A stretch of DNA of 64,000 bases, taken from NCBI RefSeq assembly GCF_003063245.1, contig NZ_MUXE01000004.1, positions 62,001-126,000 of the forward strand, written 5' to 3'. The position numbers and the translations under genes are program-made. Of this stretch, positions 1-64,000 are shown piece by piece. Numbering within the stretch: the stretch's first letter is position 1; each line of letters begins with the position of its first letter. The notes beneath the pieces are model-generated. The model saw only the letters and a list, made by a program, of their open reading frames with translations, was not told where the DNA came from and searched no databases. This DNA is from Arcobacter caeni (GTDB lineage Bacteria; Campylobacterota; Campylobacteria; Campylobacterales; Arcobacteraceae).

Positions 1-285
1 AATATTTTAAAAGGCAAAAGATTGTTAATTCAAAACTTAGCAATCATAGCTACATTTTTACTTATGGGAATGTGGAATGGTTTTACCTGGTATTTTATAT
101 TTAGTGGATTTTTATTTGGTATTTATTCAGCAATTCATAACATTTATGTGGTTTATGTAAAAAAAGGTGGATATGATTATTTTACGATTTTTCCAGATAT
201 TATATCTTTAAATTTAAAACGATTTTTGATGATAAACGGTGCTGTTTTAGCACTATACTTTTTTAGTGGGAGAGTTCCTATATGA
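1..285 (+). CDS. dltB: DltB-like MBOAT acyltransferase, C-terminal end only
   Basis: The frame is open from the window edge, so only about 94 C-terminal residues are visible. They contain hydrophobic segments around a G-M-W-N-G-F-T-W motif, typical of the C-terminal part of membrane-bound O-acyltransferases of the DltB type, which move D-alanyl groups across the membrane. The stop overlaps the dltA start (ATGA), so the two are translationally coupled. The assignment rests on the MBOAT motif plus the dltA neighbour. Another MBOAT protein is possible, but the pairing makes DltB most likely. Confidence 0.75.
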   Translation, partial: NILKGKRLLIQNLAIIATFLLMGMWNGFTWYFIFSGFLFGIYSAIHNIYVVYVKKGGYDYFTIFPDIISLNLKRFLMINGAVLALYFFSGRVPI

Positions 286-1718
286 GATTTGATTTAGAAT
301 TATTAGAGTTTGTTGAGTGCAACAAAGATTCGCAAAAAGTGGCTATTAGTGCTAGTGACAAAGATTTAACATGGAATGAATTTAAAGATGAAGTTGAGAA
401 ACTTAAACTTGAAATTTCAAAATATAATCTTCCAAAAGGTCATCCAGTAGTTATTTATGGGCATAAAGAAGCCAGTTTTATTGTAAGTATGACAGCTTGT
501 ATGAGTTTGGGATTACCATATATTCCCGTTGATACTATTTATCCAAAAGAAAGACTTAATAAAATAGTAAATATATTGAACTCTGCTCTTATAATTTATA
601 CTATTGAAAATAAGATGGAAGTTAATACAAATAATATAAATACAAGTTATCATTTAGATGATTCAATAATTTATATTATATTTACTTCAGGAAGTACAGG
701 TGAACCAAAAGGTGTTCAAATTACTAAAAATTCAATATTAGATTTTAAAGAGTGGTTAGAAACAGATTTTAAATTTAATAATAATTCAATTTTTATGAAT
801 CAAGCGCCTTTTAGTTTTGATTTATCAGTATATGAAGTAGTTGGATTTTTATTATTTGGTGGAACAATTATTTTAAATAGTAGAGAATTATTAGAAAATC
901 ACCTTGAATATTTCGAGCGATTAAAAAAATATAATTGTAATACTTGGGTTTCAACGCCTTCGTTTATTAGTAAATATTTACTTTCTGCTGAATTTGTTAG
1001 CAGTAATATAAAAACATTAAATAGCTTTTTATTTTGTGGAGAAGTCTTACCATCAGCTACGGTAAAAAGAATAAAAAATAATTTTCCTGATTCTAAAGTT
1101 CTTAATACTTATGGTCCAACAGAAGCTACTGTTGCAACAACTTTGATAGAAATTACTTCTGAAATAATCGATAAATATTCAAAAAGTTTACCAGTTGGTT
1201 ATGTAAAGAAAAATACAATAATAAATTTATTAGATAAAGATAGTGAAAATGTTGGAGAAATAGAAATAGTTGGTGATAATGTTTCTATTGGATATTTTAA
1301 AAATGAAGAGTTAAATGCTCAAAAATTTGAACCAAAATACGAAAAAAGAAGCTTTAGAACAGGTGATTTTGGATATTTTGAAGATAATATGTTGTTTTTT
1401 GCAAATAGAAAAGATGAGCTTATAAAACTTCATGGATTTAGAATTGAACTTGGAGAAATAGATAAAGAGTTTACTAATAATAAAGAAGTAAATGATGCTA
1501 TTACAATTCCTTTAAAAAGAGGAACAGAAGTTGTAAAATTAATTACTTTTATTATTTCAAATAAAGATATTAATATTAATACTTTAAAAGATGAAATATC
1601 AACGGTACTTCCATATTATATGGTGCCTTCTGATATAGTAAAATTAGAAAAATTTCCATATAATTCAAATCATAAAATTGATAAAAATGAATTAATTAAT
1701 ATATATAAAAGTTTATAA
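282..1718 (+). CDS. dltA: D-alanine--D-alanyl carrier protein ligase (DltA-like adenylation enzyme)
   Basis: A 478-residue ANL-superfamily adenylating enzyme. The phosphate-binding loop reads F-T-S-G-S-T-G-E-P-K-G near residue 135. Further motifs are N-T-Y-G-P-T-E-A-T, Y-R-T-G-D equivalent (F-R-T-G-D-F-G) and a C-terminal lysine in N-H-K-I-D-K. Members activate D-alanine with ATP and load it on the DltC carrier for envelope D-alanylation. Length is a little short of the usual 500 or so. It overlaps the DltB end by four bases. No DltC or DltD is visible downstream; they may lie before the window. A stand-alone amino acid adenylation enzyme for another pathway cannot be excluded. Confidence 0.8.
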   Translation: MRFDLELLEFVECNKDSQKVAISASDKDLTWNEFKDEVEKLKLEISKYNLPKGHPVVIYGHKEASFIVSMTACMSLGLPYIPVDTIYPKERLNKIVNILNSALIIYTIENKMEVNTNNINTSYHLDDSIIYIIFTSGSTGEPKGVQITKNSILDFKEWLETDFKFNNNSIFMNQAPFSFDLSVYEVVGFLLFGGTIILNSRELLENHLEYFERLKKYNCNTWVSTPSFISKYLLSAEFVSSNIKTLNSFLFCGEVLPSATVKRIKNNFPDSKVLNTYGPTEATVATTLIEITSEIIDKYSKSLPVGYVKKNTIINLLDKDSENVGEIEIVGDNVSIGYFKNEELNAQKFEPKYEKRSFRTGDFGYFEDNMLFFANRKDELIKLHGFRIELGEIDKEFTNNKEVNDAITIPLKRGTEVVKLITFIISNKDININTLKDEISTVLPYYMVPSDIVKLEKFPYNSNHKIDKNELINIYKSL

Positions 1719-1730
1719 AAAGGATTGATA

Positions 1731-2099
1731 GTGAGAAAAGTTGTATTAAAACCTAAAGAGATAAGAAAATTTAGTTTATATTGTCCTTTTACAAATGAAA
1801 AATTAGATAATGAAGATAACTCTTTTGAAATATATGAAGGTGCTGGAAAGTATTTATTTTCATTATGCGAAGATTGTTTATTTTATGATGTTGGAAATAA
1901 TGATGAACTTGAAAAAAACTGGGAAAATTCTGCTTATGAAACAGTTGAAAAGTTTGTTGAAAGTTATCCAGATAAAAATATTTTAATAATTGAAGTATTA
2001 ATTGCTAATGAAAGTTATTTTTATGGTTTTTTAAATGAAGATAATATTGAATTAAGTGATGAAGAAATTGAAAAAAGATTTATTAGAGAAAATAAATAA
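1731..2099 (+). CDS. hypothetical protein with paired cysteines
   Basis: A 122-residue acidic protein that I do not recognise. A GTG start at 1731 is preferred because AAAAAGGA at 1716-1723 lies about seven bases upstream; an in-frame TTG at 1725 would be too close. It has a C-P-F-T-N-E-K-L segment near residue 20 and C-E-D-C around residue 47, which could bind one metal ion. No signal peptide or membrane segment is apparent. It directly follows dltA on the same strand and probably shares its transcript. Function unknown. Confidence 0.6.
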   Translation: MRKVVLKPKEIRKFSLYCPFTNEKLDNEDNSFEIYEGAGKYLFSLCEDCLFYDVGNNDELEKNWENSAYETVEKFVESYPDKNILIIEVLIANESYFYGFLNEDNIELSDEEIEKRFIRENK

Positions 2100-2127
2100 T
2101 TTTTTGATTATTTGAATAAGTGATTTT

Positions 2128-3264
2128 ATGAAAAAAAGAGATTTATTTATAGTTATTTATTGCATTATAATTATTTTATCAGTTATGTATGCAACGCAAC
2201 CAATACAACCATTATTAGCAAAACAATTTAATATATCAATCATAAAAGCTTCTCAATTTACAGCAGTAATTATGCTTTTTTTAGCAATTTCTCCAATAAT
2301 ATATGGATATATTTTAGAAAAAGTAAATGTAAAAAAAATGCTTATAAATTCTTCTATTATTTTATTTATTACAAATATATTTTTAGGCTTATCTACAAGT
2401 TATGAGTTATTTTTATTTTTTAGAACTATTGAAGCTTTAGTAGTTCCAGCCATTCTTACTTCTTTGATGAGTATTTTGGCAAATATAGATAAAGAAAATA
2501 TAAAATTTAATATGTCTATTTATGTGGCATCTACTGTTTTTGGTGGTTTAGTTGGAAGAGTTTTTTCAGGATTTATAGCTACAAATTTATCTTACGAATT
2601 TGTATTTTATTCTTTATCTTTAGCTATTTTAGTTTCAATATATTTTATCTCGAAATTATCTTATGAAGGTGAAGCAACTATTGCAAAACCTAAAATTGCT
2701 GATGTAATAGAAATATTAAAAGATAAAAGATTTTTGGTAATATATTTTTTAATGTTTTGTGTATTTTTTGTATTTAGTGGTGTTCTAAATATTTTACCTT
2801 TTAGAGTAAAAGAGATTTCATCAAATGCCTCAGAATTTCAAATTTCATTGCTTTATTTAGGTTATGGAATGGGAATTTTAATCTCTTTAAATTCAAGTAA
2901 AATTATTAAATATTTTAAAAATGAACTAAATACAATTTTATTTGGTTTAATATTTTTTCTCTTTATAACAATATTTCTAGTTCAAGAAAATATAATCTTT
3001 ATATTTTTACTAATTTTTTTATTTTGTGTAGGAATGTTTACTGTTCACACTGTTAGTACCGGACTTGCAAATTCTATGAAAGAGTCTCAGAAATCTTTAA
3101 CTTCTGGAATGTATCTTAGTTTTTATTATTTAGGTGGAGCATTAGGTTCTTTTTTACCATCTATTATATATGAAAAGTTTGGTTGGAATGTAGTGATTTA
3201 TATGTTTTGTATGATTTTACTTATAACTTTTATTTTAGTTATAAGTAAAAGAAAGTTATTTTAA
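2128..3264 (+). CDS. major facilitator superfamily transporter
   Basis: A 378-residue, very hydrophobic protein with about 12 predicted membrane helices, consistent with an MFS efflux permease. The first helix is followed by Y-A-T-Q-P-I-Q-P-L-L, a feature of the YnfM-like subgroup of the drug:H+ antiporter families. The loop after helix 2 (G-Y-I-L-E-K-V-N-V-K-K) replaces the classic MFS motif A in a degenerate form. The substrate cannot be inferred. It is co-oriented with dltA and ends convergently with yaeQ, overlapping its end by four bases. Confidence 0.75.
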   Translation: MKKRDLFIVIYCIIIILSVMYATQPIQPLLAKQFNISIIKASQFTAVIMLFLAISPIIYGYILEKVNVKKMLINSSIILFITNIFLGLSTSYELFLFFRTIEALVVPAILTSLMSILANIDKENIKFNMSIYVASTVFGGLVGRVFSGFIATNLSYEFVFYSLSLAILVSIYFISKLSYEGEATIAKPKIADVIEILKDKRFLVIYFLMFCVFFVFSGVLNILPFRVKEISSNASEFQISLLYLGYGMGILISLNSSKIIKYFKNELNTILFGLIFFLFITIFLVQENIIFIFLLIFLFCVGMFTVHTVSTGLANSMKESQKSLTSGMYLSFYYLGGALGSFLPSIIYEKFGWNVVIYMFCMILLITFILVISKRKLF

Positions 3265-3791
3265 AATAGGATATTTTGAGTAATAATCATATCTTTATCA
3301 GAGCTAATTAAAGATAATTCACTATCACTAATATTACATTGTAAGTTCATACTTCTTTGCATTAACTCTTCAATATCTTCATCCATATTTAAATTAATAA
3401 TAGATAAATTTTTAAATCTACTAAGATTATTCTCAATTTTTTTAAACCAAGGTAATGCCATATTTTCTTGATATGTATAAATTATAACTTTTTCAGATCT
3501 ACCACAAGCTTTTTTGATTCGTTTTTCGTCTGGTTGACCTAACTCTATCCATAATTTTATATCACCACCAAAATCTTTTTCCCATAAATCAGGTTCATCA
3601 TCTTCTGCAATACCCTTGCAAAATGTTAATTCTTCATTTGCATTTAAAATAAATGCAACAATTCGCGCCATTAATCTCAATTCAGTTTCGCTTGGATGTA
3701 AAGCAAGAGTGAGATTGTGTTCGTTGTAGTAGTTTGTATCCATATTTGCAATATTTAAAAATGCTTTGTGGATTGTGGATTTAGTTGCCAT
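3261..3791 (-). CDS. yaeQ: YaeQ family protein
   Basis: A 176-residue protein matching the YaeQ family along its length: the M-A-x-K-x-T-I-x-K-A start, H-P-S-E-T near residue 32, G-I-A-E-D-D-E-P-D-L-W around residue 60, and W-I-E-L-G-Q-P-D. YaeQ folds like a PD-(D/E)xK nuclease, but its cellular role is unclear; it was first linked to suppression of RfaH loss. A good ribosome site (AAGGA) lies eight bases before the ATG. It follows the DUF1003 gene on the same strand and is likely co-transcribed with it. Confidence 0.85.
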   Translation of the reverse strand: MATKSTIHKAFLNIANMDTNYYNEHNLTLALHPSETELRLMARIVAFILNANEELTFCKGIAEDDEPDLWEKDFGGDIKLWIELGQPDEKRIKKACGRSEKVIIYTYQENMALPWFKKIENNLSRFKNLSIINLNMDEDIEELMQRSMNLQCNISDSELSLISSDKDMIITQNILF

Positions 3792-3799
3792 TTGATTCC

Positions 3800-4495
3800 T
3801 TATTTTGCTTTTCGTCGTAATTCTTCTAAAAGATCAATTTGAATTTCTTGGATTTGAGCCAATCTTTCCCATTGATGTGAAAGAAGATGATCCATTTTTT
3901 CATGAAGTTGTCTTATTTCTAGTTCTGCTTTTAAATTAACTTGATAATCATATTGAGATCTTAATCTATCTTTTGCTTCTTGTCTATTTTGACTCATCAT
4001 AATTATTGGTGCTTGAATAGCAGCAAGGCAAGAAAGTAATAAATTTAATAAAATAAAAGGATATGGATCTACTGGTTTCCAAAATATAACAGTGGCATTT
4101 ACGCCTATCCAAATAATTAAAAATAATGCAAAAAATCCCATAAACATCCAACTTCCGCCAAAAGTTGCAATTTTATCAGCAATTCGTTCACCTGTTGACC
4201 ATTCGTGATCTAATGTTGTATCTGATGTTATTGAGATAAGTTCATGTTCTTTCATAGTTTCTAATACTTGTTGTTCAAGTGTAGTTAATTCACCCTTTTC
4301 TGATTCAAGGATGGAATGAATATATTTATTTTGATAAAGATGTAAATCATTTCTACAGATTTCTGATGATTCATCCCAAGTTAAAATGTCTTTTTGTATA
4401 AGTTTATAAATTCCCTCGCGAATAATTCCAGCATTTATCATCTCAGTACTTTTAAAATTTTTTTGACAAACAGAACATTTATGTAATTTTTCCAA
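3800..4495 (-). CDS. DUF1003 domain membrane protein
   Basis: 231 residues. The N-terminus has a C-x2-C zinc-like pair (C-S-V-C) and a second C before residue 50. It is followed by two membrane helices (about residues 113-135 and 142-165) separated by a short K-P-V-D-P-Y-P-F-I-L-L-N loop, the signature of DUF1003. The C-terminus is a charged, probably coiled-coil tail. It starts at TTG with AAAAGGG five bases upstream. Family function is unknown. It is likely co-transcribed with yaeQ, nine bases downstream. Confidence 0.8.
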   Translation of the reverse strand: MEKLHKCSVCQKNFKSTEMINAGIIREGIYKLIQKDILTWDESSEICRNDLHLYQNKYIHSILESEKGELTTLEQQVLETMKEHELISITSDTTLDHEWSTGERIADKIATFGGSWMFMGFFALFLIIWIGVNATVIFWKPVDPYPFILLNLLLSCLAAIQAPIIMMSQNRQEAKDRLRSQYDYQVNLKAELEIRQLHEKMDHLLSHQWERLAQIQEIQIDLLEELRRKAK

Positions 4496-4657
4496 AGTTA
4501 CCCTTTTCTCGCATTCGTTTTAGAATTCGTATAGTAACTAAGATTTATAAAAAAAATAGATTGATTTAAAAATAAATTGTTTTATTGATTTTTTTGTAGT
4601 TACAAAGCTGTTGTAATGGTATTATTACCTCCCAATTTATGGGGATTGTGGGTGTAT

Positions 4658-5046
4658 TGGTGGAGAAGACGGGAGTCGAACCCGTGTCTTAAAATGCTTG
4701 ACCTTAGTATCTATACATGCTTTTTTAATTGTTCGATTTAATTTTAGAAAAGTACAATTAAACTTTAATAAAACTGTCTTTTATGCGTTAGTCTTAACTT
4801 AAAAGATAATGATTAAGATATATCTGTTTGTTTGTTATACTTCGAATCCTACTCTAACAGAATAATCTGTAGGTGAAGCAACACCCGCCTCTATTCAGAG
4901 AGCTGGGGTAGAGCAATTAAGCTGCTACCCTTTGAGGTGCGTAATTTGTATTGTTTGCATTTAAACATTTTTGAGCCTTTTAACGATATGCTCATACCGA
5001 CATGCAACTAAAACCGAAACACTCCAATCGAAGCCAGGACTTCCCC
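4658..5046 (-). ncRNA. ssrA: transfer-messenger RNA (tmRNA)
   Basis: The 5' end GGGGAAGTCC and the 3' end CTTCTCCACCA pair as an alanine-type acceptor stem with one G-U. A T-arm-like GGTTCGACTCC lies just before the 3' end. The tag reading frame runs on the minus strand from the GCA resume codon at 4958-4956 to the TAA at 4919-4917 and encodes ANNTNYAPQRVAA. tmRNA with SmpB rescues stalled ribosomes and marks the product for proteolysis. CCA is encoded. The length of 389 nt is normal. The tag ends V-A-A rather than the more usual L-A-A or K-A-A. Confidence 0.95.
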
Positions 5047-5194
5047 ATAACTCGAAAAGGAAGTTTACATAAGCAATTATTAAAACTATGTTAATTGTAA
5101 TCAAATTGTTACTAAATGGTAATTTATAGTTATTTTATCCGTTCTTATATTTAAAAATAGTACAATAATATATAAAAATATATCGGAGTGAATA

Positions 5195-6388
5195 ATGAGC
5201 AAAAAAGGTATTTTAATTATCGGAGCAGGTGGAGTTAGTCGAGTTGCAACTGTTAAAAGTGCAATGAATATGGACACTTTTGAAAAGATTACATTGGCAT
5301 CAAGAACAGTTTCAAAATGTGAATCTATCGCTGCTGATATTTTAAAAAATCAAGGTGTAAAAATAGATGTAGCATCTGTTGATGCTGATAATGTTGATGA
5401 ATTAGTAAAATTAATTCAAAAAGTAAATCCAAAAATGGTTTTAAATGTAGCGTTACCTTATCAAGATTTAACAATTATGGACGCTTGTACTAAATGTGGA
5501 GTTGATTATGTAGATACTGCAAACTACGAACATCCAGATGAAGCGAAATTTGAATACAAAGAACAATGGGCTAGAGATAATAAGTTCAAAGAAGCTGGAA
5601 TCATGGGACTTTTAGGTTCAGGTTTTGATCCAGGTGTTACGGGAGTATTTTGTGCTTATGCTCAACAAAACTTATTTGATGAAATTCACACTATAGATAT
5701 TATGGATTGTAATGCAGGTGATCATGGTTACAAATTTGCAACTAACTTTAATCCAGAAATTAACTTAAGAGAAGTATCTGCAAATGGTAGATATTGGGAA
5801 AATGGTGCTTGGATTGAAACTACACCACTCGAAATCAGAGTTGATCATGATTATCCAGAAATTGGTGTAAAAGCTTCGTATCTTTTATATCATGAAGAGT
5901 TAGAATCACTTGTTAAAAATATCAAAGGTTTAAAAAGAATTAGATTTTTTATGACATTTGGAGATTCTTATATTCAACATATGAATTGTTTACAAAATGT
6001 TGGAATGTTAGGAATAGAGCCAGTTATGCATAAAGGTGTGATGATTACACCAATTGAATTTTTAACTACACTTTTACCAGATCCAGGAAGTTTAGGACCA
6101 AGAACTGTTGGACAAACAAATATTGGATGTATTATTGAAGGTATCAAAGATGGAAAACCAAGAAAAGTTTACATCTACAATGTTTGTGATCATCAAGAGT
6201 GTTATAAAGAAACAGGAGCACAAGCTGTAAGTTACACAACAGGAGTTCCTGCGATGATTGGTTCTAAATTACTTTATAAAGGTATTTGGAAAAATAAAGG
6301 TGTGTTTAATATAGAAGAGTTTGATGCAAAACCATTTATGGATGAGTTAATGACTCAAGGTTTACCTTGGAAAATTCTAGAATTATAA
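5195..6388 (+). CDS. carboxynorspermidine/carboxyspermidine dehydrogenase (saccharopine dehydrogenase family)
   Basis: A 397-residue saccharopine-dehydrogenase-family enzyme. The NADPH-binding loop is I-I-G-A-G-G-V-S at residues 8-15, followed by an A-S-R-T motif. The middle carries G-S-G-F-D-P-G-V-T-G, typical of the carboxynorspermidine synthase branch. It reductively condenses putrescine (or diaminopropane) with aspartate semialdehyde to give carboxyspermidine, the alternative spermidine route known from Campylobacter. The decarboxylase for the next step lies about 300 bases downstream, which fixes the assignment. The SD is CGGAG. Confidence 0.9.
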   Translation: MSKKGILIIGAGGVSRVATVKSAMNMDTFEKITLASRTVSKCESIAADILKNQGVKIDVASVDADNVDELVKLIQKVNPKMVLNVALPYQDLTIMDACTKCGVDYVDTANYEHPDEAKFEYKEQWARDNKFKEAGIMGLLGSGFDPGVTGVFCAYAQQNLFDEIHTIDIMDCNAGDHGYKFATNFNPEINLREVSANGRYWENGAWIETTPLEIRVDHDYPEIGVKASYLLYHEELESLVKNIKGLKRIRFFMTFGDSYIQHMNCLQNVGMLGIEPVMHKGVMITPIEFLTTLLPDPGSLGPRTVGQTNIGCIIEGIKDGKPRKVYIYNVCDHQECYKETGAQAVSYTTGVPAMIGSKLLYKGIWKNKGVFNIEEFDAKPFMDELMTQGLPWKILEL

Positions 6389-6426
6389 ATTAATTCTTTT
6401 TTCCATACTCAGCGTTGGAATAGAAG

Positions 6427-6468
6427 ATTTTACAAACTCATTTACCAATGTAAACTCCTTTGTAAAAT
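6427..6468 (+). other. two-tier inverted repeat before the rubredoxin gene
   Basis: Outer arms ATTTTACAAA (6427-6436) and TTTGTAAAAT (6459-6468) are perfect complements. Inside them TTTAC (6441-6445) and GTAAA (6450-6454) form a second stem around CAAT, with symmetrical four-base internal loops CTCA and CTCC. No long T run follows on the plus strand, so it is not a textbook terminator. It could be an attenuator or mRNA-end structure for the dehydrogenase gene, or a dyad operator. Function unproven. Confidence 0.5.
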
Positions 6469-6528
6469 TTCTCTTTCGCTTTGATTATGAAAAAATCTCT
6501 TAATTTAAACAGTAATAAGGAGTTTATT

Positions 6529-6693
6529 ATGAAAAAATATATTTGTACAATATGTGACTATATTTATGACCCAGAAATAGGTGATCCTGATTCTGGAATT
6601 GTTGCAGGAACTGCTTTTGAAGATTTACCGCAAGATTGGGAATGCCCTGATTGTGGTGTAAGCAAAGAGGATTTTGTAGCACTTGAAGACTAA
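6529..6693 (+). CDS. rubredoxin
   Basis: A 54-residue rubredoxin with the two canonical iron-binding knuckles C-T-I-C-D and C-P-D-C-G at each end and the conserved Y-D-P-x-x-G-D-P-x-x-G-I segment between. It is a small cytoplasmic one-electron carrier. The start at 6529 is chosen because AAGGAG lies about seven bases upstream; an in-frame upstream TTG would add a non-homologous 16-residue extension. It sits between the two spermidine genes and its end overlaps the start of the decarboxylase. The functional reason for that placement is not obvious. Confidence 0.93.
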
Positions 6694-7831
6694 TAATTTA
6701 ACAGTAGATAGTTTTGAAAAACTACCAAGTCCAAGTTATGTTTGTGAAGAAAAACTTTTAGAAAAGAATTTAATTCTTTTAAAAAGAATTCAAGATGAAG
6801 CTGATGTGAGTATTCTTTTAGCACTAAAAGGTTTTGCTCTTTGGTCAACTTTTGATTTATGCAAAAAATACTTAAAAGGTTGTTGTGCATCAGGACTTCA
6901 TGAAGCAATTTTGGCAAAAGAGGAGTTTGGTGGAGAAGTTCACACATATTCTGCTGCTTTTAAAGATGATGAAATTGATGAGATTATTTCTTTATCAAAT
7001 CATTTAGTTTTTAATTCTTTTAATCAAGTAAAAAGATTTAAAGATAAAGCTTATGGAAAAGTTTCTTTAGGAATTAGATTAAATCCTGAATACTCAAGTG
7101 TTGAAGTTGATTTATATAATCCTTGCGCACCATTTTCAAGAATGGGAACAACAAAAGCAAATTTTGATGAATCTCAGCTTGAATTTTTAGATGGTTTTCA
7201 CTTCCATGCTTTATGTGAACAAAATGTTGATGCACTTGAGGGTGCGTTAGCAGCTTTTGAAAAGAATTTTTCACAATATTTTGACAAACTAAAATGGGTA
7301 AATTTTGGTGGTGGACATCATATTACTAGAGCTGATTATGATGTTGAGGGATTAATCAAACTTTTAAAAGATTTTAAAGCAAGATACCCACACCTAAAAG
7401 TTTATTTAGAACCTGGTGAAGCGATTGGTTGGCAAACTGGTTACTTAGTGGGAACTGTGCTTGATGTAATTAATAATGGTATGGATTTAGTTATTTTAGA
7501 TACATCAGCAGAAGCTCATATGCCAGATACTTTAGCGATGCCATATCGAGCGATGATTAGAAATTCTGGAGTTGCAGGAGAAAAAAAACATACATATAGA
7601 CTTGGTGGAAATACTTGTTTAGCTGGAGATATTATTGGTGATTACTCTTTTGATAAGCCTTTAGAAGTTGGAGATAAAGTTATTTTTGAAGATATGATTC
7701 ATTATACGATGGTTAAAACAACTACTTTTAATGGAATAAAATTACCATCAATTGTTATTAAACATAATGAAGAGTATTATGAAATTGTAAAAAACTTTGG
7801 TTATAATGATTATAAAATGAGACTTTCATAG
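6683..7831 (+). CDS. nspC: carboxynorspermidine/carboxyspermidine decarboxylase
   Basis: A 382-residue PLP-dependent alanine-racemase-fold decarboxylase. The PLP lysine is in L-A-L-K-G-F near residue 49. G-G-G-H-H-I-T near residue 210 and E-P-G-E-A near residue 243 are the phosphate-binding and dimer-interface motifs of the family. It decarboxylates carboxyspermidine to spermidine, completing the pathway started at 5195. The only sensible start is TTG at 6683, which overlaps the rubredoxin stop and has a distant AGAGG. Confidence in function is high, in the exact start moderate. Confidence 0.9.
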
Positions 7832-7840
7832 GAGATTTGA

Positions 7841-8785
7841 ATGATGGGGCAAGAAAGAAATATTATAGATAATGAATTTTCAGATATGGAAGTTATTGAT
7901 ACAAAAGAGTCTGTAAAACATGATTATAAAGATAAAAGTAGAGAAAAAGAAGATCTAGAAAAAAAAGTAGAAAATGGGATTAAAAAAGTTCAGATTTGGG
8001 TTAGAGAAGAAACTTTAGAATATGAAAAAGAGTTAACTAAACTTCAAATTGAACTTTTAAAACTTCAAAATCATGTAAAAGAAAAAGGACTTAAAGTTTT
8101 AATGATTTTTGAAGGTCGTGATGCTGCTGGAAAAGGTGGAACTATTAAAAGAATTACAGAACACCTAAATCCAAGGGGTGCAAGAGTTGTAGCTTTGGAA
8201 AAACCAAGTGATATTGAAAAAACACAGTGGTATTTTCAAAGATATACTCAATATCTTCCAAGTGCTGGAGAAATAGTTTTATTTGATAGATCTTGGTATA
8301 ACAGAGCAGGAGTTGAGCCTGTTATGGGATTTTGTTCAACGGAAGATCATCATGAATTTTTAAGAGAAGTTCCTGAATTTGAAAAAATGTTGGCAAAATC
8401 GAATATTGTTTTATTAAAATATTATTTCTCAGTTTCAAAAAAAGAACAAGCAAGACGATTTAAAAAAAGAGAAATAGACCCTTTAAAACAATATAAACTT
8501 TCACCTGTTGATAAAGAATCTCAGAATTTATGGGATAAATACACAATAGCTAAATTTTCTATGTTAATGGCTTCAAATACAGATCTTGCCCCATGGACTG
8601 TTATTAAAAGTGATAATAAGAAAAAAGCTAGATTAAATTGTATTAGACATATATTGTCTAATATTGAATATAAAAATAAAAATAAAGAAAAAGACTTTTT
8701 TAAAATAGATAAAAAGATATTAATAAGTGGTACAACAGAGATTGAGAATATGGAACAGGATATTAAATTAGCGAGGTTATCTTAA
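7841..8785 (+). CDS. ppk2: polyphosphate kinase 2 (PPK2)
   Basis: A 314-residue PPK2-family kinase. Walker A is E-G-R-D-A-A-G-K-G-G (residues 91-100), Walker B-like F-D-R-S-W-Y-N-R-A-G around 148-157, and the lid motif R-R-F-x-x-R near residue 205. Enzymes of this family transfer phosphate between polyphosphate and nucleotides. The first 80 residues are a charged, mostly helical extension. AGGAG precedes the ATG. It follows nspC closely and is followed two bases later by a second PPK2 gene. Confidence 0.9.
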   Translation: MMGQERNIIDNEFSDMEVIDTKESVKHDYKDKSREKEDLEKKVENGIKKVQIWVREETLEYEKELTKLQIELLKLQNHVKEKGLKVLMIFEGRDAAGKGGTIKRITEHLNPRGARVVALEKPSDIEKTQWYFQRYTQYLPSAGEIVLFDRSWYNRAGVEPVMGFCSTEDHHEFLREVPEFEKMLAKSNIVLLKYYFSVSKKEQARRFKKREIDPLKQYKLSPVDKESQNLWDKYTIAKFSMLMASNTDLAPWTVIKSDNKKKARLNCIRHILSNIEYKNKNKEKDFFKIDKKILISGTTEIENMEQDIKLARLS

Positions 8786-8786
8786 A

Positions 8787-9917
8787 ATGAATTTAGGTGA
8801 TTTTGAAAGAACAAATTATAGTGGATTATATATTTCAAAAGAGGCTCATCCTGAGTTTGGAAATAAATATATAGCAAGATTTCAGCATGATAGAAAAAGA
8901 TATGTAAAAGTTTTAGGATTTACTAAAAAAGATAATTTAACAAAAAAAGATGCTTTTGAGTTATTAAAAACTTTTAAAGATTCTGTTTTATCTAAACCAG
9001 AAATAAAAGTTGATAAAAAAATAAAATTACAGGAAAATAAATTGATAGTTAAAGATAATGAAATTTTAAAACCATTAAAAGAAGAAAATGACTTTTTAAA
9101 ATCAATTTTAGGCAATTATGAGAAATTAAATTCTCATGTTCTATCAGAAGGAATTCAAAAAATTTACGATTTAGAAGCCTTAAAAAAATATCAAATAGAG
9201 TTAATAAAACTTCAAAACTGGCTCGAAAAAGAGAATAAAAGAATGATTATTATCTTTGAAGGAAGAGATGCTTCTGGAAAAGGTGGAGCTATTAGAAGAA
9301 TTACTAGATATATGAATAATAAACACTACAGAGTTGTAGCTTTAGGAAAACCAACAGAAACTCAAAAAAATCAATGGTTTTTACAAAGATATATAGAACA
9401 TTTTCCAACAGGTGGAGAAATAGTATTATTTGATAGAAGCTGGTATAACAGAGCTATGGTTGAACCAATCTTTGGATTTTGTACACCTGAAGAACATGAA
9501 ATTTTTATGGAAGATGTTGTTAATTTTGAGCAAGATTTAGTAAGACAAGGAATGATTTTAATAAAACTTTATTTTTCTGTTTCTAAAGAAGAACAAAAAA
9601 GAAGATTTGATAGAAGAATTGAAGATCCATTAAGACAATGGAAATTTTCAGAAGTTGATATGCAAGCTCAAGATTTATGGGATGAATTCTCAGAAAAAAA
9701 ATATGAGATGTTAAGACGAACTACTTCAAGATCAGCTCCTTGGCATATTGTAAGAAGTGATGATAAACATAAAGCAAGACTTGAAGCTATGAAAATTATT
9801 TTAAATTCTGTTGATTATGATGGAAGAAATTATTCATTGGATTTTGATGCAAATGAAGAGATAAATATTTCAGTTCAAAAAGAACTTCTACAAATGAGAA
9901 AATCAAAAGATTATTAA
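8787..9917 (+). CDS. ppk2: PPK2-family kinase with integrase-like N-terminal extension
   Basis: 376 residues. The C-terminal 240 are a complete PPK2 domain: Walker A E-G-R-D-A-S-G-K-G-G near residue 160, F-D-R-S-W-Y-N-R-A, and lid R-R-F-D-R-R. The first 65 or so residues are unusual. They read like the AP2/Arm-type DNA-binding domain at the N-terminus of tyrosine recombinases (Y-S-G-L-Y, then Y-I-A-R-F-Q-H-D-R-K-R-Y-V-K-V-L-G-F, then K-D-A-F-E-L-L). A charged linker joins the two. The start lies two bases after the first PPK2 gene, so both are one operon. Whether the extension binds DNA or another ligand is unknown. Confidence 0.85.
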   Translation: MNLGDFERTNYSGLYISKEAHPEFGNKYIARFQHDRKRYVKVLGFTKKDNLTKKDAFELLKTFKDSVLSKPEIKVDKKIKLQENKLIVKDNEILKPLKEENDFLKSILGNYEKLNSHVLSEGIQKIYDLEALKKYQIELIKLQNWLEKENKRMIIIFEGRDASGKGGAIRRITRYMNNKHYRVVALGKPTETQKNQWFLQRYIEHFPTGGEIVLFDRSWYNRAMVEPIFGFCTPEEHEIFMEDVVNFEQDLVRQGMILIKLYFSVSKEEQKRRFDRRIEDPLRQWKFSEVDMQAQDLWDEFSEKKYEMLRRTTSRSAPWHIVRSDDKHKARLEAMKIILNSVDYDGRNYSLDFDANEEINISVQKELLQMRKSKDY

Positions 9918-9930
9918 ATCTTTTGATTTT
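9899..9930 (+). terminator. hairpin terminator after the PPK2 pair
   Basis: A perfect 14-bp stem (9899-9912 with 9917-9930) around the loop ATTA, with a terminal T run on the plus strand. It overlaps the stop codon of the second PPK2 gene. The sequence is symmetrical enough to act in either direction, but no minus-strand gene ends here. Confidence 0.7.
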
Positions 9931-10059
9931 TGTACTAAAAAACCTACTTTTAAACATACAAATTTTCCTACAACTTTTTTTCAAATCAGCGTTTTATAAA
10001 AACCTTAGTAATTTTTAGATAAAATCAGCGTTAAAATTATAACAATCGGAGTGAATTTA

Positions 10060-11361
10060 ATGGAATTTAGCGCAAATAAAGTTGATGGTGCAAATGCTGT
10101 AATAACTGCAACTATCGCAAAAGAAGTAGTAGAATCAAATTTAGATAAAGTAGCTAAACAAGCTGCTAAAACTATGAATGTTCAAGGTTTTAGAAAAGGG
10201 AAAGTTCCTGTAGCTGTAATAAAACAAAGATTTGCTGATAAATTAAGAGAAGATGCAGAATCAGAAGCTTTAAGAAAAGTTTTAGGTGAAGCTTTAAAAG
10301 AGTTAAATATTTCAAATGCAGAGTTAATTGGTGAACCAATAATTTCAAAATTTGATAAAAAAGAAGATGGTTCTATTGATTTAGAAATTTTAGTTGCTTG
10401 TAAACCAACTATTGATTTAGGTGATTATAAATCATTACTTCCATCAGTTGTTGAAAAAGAAGTAGATGCAAAAGAAATTGATGCAAGATTAGAAGAGATT
10501 GCTAAATCATCTGCTCCATTAGAAAAACTTGCTAAAAAAAGAGCTGTAAAAGATGGAGATCATGCTGTTATTGATTTTGAAGGTTTTGTTGCAGGTATTG
10601 CATTTGAAGGTGGAAAAGCTGAAAAATATCCATTACATGTAGGTTCAGGTTCATTTATTCCAGGATTTGAAGAACAAGTTATTGGTATGAAATATGAAGA
10701 GCAAAAAGATATTCTTGTAACTTTCCCAGAATCTTACCAAGCAAAAGATTTAGCTGGAAAAGAAGCTACATTTAAAGTAACTTTACATGAAATTCAAGAA
10801 AAAGTAGTATCTGAATTAAATGATGAATTTGCACAAAGAATGTTACCTGGTGAAGAAAATGTAACAATTGATACTTTAAGAGAAAAAATTAAAGAGCAAT
10901 TCAAAGCAGAAGCGATGAATAAATACTATAGAGAAGAATTAAAACCTGCATATTTAGAAACATTAGTTGAAAAATTACAATTTGCTTTACCAAATTCTGT
11001 AGTTGATCAAGAAATTAACTATGCTTTAAATAATAAAGTAAGAACAATGAGCGAAGATGAAATTGCAACTTTAAAAGAAAATGAATCAAAAGTTGAAGAA
11101 ATAAGAAATGAATTAAAAGAAGATGCAGTTAATTCTGTAAAAGCTACATTTATTATTGATGCACTTGCTAAAGCTGAAAATGTTCAAGTTTCAGATCAAG
11201 AAGTAATGCAAGTTTTATATTATGAAGCAATGCAAATGGGACAAAATCCACAAGAACTTGTGAAACAATATCAAGAAGCTGGATACCTACCTGCAATTAA
11301 AATGTCTATGATTGAAGAGAAAGTTATCTCTAAATTATTAGATGAGAAATTAGGAAAATAA
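10060..11361 (+). CDS. tig: trigger factor
   Basis: 433 residues with the three-part architecture of trigger factor. The ribosome-binding signature G-F-R-K-G-K is near residue 43. A central FKBP-type peptidyl-prolyl isomerase domain (about 150-235, with I-P-G-F-E-E and F-P-E-x-Y) follows, then a long helical C-terminal chaperone domain. It binds nascent chains at the ribosome exit. The ATG at 10060 is preferred over an in-frame GTG nine bases upstream, because CGGAG overlaps that GTG. Adjacent clpP and def make a conserved nascent-protein processing cluster. Confidence 0.97.
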
Positions 11362-11377
11362 TAAGATAGGATTGATT

Positions 11378-11962
11378 ATGAGTTATATACCATATGTAGT
11401 TGAGAAAAGTGGAAGAGGGGAAAGAAGTTACGATATTTATTCAAGACTTCTTAAAGATAGAATTATTATGTTAAGTGGAGAGGTAAATGATGCTGTAGCT
11501 TCAACTATTGTTGCTCAGTTACTTTTTCTTGAAGCTGAAGATCCAGATAAAGATATCTATTTATATATCAACTCTCCAGGTGGAGTAATTACAAGTGGTA
11601 TGTCTATTTATGATACTATGAATTATATCAAGCCTGATATTTGTACTATTTGTATAGGTCAAGCTGCATCTATGGGAGCATTTTTATTATCAGCTGGAAC
11701 AAAAGGTAAAAGATATTCTTTACCAAATTCTAGGATTATGATTCACCAACCATCAGGTGGAGCACAAGGGCAATCAACTGATATTCAGATTCAAGCTAAA
11801 GAAATTCAAAGAATGAAAGATAGTTTAAATGCACTTATTGCAGAACAAACAGGTCATGATGTTTCAAAAATTGAACAAGATACAGAAAGAGATAATTTCA
11901 TGAGTGCTGATGAAGCTTGTACTTATGGATTAATTGATGAAGTTATAGCAAAGCATAAATAA
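11378..11962 (+). CDS. clpP: ATP-dependent Clp protease proteolytic subunit
   Basis: 194 residues. The catalytic serine is in G-Q-A-A-S-M-G-A-F, the histidine in [10 protein letters not shown], and an aspartate follows near residue 170. It forms the tetradecameric proteolytic chamber with ClpX or ClpA. The ATG at 11378 (AGGA upstream) is preferred over TTG at 11372. It lies 16 bases after tig and 10 before def. Confidence 0.97.
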
Positions 11963-11972
11963 GAAATTTTTT

Positions 11973-12488
11973 ATGATTAGAGAAGTTATAACTTATCCAA
12001 ATAAACTACTTCGAGTAAAATCAAAAGATGTGGAGCAATTCGATTCTGAATTGCACACTCTTTTAGAAGATATGTATGATACAATGATAGCTGAAGGTGG
12101 TGTTGGATTGGCTGCAATTCAAATAGCAATACCTTTAAATGTTTTGATTATAAATATTCCAAATGAAGAAGATATTCAAGAAAAAGATGAATTAATAGAA
12201 GCTATAAATCCCATAGTTACTCACAAAGATGGAACTCAAGTATTCACTGAGGGTTGTTTAAGTGTTCCTGGTTTTAATGAAGATATAACAAGAGCACAAC
12301 ATATTATCGTTGAATATTTTGATAGAAATGGAAATAAACAAACTATGGAATGTGAAGATTTTTTAGCTGTTGCATGGCAACATGAAATGGAACATCTTGC
12401 TGGTCATTTATTTATTGAAAACTTATCAATAATAAAAAGAAAAAAATTCGAAAAAGAGTGGAAAAAAAAGATAAAAGATAAGAATTAA
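11973..12488 (+). CDS. def: peptide deformylase
   Basis: 171 residues with the three metal-site motifs of deformylase: G-V-G-L-A-A-I-Q near residue 45, E-G-C-L-S near 93 and H-E-M-E-H near 135. The last motif is normally H-E-x-D-H, so the aspartate is replaced by glutamate; the two histidines, the catalytic glutamate and the cysteine ligand are kept. It removes the formyl group from nascent proteins. It follows clpP by 10 bases, and its 3' end forms an imperfect A/T-rich hairpin shared with the convergent gene. Confidence 0.93.
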   Translation: MIREVITYPNKLLRVKSKDVEQFDSELHTLLEDMYDTMIAEGGVGLAAIQIAIPLNVLIINIPNEEDIQEKDELIEAINPIVTHKDGTQVFTEGCLSVPGFNEDITRAQHIIVEYFDRNGNKQTMECEDFLAVAWQHEMEHLAGHLFIENLSIIKRKKFEKEWKKKIKDKN

Positions 12489-12505
12489 TCTTTATCTTTT
12501 TTATT

Positions 12506-12886
12506 TTATGCTTCAAAACCCTTTCTTAAAACACTAATAATCATTGAAAACAATAAACTGTTTGATAAAATCCAAATAAACCAAAAGAATATTTTCTCAA
12601 ATTTACTAAAAAGAATATTTTTAAACAATAATGGGCAAGATTTGATTGCTAAATAGAAAAATATTGCTATTCCTATATACATTGTATATTTATTTTGAGA
12701 AGCAAATAGTATTGTAATAAAAGAGATAAATGGTACAAAAATAGTTAAAGCAAAAAATTTACCATAAATTTTTCTTTTTTTATCTCCATCAAAATATCCA
12801 ACGGTATGCCCGCATTCGGGGCAAACAGTTCCTAATCTTGATAATATTTCATGGTTACAGTCGGGGCAATTTATAAGTGATGACAT
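12506..12886 (-). CDS. zinc-ribbon membrane protein
   Basis: 126 residues. An N-terminal zinc ribbon (C-P-D-C at residues 8-11 and C-P-E-C-G at 22-26) is followed by about three membrane helices. This layout is common among small uncharacterised bacterial membrane proteins. It is convergent with def, from which it is separated by a short hairpin, and divergent from comM. No function can be assigned. Confidence 0.7.
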   Translation of the reverse strand: MSSLINCPDCNHEILSRLGTVCPECGHTVGYFDGDKKRKIYGKFFALTIFVPFISFITILFASQNKYTMYIGIAIFFYLAIKSCPLLFKNILFSKFEKIFFWFIWILSNSLLFSMIISVLRKGFEA

Positions 12887-13007
12887 TGTTAAAATTCCTA
12901 GATTTTTTCGCTTATTATAGCGAGTGTTGTTAAAAGTAGAGTCTATTTAGTTTTTAATATAAATAAAGATAATATATTAATTTATTACATTATTAAATGG
13001 TGAATTT

Positions 13008-14086
13008 ATGAAAATTATAAAATCAGCTTCTCTTGATACTTTAGATGCAATTAGTATAGATGTTGAATCAACTTTTACACGAGGCTTACCTACTTTTACA
13101 ATTGTGGGGATGATTAGTACAAGTATTAGTGAATCAAAGGATAGGGTAAAATCAGCACTACTCACAAATGGATTTAAATTTCCTCCTTTAAAAATTACAG
13201 TGAATCTTTCACCTTCTGAAATTAATAAAAAAGGAACACATTTTGATTTAGCAATTGCCTTACAAATTGCACTTTTTGAAGAAAAAAATATTGATTTTGA
13301 AGATACTTATTTCTTTGGGGAGCTAGCCCTTGATGGAAATATAAAAGATACAAGTTCTATTTTTCCAATTGTTTTATCTTTGGTAAAACAAGGATTACTT
13401 AAAAAAGTTTTAGTTTGCAATGAAAGTGCAGAAAAACTATCAAATATTCATAATTTAGAAATTTATAGAGTAAAAAATTTAGAAGAGGCAATATTATTTG
13501 CAAAATCTAAAAATAAAGATAACTTTTTATATGAAAAAAAGATTTTTGACTATAAAACATTAGTTATAAATGATGAAACTTTTTATTATGAAACAAAGTA
13601 TAAAAGTGATTTTATTGATGTAATTGGACAAGATATGGCTAAATACGCTGCGATGATTAGTGCTGCTGGAAATCATAATATTATTTTTGAGGGAAGCCCT
13701 GGTTGTGGAAAATCTATGATTTCAAAAAGATTGCAATATATAATGCCTCCTATGAGTTTGGAAGAGATTTTAGAAAAAGCAAAACTTCAAGCCTTGGATT
13801 ACAAAGAAATAGATTTTTCTCCAATTAGAGCCTTTAGATCACCACATCACTCAAGTACAAAATCCTCAATATTTGGAGGAGGAAGTTCAAATGCAAAGAT
13901 GGGTGAGATTGCTTTAAGTAATAATGGAATTTTATTTTTTGATGAATTGCCACATTTTTCAAAATCAATTTTAGAAGCATTACGAGAGCCACTTGAAGAT
14001 AATAAAATATTAATATCAAGGGTAAATAGCAAAATTATGTATGAAACAAAATTTATTTTTATTGCTGCCATGAATCCTTGTCCTTG
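13008..14086 (+). pseudogene. comM: comM, 5' part, interrupted by the island
   Basis: About 360 residues of a ComM/YifB-type AAA+ helicase. An N-terminal ChlI/Lon-protease-like domain (T-F-T-R-G-L-P-T-F near residue 27, S-P-S-E-I-N-K-K-G-T-H-F-D-L-A) is followed by Walker A G-S-P-G-C-G-K-S and Walker B G-I-L-F-F-D-E-L. Homology stops inside the cysteine segment at N-P-C-P-C; the frame then runs about 34 codons into transposon DNA and ends at 14189. The rest of the gene is at 40044-40447. ComM drives branch migration during integration of incoming single strands in natural transformation. The sensor and C-terminal Mg-chelatase domains are detached, so function is probably lost. Confidence 0.93.
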
Positions 14087-14111
14087 TGTCATTTCTAATA
14101 ATAAATGCTAC
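14087..14111 (+). repeat. left transposon end
   Basis: It begins TGTCATTTC and ends ATGCTAC. A second TGCTAC lies 20 bases further in (14126-14131), as expected for repeated TnsB-binding sites. It is an imperfect match to the inverted right ends at 38758-38782 and 40019-40043. The exact outer base is inferred from where comM homology is lost. Confidence 0.75.
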
Positions 14112-14206
14112 TTTCTAATTAATTATGCTACAAATGTTTACTTTGTTTTTTCAAAAATTAAAGAAAAGTCATTTTATAAATATAATTAGAAATAAACAAT
14201 TCAAAA

Positions 14207-14215
14207 TGCTATAAT
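14207..14215 (+). promoter_or_regulatory. extended -10 promoter before the Excalibur gene
   Basis: TGCTATAAT is a TG-n extended -10 with a perfect TATAAT. It is followed after five bases by AAAAAAGGA and the ATG at 14237. No good -35 is seen, which fits an extended -10 promoter. It lies in the left-end region of the transposon. Confidence 0.5.
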
Positions 14216-14236
14216 CAAATAAAAAAGGATTATTCT

Positions 14237-14458
14237 ATGCATAAAATTCTAATAGTTATTGCACTTACGTTATCTCTTTTCTCAGCAGAAACAAAAAAGC
14301 CAAAAACTGAAGTAAAACCAGAATTTAAATGTGAAGGTAAAAAATATTGTAAAGAGATGAGTAGTTGCAAAGAAGCAATGTTTTATTTAAAACAATGTGG
14401 AGTATCTAGACTTGATAGAGATAAAGATGGTATTCCATGTGAGACTATTTGTAGATAA
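14237..14458 (+). CDS. secreted Excalibur-domain small protein
   Basis: 73 residues. A signal peptide occupies residues 1-18 (cleavage near F-S-A). The C-terminal half is an Excalibur module with four cysteines and the calcium-loop pattern D-R-D-K-D-G-I-P-C-E. Such modules are extracytoplasmic and are often found with nucleases or surface proteins. It is the first cargo gene inside the left transposon end. AAAAAGGA precedes the ATG. A secreted nuclease is encoded 140 bases downstream on the other strand. Role unknown. Confidence 0.8.
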   Translation: MHKILIVIALTLSLFSAETKKPKTEVKPEFKCEGKKYCKEMSSCKEAMFYLKQCGVSRLDRDKDGIPCETICR

Positions 14459-14492
14459 GAACTATCTCTTATCTACTAAATTTAGGAATTAT

Positions 14493-14594
14493 TTACTTAT
14501 TTCTTTCTTTTATTTTTGATTCATAAAAACCAAGCATTATTACAACAGCTACAACAATAGTAAAACCAATTATTTCACCTTGAAAATCTTGCAT
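14493..14594 (-). CDS. 33-residue single-helix membrane peptide
   Basis: A short frame starting M-Q-D-F-Q-G-E and continuing as one hydrophobic helix (I-I-G-F-T-I-V-V-A-V-V-I-M-L-G-F-Y), then a basic tail. The ATG overlaps the endonuclease stop as TAATG, and AAAGGA is positioned five bases upstream, so translation is plausibly coupled. No homology is recognised. It might anchor or modulate the neighbouring secreted nuclease, or simply be an unrelated small protein. Confidence 0.5.
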   Translation of the reverse strand: MQDFQGEIIGFTIVVAVVIMLGFYESKIKERNK

Positions 14595-15259
14595 TAAAGT
14601 CCTTTAATTTTATTAATTCTTTTATTTTTCTCAATTTCCCATTCATCTATTGGGTCTTGTTTATCCCATACTTCCATTAGTTTTCTTTCTTGGTCTGAAA
14701 GGTTAATATTATATGTATTACTCATATAAAAATATGCTCTTGCAATATCACCTTTTATTTCATCTCTTACATAAGTTCTATTAGTATCAAAATCTACTTC
14801 AAATTTACATTCACCATACATTCCAACTTTTGGTTTATCTGCTCCATATCTAAGATTACTTCTATCAGCATTTAATTCACCAATAGCAGGAACAAGGTTA
14901 TGCATATCAGCTTCCATTTTATTAAACACAGGGTCTTTACTACAAGCTTTTCTTCCACCATCTTTCCAACAAGGTAAATGTTTACCAAAGTTTTCAGCAG
15001 GCATTATATGTTCCCATTCAATCCTATTAGCTCTTTCATTCTCTTTACCTTTTTTTGTTAGTTCATTTCTTGGAACATAACCACAGCTATTTCTATCTAT
15101 CATATTATCTTTATCTAAAGGATTATATTTACATCCACAGTAGAAAGTTGTTTGATGGTCTTTATATATTTCTTTTAATATTTTTTTTGATTGGTTGAAT
15201 GATTCTGCTAATATTGTGGTTGTGAATAAAAATGCTGTTAGTAATATTATTCTTTTCAT
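14594..15259 (-). CDS. secreted endonuclease I (EndA/Dns family)
   Basis: 221 residues. A signal peptide (about 1-18, M-K-R-I-I-L-L-T-A-F-L-F) is followed by an endonuclease I fold. Catalytic signature R-I-E-W-E-H-I-M-P-A near residue 80, then N-L-V-P-A-I-G-E-L-N-A-D-R-S-N. Paired cysteines (C-G-C-K, C-G-Y, C-W-K, C-S-K) fit periplasmic disulfides. These enzymes degrade DNA nonspecifically in the periplasm or outside the cell. Dns-type nucleases on integrated elements are known to block natural transformation in Campylobacter and Vibrio. It is cargo of an island that also breaks comM. Confidence 0.92.
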   Translation of the reverse strand: MKRIILLTAFLFTTTILAESFNQSKKILKEIYKDHQTTFYCGCKYNPLDKDNMIDRNSCGYVPRNELTKKGKENERANRIEWEHIMPAENFGKHLPCWKDGGRKACSKDPVFNKMEADMHNLVPAIGELNADRSNLRYGADKPKVGMYGECKFEVDFDTNRTYVRDEIKGDIARAYFYMSNTYNINLSDQERKLMEVWDKQDPIDEWEIEKNKRINKIKGL

Positions 15260-15544
15260 ATGTTTCCTTGATTGTTAAAAGTTTTGAATTATAGTTGATT
15301 TTTATTTCAAATTGTTATATTTTTTAATTCTTTTTTAAAACTAATATATAATTGTAAAATTAGATATTTTAGAATAACTTTTAATATTCAGAAATATAAA
15401 ATCTTTTTAGAAAAGGATGTTCTCTTGGATTTACTAAATCATCATCTCTAAACACACAATCCAAAGAATAGAATAATAAAAAAGATTTAAAAGTGTTTAT
15501 ATCAATGAAATCATTTTTGATAAAAATAAAGAAGGGAATTTATA

Positions 15545-16240
15545 ATGGAACAAATGTATATAATAAGTGATGTTCATGGTTGTTATAAAACACTACTTGC
15601 ATTAATAGACCAATTTCCAAATAAACAAAACTCTAAAATAGTTTTTGTTGGTGATTTAATAGATAAAGGTAAACACACTCATGATGTTATTGAATTTGTA
15701 AAGAACAATAACTATGATTGTGTATTAGGTAATCATGATGAAATGATGATACTTTATCATTCTCACCTTGAAAATGATAGACACCATGAAGATTTAAAAT
15801 ATTGGCTCTTTAAATGTGGTGGAGAATTTACTTTAAATTCATATTCTTCAAAAGAAAAGTTTTATGAACATATTGAATATTTAAAAAGTTTACCTCATTA
15901 TATAGAATATGAAGATTATAAAACAGAAGATAATAGATACCTAGTTGTTTCCCATTCAACTGTTGGAAAAGTATGGAATTTAAGAAATAGTACAAATGAA
16001 GATGATGTTGAAGAGTTTAATCATTTTGTTAAATGGAGTAGATGGAAAAATCATGATAATGAAGAAATATTTAATGTCTATGGTCATACAATTTTTCAAG
16101 AAGCACTATTAAATCAGTATAGTTGTGGTATTGATTTAGGATGTTTTTATAAAAATAAAGAGAAATTACCAAATCCTAGACTTTGTGCTTTAGAATTTCC
16201 ATCTATGAAGATTTATACTCAAGAAAGTTTGGAAGATTAA
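15545..16240 (+). CDS. calcineurin-like metallophosphatase
   Basis: 231 residues with the phosphoesterase motifs D-V-H-G near residue 10, G-D-L-I-D-K-G around 36-42 and G-N-H-D-E near 60. C-terminal histidines follow in V-V-S-H-S and V-Y-G-H-T. Spacing resembles the lambda-phosphatase/PrpA/ApaH-like group of protein or dinucleoside polyphosphate phosphatases. The substrate is not deducible. The 285 bases upstream hold no convincing gene. It is island cargo just before the primase-RT-nitrilase operon but 170 bases apart, so functional linkage is uncertain. Confidence 0.8.
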   Translation: MEQMYIISDVHGCYKTLLALIDQFPNKQNSKIVFVGDLIDKGKHTHDVIEFVKNNNYDCVLGNHDEMMILYHSHLENDRHHEDLKYWLFKCGGEFTLNSYSSKEKFYEHIEYLKSLPHYIEYEDYKTEDNRYLVVSHSTVGKVWNLRNSTNEDDVEEFNHFVKWSRWKNHDNEEIFNVYGHTIFQEALLNQYSCGIDLGCFYKNKEKLPNPRLCALEFPSMKIYTQESLED

Positions 16241-16411
16241 GAAAATAAAAATAAGTATATTAAGTGATATTTTTGATAATTACTTTACGACAAATACACA
16301 AATGATGTAATTAAATTATAATAAAGTTAATGTATTAAAATATTATTTATTGTTTTAATTAACTAAGATAATGATAATATATTAAATTACATAATGAAGA
16401 ATATAAAATAA

Positions 16412-17419
16412 ATGAAAAAAGATACTGAAAAATTAAACAATATTCCTATTGCTAAAGTTGCAAATTTATTAGATATTGATATTTCTAGTAAAAAAGTGGT
16501 TAAGTGCTTTAAAGGACATGGTGAAAAAACTCCAAGTTTATCTTTCCAACTAAATAAAAATTTTTTCAATTGCTTTAGTTGTCAAATTTCAGGTGGTCCA
16601 ATTAATCTAGTAAAGGAATTTTATAATTGTAGTTTTATAGAAGCTTGTTCTTGGCTTGAAAATAGGTTTTTTAATTCAACAAATACAATAAGTAATAATT
16701 TTGAGTCACCTAAATATCAATCTAAAATACTAGAAGAAGATTTTTTTGAAGCAGATTCAGAAGTATATGAATGGTTAATACAAAATACAACATTAAGTCA
16801 AGAGACAATTGCATATTTTAAATCACGAGGTATTACTGAAAAAACTTTAAATGATTTTAAAATTAAAGATATTCAAAATCCATATTTTATTTTAAATGAG
16901 GCTAAAAATAGATGGGGATTAGATCGAGTTATCAAATGTGGACTATGGAAATATAAAAATTATAAATATATGCCTGTTTGGTGGCACCATGTTATTTTGT
17001 TTCCTTTTTTTGATATACAAGACCGTATTACATATATACAAGGAAGATTTTTAAATCATGAATATAGATGGATGAACCTTTCTGGCGTTAAATCTACAAT
17101 ATTTAATGCAAGAATTTTTAATAATTTAAAATTCTCTGACAATGTTGTTATTACTGAAGGACTCACAGATACTTTGAGCCTCTATCAAAGAGGTATCAAT
17201 GCTATAGGCATAATGGGTGCATCAAACTTTAAAATTGAATATGTTGATATATTAAAAAATTATGAAATATTAGTCGCACCAGATAATGACCCTGCAGGAG
17301 AGATGTTTTATAAAAAAATAGAAAAATTATTTGAAGTTCACAAATCAATACGTAAAGTTGTCATACCAAGTCAATTTAATGATGTAAATGATGCACTAAA
17401 AGGAAAATCAAGTGAATAA
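16412..17419 (+). CDS. DnaG-like primase (CHC2 zinc finger + TOPRIM)
   Basis: 335 residues. A CHC2 zinc finger at the N-terminus uses C32, H36, C54 and C57 and is followed by G-G-P-I-N-L-V. The middle matches the DnaG catalytic core entry (I-L-F-P-F-F-D-I-Q-D-R, then Q-G-R-F). A TOPRIM domain has E249 in I-T-E-G and D291/D293 in A-P-D-N-D-P-A-G. It lacks the C-terminal helicase-interaction domain and is about half the length of a replicative DnaG. The stop overlaps the reverse transcriptase start by eight bases. A primase encoded with a reverse transcriptase is the unusual part of this operon. Confidence 0.88.
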   Translation: MKKDTEKLNNIPIAKVANLLDIDISSKKVVKCFKGHGEKTPSLSFQLNKNFFNCFSCQISGGPINLVKEFYNCSFIEACSWLENRFFNSTNTISNNFESPKYQSKILEEDFFEADSEVYEWLIQNTTLSQETIAYFKSRGITEKTLNDFKIKDIQNPYFILNEAKNRWGLDRVIKCGLWKYKNYKYMPVWWHHVILFPFFDIQDRITYIQGRFLNHEYRWMNLSGVKSTIFNARIFNNLKFSDNVVITEGLTDTLSLYQRGINAIGIMGASNFKIEYVDILKNYEILVAPDNDPAGEMFYKKIEKLFEVHKSIRKVVIPSQFNDVNDALKGKSSE

Positions 17420-20400
17420 GAAATCAATTATAAGTGAAATAGTGGAAGTAGAAAATTTACATTGGGCATGGACAAAAGCAAAAGCATTTTTTGCAAAAAA
17501 TGAATATTGGTATGACCAGATAGCAATTTCAAATTTTAGTGCAAATTATGAAAATGAATTAAAACAAATTCAAACTGACATTATGCGTAATAAATATAAA
17601 TTAGAACCAATTAGACCAATATTTTTTCCAAAAGGTTTAGATGAACAAGGAAAACCTCGTAATAGACAAATGTTTTTGATAAATGTACGAGACCAAGTGG
17701 TTTGGTTAGCTGTAATGAATATTATAGGAAAGTACTATGATAAACTAATGCCATTTTGGAGTTATGGAAATAGACTATATATTAGTATGTTCCCTGATGG
17801 TCGAACACAAACAGGAAAAATTAAATGGGGATATGGGAATTATCGAAATACAACTACAAATACATATCGAAACTTTCAGCAAAGCTGGCCAAGATTTAGA
17901 AAAGATATCCATCTCATTTCTAAATTAATGCCAAAGAAGAAGATTACGTTAGATTTAGTTGAAAGTGAAGATGTTGAAAATAACAGTAATTTAAAAGAAC
18001 TGCATAAAATAAAATATAAAGAAAAATCGTACTGGAGTAAAAATGAGAGTGACAGTTTATATTGGGCAAGTATAGATTTAACAAAATTTTTTCCAAAATC
18101 TAACACAGATGCAATCAAAAAAAACTTTACTGACTTTGCTGATGAAATAAAAGAAAAATATACAGACTTTTCTCGTTTGCAAGAACTTATAGACAATCTA
18201 CTGGCATTTGAAGTTGATTATGATGGGCTTACAGCTACAGATGATGACTACAAAGCAATAGGACTTAATACTAAATCTAAATTTACAGGTATACCAACAG
18301 CTCTATTTTCTGCTGGCTTTTTATCTAATATTGCTATGTTAAAGGTAGATAAAATTAGTCAAGAAATTCTTGAAAAAAGAAAAGAAATTGCACACTTTAG
18401 ATTTGTAGATGATCATACTTTTTTATCTACGAATGCAGATGCATTACTAGGTTGGATTGAAGAGTATGAAAAAATACTTCAAGAGCATTTTACAGATGCT
18501 AGTGGTTCTTCATGTATGGAAATTAATCATAGTAAAACACTACCAAAAGAGTGTGCAATTTATATTGCAAAAAAGAATGGTAACTTAAAAAAACTAGCAA
18601 AAGACCTAGCCCTAGACTGTCAAAAGTATGAACTAAAAAGTCTTAAAGAGATAAAAGAAAATACACTATCAGAGATGTTTATAGACCCACTTTATCCATC
18701 TACACTAATGAATCATACATTAGAAAAAATGTCTATGATTAATAATACTCCATTTGATTTACTTGATTCAGATGAAGGTTCACGAGTTATACATGATCTT
18801 GAACACTTATTGGTTTCTGAATTTTCAGATGAAGAAATAAGGGGAGATACACGTATGGCATACGCTTCTTCTCGATTAGCACAATATACAGCACGAAAAG
18901 ACCATGACTTTACAAGTATATATTTAGCCAAATCTAAACTACTAAAACATTCGCAAAAAAGAACATGTGAAGAGAAATGTGAAGAAGAAAAAGAAATTAA
19001 AGATCTTTCAGAAGATAAAAAAAACAGTAGGATTACAAATTATAAAAAAGAAAAAGAAAAACTTGAAGATAGTTTAATAAAAGCGAAAGAAAAGCTTGAA
19101 ACTATGATACAACAAGAAAGAAGAAGAATTTTTAATCTTTTGATATACACAATTCGTTCACATCCAGACAAACTTTCATTATGGAAAAATACTATTTTAT
19201 TTTGCGAGAAAAATGGTTTTTCAGAGATGACAAGCAATGAAATATATTATAAAAATGAACTACATGAATTATGGGATTTAATACAAGAACTAAAGAACAA
19301 AAATCATTTTAATCAATTTTCTTATATATATATTATGACTTTTTTTTATGATCAGCTTGCAAATTCTATAAATCGTTCATTTGTTATGTTATCTTCTAAT
19401 CCATCTTACAGAGAAATGTATAGAAAATGTACTTATTTAAATGCTATTTTTAAATATGATTTTTTTGAAAGACTACTAAGTATAAAAGATGAAACTTATT
19501 ACTTTAAACAATCACAAAATCTATTAAAAACAACAATTTCATCAATTATTCATTTAACTAGTGATTTAAAAACAGAAATAAAAGAAAAAATAAAAATTAA
19601 CACTACGTTATTTGAAAATTTGAACATCTTTGATTGGAATAAAAATACAATTGAAAATGTACAATTTCAAGAATTAGATTATGATATGGTTATATGGAAT
19701 ATAAGTGAAAAGTTTATGAAAACATCTGTTGATATTTCAGCAATTATTAAAACATACTATAAATCATCTACTTTTAACAACTATCTCTCGTATAGTATTA
19801 TGTCACTATTTCCTAAACTTCTTAATAAAGAAACTGTAATAAAATTATTAACAAAAGAAGAAATAATTTACTTTCCTTTTTCTTGGTGGTATGAAGTATT
19901 GAAAGAAAATTTTATAACTTATGAAAAATTAAAGAATATTACTAATAAAAGTGCACTAGAATGTTTTGAATATATTAGTATAACAAAAGACAAAGATTTA
20001 CTATTAAATTTACTAAGTTTTAGTCATAATAAAAATAATAGAGAACTCTTTGGATTAAAAATTATTTTACTTTTAATTAACAACTGGTCTAAAGAAGTAG
20101 ACCTATTTACTTTTGATCAAATTAATAAAAGAGGAGATTCATTTCCATATAATTTTATTTTTACTGTAGATAAAGATAAAAAATATAAAATAGATGAAAT
20201 AAACTTACCAAACAGGATTATTGATGAAAGGTATTTTCCAAATTTTATTAACTTTGATGGTCGAGACAACCCTGAAAAAATGTTTATTTTTGGTTTAGGT
20301 ATTTTGTTATATCAACTAATTACACAGACAAAAGAATTACCTAATTATATGTATTTACCTAGTCAGCAATTGTTGAATATAAGCAAGTTTTTATCAGATA

Positions 20401-20687
20401 TTGAAAAGCATCCAATATCTTCTCTAACTACTGAGATAATCAATAGTTGTCTTTCTAAAAGAAATAGAGAAAATCAAAAATTTATTGAGAGAGGAGAGGA
20501 TAAACCTGAAGATACTAAATATGAGTTTGAAGTTAAAAATATTAGTCAATTAAAACTAATTGTCATACAAGCAATTAAAAGTATAGAGTCAGGAAAATAT
20601 CAATTTGATGATAATATTCGTTATCTTATTCCATTTAGTCTTCAAAAACTTAAAGCTGATATTTTGATAAATAAGGAGGATAGATGA
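17412..20687 (+). CDS. large reverse transcriptase (UG/Abi-type, defence-associated)
   Basis: 1091 residues. The palm is in the first 400: an entry motif R-N-R-Q-M-F-L-I-N-V-R-D-Q near residue 85, motif A A-S-I-D-L-T-K-F-F-P (D222), motif B G-I-P-T-A-L-F-S near 293, and motif C F-V-D-D at 331-334. All catalytic aspartates are present. From about 520 to 570 a highly charged coiled coil follows, then a helical C-terminal half with no domain I recognise. The size, the absence of a maturase domain and the nitrilase neighbour suggest a class 1 UG reverse transcriptase rather than a group II intron or retron. GTG start; its end overlaps the nitrilase start (ATGA). Confidence 0.88.
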   Translation: MNKKSIISEIVEVENLHWAWTKAKAFFAKNEYWYDQIAISNFSANYENELKQIQTDIMRNKYKLEPIRPIFFPKGLDEQGKPRNRQMFLINVRDQVVWLAVMNIIGKYYDKLMPFWSYGNRLYISMFPDGRTQTGKIKWGYGNYRNTTTNTYRNFQQSWPRFRKDIHLISKLMPKKKITLDLVESEDVENNSNLKELHKIKYKEKSYWSKNESDSLYWASIDLTKFFPKSNTDAIKKNFTDFADEIKEKYTDFSRLQELIDNLLAFEVDYDGLTATDDDYKAIGLNTKSKFTGIPTALFSAGFLSNIAMLKVDKISQEILEKRKEIAHFRFVDDHTFLSTNADALLGWIEEYEKILQEHFTDASGSSCMEINHSKTLPKECAIYIAKKNGNLKKLAKDLALDCQKYELKSLKEIKENTLSEMFIDPLYPSTLMNHTLEKMSMINNTPFDLLDSDEGSRVIHDLEHLLVSEFSDEEIRGDTRMAYASSRLAQYTARKDHDFTSIYLAKSKLLKHSQKRTCEEKCEEEKEIKDLSEDKKNSRITNYKKEKEKLEDSLIKAKEKLETMIQQERRRIFNLLIYTIRSHPDKLSLWKNTILFCEKNGFSEMTSNEIYYKNELHELWDLIQELKNKNHFNQFSYIYIMTFFYDQLANSINRSFVMLSSNPSYREMYRKCTYLNAIFKYDFFERLLSIKDETYYFKQSQNLLKTTISSIIHLTSDLKTEIKEKIKINTTLFENLNIFDWNKNTIENVQFQELDYDMVIWNISEKFMKTSVDISAIIKTYYKSSTFNNYLSYSIMSLFPKLLNKETVIKLLTKEEIIYFPFSWWYEVLKENFITYEKLKNITNKSALECFEYISITKDKDLLLNLLSFSHNKNNRELFGLKIILLLINNWSKEVDLFTFDQINKRGDSFPYNFIFTVDKDKKYKIDEINLPNRIIDERYFPNFINFDGRDNPEKMFIFGLGILLYQLITQTKELPNYMYLPSQQLLNISKFLSDIEKHPISSLTTEIINSCLSKRNRENQKFIERGEDKPEDTKYEFEVKNISQLKLIVIQAIKSIESGKYQFDDNIRYLIPFSLQKLKADILINKEDR

Positions 20688-21553
20688 GTACATATAAAGA
20701 GTACTTAAAAATTGGATTTATTCAAACAAATCTTGATAGCGATTTAGCTTGGGGTCCTGATTATGATATAAGTTTACAGATGAAAGAAGAATCTGAAAAT
20801 CATGTTTGGCAAGAGATAAAAAAAGGTTTTCATAAACTATTTAACCATCATTCTAAACCAGATATTATCGTAATGCCTGAGTTAACTATTCCTAATGTTT
20901 ATCAAAAAGAATTAAGACGGCTTGCACAAGAAATGAATGCTGTTGTTTTTGCTGGTTTAGACTGGCAAGTTATCGATACTGTAGTAATGAATTATTCACT
21001 TTTAGTAGTTCCAAATAAATGGAACGAAGAAGGACTAAAGTCTTCACTTACAACAGTAAGATACTTAGGTAAAAAATTTCCTGCAAATGCAGAGTCACTA
21101 ACTATAAAAAAATGTGCTGAAAATCATAAAAAAGATTATAAGTTTATTTCTGATGAAAATATCTACTTAATAGATGCAAATCCATTTGGAAAAATAGGAT
21201 TTGCAATTTGTGCAGATTTTTATGATTTAGAACGATATGTTGCATATAAGGGTAAAGTCCAACACATGATTATACTGGCTTATAATACAGATACTAATTC
21301 ATTTTATGCACTAGCTGAAGCTATTTCAAGAATAGTCATGTGCAGTGTTATAATATGTAATACAGGAAAATATGGTGATTCATTAGTTTTCTCACCATAT
21401 AAACTGCCTCATAAGCGTATGATATTTAGAAATCAGGGTGCTGATTTATTTGCAACACAGGTAGTCAACCTTCCAGTTAAATCTTTATGTGATGATCAAA
21501 ATGCAGGACAAAATGCAAAAATGTTTAAAGTACCACCAACACCATTTGAATAA
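20684..21553 (+). CDS. nitrilase-superfamily (C-N hydrolase) protein of the RT operon
   Basis: 289 residues. The catalytic triad is visible as E66 (V-M-P-E-L-T-I-P), a lysine at 130/131 (R-Y-L-G-K-K-F) and C176 (F-A-I-C-A-D-F). The superfamily hydrolyses nitriles or amides. Nitrilase domains are known in DRT1/UG1-type and related reverse transcriptases, where they are needed for antiphage activity though the substrate is unknown. Here it is a separate gene that overlaps the RT stop by four bases after GGAGG. That makes it the third member of a primase-RT-nitrilase operon. Confidence 0.9.
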   Translation: MSTYKEYLKIGFIQTNLDSDLAWGPDYDISLQMKEESENHVWQEIKKGFHKLFNHHSKPDIIVMPELTIPNVYQKELRRLAQEMNAVVFAGLDWQVIDTVVMNYSLLVVPNKWNEEGLKSSLTTVRYLGKKFPANAESLTIKKCAENHKKDYKFISDENIYLIDANPFGKIGFAICADFYDLERYVAYKGKVQHMIILAYNTDTNSFYALAEAISRIVMCSVIICNTGKYGDSLVFSPYKLPHKRMIFRNQGADLFATQVVNLPVKSLCDDQNAGQNAKMFKVPPTPFE

Positions 21554-21559
21554 AAAATG

Positions 21560-21950
21560 TAAATTTAATTATTGAATAGAAATGTATTTTTTAATAGAAC
21601 AATAAGGCATTAGATTTCTAATCCAGTCAAATTCCTTATCGGCGAGGTAGAGTCAAGGGATTTGATAAATAGAACATAGTACTGATTCTGATTTCTTTGC
21701 TTACCTAAAAAATGTCTTTATTTATGATTTTGATAAGTTTTTTGGCTAAAGAAAAGAGTAAATGAAATTAATCATCTACTCTCAAAATCTATGCTGTTAA
21801 ACTTTCAAGTGCTTGGTGTACAAAAACTTGTTACAAAGATGAGTTATAAAATAAGTTCAACTTTAGCTTTTTGAACTTTCTCTAAGTTCCAAACTAAATG
21901 GTTTAATTATGATATAACTTTAATGACTATCCGTTACTGACATAAAACTC
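21560..21950. other. hairpin-rich noncoding stretch, candidate structured RNA
   Basis: About 400 bases without a gene between the nitrilase gene and a convergent gene. It contains at least four stems: ATTAGA/TCTAAT (21609-21622); an 11-pair stem at 21627-21637 with 21655-21665 (one G-U) capped by a 17-base loop that is unusually G/C-rich here; AGAGTA/TACTCT with an inner ATG/CAT (21755-21782); and an 8-bp AAGTTCAA/TTGAACTT stem (21853-21878). Local G/C enrichment in such an A/T-rich genome is a usual sign of structured RNA. Several defence RTs use a neighbouring noncoding RNA. Strand and ends are unknown. Confidence 0.35.
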
Positions 21951-21959
21951 TGAATGGTC

Positions 21960-22703
21960 TTATAATAAATGAGCATAAGGCACTAAGAGATAAGAATAAT
22001 CAAATATTTTTTCTTTTAAATGTTTTCTTTCTTTCTCTTTTATAGTTTTTTTAGCACCATTATATGTGTCAGGCATTACGGTTTTAATAGTAAAACCAAA
22101 TGCAATTTTACCACTCGGGTTTTTTCCTATTTCCATAACAATAGGCATAAAAAGATTATTAGTGATAATATAAGACTCTCTTTTTTCAAATATCTTATTT
22201 TTTTCAATAGTGTCATCACTTTTATAGATACTAAGTTCTTCATACATATCTTCATACATTGATAAGCATCTTAAAAGTATTGGCTTTATCATTGAAGATA
22301 AAAATTTTTTCACTTTATCAGGTGTAGATAACTCTTGAATATTACATCTTTCAATAACTCTTATTAAAGCATGGAAAGAAAAATTAATAAAAATTCTTTT
22401 ATATATTATTCCCTCAATTAAATTAAAATGAATATCAAAGCCAATATATTTATAATCTTCTTCATCATTTTTTTTTATTAAGGTAACATCTGCATAGGCT
22501 ATTTGCCATTCTTGAGTTTCTATTTTACTCTGCTCTAATAAAAGTAGATGAGGAGTTTTTTTAACATGCTCAGCATATCTTCTAATCATTATTTTTCTTT
22601 TATTATTTTTTATGGAAATAATATTAGCTTTACTGCCTTCTTTGAAACAATTGATTATGTCTTGTGCAATCTTATTTGTTGATTTGTTTTTAAATGAATC
22701 CAT
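21960..22703 (-). CDS. hypothetical island protein
   Basis: A 247-residue basic protein without signal peptide or membrane helix. The only notable motif is F-S-F-H-A-L-I-R-V-I-E-R-C-N near residues 108-121, reminiscent of helical DNA- or nucleotide-binding segments but not diagnostic. It lies alone on the minus strand between the RT operon and the helicase operon, convergent to the former and divergent from the latter. I do not recognise a family. As island cargo it may belong to a defence or counter-defence module. Confidence 0.6.
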   Translation of the reverse strand: MDSFKNKSTNKIAQDIINCFKEGSKANIISIKNNKRKIMIRRYAEHVKKTPHLLLLEQSKIETQEWQIAYADVTLIKKNDEEDYKYIGFDIHFNLIEGIIYKRIFINFSFHALIRVIERCNIQELSTPDKVKKFLSSMIKPILLRCLSMYEDMYEELSIYKSDDTIEKNKIFEKRESYIITNNLFMPIVMEIGKNPSGKIAFGFTIKTVMPDTYNGAKKTIKEKERKHLKEKIFDYSYLLVPYAHLL

Positions 22704-22890
22704 GTATATTCCAATATATAATATTTTTGCAGTTTATAGAATTATATATAAAATAATTATAATCTTAGTATAATGATTTAGATGTAAGAAATGATTATTT
22801 TCTTAAATTAATTTCATAGGTACAGTTTAAAAAGTAAATTTAAATAAATAGAATAAGAATTTGATACTTTAAGGATAAGTAAGATTTTAA

Positions 22891-25650
22891 ATGATTTCTT
22901 GTAACACACAATTAAATAAAAATATTGAACAAAAATTAAATGACGAACTTAATAGTATTAAAAATAAGCTTCCAAATTGGATTGTGAATAAAATAGTAAA
23001 AGTTTGTTCATTTGGAAAAATTGATTTATATAAAATTAAACAAGAACAAATAAATAAATTAATTAATGAAATTGAAAAACTTAAAGAAGTTTATGAAAAA
23101 ATTGACAAAGTAGAATTGAAATTAACTGATTTAGAAAATACAACCAAAGATATTTATATTAATGATTATAAAAGAAGACAATATAAAGCTAAATTAGAAT
23201 TAATATTAAGAGAATTTTCTTTTTATGATTTATCCATAGAAAATGAAAAATATAAATTTCTGTCAAATTTTTTTATTGATTCAATAAATGCAGTAAATGA
23301 AAAGAATAATTTATTTGTTAAAGATGAAAAAATAAAAGAAGCAGATTTTTTCAAATCAGTTGAAGAAAATCCGTTAACAGAATCTCAACAAAATGCAGTA
23401 GTGATTAATGAAGACAACAATCTTGTAATTGCAGGAGCAGGTTCTGGTAAAACAAGTGTTCTTGTAGCTAAAATTGGTTATTTAATAAAAAGAGGATTTA
23501 CTAAGCCAGAAGATATTCTTGTTTTAGCTTTTAATAAAAAAGCTGTTGAAGAAATAGAAGAAAGAATTACAAAAAAATTAAATATAACGACTAATGTAAG
23601 CACTTTTCATGCTTTTGGTTTAAATATTATTGGAAAAGCTAATAAAAAACCATTAATATGTAATTGGGCAACAGATGATAAAATATTAACCAATATGATT
23701 AGAAATATAGTAAAAGATAAATTAAATGATGTAAATTTTTATGAATTATTTAAACAATATTTTCTTGAACATTTTGTTCCTTATAAAAACCAATTTGATT
23801 TCAAAAATAAGGGAGAATATTACGATTATATTAAAAATTATGATTTAAGAACTCTTAATGGAGACCTTGTAAAAAGTTATGAAGAGCTTGAAATCTCTAA
23901 TTTTTTACGATTAAAAAATATTAATTATATATATGAATCTCCTTACGAACATGAAACTTCAACATCACGATATAGACAATATCAACCAGACTTTTATCTT
24001 CCTGATTATAGAATTTATATTGAACATTATGGAATTTCAAAAGATGGAAAAACAGCAGACTACATTAATAATGAAGATTATTTAAATGGTATTGTATGGA
24101 AAAGAAGTGTTCATCGGCATTTTAATACTCAATGTATTGAAACATATAGTTATGAGAAGTCTGAAGGTCATTTATTATCTTCCTTAGAATCTAAATTAAA
24201 AGCTCATAGCGTGATTATGAAAGATATTCCTTTTGAAGAAGTATTAAAAATATTCAATGAAAAGAATGGAACAGTAGATAGATTTACTAAACTTACAATT
24301 CAATTTTTAAATCATTTTAAAAGTAATCAATTTACCTATGAAGATGTAAGAGAAAGAATAGGTATTTTAGATTTTAGAGAAAAAGCTTTTTTAAATATAT
24401 TTGAAATTATTTATTTTGAATATGAAAAGAAAAAGAATGAATTTAAATGCATAGACTTTTATGACATGATAAATGATGCAATTAAAATTGTAAAAAGTGG
24501 TAAATATATACCACCATATAAATATATTCTAATTGATGAGTTTCAAGATATATCATCGAGTAGAAGCAATTTAATTAAATCACTTTGTGAAAAGATAGAT
24601 GATTCAATTTTGACGGTTGTTGGAGATGATTGGCAATCTATTAATAGATTTGCAGGAAGTGATGTTTCTATTATTAAGAATTTTAAAAATCATTTTGGTG
24701 TTAGTGAAACAATCTTTTTAGACAATACATTTAGATTTGATAATAATATTTCAAATGTTGCATCAAAATTCATTACAAAAAATCCTACACAAATCAATAA
24801 ATCAATAAAAACATTTAAGTTTTCTGAAAATCCAAGTATTTATATCTATCGGAATGTAAAAAATGAAGAAGCTTATATTGAAAGAATTCTAAATTTCTTA
24901 AATAAAAAAACAGAGAATAATAAAAAGAAAGATGTAATTATTTTGGGAAGATTTAATCATTTAAAGCCAGATAATTTTAAAGAAATTCAAAATTACTATA
25001 CTAATTTTAATATTCAATTCTTATCCGTACATGGCTCAAAAGGATTAGGTGCAGACTATGTAATTTTATTAGGATTAGATAAAGGTAAATTTGGTTTCCC
25101 TTGTGAAATAGAAGATGACCCTATTTTAGATATTGTAATGTCACAACAAGAAAATTATGAATTTGCAGAAGAAAGACGATTATTTTATGTGGCATTAACA
25201 AGAACTAAAGAAAAGCTTTTTATTGTAAGTGACATTCATAATAGTTCAACTTTTATAAATGAAATTGTTGATGATAATACTGAAAAAGAAATTCAGTATT
25301 TAAATAATAGAGATTATGTTGCTAAATATTGCCCAGAATGTCAATTAGGTAGTTTAGTAGAAAAAAATGTTGAAGATAGATATTTTTATGGTTGCAGTAA
25401 TTACCCCTTATGTGATTATACGGATGAAATTAGGAAATGTTCAGAATGTGGTAGTAATATAGTAAAACTTGTAGATAAAAATATTGCAAAATGTGAAAAT
25501 ATCAAATGTGATAAAATAGAAATCTTATGCAAATTGTGTAATTCATTTATGGTAGTTAGAAAAAAAGATGATAGGGAATTTTTAGCTTGTTCAAGTTATT
25601 CTAAAACGGGTTGTAGATATACTCAGAATTTCGCTGATAGGGAATCTTAG
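22891..25650 (+). CDS. UvrD/HelD-like superfamily 1 helicase with zinc-ribbon C-terminus
   Basis: 919 residues. The order is a helical N-terminal region, Q motif plus Walker A (A-G-A-G-S-G-K-T, 181-188), and an insert holding Q-P-D-F-Y-L-P-D-Y-R-I-Y-I-E-H-Y-G near residues 360-380. That insert resembles the PD-(D/E)xK-like segment of helicase IV relatives. Walker B is I-D-E-F-Q-D, then V-G-D-D-W-Q-S-I-N-R-F-A-G and V-A-L-T-R-T-K-E. The last 110 residues are three or four C-x2-C zinc ribbons of the topoisomerase I type. It is longer than helicase IV (about 680). It starts a three-gene plus-strand group with a possible TnsE-like gene and a SEC-C gene. Confidence 0.88.
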   Translation: MISCNTQLNKNIEQKLNDELNSIKNKLPNWIVNKIVKVCSFGKIDLYKIKQEQINKLINEIEKLKEVYEKIDKVELKLTDLENTTKDIYINDYKRRQYKAKLELILREFSFYDLSIENEKYKFLSNFFIDSINAVNEKNNLFVKDEKIKEADFFKSVEENPLTESQQNAVVINEDNNLVIAGAGSGKTSVLVAKIGYLIKRGFTKPEDILVLAFNKKAVEEIEERITKKLNITTNVSTFHAFGLNIIGKANKKPLICNWATDDKILTNMIRNIVKDKLNDVNFYELFKQYFLEHFVPYKNQFDFKNKGEYYDYIKNYDLRTLNGDLVKSYEELEISNFLRLKNINYIYESPYEHETSTSRYRQYQPDFYLPDYRIYIEHYGISKDGKTADYINNEDYLNGIVWKRSVHRHFNTQCIETYSYEKSEGHLLSSLESKLKAHSVIMKDIPFEEVLKIFNEKNGTVDRFTKLTIQFLNHFKSNQFTYEDVRERIGILDFREKAFLNIFEIIYFEYEKKKNEFKCIDFYDMINDAIKIVKSGKYIPPYKYILIDEFQDISSSRSNLIKSLCEKIDDSILTVVGDDWQSINRFAGSDVSIIKNFKNHFGVSETIFLDNTFRFDNNISNVASKFITKNPTQINKSIKTFKFSENPSIYIYRNVKNEEAYIERILNFLNKKTENNKKKDVIILGRFNHLKPDNFKEIQNYYTNFNIQFLSVHGSKGLGADYVILLGLDKGKFGFPCEIEDDPILDIVMSQQENYEFAEERRLFYVALTRTKEKLFIVSDIHNSSTFINEIVDDNTEKEIQYLNNRDYVAKYCPECQLGSLVEKNVEDRYFYGCSNYPLCDYTDEIRKCSECGSNIVKLVDKNIAKCENIKCDKIEILCKLCNSFMVVRKKDDREFLACSSYSKTGCRYTQNFADRES

Positions 25651-25745
25651 AATTTAAAATATTGACTTTTTGTATGTAGATAAAAAGAAATTTCAGATTT
25701 GCATTCTTTAAAATCAATATGATTACAATATTATTTTAATTAAAA

Positions 25746-27692
25746 ATGCTACAATTCATTATGCAAGAAAAAAATAAAATACCATATCAAAAAATGCCGG
25801 GAAATGATTGTAATTATTTAGTTTTAAACTATGGAGCGGCAGTAAAGATTATAAATGAATCTTCAATCCCAAATATCCAAGTAATCCTAAGAAGAATAGA
25901 TATTAATAATCAATATTTTATAAAAAATTATCGTGATATAATTGTGTACATCCCTATACCTGAACTTGATGAAGTAAGAATCGGTTCTGTTTGGAGAAAG
26001 CGCGAAAAAGTATTAGAAAAATGGAAATTTTTTGATGATTCTGAATATATGGAAGATGTAGATTTTAATTTTGATTTCAATATTAATCCTCCTCAGATAG
26101 TAAAGTTTAATGAAAAAATAGATTCATTAAATGATTCACTTTCTAATATTTATAAAATAAATTTTCAAAATACAGATCAATATAAAATACCTTATTTCAA
26201 TAAAACGAATTACACAAAATTAATTAGTGATGACAATATAACTGTTTTAATACCTTGTATTGAGTTATTTGTTTCAGCATATACACCAGAACAAAAACAA
26301 ATAAAGCAAAGATTATTACAATTTAATATAGATGATGCAATCAATGAATTTATAAATTTAGAGAATTCAAAAATTGAAAACCAAGAATATTATATAGGTC
26401 TAAATAAAAAAATGGAAGATTCTAATATAAAATTTTTAGCTTATGCAAAATTTAATAAGACATCGAGAAATAGAATAAGTAAACTATCTTCAAGTTTAGA
26501 ATTAGATGAAGGATATTTTATTGATAAATGTCAGGCAAGATATCCAATGGTTTTACCATATCATCCAACACATTTATTTATAACAAGTGATGGTTTATGG
26601 TTTAATGAAAAGACGTTTCTAGTTCAAAGGATTTATATAATTAGTATACCTAGTGACATTACTGTTAGTGGTGTTATTGAAAAGGAAATTTTTAAGGTAG
26701 AAAAGAAAATTTATAAACCAAAAGAAAAAGAACCTAAGCCTAAAATTGTAGAAAATGAAGAAGAAAATCAGAATAATGAGAATGGTCAGAATAGTTCAGA
26801 TGAAATTAATATAATAGGAATTAATAGTAATAAACAACCAAAAAAAAGAATTTCTCTTTTTAGAATAAAAACGCAAGTTAATATTATTGATGAGAATAAA
26901 CCAAAAATAGAGATTTTAGAAAAAGAAGAAGAAAAAATAGAATTTATTGAAGATGAGAAAACAGAAAATAATAAACAAATAGATATTCAAAATGATGAAG
27001 AAATTTCAAAAAAAAATATAGAAAATATTGAAAATGTTGATGGTTCAGATGCAAAAAAGCTTACATCTGGAGATGATTCAAGACAAATAAAATATTTATT
27101 ATCTCATTGTGATGTAGAAACAAATGCTTTATTTAATCAAATAACAGAAATTCTGAATACTTTTAAAATAGAAAAATTTATAGTCGATTATAAATTTTTA
27201 GATAAGAATTTTGCAGAAGTAACTGAATTAAAAGAAACTACATTTTATGAAACACTGTTTATTAATAAATTTGAAAAAAAAGAATTAAAAGATAATTGGT
27301 ATTTATTAAGACAGAGAGAAAATGGAGAGCTAAAAGAGTTAGGTTATAGAGGATATCTCTTAATAGAAATAAAATTAGCTGATGATAAATATTGTTATTT
27401 ATTAGAAATAGGTAAAAAAGAATCAGAAAGTATTTATTTAGGTGTAATTTTTAAGAATATAAATTTTAATAAATTAGCAAATAAAAATTTAGCTCAAATT
27501 TTAAGAAAGATTGTTATTAATCATGGAAATTATAGTAAAAAAGATAAAAAAGAAAAAAAATTTAATGCAGTAGATTTAGGAGTTAGATATAAAACATATT
27601 CTCATAAATTTGATGAAAAATTAAATAAATTTATAAATCTGGATAATACAATAAAGAAAAAAATGAAGTTATTAAATATTTTGAAAATATAA
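25746..27692 (+). CDS. unknown protein, possible TnsE-like
   Basis: 648 residues with a globular N-terminal part, an acidic low-complexity linker (about 325-440, rich in E, N, K) and a globular C-terminal domain. From memory it parallels Tn7 TnsE in three places: an I-P-x-x-E-L segment before a helical stretch; an L-F-I-T-S-D-G-L-W-F-N-E-K-T-F-L-V segment like the TnsE L-x-V-x-G ... Y-L-V region; and C-terminal Y-L-L-E-I before a basic helix. TnsE directs Tn7 to replicating plasmid DNA. The match is by eye and weak. The start may be the ATG at 25746 or 25761; no good SD is seen. It lies 10 bases before the SEC-C gene. Confidence 0.45.
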   Translation: MLQFIMQEKNKIPYQKMPGNDCNYLVLNYGAAVKIINESSIPNIQVILRRIDINNQYFIKNYRDIIVYIPIPELDEVRIGSVWRKREKVLEKWKFFDDSEYMEDVDFNFDFNINPPQIVKFNEKIDSLNDSLSNIYKINFQNTDQYKIPYFNKTNYTKLISDDNITVLIPCIELFVSAYTPEQKQIKQRLLQFNIDDAINEFINLENSKIENQEYYIGLNKKMEDSNIKFLAYAKFNKTSRNRISKLSSSLELDEGYFIDKCQARYPMVLPYHPTHLFITSDGLWFNEKTFLVQRIYIISIPSDITVSGVIEKEIFKVEKKIYKPKEKEPKPKIVENEEENQNNENGQNSSDEINIIGINSNKQPKKRISLFRIKTQVNIIDENKPKIEILEKEEEKIEFIEDEKTENNKQIDIQNDEEISKKNIENIENVDGSDAKKLTSGDDSRQIKYLLSHCDVETNALFNQITEILNTFKIEKFIVDYKFLDKNFAEVTELKETTFYETLFINKFEKKELKDNWYLLRQRENGELKELGYRGYLLIEIKLADDKYCYLLEIGKKESESIYLGVIFKNINFNKLANKNLAQILRKIVINHGNYSKKDKKEKKFNAVDLGVRYKTYSHKFDEKLNKFINLDNTIKKKMKLLNILKI

Positions 27693-27701
27693 GGGGAAAA
27701 T

Positions 27702-27979
27702 GTGGGGAAAGGAAATAAACGTAATGAGATTTGTTTTTGTGGGAGTGGGAAAAAGTATAAAAATTGTCATGCTATAAAAGAATTTGAGAAAAAAGTTGAA
27801 TTACATGAAATGAATAAAGATTTTATGAATAGTCAAGCAAAAAAGAAATGTATGGCACCACAAATTTTAAAAGATGAATGTACTAAAAAGATAATAAAAG
27901 CACATACTATTTCTAAAAGTTGTAATCTAAAACAAATATCTAAAGATGGTCATGTTATGCATTTTAAAACAAATATTAT
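27702..27979 (+). pseudogene. SEC-C motif protein gene, 5' part, split by IS1595-type element
   Basis: The N-terminus reads N-E-I-C-F-C-G-S-G-K-K-Y-K-N-C-H, a textbook SEC-C zinc motif. H-T-I-S-K-S-C-N-L-K-Q-I and D-G-H-V, found in a family of SEC-C island proteins, follow. The frame enters the insertion sequence at 27980 and stops after four more codons. Removing the element and one copy of the eight-base duplication joins codon 92 in frame to the piece at 32042, giving a protein of about 374 residues. The gene follows the 648-residue gene by 10 bases. The native start is GTG. Confidence 0.85.
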
Positions 27980-28003
27980 CGATATTATGTAGCACTTGCA
28001 CAA
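27972..28003 (+). repeat. left target duplication and terminal repeat of the IS1595-type element
   Basis: Target copy AATATTAT (27972-27979), then the 24-bp terminal repeat (27980-28003), which is the exact reverse complement of 32018-32041. Imperfect pairing continues for a few A/T bases inward. Confidence 0.95.
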
Positions 28004-28054
28004 AAATAAATTTTAATCAAAATTTATAATTTTTTTAAATTCTTAAACTAAATT

Positions 28055-28285
28055 TTAAAGAGTAATTTTCGATTTTTTCTTTTTGTTAGAAGCTTTTGTA
28101 ATAAGTAACTCATCCCCATCATCTAAATTATAATCATCATACAATTTATCTAATACAAGCGTAGTTACTTTATCTGTAATATCTAATTCACTTTCTAAAA
28201 AGCCATCATCAGAGTAAGTACAAAGGTTTATAGTACCTTTGTCTTTGTTATATTCTAGGGTTTGTGTTTTATTATGAATAACCAT
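28055..28285 (-). CDS. small acidic passenger protein next to the nuclease gene
   Basis: About 76 residues from the ATG at 28285; a longer upstream frame lies inside the nuclease gene and is less likely. It is acidic with a lysine-rich tail (K-K-K-K-S-K). The start overlaps the end of the nuclease gene by 14 bases, so it is translationally coupled. No family is recognised. Its place in the restriction-modification cassette suggests an accessory or inhibitor role, but that is only inferred from position. Confidence 0.55.
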   Translation of the reverse strand: MVIHNKTQTLEYNKDKGTINLCTYSDDGFLESELDITDKVTTLVLDKLYDDYNLDDGDELLITKASNKKKKSKITL

Positions 28286-29129
28286 GTTGTTTTTTCCAAC
28301 AATCAATACATAATACAGCATTTTGGGTTCTAGGTGTAAATGACTTATTACATGATTGGCAAATTGGTAAGAGGTTACTTATTGATTCACATTTATAATC
28401 ATCATTTCCACCTATTGATTTTTTGATTAATGATTCAAATGTCAATAAATTTTCTCCCTCATAAGCTTTTATGTCAACTTTTTGTAATTTACTTAATTCT
28501 TTCAATAAATCAATAGAATTTAACTTACTAAATACTGATATATCGAAATAAAATATATACATATCCAATTCTCTACTTTTTTCTCTAGCAATCATAGGGT
28601 ATTTTGTTGTTGTATCTAAAATTAAAGAATTTCTAAGCCAATTCCCATATGGTTCTCCCTCAAATTTTTGCCATCTTTTCTTAAATTCTTCTTTCAAATC
28701 TTCATTAGCATTTTTTACTGTACATCTTTCTAATGTAGAATCTTGAAATACCATTAAAACGGGTTGATTACAATAATAATCTATTTGATAAAAACCAAGA
28801 ATTTGATGAATATCAGCTCCTGTATCATGTTTATAAAATCTTTGACATTTGTCTTTTACTTCAATCCAAAAGAAATTCCCATCATGAAGTTCACATAATA
28901 AATCTGGTGCAATTACTAGCTTTCCATTAGGCAATTTTACAGCTGGTGCACCATTTATTCTTAAAGTATTATCTGGTTCATATAGAGTGATTCTTTTTAT
29001 ATCTGGATGAGCTTTAAATAATTGTTCTACTTTAGTAACTAAACTTTTTGAATTAGTAATTGAATTTTCTTTTTTTTCTTGTAATCCATTTTCATGTTTA
29101 TATGTATCGTTTCTCTCATTGATTGGCAT
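28272..29129 (-). CDS. PD-(D/E)xK restriction endonuclease-like protein
   Basis: 285 residues. A nuclease core shows A-P-D-L-L-C-E-L near residue 75 followed by F-F-W-I-E-V-K-D-K near residue 92, the D...E-x-K pattern of PD-(D/E)xK enzymes. The C-terminus is a C-x2-C...C-x2-C zinc ribbon (C-Q-S-C, C-I-D-C). It overlaps the methyltransferase gene by 14 bases on the same strand, which makes a type II restriction partner the natural reading. The target sequence is unknown. It is a passenger of the IS1595-type element. Confidence 0.75.
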   Translation of the reverse strand: MPINERNDTYKHENGLQEKKENSITNSKSLVTKVEQLFKAHPDIKRITLYEPDNTLRINGAPAVKLPNGKLVIAPDLLCELHDGNFFWIEVKDKCQRFYKHDTGADIHQILGFYQIDYYCNQPVLMVFQDSTLERCTVKNANEDLKEEFKKRWQKFEGEPYGNWLRNSLILDTTTKYPMIAREKSRELDMYIFYFDISVFSKLNSIDLLKELSKLQKVDIKAYEGENLLTFESLIKKSIGGNDDYKCESISNLLPICQSCNKSFTPRTQNAVLCIDCWKKQHGYS

Positions 29130-30036
29130 TTAAATTTATCCTTTCTTCAATTCTTGTATTTATAATTTCAATATATCTTTTATTAGTTTCAAAACCTATA
29201 AATTTCCGATTTAAATTCAAACTTGCAATAGCTGTTGTACCACTTCCCATACAATTATCTAAAATCATATCATTTTCATTAGTATATGTTTTTATTAAAT
29301 ACTCAAATAATTCTATAGGTTTTTGTGTTGGATGAAGAGAATTGGAATTTGGATTAGAAAATTCTAAAATTGTATTAGGGTTTTTTAATCCATTATTATC
29401 AAATTCATATCCATGCTTTTCACCAGTAGAACCAAATACACTTTCACTTCTATCAACTTTATTTATTTTGTCAGTTCTTTTTTTTCCATTAACCATTTGT
29501 CTGTTAAATGTTGGTAACTTTTTATAAAAAATTAGCACATTCTCATGCCAACTCATAAACATTTTTTTTGCATTCATAAAATTTGATGGTCTAGTTTTAA
29601 GCCATATTAATTCTTGTTTGAAATCTTTTATATTACTATCAATAAGTTCACTTGTGAATGGTTGCTTTGCAGTTAATACTATTGCCCCATCATCCTTAAT
29701 AATTCTTTTATAATGAGTCCATAAACCTTTCTTTGATTGTTCTTTCCATTTAATTTTAAATATTTCAATAGGTATGTTATTCTCAAAACAATATAATTTA
29801 TACTCATTTTCATTCATAGAAACAATTTTATTTTTGATTTCAATTTCAATATAATCATTTAATGGAATAATAATATCCCATTTACAAGCTGTAGTACCAT
29901 AGGGTAAATCACAAAGTATCATATCAATTGATTTATCTTTGATTTTTTCCATTCCTATCATACAATCTTCATTATAAACTTTATTGATTTCCAAACCATA
30001 TTTTAGTTCATTTTGAACATGAAGTGGTGCTACCAT
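29116..30036 (-). CDS. DNA adenine or N4-cytosine methyltransferase (type II, beta class)
   Basis: 306 residues. The catalytic motif is in the form D-L-P-Y-G near residue 43 (D/N-P-P-Y family). The S-adenosylmethionine motif N-C-M-G-S-G-T-T-A-I-A comes near residue 260. Catalytic motif first and AdoMet motif last is the beta arrangement. H-P-T-Q-K-P-I-E-L precedes the AdoMet motif, as usual. It probably protects DNA from the nuclease encoded by the overlapping downstream gene. ATG preceded by AAAGGAGAT. Confidence 0.88.
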   Translation of the reverse strand: MVAPLHVQNELKYGLEINKVYNEDCMIGMEKIKDKSIDMILCDLPYGTTACKWDIIIPLNDYIEIEIKNKIVSMNENEYKLYCFENNIPIEIFKIKWKEQSKKGLWTHYKRIIKDDGAIVLTAKQPFTSELIDSNIKDFKQELIWLKTRPSNFMNAKKMFMSWHENVLIFYKKLPTFNRQMVNGKKRTDKINKVDRSESVFGSTGEKHGYEFDNNGLKNPNTILEFSNPNSNSLHPTQKPIELFEYLIKTYTNENDMILDNCMGSGTTAIASLNLNRKFIGFETNKRYIEIINTRIEERINLNANQ

Positions 30037-30111
30037 AATATCTCCTTTAAAAACATTTGAATAGTATCAAGTTTTTTATAATCATTTTTTTAAATATTGC
30101 ATTTTGCAATA

Positions 30112-30336
30112 TTAAATTTCCAAATTTAGATTTTTTACCCCAAGTGCCATCATACATTTACAGAAAAATACAGCACTAAAACCTTTTCTTGTCATTTTAT
30201 TGTTATAAGATTTATCAGTTAAATTTTCCCCATAAGGTTTTAATAATTCAACTAAATCTTTAACTTTTAATCCTCTTCTATCTAATTCAGCTTTAATTAG
30301 ATTTTTAGGCATATTTTCATCAAAACTTTTTTCCAT
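30112..30336 (-). CDS. small helix-turn-helix-like protein (DUF6471-like)
   Basis: 74 residues with a helical pattern, L-I-K-A-E-L-D-R-R-G-L-K-V-K-D-L-V-E-L-L, followed by N-K-M-T-R-K-G-F-S-A-V-F-F, like small DUF6471 or phage-type DNA-binding proteins. It is divergent from the transposase and upstream of the methyltransferase, where a controller of restriction-modification expression would sit. The assignment is by pattern only. Confidence 0.6.
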   Translation of the reverse strand: MEKSFDENMPKNLIKAELDRRGLKVKDLVELLKPYGENLTDKSYNNKMTRKGFSAVFFCKCMMALGVKNLNLEI

Positions 30337-30502
30337 AAATAACCCTAAAATATTTTATATTTCATATTTTATCATATTTCTAAAATATAGTCAATATTAA
30401 TTATATATATAATCATTAATAAATATAAAAATAATCTTAATGTATTGACAAATATAATCATATTCGATATAATTTTAAATAAATTAAATCAAGGACTAAA
30501 AA

Positions 30503-31519
30503 ATGTCACAACATTTCCTATTATCTTCAAAAGCAAGAAGTTTAAGTATTATGAACATAGTAAAAATGTCAGATATAGAAGCCTTTGAAATGTTTAAAGC
30601 TATTAGATGGAATGAAACAAATGGAGATGTTGTTTGTCCTTGTTGTGGTAGTTTAGAGAAACCATACTTTTTAAAAACTAGAATGCAATTTAGATGTAAA
30701 GAGTGTTTTTATACTTTTTCTGTAACAAGTGGAACTATTTTTGCTAATCATAAATTACCATTACAAACTTATCTTTTAGCAATAGCACTTTTTACAAATT
30801 CTGTAAAATCTATTTCAGCTTTACAATTAAGTCGTGACTTAAATGTTCAATATAAAACAGCTTGGGTTTTGTCTCATAAAATCAGAGAATCTCTAATGGA
30901 TTATAATAGTGATGAAAAATTTGAGGGAACTTGTGAAATGGATGGTGTTTATGTAAATCATTATGTAAGACCAAAAAACAATATTGATGATAGAGTTGAT
31001 AGAAGAAAAGTACACAAACCAAATAAAAGAGTTATTATTAGTCTAAGACAAAGAGCCGATGAAGCAGATGAAGTTGTAGGAGCTGTAAAAACTAAAACTT
31101 TTGTACTAAAAAGTGAAAACTCAATTGATATTAAAACTATTGCTCATAAATATATTAAAGTTGGAACTTCAATCCATACAGATGAATCAAATGCTTATGA
31201 TGATTTAACAGCTCATTATGATATGAATAGAGTAAACCATCAAATTGAATACTCAGGGATTTATGGAGAAAACAATAATCAAAGCGAATCTTATAATGCA
31301 AGATTTAGAAGAATGCAATATGGTAACTTACATAAAATCGGAAATTTATATCTTTCAAATTATGCAAATGAGATAGCATATAGAGAAGATACAAGAAGAT
31401 GGAATAATGGAAAAATCTTTAGTGATATTTTTTCTAAATGTTTACATACTCCAACAAGTAATGAGTTTTGTGGATATTGGCAAGGTAACAAAAGATTATC
31501 TGAAAGATTAGGTGCTTAA
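30503..31519 (+). CDS. IS1595-family (ISXO2-like) transposase
   Basis: 338 residues. An N-terminal zinc ribbon (C-P-C-C-G, C-K-E-C) leads into F-S-V-T-S-G-T-I-F, the hallmark of IS1595 transposases. The ISXO2-like catalytic domain follows with E-M-D-G-V-Y, H-T-D-E-S-N-A-Y and N-Q-S-E-S-Y-N-A-R-F. It appears full length and undisrupted, so the element may be active. Its stop overlaps the convergent 146-residue gene by four bases. Confidence 0.95.
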   Translation: MSQHFLLSSKARSLSIMNIVKMSDIEAFEMFKAIRWNETNGDVVCPCCGSLEKPYFLKTRMQFRCKECFYTFSVTSGTIFANHKLPLQTYLLAIALFTNSVKSISALQLSRDLNVQYKTAWVLSHKIRESLMDYNSDEKFEGTCEMDGVYVNHYVRPKNNIDDRVDRRKVHKPNKRVIISLRQRADEADEVVGAVKTKTFVLKSENSIDIKTIAHKYIKVGTSIHTDESNAYDDLTAHYDMNRVNHQIEYSGIYGENNNQSESYNARFRRMQYGNLHKIGNLYLSNYANEIAYREDTRRWNNGKIFSDIFSKCLHTPTSNEFCGYWQGNKRLSERLGA

Positions 31520-31956
31520 TTTAGCTCTTTTATCTTCCAAACAATAGACAAACCATCTTTTGATACTTTTTCAACTAAATTATTTGATAAACAAGTATTT
31601 AAGGCTAATAAAATTGATTTTTGGAAGTTTGATTTATCTGTTTTATTTTCAAAAGCTAGATTTCTATTTACAGCAATAATATCAGATATTTTATCAGTAG
31701 ATATTGGCAAACTGCTATTTTTTAAAACCTCTAAAACTAAAACTTTTGCTTCTCCATTATTAAAAAATCTGTTTCTACTTTTTATAACTGGTTTAATACT
31801 AGAAATATCATAATCAACATCAAAAATTTTAATAGTTGCATCAATAGTTTGTAAATCTTTATCAAGAGTTGCAATTAGTTGTTTGTAATGGATTATATCT
31901 CCACGAAGTTCAGCTCTTTTTTTAACCAATGCAGAAATAACATGAGTATCAGCCAT
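31516..31956 (-). CDS. hypothetical passenger protein of the IS1595-type element
   Basis: 146 residues. The N-terminal half is a coiled-coil-like helix (K-K-R-A-E-L-R-G-D-I-I-H-Y-K). The C-terminal half looks like a winged-helix segment, with I-S-T-D-K-I-S-D-I and L-V-E-K-V-S-K-D-G. Similar short proteins occur in mobile elements, but I cannot name a family with certainty. AAAGGA precedes the ATG. It is convergent with the transposase and close to the right terminal repeat. Confidence 0.55.
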   Translation of the reverse strand: MADTHVISALVKKRAELRGDIIHYKQLIATLDKDLQTIDATIKIFDVDYDISSIKPVIKSRNRFFNNGEAKVLVLEVLKNSSLPISTDKISDIIAVNRNLAFENKTDKSNFQKSILLALNTCLSNNLVEKVSKDGLSIVWKIKELN

Positions 31957-32017
31957 AATAAGTGTCCTTTAAACGAAAAATGTTAAAGGAATTTTAGTAA
32001 ATTTTAGGGATTTTTTC

Positions 32018-32049
32018 TTGTGCAAGTGCTACATAATATCGAATATTAT
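32018..32049 (-). repeat. right terminal repeat and target duplication of the IS1595-type element
   Basis: The terminal repeat 32018-32041 is the exact complement of 27980-28003. It is followed by the second target copy AATATTAT (32042-32049). Confidence 0.95.
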
Positions 32050-32896
32050 GGCTTTAGATAGAAATAATGGTAAATTTCCTATAGAAAAAATAGGGATTAA
32101 TAATGCATCAGTAATAAATGCGTTTTGTAGTAAGCATGATAAAGAATTATTTAGTGTAATAGAGGATAAAGAGTTTATTTTTACTGATGAACAAATTTTT
32201 ATGTTAGCATATAGAGCAATATCTAGAGAATTATATTTAAAATATTGTTCAACAGAATCTAATAAAAATATGAAAGAATATGACAAAGGTCAATCTAAAG
32301 AGATTCAGTTATTAATTCACATGATTAGTAATCATATGACAAAAGGCACAGATTTAGCAATTAGAGACTTAGAAAAATTAAAATCTTTATATGATGAAAA
32401 ATTACTAGAAAATAGTTTCAATTCAATCAAATATTATTGTATTTTAATTGATAATGTACCAGAAATAATGAGTAGTGCAGGATGGTTACCAGAATTAGAT
32501 TTTAATAATAAAATATTACTTGATTTAAATGATAAAAATATAATGTTTAATTCATTAACTGTATCAACAATTGGATTAAAAGATCGAAAAGGAGCTATTG
32601 TTTTTGCTTGGTTAGATGTAATAGATTCTAAAGCTTGTATAGAGTTTATAAAAAGTCTCAACGAAATACCAGATGATTATAAAGGTAGTGCAATATTAAA
32701 ATGGTTATTTGAATGCAATGAAAATATTTACTGGTCAGAAGATTGGTGGAATACAATTGAAGTAGATAAACAGAAGGAATTAATAGATTCAATGATGAAT
32801 ATTATGAGTAGAGGACCATCTCTTAAAGATTATAAAAGTTTTTCTAGTTGTTTGTCTTGGAAAATAAATGAAATAAAAACAAATATTAATTTATGA
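32042..32896 (+). pseudogene. SEC-C motif protein gene, 3' part
   Basis: Once the insertion is removed, the frame runs ...K-T-N-I-M-A-L-D-R-N-N-G-K and continues for 282 codons from 32048 to the stop at 32896. This large piece has no motif I recognise; it is acidic and probably helical, with a tryptophan-rich C-terminal segment (Y-W-S-E-D-W-W-N). It is free of stops, so the insertion looks recent. The stop lies three bases from the end of the convergent tnsF. Confidence 0.8.
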
Positions 32897-32899
32897 AGT

Positions 32900-34060
32900 C
32901 TATTTTAATTTTAAATAAACTTTTTTTGGTAAATAAAATTTATTTTTACAACAACAAATGTAATAACTATTATTTATTCTAAAAATATTTTTAATACATA
33001 AATATACATTTGTTGGGATTTTAATCCTATGGAAATATTCTAAAGAAATATTGATTAATCCTTTTTGTTGAGGAATGGTTAGTCTTTCTTTTTTTAATAA
33101 ATAAATTAATCGTAATTGTAATTGTTTTTTTCTTGAAGTACTAGATTTTAATGTATAAGTTAAATTTCTCATAGAAGATAAGTTATAGTTAAATTTTTTA
33201 TTTAAGTAATTAATAAAGCCTGTTAAAGAACTTTTTTGACCAGGATAAACCCATAGATAACCATCAATTACATTATCATTTAATCTTGAGATATTAAAGT
33301 ATTTTTTGTATTCAAGTAGTTTTATTGCTGGGGTTAAGGCTAATCTTATTGATCGTTGAGTTGTTTTATTTGATAAATATTTCTTTTCTAAATATGTATA
33401 GTAACTATTTATAATTAGATAATCAGAAGAATTTTTATTGAAATGATTTAGATATGAATCTATTATATTTAAATTAGAATGTAGTTCTTTTATTTTTTCA
33501 TTAATTTCTATTATTCTATATTCATTAAAAAAAATCATAACTAAAAGGTATTTTCTTGTGAATGAAACTTTAAAATGTTTTAACAAATCAAGATATGTAG
33601 GAAATTTATCTAATGTATTTGCTAGTAAATCAATTTTATAAAAAAAGATAAAATATTTTTGAATAAAATTAGAACTATATTCTATACCTTTTCTTTTTGT
33701 TAACCACCAAGTGAATTGTTCAAAAAAGAGATTTGTAAATTTAGATAAAAATAAATTTAGCATAGAAATTTTTTTGGATAAAGTATTAAAACAAGAACAT
33801 TTATAACAAATTTTTCCTCTCCCCGCAGGAAATTTATTTTTACAAATTCTACAAATTCTAAATGGTTCTATGAAACATTTTTTGCAAATAGGTTTATTCT
33901 CTTTTGAATATGTAAAAGTTATTGTATGTCTTCTACATAAACTACATATATCTAAACATTTTCTATAACATTTGTCACAAAGCAATAAAATTTCATTATT
34001 TAGAGTTCTATTAAAAACATTGTTTTTAGAGCAATTACATTGTGGACAAATTTTTTTCAT
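32900..34060 (-). CDS. tnsF: TnsF-like target selector (zinc ribbons + tyrosine-recombinase-like region)
   Basis: 386 residues. The first 90 hold at least four C-x2-C zinc knuckles (C-P-Q-C, C-D-K-C, C-S-L-C, C-K-K-C, C-R-I-C). The middle reads T-T-Q-R-S-I-R-L-A-L-T-P-A-I-K-L-L-E-Y and Y-P-G-Q-K-S-S-L-T-G-F-I-N-Y-L, like the core-binding half of a tyrosine recombinase. I see no catalytic R-H-x-x-R...Y set. TnsF, an inactivated tyrosine recombinase, is the selector used by Tn6022-like transposons to target comM, and this element sits in comM. It overlaps the tniQ gene by four bases (ATGA). Confidence 0.75.
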   Translation of the reverse strand: MKKICPQCNCSKNNVFNRTLNNEILLLCDKCYRKCLDICSLCRRHTITFTYSKENKPICKKCFIEPFRICRICKNKFPAGRGKICYKCSCFNTLSKKISMLNLFLSKFTNLFFEQFTWWLTKRKGIEYSSNFIQKYFIFFYKIDLLANTLDKFPTYLDLLKHFKVSFTRKYLLVMIFFNEYRIIEINEKIKELHSNLNIIDSYLNHFNKNSSDYLIINSYYTYLEKKYLSNKTTQRSIRLALTPAIKLLEYKKYFNISRLNDNVIDGYLWVYPGQKSSLTGFINYLNKKFNYNLSSMRNLTYTLKSSTSRKKQLQLRLIYLLKKERLTIPQQKGLINISLEYFHRIKIPTNVYLCIKNIFRINNSYYICCCKNKFYLPKKVYLKLK

Positions 34061-35136
34061 TCTAAAAATTCTTCAAGTTCATACATTAATATGTCAACTT
34101 CTTCTTCAGATTTGGGTTGAATTTTTTTATGATGAGTTCTTTTATTTTGAGAAGTTTCTCTTATTTTTAAGTTTTTTGATAAATATTTTATAGTAGAAGA
34201 TTCAGGTATAGCTGTATTTGAAGCTAAAAATTGCCTATATGTAATTTTTGATATTCGTAAAAAATTCTCAAATAATTTTATATCCATTTTTAAAAATCTA
34301 GAAATAATATGCATTAGTTTCATTCTTTCTTCAGACCTTAAAATATCAAAATATAATGTTGCTTTATTCTTGAAAAACAGTTTATTATTTAATTGAAATT
34401 CTTCTTTTAATAAATTAATGATCCTTTTATTCTTTTGAATAGCAAGTGTAAAATTTAAAAGAGTTCTAGTAGTATAAAATAATTCAAATAAAGTTTTATC
34501 TAACAGATTATAATTGGATTTTATTATTTGTTTTTCTTTAATACAATTATTTAAATAGATTTGCAATTCTAGAGATTCACAAGAAATATTTTCATCTGAA
34601 ATGTCTAAGCTTAAGTCATAATTACAATAACTACAGATATGAAAAGTATCATTAAAGTTTTTTAGATTTGGTGAAAATTGATGATTACATCTTGAACATT
34701 TGTTCTGTAAAAGTTGCTTATGAATAGGGCAGATTATATTCCAAGATAATCGATTAAAGATATAAAAAATTGTATTTTTTTCTTCAAGGCACTTTGAACA
34801 AAACAGTAAACCATTTGTTTTAATCGTATATTTTGTTCCACTTGGAATTATCCATTTCCATTTTTTTAAAGAATCAAGTGGCTCTTTTGAAAAGCTTGAT
34901 AAGAAGTTTTTTAGTGTTAATCTTTCTATAATTTTTGAATCAATATCTGTATATTCTGCTAATTGATGAATATCTTTACTTTCTAATGATTTATCTATAT
35001 CATTGAGTGTTAATTTAGAGTTATTAAATAGAAAATCTGATAATACATTTATATTTGTACCATTGTTATTTGTTAATCTTAACAGCCATGAACTTATTAA
35101 TTCATATTCTTTAGGAAGAACTTTAACGGCTAGCAT
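34057..35136 (-). CDS. tniQ: TniQ/TnsD-family transposition protein
   Basis: 359 residues. The TniQ N-terminal pattern is present (P-K-E-Y-E-L-I-S-S-W-L-L-R-L), with a zinc finger around C-S-K-C...C-P-I-H and a second C-S-R-C...C-S-Y-C. TniQ/TnsD proteins bridge the target-recognition factor and TnsC. Standard Tn7 TnsD is longer (about 500) because it carries its own DNA-binding C-terminus; the short form fits a partnership with TnsF. It overlaps tnsC by 14 bases and tnsF by 4. Confidence 0.88.
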   Translation of the reverse strand: MLAVKVLPKEYELISSWLLRLTNNNGTNINVLSDFLFNNSKLTLNDIDKSLESKDIHQLAEYTDIDSKIIERLTLKNFLSSFSKEPLDSLKKWKWIIPSGTKYTIKTNGLLFCSKCLEEKNTIFYIFNRLSWNIICPIHKQLLQNKCSRCNHQFSPNLKNFNDTFHICSYCNYDLSLDISDENISCESLELQIYLNNCIKEKQIIKSNYNLLDKTLFELFYTTRTLLNFTLAIQKNKRIINLLKEEFQLNNKLFFKNKATLYFDILRSEERMKLMHIISRFLKMDIKLFENFLRISKITYRQFLASNTAIPESSTIKYLSKNLKIRETSQNKRTHHKKIQPKSEEEVDILMYELEEFLE

Positions 35137-36028
35137 AGCTTTTAGGATTACTTACTTTTGCTTCTTTAAGATAAATAAATTTTTCTATAATATCTAATGT
35201 AATCTCTTCAATATCATTAAGAATTGCATATTCCGCACACGCAATTAATATTTTGTGTAAATGCCCTAAATTACCTTTACACATGTCATATAATAATGTT
35301 GCTTTTTCTTTTGAAGCTAAATTTGAAGGTTTTTTTAATGGAATTCTTTTTTCAAAACTTTTTAATAAACCTCTAAAATCATTATCTAATTCCCATCTAT
35401 CTATTTTTATAATATCAAATCTACTTACATGTTGGGGATCACTGTATAAAATGGTTGCCGCTGCTTTTGTGCCAACACCAATTATTGGTATACTAAGTTC
35501 ATTACTTAAATTTTTAATCGCATCCATTATAATTTTTTGTTTCAAAGGACTACCTGTTAAGATATTATGTATTTCATCAAATATAATAGTTTTTACTTGA
35601 GAAACTTTTAATAAATGAATAGCTTGTTGTTTTAGCTTCAACTTAGAATGTGTAATTTTATAAGGTGCCCAAAATTGATCTAAAATTTTTACATAGAATT
35701 CTTTTTCATCTGAACTTTGGATATCTGCATAAATTATTGGTTTTATAGTTTTTATTTCATCATTTAATTCAATTTGAATATCTGGATTCATTTCATGAAA
35801 TTTTTTTGCTATGGTTGTTTTGCCCATGTTTGGTTCAGCAATAACAAGTAAATTTTGCATTCGATGTTTTTTAGGTTTGTTCATATAATTTGACATAATT
35901 TGTAATAGTTCTTTTGCTTTTGGGTAACTAATAACAAAAGCTTCATTTGTAGCATAGCATCTATCTTTTTTATTTAATTTAATTAGATGTAAAAAGTCTG
36001 GATGAATATGTTCATATGTATTGTTCAT
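35123..36028 (-). CDS. tnsC: TnsC AAA+ transposition regulator
   Basis: 301 residues. Walker A is A-E-P-N-M-G-K-T-T at about 64-72, Walker B T-I-I-F-D-E-I-H-N-I near 150, with R-F-D after the sensor region. It belongs to the short TniB/TnsC type. It assembles on DNA, links target selector to transposase and enforces target immunity. It lies 10 bases downstream of tnsB. Confidence 0.92.
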   Translation of the reverse strand: MNNTYEHIHPDFLHLIKLNKKDRCYATNEAFVISYPKAKELLQIMSNYMNKPKKHRMQNLLVIAEPNMGKTTIAKKFHEMNPDIQIELNDEIKTIKPIIYADIQSSDEKEFYVKILDQFWAPYKITHSKLKLKQQAIHLLKVSQVKTIIFDEIHNILTGSPLKQKIIMDAIKNLSNELSIPIIGVGTKAAATILYSDPQHVSRFDIIKIDRWELDNDFRGLLKSFEKRIPLKKPSNLASKEKATLLYDMCKGNLGHLHKILIACAEYAILNDIEEITLDIIEKFIYLKEAKVSNPKSYASR

Positions 36029-36038
36029 TTGTTACCTT

Positions 36039-37937
36039 TTAATCAAAATCAGGGATATCATTATCCCAAATATCAGATTCATTATTTTTATAGATACTAT
36101 TATCAGTATTTTTAATTAGTATACTTGTAATTGAACTTTTCTTATTGTTTTTTGCTTTCTGAATCATCTTTTTTTGTTGTTTAGTTTTTTTAATTGATTC
36201 ATCTACATGGCTATAAAGTTCTTTATAACCTTCTAAAATATTATATTCATTAAGAACTTTACTATTAGTTTTCTCAATATTATTTTTTATAATATTAAGT
36301 TCTTGTATGCTCATAGGTGGAAATTCCATATTTGCTAATCCGATTTTGTAGTATTCTTGTTGAATGTCATCATAAAACCAGATAAACGATATATCTCTAG
36401 GATCTCTTTTAAAAATATATTTTGGATTGGAGTTACTACTATCATAGCCAATATCATAACCTCTAATTTTAGTTCTTAATATTTGATCAAAATAAGTTAA
36501 TCCATCTATCGTAACACCATTTTTTTGAACAGTTCTTTCAATTGATGGTAGAAAATCAATAGTTAAACTTTCAATATCTCCAGGTATTTGAGGATATCCA
36601 ATTCCTAGTGTGTTTTTTGTTCCAAATATGCCTTCTTTCCATTTGATGTAGGGGCTAGTTTTTATACCTGAATGAATATTATGTTGATATATTTTAGTAA
36701 TATAAATTAATAACCATTTTTCAAATTCATCAAATGTCATACATGCATTACCCTCAGAATCATAATCCATTTTTTCTCTTATATTAGAATAAGTTGTTCC
36801 AGGAACATCATGAACTTCTGTCATTGTTGTTCCTATAAGTCTTTCAATATGACCACCATACTCTTTTTTACCTATTGGTCTAAAATTGATATGAATACCA
36901 TTAGCAAGACAAGCCTGTTCAACAGAGAATGACCTAAAATCGGCACCATTGTCAGTAAATATATTGTCAAATTTTCCCCAGACATTCCATTCCGTATCAA
37001 GTTCAAACTGATTTAACAATTTGTTTTTTTGCATTATCGCATTTACAATACACATTCCTACAGAGACACCACTAGGAGCATCTAATGATAAGTAATAACC
37101 AACAATCATTCTAGAGTAAATATCAATAGCTAAAGTAAGCCAAGGTCTACCAATAGAAGTACGATGCTCGTCATCAACTATATGTAAATCAACTCTAGTG
37201 TGGTCAATTTGAACTTTTTGTAAAGGATAATCTGCAGAGTATTTTTTAGTTGCAGGTGCAAATTTATCTTTCACTAAATTTTTACTATTTCTTTTTTCAA
37301 AGAATTCATATTGCGTTATTTTATTTATTCTATTTCTGATTGTATTATTACTTGGTAAAGCTAGATTTTTTTCTAAACATTTAATTTTAATTTTATTAAT
37401 AACAGATTTAATACTAGGTCTTTCTTTTATTAAATAATCATTTTTTATTGTATCTTGTATGATTTTTTCAATATCTTCAGCAATAAAAAGTGTACCATTT
37501 TTTCTTCCTCTTTTTTGCGAAAGTAGACCTGTAACAGTCCCTGTTGATTTATATCCACTAAGCCATCTATATAGTGTGGTAAAATGAATACCAATATCTT
37601 TAGCATGCTCTTCAATTTCTTTTCTCGTTGCACTATTTAATAATGGTCTTATAGCATTTAATCTTATTTCGATTGTTTTCCATCCATCATCAGCGATATC
37701 GTCAATATCTTTGGATATATATCCATTATCTTTTATAGAATTATTTGGAGTAGGTTTTATATATTCAATCAATAATCTTTTTGCTTCATTATTTTTAATA
37801 TTCACGCCAATAACTTCATTAAAATCAATAAGTTGTGTAATCTTATATATCTGATTTTCATATTTAACAAAATTTCCTATGATTAATTGAATCTTTTGTC
37901 TATCTAATTTTAATTTTTCATTTTTTATTGATCTCAT
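36039..37937 (-). CDS. tnsB: TnsB DDE transposase (complete copy)
   Basis: 632 residues. An N-terminal DNA-binding part includes a helix-turn-helix (H-F-T-T-L-Y-R-W-L). The rve/DDE catalytic core has D245 (V-Q-I-D-H-T-R-V-D), D329 (F-T-D-N-G) and E365 (G-G-H-I-E-R-L). A Mu-type C-terminal domain and a basic tail that contacts TnsC follow. It binds the TGCTAC-type end repeats and joins 3' ends to target DNA. Start overlaps tnsA (ATGA). All catalytic residues are intact. Confidence 0.95.
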   Translation of the reverse strand: MRSIKNEKLKLDRQKIQLIIGNFVKYENQIYKITQLIDFNEVIGVNIKNNEAKRLLIEYIKPTPNNSIKDNGYISKDIDDIADDGWKTIEIRLNAIRPLLNSATRKEIEEHAKDIGIHFTTLYRWLSGYKSTGTVTGLLSQKRGRKNGTLFIAEDIEKIIQDTIKNDYLIKERPSIKSVINKIKIKCLEKNLALPSNNTIRNRINKITQYEFFEKRNSKNLVKDKFAPATKKYSADYPLQKVQIDHTRVDLHIVDDEHRTSIGRPWLTLAIDIYSRMIVGYYLSLDAPSGVSVGMCIVNAIMQKNKLLNQFELDTEWNVWGKFDNIFTDNGADFRSFSVEQACLANGIHINFRPIGKKEYGGHIERLIGTTMTEVHDVPGTTYSNIREKMDYDSEGNACMTFDEFEKWLLIYITKIYQHNIHSGIKTSPYIKWKEGIFGTKNTLGIGYPQIPGDIESLTIDFLPSIERTVQKNGVTIDGLTYFDQILRTKIRGYDIGYDSSNSNPKYIFKRDPRDISFIWFYDDIQQEYYKIGLANMEFPPMSIQELNIIKNNIEKTNSKVLNEYNILEGYKELYSHVDESIKKTKQQKKMIQKAKNNKKSSITSILIKNTDNSIYKNNESDIWDNDIPDFD

Positions 37938-38632
37938 ATTTCTACTCCCAAATTATCTTCTTCAATATTTAGCCAGATAACAGTTTTATTATTTAATGGA
38001 ATTTTTAAATCTGTAGTTAGAATTTTTGAATACATTAAATACCATATGTGAGAAAGAGCATTGCCTCTTTGATAATCTGTAACATATAAATGAGTTAATA
38101 AATATTCAATAGTAGTATGCCCAATTGACAATAAATGATTTTTAATTATTTCAACTTCATTTTCATTTGGAATGTAGTCTTTGTATCTATTTAAAAAAAT
38201 TATGTTGTCAACTTCAGTACTTTTTATTCTATTTTCGTTAAAGATTTTAAATCTAAATTCTTGTTCATTACAAAATTTTATTGCTGATTTAAATTTTATT
38301 TTAAGTTCAATTCTATTCTCAATTAATTTTCTAGAAGGTTTAACTTCAACTACCATTGGTTTTATTGGATTAATTGTTTTAAATTCTGGTTCTTTAAAAT
38401 AAATTAAAAAATCTGGAGTATATGAACCTTTATTACCTTTTATTGTTATAGTATCAATAGTAAAAGGCTGTTCTATAACATCTAATACCATATCATTAAA
38501 TTCTAAAACTTGTAAAAAACTTTTTTCTAATAATGATTCAAAAAGTATAATTTTCTTATTTCTAAACATAAATTTTCCAGATGTACTTCCATAGGTATAT
38601 CCAATTTTACGATTTTTATGACTTATCTTCAT
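37934..38632 (-). CDS. tnsA: TnsA endonuclease (complete element)
   Basis: 232 residues. The catalytic restriction-like core shows F-E-S-L-L-E-K near residue 31, Y-T-P-D-F-L-I near 80 and V-V-E-V-K-P near 105, the E...D...E-x-K set. The C-terminal winged-helix-like domain interacts with TnsB/TnsC. Its presence means true cut-and-paste movement rather than cointegrate formation. First gene of the tnsA-B-C-tniQ-tnsF operon, read leftwards from the right end at 38782. Confidence 0.93.
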   Translation of the reverse strand: MKISHKNRKIGYTYGSTSGKFMFRNKKIILFESLLEKSFLQVLEFNDMVLDVIEQPFTIDTITIKGNKGSYTPDFLIYFKEPEFKTINPIKPMVVEVKPSRKLIENRIELKIKFKSAIKFCNEQEFRFKIFNENRIKSTEVDNIIFLNRYKDYIPNENEVEIIKNHLLSIGHTTIEYLLTHLYVTDYQRGNALSHIWYLMYSKILTTDLKIPLNNKTVIWLNIEEDNLGVEI

Positions 38633-38757
38633 CTCTTACCTTAAATCTTGTATCATTTTTAGTTAAATATTGTTTGTATTGTAGATCTTTTCTCTCAATT
38701 TTGTAGTATTTTTAATTGAACTACTTTTCTTTAATAATCTATTTATAGTATCTGATT

Positions 38758-38782
38758 GTAGCACTTTTAAATGAAACTGTCA
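38758..38782 (-). repeat. inner right transposon end
   Basis: Read outwards to inwards it begins TGACAG and ends GTGCTAC. It aligns base for base in length with the outer right end at 40019-40043 (plus strand: GTAGCA, then 14 variable bases with AATG, then TGTCA). The next base on the plus side (38783) is already tnsB coding sequence of another element. Confidence 0.8.
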
Positions 38783-39194
38783 GTAAACCTGCTAATGTAC
38801 CAGTTGTTCTATATTGTTTTAACCATCTATAGATTGTAGTAAAATGCACTCCTATTTTTTTTGAATATTCTTCTATTTCTACACGGGTTATAGAATTAGT
38901 TAGTAATGGTTGTATTGACAAATATTTCTTTTGTAAATCCATAAATTCTTCATCTGTAATTTCATCAATATCTTTGAAAATTGAATCATTATTAAATTCA
39001 TTTTCAACTGGAGTTAAATCTTTTATAAAAAGTCTTTTAGGTCTTTTTGTTTTTATATCAATTCCAATAACTTCTGTAAAATTTATAATGCTAGATATTT
39101 TGTATATATCTTTCATATATTTTACATAAGAATTTTCTTTTAGTGTAAAAATGCTTCTATCTAATTTTATTGATGGTATATCTTTATTAGTCAT
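38783..39194 (-). pseudogene. tnsB: tnsB fragment of a second Tn7-like element
   Basis: About 137 codons matching the N-terminus of the complete TnsB: E-V-I-G-I-D-I-K, V-E-I-E-E-Y, I-G-V-H-F-T-T-I-Y-R-W-L, G-T-L-A-G-L-L, the last at residue 139 of the complete copy. It is cut exactly at the inner right end; readthrough adds about 13 foreign residues. The catalytic core is missing and is not found elsewhere in the window. It overlaps the start of the adjacent tnsA by one base. Confidence 0.9.
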
Positions 39195-39889
39195 TACAAG
39201 TTTTCCTCTTCATCTATCTCGTTTAGCCAAATTTGTGTTTTCATATTAATAGGTTTGTTAAAATTGCACAGAACTTTTTTATGATATAAGAGATGATAAA
39301 TTTGACTTAGCATTAATCCTTTTTGTTCTCTAGTTACACAAAAATATTCTAATATATATTCAATTGAATTATTACCTGCGGTATATAAATAAGATAATAT
39401 TTGACTAGTTTCTTCATTATCGAAATTTAATTTTTGATATCTTTTTAAAAACATAATATTTTTAAAATATCGTGTTCTGATTTTTCTTTCATCATATATT
39501 TTAAAAATTAAATCATTTTCTTGAGCATATTTAATAGCTAGTTTAAATCGAAATTTGTATTCAGAAAATTTATTATCAAGGTCTTCTTTTGTTTTAACTT
39601 CGATTAATAGTGGTTTTCTTTTTAATCTCATTAGTGCAGTATCTGGTTCATTAAAATAAACCAAAAAATCTGGTGTGTAAGGAACTGTCCTTCCATTTTC
39701 ATTTTTATACTGAAATGTAAGAGGTTGACCAATAACTTCACTAACTGAATCATTAAATTCTAACATAATTAAAAAGTCTCTTTCTAAAGGTGATTCATAT
39801 GCGACACTTGCATCTTTTCTAAAAGGATAATGTCCCGATATAGTTCCATATGTATATCCAATTTTTCTATTATTCATTAGTATTTTCAT
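39194..39889 (-). CDS. tnsA: TnsA endonuclease of the second Tn7-like element
   Basis: 231 residues, clearly homologous to but diverged from the TnsA at 37934. It keeps Y-E-S-P-L-E-R, Y-T-P-D-F-L-V and L-I-E-V-K-T. It is complete, but its tnsB partner is truncated, so this element cannot move alone unless the other element's proteins act on its ends. About 130 bases separate its start from the outer right end, as in the first element. Confidence 0.9.
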   Translation of the reverse strand: MKILMNNRKIGYTYGTISGHYPFRKDASVAYESPLERDFLIMLEFNDSVSEVIGQPLTFQYKNENGRTVPYTPDFLVYFNEPDTALMRLKRKPLLIEVKTKEDLDNKFSEYKFRFKLAIKYAQENDLIFKIYDERKIRTRYFKNIMFLKRYQKLNFDNEETSQILSYLYTAGNNSIEYILEYFCVTREQKGLMLSQIYHLLYHKKVLCNFNKPINMKTQIWLNEIDEEENL

Positions 39890-40018
39890 ATATTAAATCC
39901 TTGGAAAGGTTGTATCATAGTTAATTGAAATAATGTAAAACTATTAAAATCTTCAAGAATAGTTTTATCATTAATTATTATAAAAATCATTCATATACTC
40001 CATAATTATTTATAAATT

Positions 40019-40043
40019 GTAGCAAAGTTCAATGGAAATGTCA
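40019..40043 (-). repeat. outer right transposon end
   Basis: Read inwards it begins TGACATTTCC and ends TTTGCTAC. It is similar to the left end at 14087-14111 (about 17 of 25 positions) and to the inner right end. comM coding sequence resumes immediately after it. Confidence 0.78.
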
Positions 40044-40447
40044 GCAGATGTAATGAACTTGAAATTCAAAGATATAAAAACCGTTTAAGTGAGCCATTTT
40101 TAGATAGGATTGATTTATATGTGGTTATGAATGATAGTTTTAGTGATAATAAAAATATTGTAAGTTCAAAAGAACTTCATGAAAATATATTAAAAGCATT
40201 TGTTAAACAAAAAACTAGAGGACAAAAAGAATTAAATGGAAAATTATCTGAAGAAGATATAAAGAAGTACTGTATTTTAGATAATGAAGCAAAGGAGATA
40301 TTAGAAAAAGCTAGATTAAATTATCAGTTAACATTTAGAAGTATAAATAAAGTGTTAAAGGTTGCCCGAACTATTGCTGATTTAAATGATAATGAAATTA
40401 TTTCAAAAAATGACTTATTAAAAAGCTTGAATTTTAGAAGAAGATAA
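40044..40447 (+). pseudogene. comM: comM, 3' part
   Basis: About 133 codons in frame with C-terminal ComM sequence: R-C-N-E-L-E-I-Q-R-Y-K-N-R-L-S-E-P-F-L-D-R-I, which is the family consensus after the cysteine segment. The Mg-chelatase C-terminal helical domain follows, with F-R-S-I-N-K-V-L-K-V-A-R-T-I-A-D-L near the end. An ATG at 40127 could start translation of a 106-residue fragment, but it lacks the ATPase core. Compared with intact homologues, a few codons of the C-P-C-G-N...C-R-C linker seem missing between the two halves. Confidence 0.92.
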
Positions 40448-40526
40448 AATCATCTCAATTTATTGTATAATGCAAAAAAACTAGATTTTACGAAGAAATT
40501 TTCGTATTGATTACAAAGGAATTAAA

Positions 40527-41411
40527 ATGACAAAATGCGGATATGTTTCTGTTGTTGGGCGACCAAATGCAGGGAAAAGTTCACTTTTAAATTGGCTTGT
40601 TGGTGAAAAAATCGCTATGGTTTCTCACAAAGCTAATGCTACAAGAAAAAGATCAAATATAATTGTAATGCACAATGATGATCAAATTGTATTTATTGAT
40701 ACTCCAGGTATCCATGAAACGGAAAAATTATTAAATCAATTTATGTTAGATGAAGCATTAAAAGCGATGGGTGATTGTGATTTAATTTTATTTTTAGCAC
40801 CAATTACTGATAAAGTTTCACACTATGAAGACTTTTTAGTAAAAAATAAAAAAGGTGTAAAACATATTTTATTACTTACAAAAATAGATTTTGTATCAAA
40901 TGCAGAAGTTTTAGAAAAAATAAAAGAGTATGAAAAATATAATGATAAATATGAAGCTATTATTCCTATTTCTATTAAAAAACAAACTACACAAGCTGAT
41001 ATTTTAAATGATGTAGTAAAACATTTACCAGTTCATCCATATTTATTTGACCCTGAAATTATGACAACTGAACATTTAAGAGATCTTTTTAAAGAGTTTA
41101 TACGAGAGTCAATTTTTGATAATATTAGTGATGAAATACCTTATGAAACTGATGTTATGATAAATAAAGTTGATGAAAAACCAGGTGTTGATGTTATTAA
41201 AGCTACAATAATTGTACAAAAAGGTACGCAAAAAGGTATGATTATTGGTAAAGACGCAACTGCAATTAAAAGAATTGGAAAAGATGCAAGACTTAAAATA
41301 GAAAAACTAACTGGCAAAAAATGCTATCTTGAACTTTTTGTTTCAATCAAAAAAGGTTGGACAAAAAATAGACAAGGCCTAAAAGAACTAGGTTACGATG
41401 TAACTTTCTAA
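40527..41411 (+). CDS. era: GTPase Era
   Basis: 294 residues. The GTPase motifs are G-R-P-N-A-G-K-S-S near residue 9, D-T-P-G-I-H near 57 and T-K-I-D near 118. A C-terminal KH RNA-binding domain contains I-I-G-K-D-A-T-A-I-K-R-I-G. It is needed for 16S rRNA maturation and 30S assembly. AAAGGA precedes the ATG. It follows the comM remnant on the same strand. Confidence 0.97.
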   Translation: MTKCGYVSVVGRPNAGKSSLLNWLVGEKIAMVSHKANATRKRSNIIVMHNDDQIVFIDTPGIHETEKLLNQFMLDEALKAMGDCDLILFLAPITDKVSHYEDFLVKNKKGVKHILLLTKIDFVSNAEVLEKIKEYEKYNDKYEAIIPISIKKQTTQADILNDVVKHLPVHPYLFDPEIMTTEHLRDLFKEFIRESIFDNISDEIPYETDVMINKVDEKPGVDVIKATIIVQKGTQKGMIIGKDATAIKRIGKDARLKIEKLTGKKCYLELFVSIKKGWTKNRQGLKELGYDVTF

Positions 41412-41431
41412 AAGAGGATTTTCCCTCTTTT
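41410..41431 (+). terminator. hairpin terminator after era
   Basis: The stem AAAAGAGG/CCTCTTTT (41410-41417 with 41424-41431) surrounds a six-base loop. The 3' arm supplies the T run. It starts at the stop codon of era. Confidence 0.75.
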
Positions 41432-41535
41432 AATACTCTTATTAAAATTTTCATAAAATATATAATTTAAAATTTTATTAATTAAATTAAGCAATAATTT
41501 ATTATACTTGTTCAAATAATAAAATAAATTATAAT

Positions 41536-42435
41536 ATGGACTATTTTATGTCAATTTATGCTTCGAATAATGAAATAAAATCACTACTAATTGATGTTTC
41601 TGAAGAAATAGAAAATAAGAATTTAAAGAAATTTATTTTTACTTCTTTAAAACTCAATAATTTTGAAATTAGTAAAAATGATTTTGTTCATATAAATTTC
41701 ATTTCTGAATTAAAACAATATCAAGTTCTAATTTTCCCAAATCACTATAAAAACACTATTTTTCAAATATTTGAGTTATATTATTTGGATGAAAAAGATT
41801 TTAATAAATTTGATTTATATTTTAATGATGATTTTTTTTGTTTGTATAAAAATGGAAAATTCTATTATTTTCAGAATCTTCAATCTGAAATTTTTATTGA
41901 AGAATTAATCGAATTTATAAATAAAAAATTTTCTATTACTCTTGATAGTTTTAAAGTTATTCAAAAAAAATCTTGTGAAGATTTAAAAAATGAATATTCA
42001 AAAAAGGCTCTTAAAAATAAACTTGAAAATTTTAATATAAAAAATGATTATAGTTTTAAAATCTATGTATTTTATATATTAATTATTATCTCTTGTTTTA
42101 CTTTTTATTTATATGAGAATCAAATAAAAAATGAAGAAAATGAGACTAAAATTGTAGAAGAAAATCAATTTGATAAATTAAAAAAAGAGCATTTTTTTAC
42201 TTCTATTTCTTTAGATTTTAATAACATAGTTGAATTATTGAAAAAATATGATTTAAATTTAAAATTATTTGAATATAAAGATAATAAACAAAAGATTGTA
42301 TTTTCATCTTTTATAAAATCTGATATTTACTCTTTTTTTGGTGAACTAAAAGATAATCTAATTACACAAGAGGTTAATTATTTTGAGAATGAGAAAAATT
42401 ATGAAGCGGTAATTTATGTTAAATTATCTAAATAA
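41536..42435 (+). CDS. bitopic type IV pilus/competence assembly-like protein
   Basis: 299 residues with one membrane helix at about 177-194 (F-K-I-Y-V-F-Y-I-L-I-I-I-S-C-F-T-F-Y), a cytoplasmic N-terminal domain and a C-terminal extracytoplasmic part of about 100 residues. This layout resembles GspL- or fused PilM/PilN-type platform proteins. Sequence similarity is too low to name it. It opens a four-gene overlapping operon ending in a secretion ATPase and a GspF-type platform protein. In Campylobacter jejuni the analogous genes (cts) are required for DNA uptake. Confidence 0.6.
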   Translation: MDYFMSIYASNNEIKSLLIDVSEEIENKNLKKFIFTSLKLNNFEISKNDFVHINFISELKQYQVLIFPNHYKNTIFQIFELYYLDEKDFNKFDLYFNDDFFCLYKNGKFYYFQNLQSEIFIEELIEFINKKFSITLDSFKVIQKKSCEDLKNEYSKKALKNKLENFNIKNDYSFKIYVFYILIIISCFTFYLYENQIKNEENETKIVEENQFDKLKKEHFFTSISLDFNNIVELLKKYDLNLKLFEYKDNKQKIVFSSFIKSDIYSFFGELKDNLITQEVNYFENEKNYEAVIYVKLSK

Positions 42436-43114
42436 TAAATTTATAAATAGTGCATTTAAAACTAAAATTGAATTATATTTACTTCCTTTATTGCTTTTAT
42501 ATCTTTGTTATTTTCTTTTAGACTTTAATTTAAATCAAAATTTAGAAATAAAAGAAATAAAAGCAAAAGTTGATTTAAACTATTCGAATAAAGAATTTAA
42601 GGATTCTTTTTTAGACTTATTTTCAAATCTTGAAGATTATGCTTTACAAAATCAAATAATAATTTTCACTCTTACAAATAATAAAAAAGTTTTTACAATA
42701 AAAGCAAAAGCAAATTTGATAAAAATAGAAAATTTTATTAAAAAGATTGAAAATCTAAATAATTTTTCAAAAATAAAAACTTTGACTTTAAATAAGTTGG
42801 ATTTGGATAATTATATATTTGAAATGGAAGTTGATTTAAATAAATTTTATATCAAAAAATTACATAAAGATGGAGATATTCAAGAAATTAAACAAAAAGT
42901 AATAATTACAAATAATGAAAAAACAAAAGAGTATAAAATAAATGCAATTATTTCAGATTATGCTTTTATAAATGAACTTTGGCTTAAAAAAGATGAAAAA
43001 ATTGATGATTTAATACTTACTAAAATAGAAAAGAATTTTGTAATTTTAGAAAATGAAGAAAAAAAAATAATATTAGAGTTAAACAATGAAAACAATATTA
43101 AAAACCTTAATTGA
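42416..43114 (+). CDS. membrane-anchored PilN/O-PilP-like competence protein
   Basis: 232 residues. A single N-terminal membrane helix (about 14-32) and an extracytoplasmic region follow. The last 60 residues, with K-K-D-E-K-I-D-D-L-I-L-T-K-I and V-I-L-E-N-E-E-K-K-I-I-L-E-L, look like the small beta domain of PilP/GspC proteins that contacts the secretin. It overlaps its neighbours by 20 and 29 bases. The exact family is uncertain; CtsX-like by position. Confidence 0.55.
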   Translation: MLNYLNNKFINSAFKTKIELYLLPLLLLYLCYFLLDFNLNQNLEIKEIKAKVDLNYSNKEFKDSFLDLFSNLEDYALQNQIIIFTLTNNKKVFTIKAKANLIKIENFIKKIENLNNFSKIKTLTLNKLDLDNYIFEMEVDLNKFYIKKLHKDGDIQEIKQKVIITNNEKTKEYKINAIISDYAFINELWLKKDEKIDDLILTKIEKNFVILENEEKKIILELNNENNIKNLN

Positions 43115-44447
43115 TTATTCATTATTTGAAAAATATGATAAAGAGTATTTTGTAAAAAATAGAATTTTACCACTTTTTGAGAATGAAATAAGCATAAAAA
43201 TCGCTATTTGTAAAAGTTCAAAATTAGAAACTATAAAAAATGATTTTAATAAAATGATTAGTTTTCTTGAGATTGAAGAGTTAGAACTTCTTTTTATGTT
43301 AAGTCATATTGAGGAAAAATGTTTATTATATTCTTGGGCTTTAAAAGCAATTTCTCAAAATTCTCTTGAAAAATATATAGATAAATTTTTGCAAGAATTA
43401 TTATCTTTTTCTATAAACTCAAGAGCAAGTGATATTCATATAGAACAATATAAAGATGTAGTTTTATTTAAATTTAGAATTGATGGACGATTAAAAACTT
43501 TTTTTACTTTTAATAGTGAGTTTTTTAAACTAATTTCATCATATATAAAATTGATTTCTACTTTAGATATGACGCAGATTCGTTTGCCACAAGATGGAAG
43601 ATTTGCTTTAAATATAGAAGATAAAAAGTATGATTTTAGAGTTTCAACAATGCCAACACTTGAAGCTGAATCAATAGTTTTAAGAATTTTGGATAATAAA
43701 AATATTAATAAAAATCTTCAAACTTTAGGAATATCTTCAAATTTATTTGAGATTTTAATCCAAGCATTAAAATTAACCCAGGGGTTGATTTTAATTTCAG
43801 GACCTACAGGAAGTGGAAAAACTACAACTTTATATTCAATTTTACAAGAGTTAAATTGTGAAGAAAAAAAGATAATTACCGTTGAAGACCCAATAGAGTA
43901 TAAAATTGATTCAATTTGTCAAATTCCCATAAATAATAAAATAGGTCTTAGTTTTGAATTGGTGCTAAAAAATATTTTAAGACAAGATCCTGACATTATT
44001 TTTATAGGAGAAATTAGGGATAAATTTTCTTTAGATATTGCATTACAAGCTTCATTAACAGGACATTTAGTGATTGCCAGTATTCATGCAAATAACGCAA
44101 TAGAAACGATTTTAAGGCTTATAGATTTACAAGCTGATCCATTTTTAATTTCAAGTACTTTAAAGCTTGTGATGGCTCAACGATTGGTTTTAAATTATTG
44201 TAATTTTTGTGCTTCACAAGGATGTCCAAAGTGTAATTATACAAAATATTATGATAGAACAATAATTGCTGAGATTTTAAAAGTAGATGAAAAAATATCC
44301 TCAATGATATTTAAAAAATCAGATATAAATGAAATAAAAGATTATCTAGAAAAAATAAATTTCAAGACAATAATTGACGATGGAAAACAAAAAGTAAAAC
44401 AAAACCAAACCTCTTTAGAAGAAGTTTACAAAGTTGCTAGTTTTTGA
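43086..44447 (+). CDS. ctsE: GspE/PilB-type secretion ATPase (CtsE-like)
   Basis: 453 residues. Walker A is I-S-G-P-T-G-S-G-K-T-T-T near residue 240. The Asp box (I-T-V-E-D-P-I-E-Y), Walker B (D-P-D-I-I-F-I-G-E-I-R-D) and His box (L-T-G-H-L-V-I-A-S-I-H-A-N) follow, then a C-x2-C...C-x2-C zinc element (C-N-F-C, C-P-K-C). It powers assembly of the pseudopilus used for DNA uptake or secretion. The position before a GspF homologue and the campylobacterotal background support the ctsE name, but a T2SS-like role is possible. Confidence 0.85.
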   Translation: MKTILKTLIDYSLFEKYDKEYFVKNRILPLFENEISIKIAICKSSKLETIKNDFNKMISFLEIEELELLFMLSHIEEKCLLYSWALKAISQNSLEKYIDKFLQELLSFSINSRASDIHIEQYKDVVLFKFRIDGRLKTFFTFNSEFFKLISSYIKLISTLDMTQIRLPQDGRFALNIEDKKYDFRVSTMPTLEAESIVLRILDNKNINKNLQTLGISSNLFEILIQALKLTQGLILISGPTGSGKTTTLYSILQELNCEEKKIITVEDPIEYKIDSICQIPINNKIGLSFELVLKNILRQDPDIIFIGEIRDKFSLDIALQASLTGHLVIASIHANNAIETILRLIDLQADPFLISSTLKLVMAQRLVLNYCNFCASQGCPKCNYTKYYDRTIIAEILKVDEKISSMIFKKSDINEIKDYLEKINFKTIIDDGKQKVKQNQTSLEEVYKVASF

Positions 44448-45637
44448 TGAAAAAATATAAAATAAAATATCAAGATAAAAATGAAATAAAAGAGTTGATT
44501 TTTGAAACAAAAAATTTATCAAATAAAAAATTACCTTCAAATATTATTGAAATAAAAGAGTATAAAAACTATTTTGATTTTACATTATTAAAAAAAAGAA
44601 GAATAAATGATAAAAAACTAAATCTACTTTTTTATGAATTAAATTTGATGTTACAAGCAAATATAAATCTTAGTGATGCTCTTGATATTTTGATTAAAAA
44701 TAAAAAAGATAAAAATATTATTGCTTTTTTAGAAGTTATTAAATATAGTTTTTCAAATGCAAAACCAATAGAAAGAAATCTAGATGAATTTTATATAAAT
44801 AATTTAGTTATATCATTTTTAAAAATATCGCAAAATAATGGAAATATCGCTTTAAATATCAAAGCTTTAAGTAATTTATTACTTGAAAATTATGAGATAA
44901 AAAAAGCATTTATAAAAGCTATTTCGTATCCAATACTTTTGATTATAAGTTTTATTTTATCTTTAATATCAATTTTCCTTTTTGTTATTCCAAAGTTTAA
45001 AATGATTTTTAGTCAAACTTCTACAGAACTTCCCTTAGCTACAAAAATATTATTAAAAACACAGTATATTTTAGAAAATTATTTCCTAGGAATAGTTTTG
45101 TTTTTTTGCTCTTTAATGATTCTTTTTTTCTATTTATATAAATATCATGAAAAGTTTAGTTATTTTATAGACAAGTTTTTAATAGTGAAATTATTTTTAA
45201 TAAAAGAAATTTATTTAAATATGCAACTTTATAAACTCTTTCTAGTAATTGATATTATGTTGAAATCAAATTATGAATTTTACAAAGCTTTCATTTCTTC
45301 AAGAATTTTATTAAAAAACAAATATCTATTAGATAAAATGTATCTAATTGATAATTTATTACAAAATGGAAAAAGTATCAATGACTCTTTTTTTAAAACA
45401 CAAATATTTGATGATATTGTTTTGAATCTGATAAATACAGGAGAAGTTTCAAACTCTTTGTGTATTACGATAGAGGAAATAAAAAAGATTTATAAAAATA
45501 GATTTAATGATAAAATGAATTTGCTAACATCATTAATACAACCCATATTTTTAATTGTTATTATGGGATTAATACTTTGGATTGTATTAGCGATTTTTAT
45601 GCCGATATGGGATATGGGAAATATGATAAAAGTTTGA
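44447..45637 (+). CDS. ctsF: GspF/PilC-type platform protein (CtsF-like)
   Basis: 396 residues with the two repeated GspF helical domains and three membrane helices (about 168-190, 213-235 and near the C-terminus). L-L-F-Y-E-L-N-L-M-L-Q-A-N-I-N-L-S-D-A-L and the matching motif T-G-E-V-S-N-S-L are typical. The ATG at 44447 overlaps the ATPase stop (TGATG). It forms the inner-membrane platform on which the ATPase acts. Confidence 0.85.
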   Translation: MKKYKIKYQDKNEIKELIFETKNLSNKKLPSNIIEIKEYKNYFDFTLLKKRRINDKKLNLLFYELNLMLQANINLSDALDILIKNKKDKNIIAFLEVIKYSFSNAKPIERNLDEFYINNLVISFLKISQNNGNIALNIKALSNLLLENYEIKKAFIKAISYPILLIISFILSLISIFLFVIPKFKMIFSQTSTELPLATKILLKTQYILENYFLGIVLFFCSLMILFFYLYKYHEKFSYFIDKFLIVKLFLIKEIYLNMQLYKLFLVIDIMLKSNYEFYKAFISSRILLKNKYLLDKMYLIDNLLQNGKSINDSFFKTQIFDDIVLNLINTGEVSNSLCITIEEIKKIYKNRFNDKMNLLTSLIQPIFLIVIMGLILWIVLAIFMPIWDMGNMIKV

Positions 45638-45650
45638 AAAGGAGGTTACT

Positions 45651-46613
45651 TTGATTAGCTGTTATATCAAAAAAGGAAATAAACTTAATGTTCTTGAGGG
45701 AGTAGAATCTCTTGAAAGTTTTGAAAGCAACGATGATAAAAATAGTGTAATTTGGATTGATATGCTACTTCCAAATATTGAAGAGATTAGAGCAGTTGAA
45801 AATATGTTTGATATGAAATTTCCAACAAAACAAGAGAGTGAAGAAATTGAGCTGAGTTCTAGATATTGGGAAGAGAATAATAGAATAGAAATAAATAGTT
45901 ATTTTTTGATAAATGACAATAATTCAGCTTTTAATGAAACGGTATCTTTTATTTTACAAGGAAATCTTTTAATATCAGTAAGATATAAAAAGTTACAAAG
46001 TTTTAATACATTTACAAAAAAACTTTTAATTTCGCCAAGAGAGTTTAAAACAGGATATTCAATTTTTTGCCAAATTATTGATATTAGAATTGATGCAGAT
46101 GCTGATACTATTGAGAATTTATCAAAAGAGATAACAAAAATCAGAAAACATGTATTTACAGATTATTCAAATGATGATGAGGAAATACTTGAAAAAATCT
46201 CTACATTTGAAGATTTAAATATGAAAATTAGAGAGAACTTAACTGATAAACAAAGAATATTAAATTCACTTTTAAAGTCACAAAAATTTGTGGACGATAA
46301 ACATGAGTTACCAATTATGTTAAAAGATATTAAGTCATTAATTGATCATACTAATTTTAATTTTGAAAGATTAGATTATTTACAAAATATTTTTATTGGT
46401 ATTTTGAGTATTGAACAAAATAAAGTTATAAAAATATTTACAATTGTAAATGTAATTTTTCTTCCACCAACGCTAATTGCTAGTATTTATGGCATGAACT
46501 TTGATTTTATACCTGAATTACATTGGGAATATGGATATATAATATCTATTGTGCTTATGGTAATTTCATCAATTACGCCAATTTTGATTTTTAAGAAAAA
46601 GGGTTGGATTTAA
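45651..46613 (+). CDS. corA: CorA-family magnesium transporter
   Basis: 320 residues with a long cytoplasmic N-terminal domain and two C-terminal membrane helices. The signature Y-G-M-N-F lies at the end of the first helix, followed by an acidic P-E-L-H-W-E loop. The TTG start is supported by a strong AAAAGGAGG five bases upstream. It transports divalent cations (Mg2+, Co2+, Ni2+). It probably has its own transcript, though only 13 bases separate it from ctsF. Confidence 0.93.
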   Translation: MISCYIKKGNKLNVLEGVESLESFESNDDKNSVIWIDMLLPNIEEIRAVENMFDMKFPTKQESEEIELSSRYWEENNRIEINSYFLINDNNSAFNETVSFILQGNLLISVRYKKLQSFNTFTKKLLISPREFKTGYSIFCQIIDIRIDADADTIENLSKEITKIRKHVFTDYSNDDEEILEKISTFEDLNMKIRENLTDKQRILNSLLKSQKFVDDKHELPIMLKDIKSLIDHTNFNFERLDYLQNIFIGILSIEQNKVIKIFTIVNVIFLPPTLIASIYGMNFDFIPELHWEYGYIISIVLMVISSITPILIFKKKGWI

Positions 46614-46655
46614 TATTAAAAGTTATATAAAAAAATTTTAAAGGAAAAATATTTT

Positions 46656-47228
46656 ATGAGTAATGAAATAGAATTTGAAAATGCTATAAAAAAGATTTTA
46701 GAGCATATTGGAGAGGATGTAACAAGAGAAGGTTTAATTGATACTCCCAAAAGAGTAAGAAAAGCTTATGAGTTTATGTGTAGTGGTTATAATCAAGACC
46801 CAAAAGAGATTCTTGAAAAAGCTCTTTTTACTTCAACAAATGATGAAATGGTAGTTGTAAAAGATATAGAATTTTATTCTCAATGTGAACATCATATGTT
46901 ACCAATAATAGGAAAAGTTCATGTGGCTTATATTCCTAATGGAAAAGTAGTTGGGCTTTCAAAAATCCCAAGAGTTGTGGATGTTTTTGCTCGAAGATTA
47001 CAAATTCAAGAGCAGTTAACTGAACAAATTTGTGATGCTTTAAATGAACATTTAAAACCAAAAGGTGTAGCTGTTATGATTGATGCTAGACATATGTGTA
47101 TGGAAATGAGAGGGGTTGAAAAGATTTGTTCTACAACAGTTACTTCTGCACTTAGAGGGTTATTTAAGTCAAACAAAAAAACTAAAGATGAGTTTTTATC
47201 AATAGTTGCTCCATCACTTCATAAATAA
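46656..47228 (+). CDS. folE: GTP cyclohydrolase I
   Basis: 190 residues of the type I enzyme. Zinc ligands are C in S-Q-C-E-H-H and in [18 protein letters not shown] and [12 protein letters not shown] are conserved. It converts GTP to dihydroneopterin triphosphate for folate and related pterins. AAAGGAAAA lies before the ATG. It ends in a strong bidirectional hairpin. Confidence 0.97.
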
Positions 47229-47256
47229 ATCAATAGAATTTTTCTATTGATTTATT
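47224..47256. terminator. bidirectional terminator between folE and the M23 peptidase gene
   Basis: A perfect 15-bp stem (47224-47238 with 47242-47256) has a three-base loop and A/T runs on both sides. It overlaps the folE stop and lies three bases from the end of the convergent gene, so it can serve both. Confidence 0.8.
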
Positions 47257-47258
47257 AT

Positions 47259-48446
47259 TTAAAAAATATTAATTTCACTTTTATCAGTAGTTCTTTCTAA
47301 TCTTGTAGGAATCTTTTTATTTTCTTTTTTAAGTTCATTATCAATTTTTTGTTGATAGTTTTTACTAATTGCTAAAAAGGCAACTCTTTCTTTATTATCT
47401 AATCCATCATTACTTGGTTTATTAATAACCGTAAGAGGATCAATTGCTGTTCCATTTTTATATAAACCTAAGTGTAAATGTGGACCTGAACTTAATCCTG
47501 TATTTCCAACATATCCTATTAATTCACCTTTTTTAATATTTATACCTTGTTTAACACTTTTTGCAAAATCACTTTGATGGGCGTATAGCGTTTTATAGCC
47601 ATTATTATGATTTATAATTGTGGTTTTTCCATAACCACCTTTTATTCCAAGAAATTCTATTTTTCCATCTGCTGCTGCGTATATTGTTCTTCCAACAGGT
47701 GCTGAGAAATCTGTTCCTAAATGGGCTCTATATCTTTGTAAAATAGGATGCCATCGTTTATTTGTAAATTCACTTGATATTCTAGTGTAACTTATAGGAA
47801 CTTGAAAAAAATAAGATTTTGTAAATCCTGTACCTTTTTCATCATAATATTTGTCATCTTTTGGGTTTTTAAATCTGAAATAAGAAGTTCCATCTATTTG
47901 TACCATTGCAGCTTTTAAATCAGGCATTCCAAGTGGTCGTCCAAGATAAGCTTTTTGAGAATACTCTAAGGCAATAAAATCACCCTTTTGCATTTTCCTA
48001 AAATTTACACCTTCTGTAAAAATTGATTTTAAAAGAGCTGCTAAAGTTACATCACCTGTTGCTTTTGAAATATCATAAGATACGGATTCTGTAATCTCAA
48101 TAGCCACTGTTTCTGTATATTCTGTGTAATTTATAGGTAACGTTTGAAATTGATATTTATTGTTACTATCTTTATAAATATGTAGTTGTATATCATCTGA
48201 AACTGGTATTAAAACTTGATTCAATTTGCCATCATCATCCGTATATAAATAGAATCTTCTATCGGCTGTTATCTCAGAACACAACTCTTGATCCTCTTTT
48301 TCTAAATCAAAATATAATTTTTGAGGAATAGAATATTTTTCTAAAAAAGTTAAAAAAGTCTCACCTCTTGACCAATTTAGCTCTTCTACTTGTGCTGAAT
48401 ATAAGAAATTAAAAAAAATAATAATTGATAAAAAAATTCTTCTCAT
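47259..48446 (-). CDS. M23 metallopeptidase, Csd3/Pgp3-like peptidoglycan hydrolase
   Basis: 395 residues. A signal peptide (1-18) leads into an N-terminal regulatory region. The C-terminal LytM/M23 domain has zinc motifs H-L-G-T-D near residue 243 and H-L-H-L-G near 325. The size and architecture match the Csd3/HdpA (Helicobacter) and Pgp3 (Campylobacter) D,D-endo/carboxypeptidases that trim peptide crosslinks and shape curved or helical cells. The divergent neighbour is a Csd6/Pgp2-like enzyme from the same pathway, which supports this. Confidence 0.88.
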   Translation of the reverse strand: MRRIFLSIIIFFNFLYSAQVEELNWSRGETFLTFLEKYSIPQKLYFDLEKEDQELCSEITADRRFYLYTDDDGKLNQVLIPVSDDIQLHIYKDSNNKYQFQTLPINYTEYTETVAIEITESVSYDISKATGDVTLAALLKSIFTEGVNFRKMQKGDFIALEYSQKAYLGRPLGMPDLKAAMVQIDGTSYFRFKNPKDDKYYDEKGTGFTKSYFFQVPISYTRISSEFTNKRWHPILQRYRAHLGTDFSAPVGRTIYAAADGKIEFLGIKGGYGKTTIINHNNGYKTLYAHQSDFAKSVKQGINIKKGELIGYVGNTGLSSGPHLHLGLYKNGTAIDPLTVINKPSNDGLDNKERVAFLAISKNYQQKIDNELKKENKKIPTRLERTTDKSEINIF

Positions 48447-48525
48447 TGTTTATCCACTTTTTTATTTAATAATTAGGGCAAACATTATACAATGCAAGAA
48501 CTTAAAGATTAACATGGAGGAATAT

Positions 48526-49485
48526 TTGTTTAGATTTATAATTTTTTTATTACTTGCCTTTAATATGTATGCTGCTGACCTAGTAACATTATATAGATAT
48601 GAGGGAATTAATTCTGTCGAAAAAGAGATAGAAAATAAGTTAAAAGATGCTACATATTGGCAGGAATACTTAAAAGACAAAAATGTAGATTTTGGTTATT
48701 ATGAATTTAAAAAATATGTACTTGTTACACAAAAAAATCAATCTGAGATAGCTGTTTACCAAAAAGTAGATAATGATTATAGGTTATTATCAAAAAATAG
48801 TGTAATAGTTGGTGAAAATAAAGGTGATAAGTATACAGAAGGTGATAAAAAAACACCAGAGGGTGCTTATGAATTAGTTCAAAAAAGGGTTGGACTAGAT
48901 AGTTTTTATGGACCTTTTGCCCTTGTAACTTCTTATCCAAATATTTTTGATCAAAGTTTAGATAAAAAAGGTTCTGGAATTTGGATTCATGGAATGCCTC
49001 TTTATTCAGGTAGAGAAAATTTTACGAAAGGCTGTATCGCTCTTAATAATAGTGAACTTGAAAATTTAGAAAAAAGTATAGATTTAAATAAATCAATTTT
49101 ATTAACTTATGGAGATGATTTTAAAAAAGCAACAAAAGAAGAAATGGCATTGGTTTTAAGTAGTATTTATAAATGGAAAGATGCTTGGAAAACTTCTGAT
49201 ATAGATGGATATTTGTCTTTTTATTCTAATAATTTTAAAAGATCAAATAAAACAGATTTTAATCTTTTTAAAGAACAAAAAAAATCAGTGTTTGCTAAAA
49301 AAGAACAAAAAACAATTAAATTTATAAATATAGACCTTTCTCCTTATCCAAATTCATTGGGGAAAAATATGTTTAAGGTTTTAATGGATGAAGAATATAC
49401 AAGTCCAAGTGTAAAATTTAATGGAAAAAAAGAGTTATTTTTAGAAATAGCAAATAATCAAGTAAAAATTCTATCAGAGGATTAA
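48526..49485 (+). CDS. YkuD-family L,D-carboxypeptidase, Csd6/Pgp2-like
   Basis: About 319 residues. The YkuD catalytic motif H-G-M-P...K-G-C-I-A-L-N-N lies near residues 160-180 (H and C present). The C-terminal 110 residues look like the NTF2-like pocket domain known in Csd6 and Pgp2. The start is probably TTG at 48526, because TGGAGGA overlaps the upstream ATG at 48514. From the TTG, a clean signal peptide (F-R-F-I-I-F-L-L-L-A-F-N-M-Y-A-A) results. It trims tetrapeptides to tripeptides in the periplasm and affects cell curvature. Confidence 0.88.
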   Translation: MFRFIIFLLLAFNMYAADLVTLYRYEGINSVEKEIENKLKDATYWQEYLKDKNVDFGYYEFKKYVLVTQKNQSEIAVYQKVDNDYRLLSKNSVIVGENKGDKYTEGDKKTPEGAYELVQKRVGLDSFYGPFALVTSYPNIFDQSLDKKGSGIWIHGMPLYSGRENFTKGCIALNNSELENLEKSIDLNKSILLTYGDDFKKATKEEMALVLSSIYKWKDAWKTSDIDGYLSFYSNNFKRSNKTDFNLFKEQKKSVFAKKEQKTIKFINIDLSPYPNSLGKNMFKVLMDEEYTSPSVKFNGKKELFLEIANNQVKILSED

Positions 49486-49549
49486 AATAAAATTTAACTC
49501 TTTTTAGATATAATCGCCTTAATTTAACAACCATATTTTAAGGCGAAAG

Positions 49550-51763
49550 ATGCAAAAACAAGAGATGAAACTTCAAGAGATAGCACTTGCTCATTCTTTA
49601 ACACTTGAAGAATTTGAAAATATCAAAAAAATTTTAGGAAGAGAACCAAACTATGTAGAAATTGGTATCTTCTCTGCAATGTGGTCTGAGCATTGCTCAT
49701 ATAAATCAAGTAAAAAGTATTTAAGTGGTTTTCCTACAAAAGCTCCTTGGGTTATTCAAGGTCCTGGTGAAAATGCTGGTGTTATCGACATTGGTGATGG
49801 ATATGCTGCTGTATTTAAAATGGAATCACACAATCATCCAAGTTTTATTGAACCTTATCAAGGTGCTGCAACTGGAGTTGGGGGAATTTTAAGAGATGTA
49901 TTTACAATGGGTGCTAGACCTATTGCAAATATGAATTCTATTAGATTTGCTTCAATCGAGGGAGATAGTGAAACTGCAAAAAAACACAGATTTCTTTTAA
50001 GAGGTGTTGTGGCTGGTATTGGTGGATATGGTAATTGTATGGGAGTTCCAACAATTGGTGGAGAAACTACTTTTGAAGAGTGTTATGCTGGAAATAATCT
50101 TGTAAATGCATTTACAATTGGACTTGCAAAATCTGATGAAATTTTCTTAGGAAAAGCAGAGGGTTTAGGAAATCCTGTAATGTATGTAGGTTCTAAAACT
50201 GGTCGTGATGGATTAGGTGGTGCTGTTATGTCAAGTGCTGCATTTACAGAAGATTCTGAATCAAAAAGACCAACTGTTCAAGTTGGAGATCCATTTACTG
50301 AAAAATTACTTTTAGAAGCTTGTTTAGAACTATTTAAAGCTGATTTAATTATTGGTATTCAAGATATGGGTGCTGCTGGACTTACTTCATCTTCATTTGA
50401 AATGGCAGGAAGATCTGGTTCTGGAATGATTATGCATTTAGATAAAGTTCCAGCACGAGAAGAAGGAATGACTCCTTATGATTTCATGCTTTCAGAATCT
50501 CAAGAAAGAATGCTTATTTGTGCTAAAAAAGGTTGTGAACAAGGTGTTATTGACATCTTTGAGAAATGGGAACTTGATGTTGCTGTTATTGGTGAAGTTA
50601 CAAATACTGGAAATATGGAATTATTTTGGCATGGTGAAAAATGTGCTGAAGTTCCTGTTCAACCAGTTTCTGAACAAGCTCCAATTTTAGATAGACCAAC
50701 TTCAAAACCTGCGTATTTAGATGGAATTGAAAATATCTCTTTAGATAAAGAACTTTCGAATCAAGCTGTTTTTGATGATTTATTTTCAGATATGGAAGTT
50801 GTTGATAAATCTTGGGTTTATTCTCAATATGATTCAATGGTTCAAACAAATACAATCAAAGGTCCAGGTTCTCTTGATGGTTCAAGTATCAGAATCAAAG
50901 AAACAGGGAAAGCTCTTTCTATGAGTGCTGATTGTAATACAAGACTTTGTTATATAAATCCAGAATTAGGAGCAGCAGCAGCTGTTATGGAATCTGGAAG
51001 AAATGTTGCAATGACAGGAGCAGTTCCAAAAGCAATTACAGATTGTTTAAATTTTGGAAATCCTACAAACCCAGAAGTTATGTGGCAATTTGCTGCATCT
51101 TGTGAAGGTATTAAAAGTGCTTGTAGAGCATTAAATACACCTGTAATTGGTGGAAATGTTTCTTTATATAATGAAACAAATGGAGTTGGAGTTTTCCCAA
51201 CACCATCAATTGCAATGGTTGGAATAAATGAAGATGCTAATAAAGTATTACCATCAGCTCTTCAAGAAAATGGAAATATTTTATATCTTTTAGGTGAAAC
51301 AAAATCTGAATTTGGTGCTTCTTTATATATGAAAAAGATGTATGGAAAAGTTGCTGGTGTTCACCCTGAAGTAAACTTTGAAAAAGAATTAGCTTTATGG
51401 AACACTGTAATTGAAGCAAATAAATTAGGTTTATTAAAATCTGCAAAAGATGTAAACATTGGTGGAATTGCAATAAGTGCATCAAAAATGGCAGTTGTGG
51501 GTAATAAAGGAATTGAGATATCAGTATCATTAAATGATTCAAAAGATATTTTCTCTGAGTCTTTAAGTAGAGCAATTGTTGAATTAAGACCTGAAAATTG
51601 TCAAGCATTTGAAAAAGTTGCTAAATCATTTAACATTGAATATACTAAAATCGGTCAAGTTGGTGGTGATAAAATTTCTATAAATGATATTTATAAAGAT
51701 TTAGATAAAGCTAGTTTTGTTTATTTTAATAAATTTAGACAAGTGATTGAACAAGATTTATAA
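49550..51763 (+). CDS. purL: phosphoribosylformylglycinamidine synthase subunit PurL
   Basis: 737 residues of the small (Bacillus-type) Pur[19 protein letters not shown] near residue 37, the ATP-binding K-M-E-S-H-N-H-P-S region and G-A-A-T-G-V-G-G-I are diagnostic. It makes FGAM from FGAR in purine synthesis with separate PurQ and PurS. It is followed by a bidirectional terminator. Confidence 0.97.
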
Positions 51764-51788
51764 TAAAAAGGATTTTTTCCTTTTTATT
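51762..51788. terminator. bidirectional terminator between purL and nosL
   Basis: An 11-bp stem (51762-51772 with 51778-51788) has a T5 loop. The convergent purL and nosL stop codons are both inside or adjacent. A T run follows on the plus strand. Confidence 0.8.
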
Positions 51789-52236
51789 ATTTTTTAGTTT
51801 TTAATATTCTTTTTTTCATTTCTTCATAATTAATAACTTCTAATCCTGATTGTATGTCTTCTTTTTGTTCATGTGCTCCAAAACCATAAGCCATTGGTGT
51901 AACATTCATAGTGTCGTAAAATGCATTTTTTGCATTTATCCATTTTGCAGTTTTTATATCATTTATCCATATTATTGCTTTATCTTGCCAGTCTATATTA
52001 TGATCTTTAAACCATAAAATAGCGCAACCAATATCATCAAAAACTTGAGTTTTGCCGTCCATAGGATTTGTTACTTGTACGGTTTGATTTCTATCACTTA
52101 CAACCATAACACATCTAGCACACATATCTCTATCCCAATGAATTTCTTTAACTTGGGTTGAAACTTTTTTTTCACAAGAACTTAGACTTATTATAATAAA
52201 AATAAAGCTTACTAATTTTATAATATTTGAATACAT
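51787..52236 (-). CDS. nosL: NosL copper chaperone lipoprotein
   Basis: 149 residues. A lipoprotein signal ends in L-S-S-C near residue 21. The copper-binding M-C-A-R-C-V-M motif follows near residue 40, and D-D-I-G-C-A is typical of NosL. It delivers Cu(I) to NosZ for the CuZ cluster together with NosDFY. Last gene of the nosB-to-nosL run. Confidence 0.93.
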   Translation of the reverse strand: MYSNIIKLVSFIFIIISLSSCEKKVSTQVKEIHWDRDMCARCVMVVSDRNQTVQVTNPMDGKTQVFDDIGCAILWFKDHNIDWQDKAIIWINDIKTAKWINAKNAFYDTMNVTPMAYGFGAHEQKEDIQSGLEVINYEEMKKRILKTKK

Positions 52237-52237
52237 C

Positions 52238-52885
52238 TTAATCCTTTTTTACTATTTCATCACTAATGATTTTTCCTAAATCCATATAAACTTGACGATT
52301 AACAATATCTTTAATTTCATCAAGTCTATGAGTAACAAATAATAAAACCTTGTCATCTTCATTTTGCTCTAAAAGTCTATAAAAATCATCTCTAGCTTTT
52401 GGGTCTAAATTAGCTGTTGGTTCATCATAAATTATTATATTGCTCTTTTTTGCTAATGAAATGGCAATTAGCATTTTTTGTTTCATTCCCCCACTTAGTT
52501 TAAAAAATGATTTATTTAAATTTGCTGTAATATCCAATTTCATTTCATTTGCATAATGCATAATAAGTTCTTTATCTACATTTGAACTAGCTTGTATATA
52601 TTGCATTAGTTCATTAAGGCTTAATTTTATTGGAGGTGGAAGTTGAGGAACAAAAGATATATGTTCTAATACTTTAACTCGGTCTTTAATAGGATTTAAT
52701 CCATTTATTAAAACTTCACCACTATTTGGATGATAATATCCTAATATTGAGCGGATAAGTGTAGTTTTTCCCGCACCATTTGGTCCCATAAGTGCAATAT
52801 ATTCATTTTTTTTAAACTCTATATTTACATTATCAAGTGAAATATGTGAAGAGAATTTTTTTGTTAAATTTTTAACTTCAATCAT
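52238..52885 (-). CDS. nosF: NosF ABC transporter ATPase
   Basis: 215 residues. Walker A is G-P-N-G-A-G-K-T-T near residue 34, the signature K-L-S-G-G-M-K-Q-K and Walker B I-I-I-Y-D-E-P-T-A-N-L-D. It works with NosY and NosD in the maturation of NosZ copper centres. Its start overlaps the nosH stop by one base. Its permease partner nosY is 8 kb away at 61079. Confidence 0.93.
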   Translation of the reverse strand: MIEVKNLTKKFSSHISLDNVNIEFKKNEYIALMGPNGAGKTTLIRSILGYYHPNSGEVLINGLNPIKDRVKVLEHISFVPQLPPPIKLSLNELMQYIQASSNVDKELIMHYANEMKLDITANLNKSFFKLSGGMKQKMLIAISLAKKSNIIIYDEPTANLDPKARDDFYRLLEQNEDDKVLLFVTHRLDEIKDIVNRQVYMDLGKIISDEIVKKD

Positions 52886-53790
52886 TATACTAAGCCTTTT
52901 ATTCTAAAGTCAAATTTCAATGCATCTGAATGACAAACATCAATACATCTCCCACAAAGTGTACAATCAGCCCCCGTTACATATTGAGTTTTTATACCTT
53001 TTTCTTTTCTTTCTTCATCATATTTTGCTTTTGTTAAATCCAATACTTGATTTTCAAAACATACATCATGACAAACCATACAATGATCACAATTATCATT
53101 CCATTGAACTCTTAAGGCACTAACTTTCCCAATATAACCGTATGTTGTACCAATTGGACAAAGATATGTACACCAAGCACGGCGTGAAAAAAATACTTCT
53201 ATTAAAAATACTGCAAGAACCCAAACAAGTGCTAAACTCCAGCCATAAGTAATAAATCTACTCATTATTCCAACTACATTAAATGTTTCAAAAACTAAAT
53301 ATCCACTACTAAATGCAAGTATCATAAAAATAAACCAAAATATATGTCTGATTCTATGGTCAAACTTTCTCTCTTTTATGATTTTTTTAGTTACTAAACT
53401 ATTGTGTAGTTTTTCTCCTATTTCACTTAATAATCCATAAGGACAAACCCAAGAACAATAAGTTCTTCCCCCTATAAAAAGATAAAATAATATAACAGTT
53501 ACAGTTCCTATAATTATATTTATAGGTAAATGATAAGTTGCTAAAAACATCTGAATAGTCGTAAATGGGTCAATTAAATGAAAACCTAAAAATCTTGAAC
53601 CATTAAGTGTTCCTTCAAGCGTTTGAATATCTATATGAAATGATAGAAAAAATAATAAATGAATTGAAATTATTATTATCCATCTTTTCATTCTATAAGA
53701 AAACTTATTTTTGCCATCTTTTGTCTTATCAAAAAAAGTTGATATAAAACTTGTATTTTTTATAGTTGCTCTACTATTCCATTTATCCAT
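52885..53790 (-). CDS. nosH: NosH, NapH-like iron-sulfur membrane protein
   Basis: 301 residues with about five membrane helices and two C-x3-C-P motifs (C-S-W-V-C-P-Y-G, C-T-Y-L-C-P-I-G). Two C-terminal 4Fe-4S sites are C-x2-C-x2-C-x3-C type (C-D-H-C-M-V-C and C-T-L-C-G-R-C-I-D-V-C). In Wolinella-type nos clusters NosH with NosG is proposed to carry electrons from menaquinol towards NosZ via NosC1/C2. Confidence 0.9.
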   Translation of the reverse strand: MDKWNSRATIKNTSFISTFFDKTKDGKNKFSYRMKRWIIIISIHLLFFLSFHIDIQTLEGTLNGSRFLGFHLIDPFTTIQMFLATYHLPINIIIGTVTVILFYLFIGGRTYCSWVCPYGLLSEIGEKLHNSLVTKKIIKERKFDHRIRHIFWFIFMILAFSSGYLVFETFNVVGIMSRFITYGWSLALVWVLAVFLIEVFFSRRAWCTYLCPIGTTYGYIGKVSALRVQWNDNCDHCMVCHDVCFENQVLDLTKAKYDEERKEKGIKTQYVTGADCTLCGRCIDVCHSDALKFDFRIKGLV

Positions 53791-53808
53791 TTTATTTTCC
53801 TTTTTTGA

Positions 53809-54309
53809 CTACTTAGTTAAAGCTTCTTTTTTATCTTTGAATCCTGCTATTTCTTTTGCAAAGTTTTTTAAATCTTCATCTTCAAGATTTATTAATAAAC
53901 CTTTCATTATAAGGTTCTCTTTTCGTCCTGCTTTGAAATCAACTAAGTTTTTATATAAAATAGCTTCTTCTTGACCAAATAATTGAGGACCCATTAATTT
54001 TTTTCCATTTTGCATTCCAGAGCCATCAGCTCCATGACAAGAAGCGCATTTACCTTTATATTCATTTGAAACTTCGAATGTTGAAGCGTTACCTGCTTTA
54101 TCTTTTAGAGTATTTAATTTCTCTTCATCTTCATTTTTTTGTTCTTGTTTCTCATTTGTAATTTTATGAGTAGAAGTATCTTTTATATACTTCATATCTT
54201 CAATAATATTTCCAGCTTCTCCACCTTGAAATGCTCTACCAACTAATAGTGTATATGCCATAAGACCTATAATAATTACTGTAAAAATAATAGCTAATGT
54301 ATTTTTCAT
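53809..54309 (-). CDS. nosC2: NosC2 monohaem cytochrome c
   Basis: 166 residues. An N-terminal membrane anchor (about 5-22), a charged linker and a cytochrome c domain with C-A-S-C-H-G-A-D-G-S-G near residue 90. M-G-P-Q could supply the methionine ligand. A periplasmic electron carrier to NosZ in campylobacterotal nos clusters. It overlaps nosC1 by four bases. Confidence 0.85.
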   Translation of the reverse strand: MKNTLAIIFTVIIIGLMAYTLLVGRAFQGGEAGNIIEDMKYIKDTSTHKITNEKQEQKNEDEEKLNTLKDKAGNASTFEVSNEYKGKCASCHGADGSGMQNGKKLMGPQLFGQEEAILYKNLVDFKAGRKENLIMKGLLINLEDEDLKNFAKEIAGFKDKKEALTK

Positions 54310-54905
54310 CTCATTCCTTTAATTTGTTTATTAAATTCAGAAATCTCATCTGCTAATTTTTTTATATTTTCATCTGACATTTGTTTTACTAAATCAGACA
54401 TTAATACATTTGCATTCTTATCATTTTTGAATTTCATAATTTTATTAGTTATATAAGTAGAATCTTTATTTAATAAAGATGGTCCAATAATTCCATTTGC
54501 ATAGTCATTATGACAAGCAGAACATTTAACGATAAACTCTTTACTCAAACTTTTAACCAATAATGAAATTTGTACTTTTTCATAAGGACTTCTTACATTT
54601 AAATTTGCATCAATAACAGTTCTTGATTTTTCTCTTATACTTGCATCTTCATTTGCAGGTTTTGAGTTAGGGTCATATTCACTTTTTACATTATATTCAT
54701 AATAATAAGATTCTGCTTTAGTGTCTGTTTTTTCTTTTTCTGCAACTTTTATCTCTTTTGAATTTGCATTTTCTTCCGTCTCAATTTTTAAAGGAGCTTG
54801 TGTATTTTCAATTTTTGTTGAATTATTTTTTTCTTCTTGCTTTTTATTGTCACAGCCACTTATTAGTATAATTAATGCTGTACTTAATATAATCTCTTTT
54901 ATCAT
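54306..54905 (-). CDS. nosC1: NosC1 monohaem cytochrome c lipoprotein
   Basis: 199 residues. A lipobox L-I-S-G-C occurs at residue 18. A low-complexity E/K-rich stretch follows, then one haem site C-S-A-C-H near residue 125 with G-P-S-L-L. It is the second small cytochrome of the nos electron chain. It overlaps nosG and nosC2 by four bases each. Confidence 0.85.
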   Translation of the reverse strand: MIKEIILSTALIILISGCDNKKQEEKNNSTKIENTQAPLKIETEENANSKEIKVAEKEKTDTKAESYYYEYNVKSEYDPNSKPANEDASIREKSRTVIDANLNVRSPYEKVQISLLVKSLSKEFIVKCSACHNDYANGIIGPSLLNKDSTYITNKIMKFKNDKNANVLMSDLVKQMSDENIKKLADEISEFNKQIKGMR

Positions 54906-55633
54906 GATTTTATTCCTTTAATATAGTAATCTTCGTAAGTTAATCTAGGTTTTACAACAATTGCAGCTTCAAAAGCTGGACATAATTCTTCACAAGCTCC
55001 ACATCCAACACATTTATCATAAATTTCAGGTTTCATTCCATTTCCAAATGAAACCATAGAAATAGCACTACTTGCATTTGGAATAGGACACATATCTGCA
55101 CAAATAGTACAAGGTTTACCCTCAAATTTATCTAATTTGTCTAAAATATCCTGTTCTAATTGTCTACTATTTGGATGAGAATGAATTCTTGTTATTTGCT
55201 CTTTAGTTACTAATTCATTTGTTATTGCTATACATTTATTTGGAAATTCTAATACTGCAATTCCCATTTTAATATCTTCTGGTTTTTCACAGGCATGATT
55301 AAGTGCTCCACTTGGACAGGCAAGTACGCAAGGAACGGCACTACAAGCATAACATCCTCTTTCTCTTGCATCAATATAAGGAGTTCCAATACCATGTCCT
55401 TTTGCCATATCTGATAGTTTGATAGAATGATAAGGGCAAACTTGTAAACATTGACCACACTTAATACATAAAGCTAAAAATTCTTTTTCACTAACAGCTC
55501 CAGGAGGTCTTAATTTCATTTGGGCTTGTAATGCATGAGGCGAAATTACAATTCCTGCTCCAAGTGTTAATCCTAATATTCCTAATGTTGAAAATTTTAT
55601 GAAATCTCTTCTATCTTTTTGTAATTCTTTCAT
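54902..55633 (-). CDS. nosG: NosG, NapG-like ferredoxin
   Basis: 243 residues. A Tat-type signal (R-R-D-F-I-K-F) is followed by four 4Fe-4S cysteine sets (C-I-K-C-G-Q-C-L-Q-V-C-P, C-Y-A-C...C, C-T-I-C-A-D-M-C-P, C-V-G-C-G-A-C-E-E-L-C-P). It is a periplasmic or membrane-associated electron transfer partner of NosH. Confidence 0.92.
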   Translation of the reverse strand: MKELQKDRRDFIKFSTLGILGLTLGAGIVISPHALQAQMKLRPPGAVSEKEFLALCIKCGQCLQVCPYHSIKLSDMAKGHGIGTPYIDARERGCYACSAVPCVLACPSGALNHACEKPEDIKMGIAVLEFPNKCIAITNELVTKEQITRIHSHPNSRQLEQDILDKLDKFEGKPCTICADMCPIPNASSAISMVSFGNGMKPEIYDKCVGCGACEELCPAFEAAIVVKPRLTYEDYYIKGIKS

Positions 55634-55642
55634 TCTAAATCC

Positions 55643-56854
55643 TTAGATTTTTAACTTAGGTTCTTTATCACTCATTAGAAAAACAGGCTGTGAAAAAGGT
55701 GCTAGTTTTGCTAAAAAATTCAAAAGAGAAATCACAGGTGAACCATAAAAAAACTTTATATTCGAATTATATGCCCACATTTGATCTGCATATTGATAGA
55801 CTTTGTGAGGAGTATCACCTATATTATCTTTATTAATGTCAAAACCATTGTAGTTATCCCAATAATTGCCAACAATCTCATTTTGCTCTGTTTTTGCACC
55901 TCTACTATCATTTATAATATCTTCAATATTTCCTTGAAAGATATTATTTTTAACGACATTATTTTCACTTATTGAGTGAAAATGCAAAGCTTCTGAATTG
56001 TATAAAATCTTATTGTTTTCAACCCAATTATTTGTATCAGGTTCAAAAGGAGATCTATCTAAATATATTCCTTGTGCGCAATAAATAATGGTATTATCTT
56101 TTAGTGTCATATTTGATACATCTTTTAATCCAATACCCATTCCTGTTGCCCCAAGAGAACTTTGAATCACATTTCCAATTGCCGTTGTATCTTTACTATA
56201 CATAAAAAATATTCCTACTGAATTTAATTTATAAGTGTTATTTTTTACAAGATTTTTACCAGCATGCATAAAATGTAACGAGTATCTATTTTGTTCACCA
56301 TAATTATCTTCAATAGTATTTCCATGAGAATACCAAACAACCATATCTCTTGATTTAATTAATGTATTTTTTGAAACGATATTATCATTTGAATACCAAA
56401 GTCTAAGACCATCACCTCTTACACCTAATTCCAAATCTTTTGAAGTAATATAATTATTCGAAAAAATAGAATTATTTGTCATTGTAATATCTAATCCAAA
56501 CAGTGAATCAGTTATCGTACAATCTGACACTTCAGATTGTTTTGAGTTGTTGATTTTTATTGCTGCATCTATTTGGTCGTGTCTATTTCCACTTCCTGTT
56601 ATTGTCAAGTTTTTTAATGTAACATAAGGGCTAGTTACTAAAATTACAGTACCTTTTTGTTCCCCATCTATAATTACACCATCTTCTTTCCCAATAATTG
56701 AGATAGGTTTATTAATTATTATTGAACCTTTATAAACTCCTTTTGGAAGTTTTAAAATTGAACCTTCTTTCGCATTATCAATTGCTTCTTGCAAAATATT
56801 TGCATTTAATAAGTTATAAAAAATAAAGAAAAAAAGAATAATAATTTTTGACAT
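55643..56854 (-). CDS. nosD: NosD copper-centre maturation protein
   Basis: 403 residues. A signal peptide and a long right-handed parallel beta-helix of CASH/NosD repeats (recurring N-x-x-x-x-N and x-N-N-I/T ladders). It works with NosFY and NosL in assembling the CuZ site of NosZ. It lies between nosB and nosG in the order seen in Wolinella. Confidence 0.92.
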   Translation of the reverse strand: MSKIIILFFFIFYNLLNANILQEAIDNAKEGSILKLPKGVYKGSIIINKPISIIGKEDGVIIDGEQKGTVILVTSPYVTLKNLTITGSGNRHDQIDAAIKINNSKQSEVSDCTITDSLFGLDITMTNNSIFSNNYITSKDLELGVRGDGLRLWYSNDNIVSKNTLIKSRDMVVWYSHGNTIEDNYGEQNRYSLHFMHAGKNLVKNNTYKLNSVGIFFMYSKDTTAIGNVIQSSLGATGMGIGLKDVSNMTLKDNTIIYCAQGIYLDRSPFEPDTNNWVENNKILYNSEALHFHSISENNVVKNNIFQGNIEDIINDSRGAKTEQNEIVGNYWDNYNGFDINKDNIGDTPHKVYQYADQMWAYNSNIKFFYGSPVISLLNFLAKLAPFSQPVFLMSDKEPKLKI

Positions 56855-56863
56855 TTTGTAACC

Positions 56864-57646
56864 TTATTTACTTGATTCTTTCATAGCTTTATTTCTTGCA
56901 AGTATTGCAAGAAGACTAAAAATTCCTATTAATAAAAGCATATAAAATCCAATTGTTGGATATGAATGGGTTGTAAACTGTGCAATTTTCCCATCACCAA
57001 AAACTGTTGGCATAAATGGTTTTATTTTAAATGCTCCCCAATCGTGAAGATTATGTCCAAACCAATATAACCAATATGAATAATCAGCTATAAATAATAA
57101 TGGCAAAGATGCTGGAATAATCATGATATAAGTTAATATTTTTTTATTAAATAAAATAAAATAAATTATAAATAATGATAATCCTAAAAGAGCATAAATA
57201 CCAATTTCTCGCTCGATTTGTCCACCTCTCCACATAGGATCCATTCCAACATAGTGGTTTATTGTATTCATTTCGTGAACTTCACCTGAAAATCCATCAA
57301 AATGAAAAAATACAGGAATTCCCTCAGGAAAAGCCACTTTAGGATAGTTTGGAGCTTCTAATGAACAAGACCAAATAGGAAGAGAAGCTACTCCAATTTC
57401 AGATGATGTTTTAATCATCTCTTTTAGATTATTTTGTGCTTCAGCAGGAGTAGTTGTACTTTTATATCTTCCTTGATTATAAAAATTCCAAACTTTTATA
57501 GCTAAAGTAGATATTTCTTCTTTTTTATCATCATGAATTTTATTTAATGTTCCATGAAAAGCTATCATTGGAAAAGTAAAAGATAAAGTCATAATTAATA
57601 GTGCAAGAGAAGCAAATATTTTTGATTTTAAAAAACTAGGATGCAT
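56864..57646 (-). CDS. nosB: NosB membrane protein
   Basis: 260 residues with about four membrane helices and a large extracytoplasmic loop after the first. Conserved-looking histidines, such as the H-F-D-G-F region and G-H-N-L-H-D-W-G, may bind metal or haem. NosB is specific to clade II nos clusters and lies directly after nosZ; its role is not established. An FNR-type palindrome and a nosZ terminator lie upstream, so nosB may start its own transcript. Confidence 0.82.
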   Translation of the reverse strand: MHPSFLKSKIFASLALLIMTLSFTFPMIAFHGTLNKIHDDKKEEISTLAIKVWNFYNQGRYKSTTTPAEAQNNLKEMIKTSSEIGVASLPIWSCSLEAPNYPKVAFPEGIPVFFHFDGFSGEVHEMNTINHYVGMDPMWRGGQIEREIGIYALLGLSLFIIYFILFNKKILTYIMIIPASLPLLFIADYSYWLYWFGHNLHDWGAFKIKPFMPTVFGDGKIAQFTTHSYPTIGFYMLLLIGIFSLLAILARNKAMKESSK

Positions 57647-57749
57647 TAGAAATTCCTTTCTTTGGAGTTTTAAAGTATAACTTAAACTTATAATTTATAC
57701 TTTAGGACTTCTTATAATAGTAGAATAACATAATTAAATTTTTTTTATA

Positions 57750-57763
57750 TTGATGCTTATCAA
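57750..57763 (-). promoter_or_regulatory. FNR/CRP-type box upstream of nosB
   Basis: TTGAT-GCTT-ATCAA is a perfect match to the TTGAT-N4-ATCAA FNR consensus, and the palindrome extends to nine base pairs. On the minus strand a TATTCT hexamer begins 22 bases past the box, the spacing expected for a site centred at -41.5. Campylobacterotal nos genes are controlled by CRP/FNR-family Nss regulators. Confidence 0.65.
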
Positions 57764-57767
57764 TATA

Positions 57768-57796
57768 AAAAAGGAAGAATTTTATTCTTCCTTTTT
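57768..57796 (-). terminator. hairpin terminator after nosZ
   Basis: A 12-bp stem (57768-57779 with 57785-57796) with a five-base loop lies 21 bases past the nosZ stop. On the minus strand the 3' arm ends in a run of T. It would separate nosZ from nosB transcription at least in part. Confidence 0.75.
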
Positions 57797-57816
57797 ATTA
57801 TCAAACTAAATAAATC

Positions 57817-60414
57817 TTAGAAAAGATTTGCATTTTCCTCAACCCATTTTAGATATTCAATTATATCTTTAGTCTCTTTTTCACTCATATGTTGATTAGG
57901 CATTTTTAGATTAAAGAAATCAATCATACCTTTTACATAAGGATCAGTGTACATTTTTTCAGGGTCTAAAATGAAGTTAGTAACCCATTTTTCACCATTT
58001 TCATGTCTTTGTAAAACTCCAGTTAAATCAGGTCCTGAAGAAACTTTTCCAATAACATGGCAACCATTACATCCACCTTCTGCGAATGTTTTTTCACCTC
58101 GTGCTGCTTCAGCTGATTGTTTAGTAGCAATTAATTTTACTAATGTATCTTTTGCTCTAATACCAACATCTGCTGTTTTAACCATAAGTTGCCAAATCAT
58201 ATTTTCATATAAAATCGCTTTTTCCATATCTCCAGCTTTTACAGCTTCATCAGATAATTTTTTCTGTGCAGGAATTTTTCCATATTGATCAAGTGCATCT
58301 GTAACTAAATCAGCTACAGCTTTATGGTCACCAAATTTATTATCTTTTAAGAACTTAACAACACTTTGAATAACTGCGTCAGTTGCTGTATTAACAGATA
58401 CTGTTTTGTCATATTCAGCTTTTAGTTGCTCAGGACTCATTGTTTGCATTTTTAGTTTTTGAGCACTTTCATATTTTTTATTAGGATCTTTAACCATTAA
58501 ATAACCCATCATTTCTAAGTGAAGTGCAGAACAAAACTCTGTACAATAATAAGGGAAAACACCTTCTAAATCAGCTGTAAATTCAAAAGTTGAAGTTTCA
58601 CCTGGTTCTAAAGATGTATGTAAATTATAATCATTTATAGTAAATCCATGTGTTTCATCTTGAGCTCTTTCAAGATTAGTCATATATAAAGTAACTTTGT
58701 CACCTTTATTAACTGTAATTCTTTCAGGATTAATATGAGATCTTACTAATGTTGAATAAATAGTAACATGATTTCCATTTCTTTCTATTCTTTCTTGACC
58801 AGCTAAAGTTTTACCAATATGTTGTTCACCTGTTTTAGTATTTGTACCCATGTCGTATCTAACTTTTGGGTGTAATTTACTAGCTCTTATTGAAACAGCT
58901 TGGTGAGGTTCACCTAAAGGTAAAGGCATATCAACAAGTAAATCCATTGATTTCCCAGAAATATCAATTAATTGATGATTTTGTGGATGTAAAGGTCCTA
59001 CATTTTGAAATCTATCAATTGATAATTTATTTAATGCAATGATATATTTCCCTTGTGGATCAGCAGATTTTCCTTCCATTCCAGCCAAGTGACCAATGTT
59101 ATAGTGAACATTTACTTTATCAAGAACTTTTAAGTTTTTATAATTCCATTTAACAACTTGTGAATCTACATATAATGATGTATAAACTTCACCATCAACA
59201 GGAGAAAATTGAGTATGAAGAGGTCCCAGTCCAAGTTCAGCTTGTCCATGTAGAGATTTTTTCATATCTAAAATTGGAATACCATAAGGGTCTTTTCCAA
59301 TATACTCTTTTTTATCAATTTGTTCTTTTATTTTTTTGAAGTCATAAACAGAAGCATGAGTATCAAGTTTTCCACAAACAATTAAATATTTTCCATCAGG
59401 AGATACATCAACTCCGTGTGGAGATTTTGGTTCAGGAATTAAGAATAATGCTTCATTTTTAACAGCAATATCCATTGGAATAATTTTATGGTCATTTATG
59501 ATTTTTACATTTTTAGGATCTTTTGCAACTTCTGCAAGTTTTTGCCAGTTATATACATGTAAAAAGTCAGTGTCATTTCTACTCATACCAGCTTCATTTG
59601 GTGGCATACCAACTTCAATTCCACCTGTGTACATTTCTGTATTAAATGAGTTTGTAAATCCCCATCCGTAACTTTCACCTTTTCCAGCATCACTTAAATC
59701 TTGGTTATAAGGAGGCATTTCAATTGTGAATGAGTCTTTTGGCATAATTCGACCGATTTTATCGTCGAATTTCCACATAGTAACTCCACCTCGGTAAGTC
59801 TCTTTATAGTCTTCAATTGGATGATAGTTATTGTCATAAGGTGCACCATATTGTGATGCTTCAATTATATATTCTGAGTTTGGAGTAAAAAAAGCTCCTC
59901 CGTGATTAGATTTAAATACAGGGTTAGGTACGATTTGTTTTGTTTCAAAATCTTCTAAGTCAATAATTGCAATTCTTGGATTTGCTTTATCATTAATAGC
60001 TAACCATTTTCCATCATATTTTCCATCTTTTTCAGATAGTGCAGGGTGATGAGTATCTCCCCAGTTTATCTCTTTTCCTCTAATATTTCCTTGTCTTAAT
60101 ACTTCTAATGAATCTTTATCATAACCGTATCCTTGCCAAGGTTCAGGTGTAAATACACCAATATATTTTAAAATTCTCATAGATGGAACACCATAAACAA
60201 TTACTTGTCCACTTTGTCCACCTGAACTAAATACAACAAATTCATCTTTAACCCCTGATGGATTATAAGTTTTTGCCGCACGGATTACATCAATTTCAGA
60301 TAAACCTCTATCTTTCATTACTTTAGATAATTCCACATCAGCAGCTAACAGTGCAGTAGTTGCGATGGTTGTACCTAATAGTAATGAAGATATTTTACTA
60401 ATTACAGGTTTCAT
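57817..60414 (-). CDS. nosZ: nitrous oxide reductase NosZ (clade II, with C-terminal cytochrome c)
   Basis: About 865 residues. The start at 60414 follows AAGGAAAGGA and gives a Sec-type signal peptide (K-P-V-I-S-K-I-S-S-L-L-L-G), as in clade II enzymes, not a Tat signal. A seven-bladed propeller carries histidine ligands of CuZ (G-D-T-H-H-P, S-N-H-G-G, S-P-H-G-V-D, G-P-L-H-T). The cupredoxin domain has the CuA site C-T-E-F-C-S-A-L-H-L-E-M-M. A C-terminal monohaem domain has C-N-G-C-H. It reduces N2O to N2 in the periplasm. Confidence 0.97.
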   Translation of the reverse strand: MKPVISKISSLLLGTTIATTALLAADVELSKVMKDRGLSEIDVIRAAKTYNPSGVKDEFVVFSSGGQSGQVIVYGVPSMRILKYIGVFTPEPWQGYGYDKDSLEVLRQGNIRGKEINWGDTHHPALSEKDGKYDGKWLAINDKANPRIAIIDLEDFETKQIVPNPVFKSNHGGAFFTPNSEYIIEASQYGAPYDNNYHPIEDYKETYRGGVTMWKFDDKIGRIMPKDSFTIEMPPYNQDLSDAGKGESYGWGFTNSFNTEMYTGGIEVGMPPNEAGMSRNDTDFLHVYNWQKLAEVAKDPKNVKIINDHKIIPMDIAVKNEALFLIPEPKSPHGVDVSPDGKYLIVCGKLDTHASVYDFKKIKEQIDKKEYIGKDPYGIPILDMKKSLHGQAELGLGPLHTQFSPVDGEVYTSLYVDSQVVKWNYKNLKVLDKVNVHYNIGHLAGMEGKSADPQGKYIIALNKLSIDRFQNVGPLHPQNHQLIDISGKSMDLLVDMPLPLGEPHQAVSIRASKLHPKVRYDMGTNTKTGEQHIGKTLAGQERIERNGNHVTIYSTLVRSHINPERITVNKGDKVTLYMTNLERAQDETHGFTINDYNLHTSLEPGETSTFEFTADLEGVFPYYCTEFCSALHLEMMGYLMVKDPNKKYESAQKLKMQTMSPEQLKAEYDKTVSVNTATDAVIQSVVKFLKDNKFGDHKAVADLVTDALDQYGKIPAQKKLSDEAVKAGDMEKAILYENMIWQLMVKTADVGIRAKDTLVKLIATKQSAEAARGEKTFAEGGCNGCHVIGKVSSGPDLTGVLQRHENGEKWVTNFILDPEKMYTDPYVKGMIDFFNLKMPNQHMSEKETKDIIEYLKWVEENANLF

Positions 60415-60503
60415 GTTGTTTTCCTTTCCTTGTGTATTAGATTTTTTAATACCTAGTCTATTAAATATCATACACATTCTAACACTTAGAAAAACACATA
60501 AAA

Positions 60504-60517
60504 ATGACCTATATCAA
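60504..60517 (-). promoter_or_regulatory. degenerate FNR-type box upstream of nosZ
   Basis: On the minus strand the site reads TTGAT-ATAG-GTCAT: one perfect half-site and a partial second one, centred 97 bases before the nosZ ATG. It is weaker than the boxes at 57750 and 61960 and is considered only because of them. Confidence 0.4.
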
Positions 60518-60562
60518 GAAATTGTTAATTATTTGTTAATTCTATTATAATAATTAAAGTTA

Positions 60563-61057
60563 TTAGATTCTTCCATTTAATAATCTAATTAATGAATTTT
60601 TTACTTCTAAAAAGCTAAAAACCCTTTTTCCATCATTGGTTTTGGCATATTCTTCAGCAGTTTTTTTAGATTCAAAAACGACTAAATCATCACCAGCTGG
60701 AGATGTTTTGTTTGAACCATATACAAAAAATGCTTTTTGTGCATCAATAATTTTTAATGTTTTATAATCAGTAACTAAAATATTTTGGAAATCTGATAAA
60801 CTTTTGATTCCAAAAGCACTCCACTTGTCTTCTGTATAATAAAACTCAAACATTGATTTTGGTGAGCAAAAGAATATGCTTCGTCCATCTTTTAAATCAA
60901 TTTTACTTGCCCAAGAAGGGTTTTCATATAACTTTATCTTTCTTATTTCGCATGAAGTTTCTTTTGTAAAATTTAGTTCATATTTGATTTCATTTGCAAA
61001 ACTTGAAATGATAAATAGACCAAAAACTATAAATAAACTTAAAATACTTTTTTTCAT
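60563..61057 (-). CDS. NosL-family protein (second copy)
   Basis: 164 residues. A signal peptide is followed by a NosL-like domain with I-F-F-C-S-P-K-S-M-F-E-F, V-T-D-Y-K-T-L-K-I-I-D-A-Q-K-A-F-F-V-Y-G-S and D-D-L-V-V-F, matching the position of D-D-I-G in NosL. It lacks the C-x2-C copper motif of the nosL at 51787; single cysteines remain at about 36 and 64. It lies between nosY and nosZ and may assist copper delivery. Confidence 0.75.
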   Translation of the reverse strand: MKKSILSLFIVFGLFIISSFANEIKYELNFTKETSCEIRKIKLYENPSWASKIDLKDGRSIFFCSPKSMFEFYYTEDKWSAFGIKSLSDFQNILVTDYKTLKIIDAQKAFFVYGSNKTSPAGDDLVVFESKKTAEEYAKTNDGKRVFSFLEVKNSLIRLLNGRI

Positions 61058-61078
61058 AATTAACCTTTTATTTGAATT

Positions 61079-61906
61079 TTATACTAAATCTTTTTTTGAA
61101 AATATTCTATAACCTAAAATCGCAAATAAGATGCCTAAAATTGTAGGATATAAAATAGAAAACATAACAAATGTAGATTGTTTAAATGTATCTAAAATGT
61201 AAAATGCAACAGGTCCCATAACTGTTAATTCAGGATCAAATAATGAAATTGCTGCAACTCTAAATATTTCCATTGGATTTGCAAGTGCAAGTGCAATAAT
61301 AAATGATTCTTCAAATCTATTTTGTAACATTAAAGATATTAATGCAATATCAATAAATGCTAATAAAAAAATCCATATAAAAAATGAAATTCCAAGAGCA
61401 ACTTCACTTGATTTTACAAAAGAAGATATAAAAAATGCTGTTCCTAAAAAAGCAGATGAAAGAGCAAATAATAATCCAGAATAAAGAAAAAATATTCCCC
61501 AAGGAACAGAAGCACCAATAATTGCACCATAAATTACAGCAAATATCATTGCAAAAAATACAGGTAAGAACACAGTAATGAATCTACCTAATATTTTTCC
61601 CCAATAATATTGTTTTAATGAAATAGGAAAAGATAACATATATTCCAAAATATGATTATCTCTATCTCCTGAGATTGATCTAACCGTTGTTATTAAAATG
61701 AAAATCGGTAAAATAACAATAGTTACTTGAATATACATAAGTAATAATCTACTTAATCCACTAAATCCCATTACTTGAGATTGAGTAACTCCAGCTATAA
61801 AAAATAGAGCTATCATTCCGCCAAAAACGAGTGAATAAACAACAAACCATTTTGCTCTGATTGATTCTTTTAAGTCTAAATATGCAATTAGTATTAAGTT
61901 TTTCAT
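61079..61906 (-). CDS. nosY: NosY ABC transporter permease
   Basis: 275 residues with six membrane helices and the G-D-R-D-N-H-I-L-E-Y-M-L-S-F-P-I-S coupling segment typical of NosY/ABC-2 permeases. It is the membrane partner of NosF and NosD for NosZ copper-site maturation. Here it is upstream of nosZ instead of beside nosF. An FNR-type box precedes it. Confidence 0.9.
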   Translation of the reverse strand: MKNLILIAYLDLKESIRAKWFVVYSLVFGGMIALFFIAGVTQSQVMGFSGLSRLLLMYIQVTIVILPIFILITTVRSISGDRDNHILEYMLSFPISLKQYYWGKILGRFITVFLPVFFAMIFAVIYGAIIGASVPWGIFFLYSGLLFALSSAFLGTAFFISSFVKSSEVALGISFFIWIFLLAFIDIALISLMLQNRFEESFIIALALANPMEIFRVAAISLFDPELTVMGPVAFYILDTFKQSTFVMFSILYPTILGILFAILGYRIFSKKDLV

Positions 61907-61959
61907 AATTACCTACCTTATTATTCGGGTATCTTAACATATAATTATCATAGGAATGA

Positions 61960-61973
61960 TTGACATATATCAA
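61960..61973 (-). promoter_or_regulatory. FNR/CRP-type box upstream of nosY
   Basis: TTGAC-ATAT-ATCAA fits the TTGA-N6-TCAA core exactly and the FNR consensus in nine of ten positions. It is centred 60 bases before the nosY start. purH is divergent but starts 115 bases away on the other side, so nosY is the likelier target. Confidence 0.6.
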
Positions 61974-62088
61974 CGAATAATTTTATTATGAAAGCTATCC
62001 CTAACAAATAGTTTTATATAATCACGGCTAATGAAAAAAACAAAATTGCTTTAAAGTGATTAAATACATTATCAAAGGGTATGCATAA

Positions 62089-63621
62089 ATGAGAGCATTA
62101 ATTAGTGTTAGTGACAAAAGTGGTGTTGAAAATTTTGCCAAAGAGCTTATAACATTAGGTTATGAAATCATTTCAACAGGTGGAACATATAATAAGTTAA
62201 AAGATGCAGGAATTGCTGTAATTGAAGCAAATGAAGTTACAAAATTTCCTGAGTGTTTTGAAGGAAGAGTTAAAACTTTAAATCCTTATATTCATGGTGG
62301 AATTTTACATAGACGAGATAAACAATCTCATCTTGACCAAGCTCGTGAGTTAGGTGTTGAGGGAATTGATTTAGTTTGTGTAAATCTTTATCCATTTAAA
62401 GCAACTATTGAAAAAACTGATGACTTTGAAGAGATTATAGAAAACATTGATATTGGTGGACCAGCGATGGTGCGAAGTGCTGCGAAAAACTTCGATTCTG
62501 TTATTATTGTTACTGATGTAATTGATTATGATTTAGTTTTACAAAATCTTAAAAATGATACAAACACTGTTGAATTTAGAAGAGATATGATGATAAAAGC
62601 TTATGAACATACAGCTGCTTATGATTCAATGATTGCAAATTATATGAACAAAAGATTTAATGGTGGATTTGGAGCAAAACAATTTATCGTAGGTTCTAAA
62701 GTATTTGATACAAGATATGGAGAAAATCCTCATCAAAAAGGTGCTTTATACGAATTTGATACACAGTTTTCAAATAAATTTAAAACTATAAAAGGTGAAG
62801 CATCATTTAATAATATGGGTGATATTTCAGGAGCTGCAAAAATTGCTGCTGCTTTTGGAAAAGATAAAGCTGTTTGTATTGTAAAACATGGAAATCCTTG
62901 TGGATTTGCTATTAAAGATACACTTTTAGACTCTTATGTTGAAGCACTTAAATGTGATCCTGTTTCTGCATTTGGTGGAGTTGTTGCAGTTAATGGATGT
63001 GTTGATAAAGAACTTGCAGAAAAAATGAATGAAATTTTCTTAGAAGTTATATTTGCAGCTAGTTTTACTCCCGAAGCTGTTGCTGTATTTGATTCTAAAA
63101 AAAGAATTAAACTTTTTGAGCAAGGAACAACATATTTAGAACTTGCAAATGATATTATTGACTTCAAAAGAGTTGATGGTGGATTTGTATTCCAAGATGC
63201 TGATAAAGTAAAAGAAGATGAAGTTAGAAGTTCTGAATTAAAATCAAAAAGAATCGCAACGGAACAAGAAGTAAAAGATATGGAAATCGCATATAAAATT
63301 GCTAGTTTAACAAAATCAAACTGCGTAGTTTATGTAAAAGATTCTGCAATGGTAGCCGTTGGTATGGGAATGACTTCAAGAGTTGATGCTTCTAAAGCTG
63401 CTTTAAGAAAAGCAGAAGATATGGGAATAGATGTTACAGGTGCTGTTTTAGCTTCTGAAGCATTTTTTCCATTTAGAGATAGCATTGATGCAGCAGCAGA
63501 GGCTGGTGTTAAATGTGTAATTGAACCAGGTGGAAGTATCAGAGATGATGAAATTATTGAAGCTGCAAATGAGTTTGGTATTGCTTTATATTTCTCAGGG
63601 ATTAGACACTTTTTACACTAA
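62089..63621 (+). CDS. purH: bifunctional AICAR transformylase/IMP cyclohydrolase
   Basis: 510 residues. The N-terminal MGS-like IMP cyclohydrolase domain begins [10 protein letters not shown] and has S-T-G-G-T. The transformylase domain contains the catalytic K-H-G-N-P-C-G near residue 265. It carries out the last two steps of IMP synthesis. It ends in a long hairpin. Confidence 0.97.
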
Positions 63622-63630
63622 CAGTTAATA

Positions 63631-63670
63631 AAATAACATCATAAATTTAGGTAAATTTATGATGTTATTT
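63631..63670. terminator. long hairpin terminator after purH
   Basis: A perfect 18-bp stem (63631-63648 with 63653-63670) with a four-base AGGT loop and A/T-rich ends. It lies nine bases past the purH stop. Confidence 0.85.
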
Positions 63671-63716
63671 GAATAATTTTTTGCTATACTCTAACAATTT
63701 CATTTAGAGGTAAAGC

Positions 63717-64000
63717 TTGAATTATTCAAATAAAACTAAAATTCTACTACTACTTATAATTTTACTTTCTCAAACATTATTTGCAAAAGAGCTAAAAAAA
63801 GTTACTCTTCAATTATCTTGGTTAGACCAATTCCAATTTGCTGGATATTATATGGCAAAACAAAAAGGTTTTTATGAAGAATTAGGGCTTGATGTTGAAA
63901 TAAAACCTTTTGAATTTGGTATTGATATTCCAAAAGAAGTAAATGATGGAAAAATAGATTTTGCAGTAGGGCGTGAAACTTTAATTTTAGAGCGAATAAA
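63717..64000 (+). CDS. NMT1/THI5-type substrate-binding domain protein, N-terminal part
   Basis: The 94 visible residues start at TTG with AGAGG six bases upstream. A signal peptide (K-I-L-L-L-L-I-I-L-L-S-Q-T-L-F-A) is followed by V-T-L-Q-L-S-W-L-D-Q-F-Q-F-A-G-Y-Y-M-A-K-Q-K-G, diagnostic of the NMT1/THI5/SsuA periplasmic binding fold. In this bacterial group such domains often form the sensor part of large histidine kinases or diguanylate cyclases, so the full protein may be a sensor rather than a transporter subunit. It is cut by the window end. Confidence 0.8.
   Translation, partial: MNYSNKTKILLLLIILLSQTLFAKELKKVTLQLSWLDQFQFAGYYMAKQKGFYEELGLDVEIKPFEFGIDIPKEVNDGKIDFAVGRETLILERI

What the first reader, a model, noticed from the sequence alone, without database searches (positions are those of the whole stretch)
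16412..21553. Primase-reverse transcriptase-nitrilase operon: candidate new defence system
Three genes overlap by eight and four bases: a DnaG-like CHC2+TOPRIM primase, a 1091-residue RT with intact F-V-D-D and a long unrecognised helical C-terminus, and a nitrilase with an intact E-K-C triad. Seen: overlaps, motifs and location among transposon cargo. Known: nitrilase domains accompany some class 1 UG/DRT reverse transcriptases used against phages. Inferred: the primase is a core component, perhaps supplying primers or templates for the RT. I do not know a described DRT type with a separate DnaG-like primase as first gene.
Basis: partly seen in the sequence, partly recalled or inferred. Interest (0 to 1): 0.9.

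Follow-up and report, generated by a model that had tools for sequence, protein, structure and literature searches.

The report
Known-type antiviral reverse transcriptase operon
A bacterial mobile element carries three overlapping genes, a primase, a reverse transcriptase and a nitrilase, that together match an already catalogued kind of candidate anti-phage reverse-transcriptase system.

Summary
In detail: primase (16412-17419), reverse transcriptase (17412-20687) and nitrilase (20684-21553) overlap by 8 and 4 bases and keep their active sites. The novelty claim fails. In PADLOC-DB 2.0.0 (2023) all three match models labelled DRT: RTasDnaG-like (2.8e-79), RT_UG6 (4e-119), RTasNitrilase (3.2e-89). 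The unit recurs: of 12 UG6 loci collected from four phyla, 10 carry primase, RT and nitrilase in that order; two Flavobacterium loci lack the primase; one of the 10, in Elusimicrobiota, has RT and nitrilase fused. RT profile and nitrilase both find solved DRT1 (9yfd) as best PDB sequence match. The likely working model is DRT1-like: DNA made by the RT assembles and gates a nitrilase that kills the infected cell, with the catalytically intact primase supplying RNA primers. The primase role is inference. The operon is cargo of a Tn7-like element that split comM. New member of a known kind; I found no functional test of UG6 in the open-licence papers searched.

The parts
16412..17419 (+). DnaG-like primase, 335 aa: CHC2 zinc finger, DnaG RNA-polymerase core, TOPRIM; no room for a C-terminal helicase-binding domain (recalled layout of DnaG)
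   Evidence: PADLOC RTasDnaG-like 2.8e-79; Pfam; PDB DnaG hits 5guj 4.4e-8, 2au3 6e-7; active-site residues invariant 10 of 10
17412..20687 (+). UG6 reverse transcriptase, 1091 aa; RT core about residues 4-480, then a long alpha-helical, repeat-like C-terminus
   Evidence: PADLOC RT_UG6 4e-119; model mean pLDDT 69.7, RT core Z 21.2 to G2L4 RT 9d4s (273 aligned, rmsd 2.8); profile hit to DRT1 9yfd 9.3e-12
20684..21553 (+). Nitrilase, 289 aa, E66-K130-C176 (plus E137)
   Evidence: PADLOC RTasNitrilase 3.2e-89; the only significant PDB hit is DRT1 9yfd, 2.4e-12; invariant residues
13008..14086 (+). Left part of the interrupted comM (yifB) gene
   Evidence: Mg_chelatase 5.9e-59; 10 of 12 other genomes of the genus have a hit over residues 1-360 inside an unbroken 504-547 aa frame; three of them read at this point
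40044..40447 (+). Right part of comM
   Evidence: Reading frame containing CNELEIQRYKNRLSEPFLDRIDLYV, matching the intact relatives
14087..40043 (.). Tn7-like element (about 25.9 kb) carrying the operon; end positions approximate
   Evidence: comM split; candidate ends share 13 of 20 bases and a TGTCA repeat, but comparison with intact comM does not confirm a clean duplication
34057..39889 (-). Transposition genes: TniQ, TniB, TnsB/Mu-like transposase, two TnsA copies with a 151-aa HTH protein between
   Evidence: Pfam hits

Best explanation
The three genes form a UG6-type defence-associated reverse transcriptase (DRT) operon carried as cargo by a Tn7-like element in comM. It most likely works like DRT1 split into subunits. 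The RT makes short DNA without a genomic template; that DNA drives assembly of an RT-nitrilase complex, which is held inactive until a phage replication event frees it; the nitrilase then attacks an essential small molecule and the cell dies before the phage spreads. The DnaG-like primase most likely makes short RNA primers, either to start RT synthesis in place of protein priming or to start a second strand on the RT's own DNA. Shown here: membership, gene order, intact active sites, co-inheritance, relationship to DRT1. Taken from the DRT1 paper: DNA-gated nitrilase and abortive infection. Inferred: that UG6 does the same, and the primase's role.
For: PADLOC matches for all three; RT_UG6 in 12 of 12 RTs and RTasDnaG-like in 10 of 10 primases. 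Primase-RT-nitrilase order in 10 of 12 loci from Campylobacterota, Alphaproteobacteria, Bacteroidota and Elusimicrobiota. RT-nitrilase fusion at one locus, L072. DRT1 is the top PDB sequence hit for the RT profile and for the nitrilase. Pairwise identities correlate: RT-primase r 0.75, RT-nitrilase 0.88, primase-nitrilase 0.76, 10 loci, 0 of 10000 permutations each. All 10 primases also match the 2280-position RT_UG29 model, the window's at profile positions 10-292, which suggests a primase-RT fusion in UG29. DRT1 mechanism: PMC13275509, sections read.
Against: Two of 12 loci lack the primase, and in their genomes the primase profile finds only larger DnaG-like proteins (665-811 aa), so it is not universally needed. 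DRT1 and DRT5 make DNA with the purified RT protein alone. The single-sequence search of the RT finds no PDB entry; DRT1 appears only with the 12-row profile. The window RT itself has no Drt1a match at 0.001, though 11 of the 12 RTs do, one of them (L072) with its fused nitrilase included. DRT1's priming serine could not be placed in UG6. The correlation of identities may partly reflect shared lineage. No test of UG6 activity was found.
Confidence: 0.6

Rival explanations
1. Same DRT, but the RT primes itself on its own residues as DRT1 does, and the primase acts on the effector or sensing side, for example binding or capping the RT-made DNA or reporting phage replication.
For: Purified DRT1 and DRT5 make protein-linked DNA without a primase. 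Two UG6 loci lack it. Hydroxyl residues such as Y352, T436, S441 and T480 are invariant in 12 of 12 RTs with or without primase, so no self-priming residue is visibly lost.
Against: The primase keeps its zinc ligands and TOPRIM acidic residues in 10 of 10, which suggests catalysis is needed.
Confidence: 0.25
2. Primase and RT together make double-stranded or RNA-primed DNA, as in DRT7 (RT fused to a PrimPol) and DRT3 (two RTs), and the duplex itself is the toxin or trigger.
For: DRT3 and, by a preprint, DRT7 pair two polymerase activities to make duplex or duplex-like DNA (PMC13213688 read in full).
Against: DRT7's partner is a fused primase-polymerase domain; here it is a separate DnaG/TOPRIM type. 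The conserved nitrilase already supplies an effector.
Confidence: 0.2
3. The operon serves the transposon or general DNA repair rather than anti-phage defence.
For: In the window it sits inside a Tn7-like element.
Against: The other loci lie in different surroundings; the window's neighbouring metallophosphatase and helicase genes have no homologue in the other 11 loci; the PADLOC models are DRT models.
Confidence: 0.07

Closest known systems
UG6 reverse transcriptases with PADLOC partners RTasDnaG-like and RTasNitrilase
   Same: All three window proteins match these models at E 2.8e-79 or better
   Different: Nothing in kind; the window primase covers model positions 44-372 of 550 and the nitrilase 122-395 of 397
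DRT1 (class 3, RT-nitrilase, PDB 9yfd)
   Same: Top PDB sequence relative of the RT profile and of the nitrilase; RT, helical region and nitrilase in the same order
   Different: DRT1 is one polypeptide, and the paper does not mention a primase; here three genes; the priming serine S402 is not conserved in other class 3 DRTs
UG5-nitrilase
   Same: The nitrilase matches RT_UG5-nitrilase 3.5e-33
   Different: The window RT matches UG6, not UG5, and the nitrilase is not fused
RT_UG29
   Same: The primase matches profile positions 10-292 of 2280
   Different: The window RT does not match RT_UG29, and the primase is a separate gene
DRT7 (UG10, RT-PrimPol)
   Same: Also couples an RT with a primase-type enzyme (PMC13213688)
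   Different: Fused primase-polymerase there; DnaG/TOPRIM type and a separate gene here

Membership tests
UG6-type DRT | RT matches the UG6 profile best | tested here: met
   Best match for the window, 4e-119; 12 of 12 RTs match RT_UG6 at 0.001
UG6-type DRT | Catalogued DnaG-like and nitrilase partners next to the RT | tested here: met
   RTasDnaG-like 2.8e-79, RTasNitrilase 3.2e-89; order kept in 10 of 12 loci
UG6-type DRT | Anti-phage activity | not testable with these tools
   No experiment possible; no test of UG6 found in searches
Class 3 UG/Abi RT | RT joined to a nitrilase or phosphohydrolase | tested here: inconclusive
   PMC13275509 defines it as a multidomain protein; in the window the nitrilase is a separate overlapping gene, in L072 it is fused
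Class 3 UG/Abi RT | Falls in the class 3 clade of the RT tree | tested here: inconclusive
   No UG-wide tree was built; Drt1a is matched by 11 of 12 RTs but not the window's; PDB profile hit is DRT1
DRT1 | RT and nitrilase in one polypeptide | tested here: not met
   Separate genes
DRT1 | Conserved priming serine S402 | tested here: inconclusive
   The alignment has no stretch over that region; no UG6-wide equivalent identified
DRT7 | Primase-polymerase (PrimPol) domain fused to the RT | tested here: not met
   Primase is CHC2/TOPRIM and separate
UG29 | RT matches RT_UG29 | tested here: not met
   Of the window proteins only the primase matches it
Tn7-like transposon | TnsA, TnsB, TniB (TnsC-like) and TniQ genes | tested here: met
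Tn7-like transposon | Inverted ends with 5-bp target duplication | tested here: inconclusive
   Candidate TGTCA repeat and 13 of 20 end bases, not confirmed against intact comM

The most novel reading that the evidence does not exclude
UG6 is a primer-dependent DRT: a dedicated DnaG-like primase, cut loose from the replication helicase, lays RNA primers that its RT extends, so the nitrilase is gated by RNA-primed or duplex DNA rather than by protein-linked single strands. The two primase-less relatives, whose motif reads FVDDQ instead of FVDDH, would have returned to, or never left, self-priming.
Probability: 0.3. Interest if true: 0.7.

Novelty: new member of a known kind. Interest (0 to 1): 0.38.

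Why it matters
DRTs differ mainly in how they start and template DNA. A system with a separate cellular-type primase would be a natural comparison for the protein-primed DRT1 and DRT5 and the PrimPol-fused DRT7, and the primase-plus, primase-less and RT-nitrilase-fused variants listed here give ready material for that test. The claim of a new defence system itself does not stand.

Tried and rejected
Plasmid and phage collections: no RT match. The nitrilase hit 14 plasmid records, 8 of them annotated as RT-domain proteins in the listing, all under 60% identity, and no phage. An RT fragment found only two weak plasmid records, one annotated ltrA. Seven viral-contig scans gave no relative.

PDLC03800 as a genome-wide marker is useless alone: 395 of 397 genomes match because it rings for ordinary DnaG. 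Only two matches reach 2.8e-79 (this operon and G350); the next is 1.1e-43.

Rows dropped: of 10 loci, L050 and L051 carry none of the three proteins and were left out. L003, L039, L041 and L042 are one locus (G350) and were counted once; loci that repeat L043-L049 likewise. RT_UG6 hits in five other relatives are short (E 6e-8 to 4.2e-4) and were not counted.

Structure: DRT1 (9yfd) was not among the fold matches shown, and its presence in that library was not checked. The C-terminal model (mean pLDDT 72.3) gave no Foldseek match at E 0.001 and only generic helical-repeat rows, Z 11 or less, so the C-terminal fold is 'helical repeat-like' only.

No Rfam family at gathering threshold in 14000-28300. 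Promoter-like sites 38 against 41.1 expected; terminator-like sites 5 against 1.0 expected, none just after the operon on its strand. The upstream metallophosphatase gene (15545-16240) lies 171 bases away and has no homologue in the other 11 loci at E 0.01, so it was left out.

comM ends: joining the flanks gives an open frame, but it lacks residues found in intact relatives, so exact ends and duplication are not claimed.

Full report
OBSERVATION. Pfam sees CHC2 and TOPRIM domains in the first and nothing above cut-off in the RT or nitrilase. NCBIfam gives only matches below its cut-offs (DnaG for the primase, group II RT for the RT) and none for the nitrilase. The described motifs are present and conserved.

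WHAT IT IS. PADLOC-DB 2.0.0 of 2023 names all three: primase RTasDnaG-like 2.8e-79, RT RT_UG6 4e-119, nitrilase RTasNitrilase 3.2e-89, each labelled DRT. The primase also matches the start of the 2280-position RT_UG29 model (2.8e-18). The separate primase is therefore a catalogued RT partner. Which RT group each partner model was made for is not stated by the library; I recall that the UG classes come from Mestre 2022, which was not held. PMC8934634 (passages seen) shows nitrilase beside one UG6 RT and dnaG among occasional RT neighbours.

DOES IT RECUR? A two-row RT profile found 2 of 397 genomes of the window's phylum at E 1e-20: this one and G350, whose operon is 51, 51 and 71% identical. 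G350's contig has the length of the named Sulfurospirillaceae contig of L042, which is how I place the window in Campylobacterota. One scan of genome contigs with an 82-residue RT query gave 10 loci, 8 real: the Sulfurospirillaceae MAG (same locus as G350), Ferrovibrio, Tardiphaga, Mucilaginibacter, Flavobacterium chilense and an Elusimicrobia MAG with all three genes in order, and two other Flavobacterium with RT and nitrilase only. The scan needs an exact 8-residue match, so it misses more distant relatives. Profile searches then found 3 of 398 genomes in the genus of G440 (none new), 3 of 341 in the family of G438 (two new, L070 and L071) and 2 of 334 in the phylum of G441 (one new, L072). 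Total 12 loci: 10 with primase, 2 without. In the genomes of those two the primase profile finds only larger DnaG-like proteins of 665-811 aa. L072 has the primase followed by a single 1270-aa RT-nitrilase. Neighbouring genes overlap or lie within 11 bases at all 10 primase loci, with the first possible start codon taken.

CO-INHERITANCE. Across the 10 primase loci, pairwise identities correlate (RT-primase 0.75, RT-nitrilase 0.88, primase-nitrilase 0.76; 0 of 10000 permutations each). Trees of the three proteins broadly agree: window with L042, L045 with L046, and the four alphaproteobacterial rows together, although several joins are weak, L072 sits on a long branch, and its neighbours differ between the RT and nitrilase trees. 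Shared lineage can explain part of this. The mix of phyla suggests horizontal spread, which I did not test.

THE PRIMASE. Zinc ligands C32, H36, C54, C57 and TOPRIM residues E249, D253, D291, D293 are invariant in 10 of 10; the E and D-x-D line up with solved DnaG 5guj. At 335 aa it has no room for DnaG's helicase-binding C-terminus (recalled). It is distinct from the cell's own DnaG: among 397 genomes only the two operon copies score 2.8e-79 or better, the next 1.1e-43.

THE RT. The model (mean pLDDT 69.7) has an RT core matching group II-like RTs (9d4s Z 21.2, 273 aligned, rmsd 2.8, residues 4-478) and AbiA over residues 5-698 (Z 14.7, rmsd 4.8, 382 aligned). The C-terminus is helical, with only generic repeat matches. 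The RT alone finds no PDB entry by sequence; the 12-row profile finds DRT1 9yfd best, 9.3e-12, and for the nitrilase 9yfd is the only significant hit, 2.4e-12. All 10 primase-bearing RTs have H and both primase-less ones Q right after the V-D-D motif; with one primase-less clade this cannot be separated from ancestry.

MECHANISM. DRT1 makes template-free, protein-primed A-rich DNA, forms dormant filaments around its nitrilase and causes abortive infection; RT or nitrilase mutants lose protection; T4 escapers map to the Dda helicase (PMC13275509, sections 4-7, 9, 10 read). I propose the same logic here with RT and nitrilase as separate subunits. The primase's intact catalytic residues argue for RNA-primer synthesis; because DRT1, DRT5 and the two primase-less loci do without, a start role for the RT is plausible but unproved. 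DRT7 and DRT3 show that pairing two polymerase activities is an established DRT theme (PMC13213688 read in full; PMC13174585 passages).

SETTING. comM is split, left part ending near 14086 and right part starting near 40044; 10 of 12 other genomes of the genus have an unbroken comM frame of 504-547 aa, while G397 and G403 have it broken or partial. TnsA (two copies), a TnsB/Mu-like transposase, TniB and TniQ lie between. Exact ends are unsettled.

NOVELTY. A new member of a catalogued kind. I found no experimental study of UG6 in searches of an open-licence library; subscription papers and most preprints are not covered, so this is not proof of absence.

Noticed in passing
window 37934-39889: Two tnsA genes with a 151-aa helix-turn-helix protein between them, suggesting a partial duplication of the transposition module.
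   Followed up: no
window 22891-25650: A 919-aa helicase IV-like UvrD protein with topoisomerase-type zinc ribbons, which also matches GajB and RTasHel models; no homologue in the other 11 UG6 loci.
   Followed up: partly
window 28272-30036: A DNA methyltransferase overlapping an unrecognised 285-aa gene, possibly a restriction-modification pair.
   Followed up: no
window 25746-27692: A 648-aa protein with no match in Pfam, PADLOC or NCBIfam.
   Followed up: no
L042:6397-7137: An RTasTM gene (1.5e-29) overlaps the primase by 11 bases, a possible fourth component; not found in the other loci searched.
   Followed up: partly
L044:6268-7158 and L071:11209-12180: A DEDDh exonuclease-like gene (1.6e-27) ends 7 bases before the primase in L044; its homologue (8.8e-73) lies convergent just after the nitrilase in L071. 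A possible accessory in two of four alphaproteobacterial loci.
   Followed up: partly
L048 and L049: Primase-less UG6 RTs have Q right after the V-D-D motif where all 10 primase-bearing ones have H.
   Followed up: partly
G403, contig C1, 547647-570853: comM also lies in two pieces about 22 kb apart in this relative, broken near residue 292 rather than 360, hinting at another insertion in the same gene.
   Followed up: no
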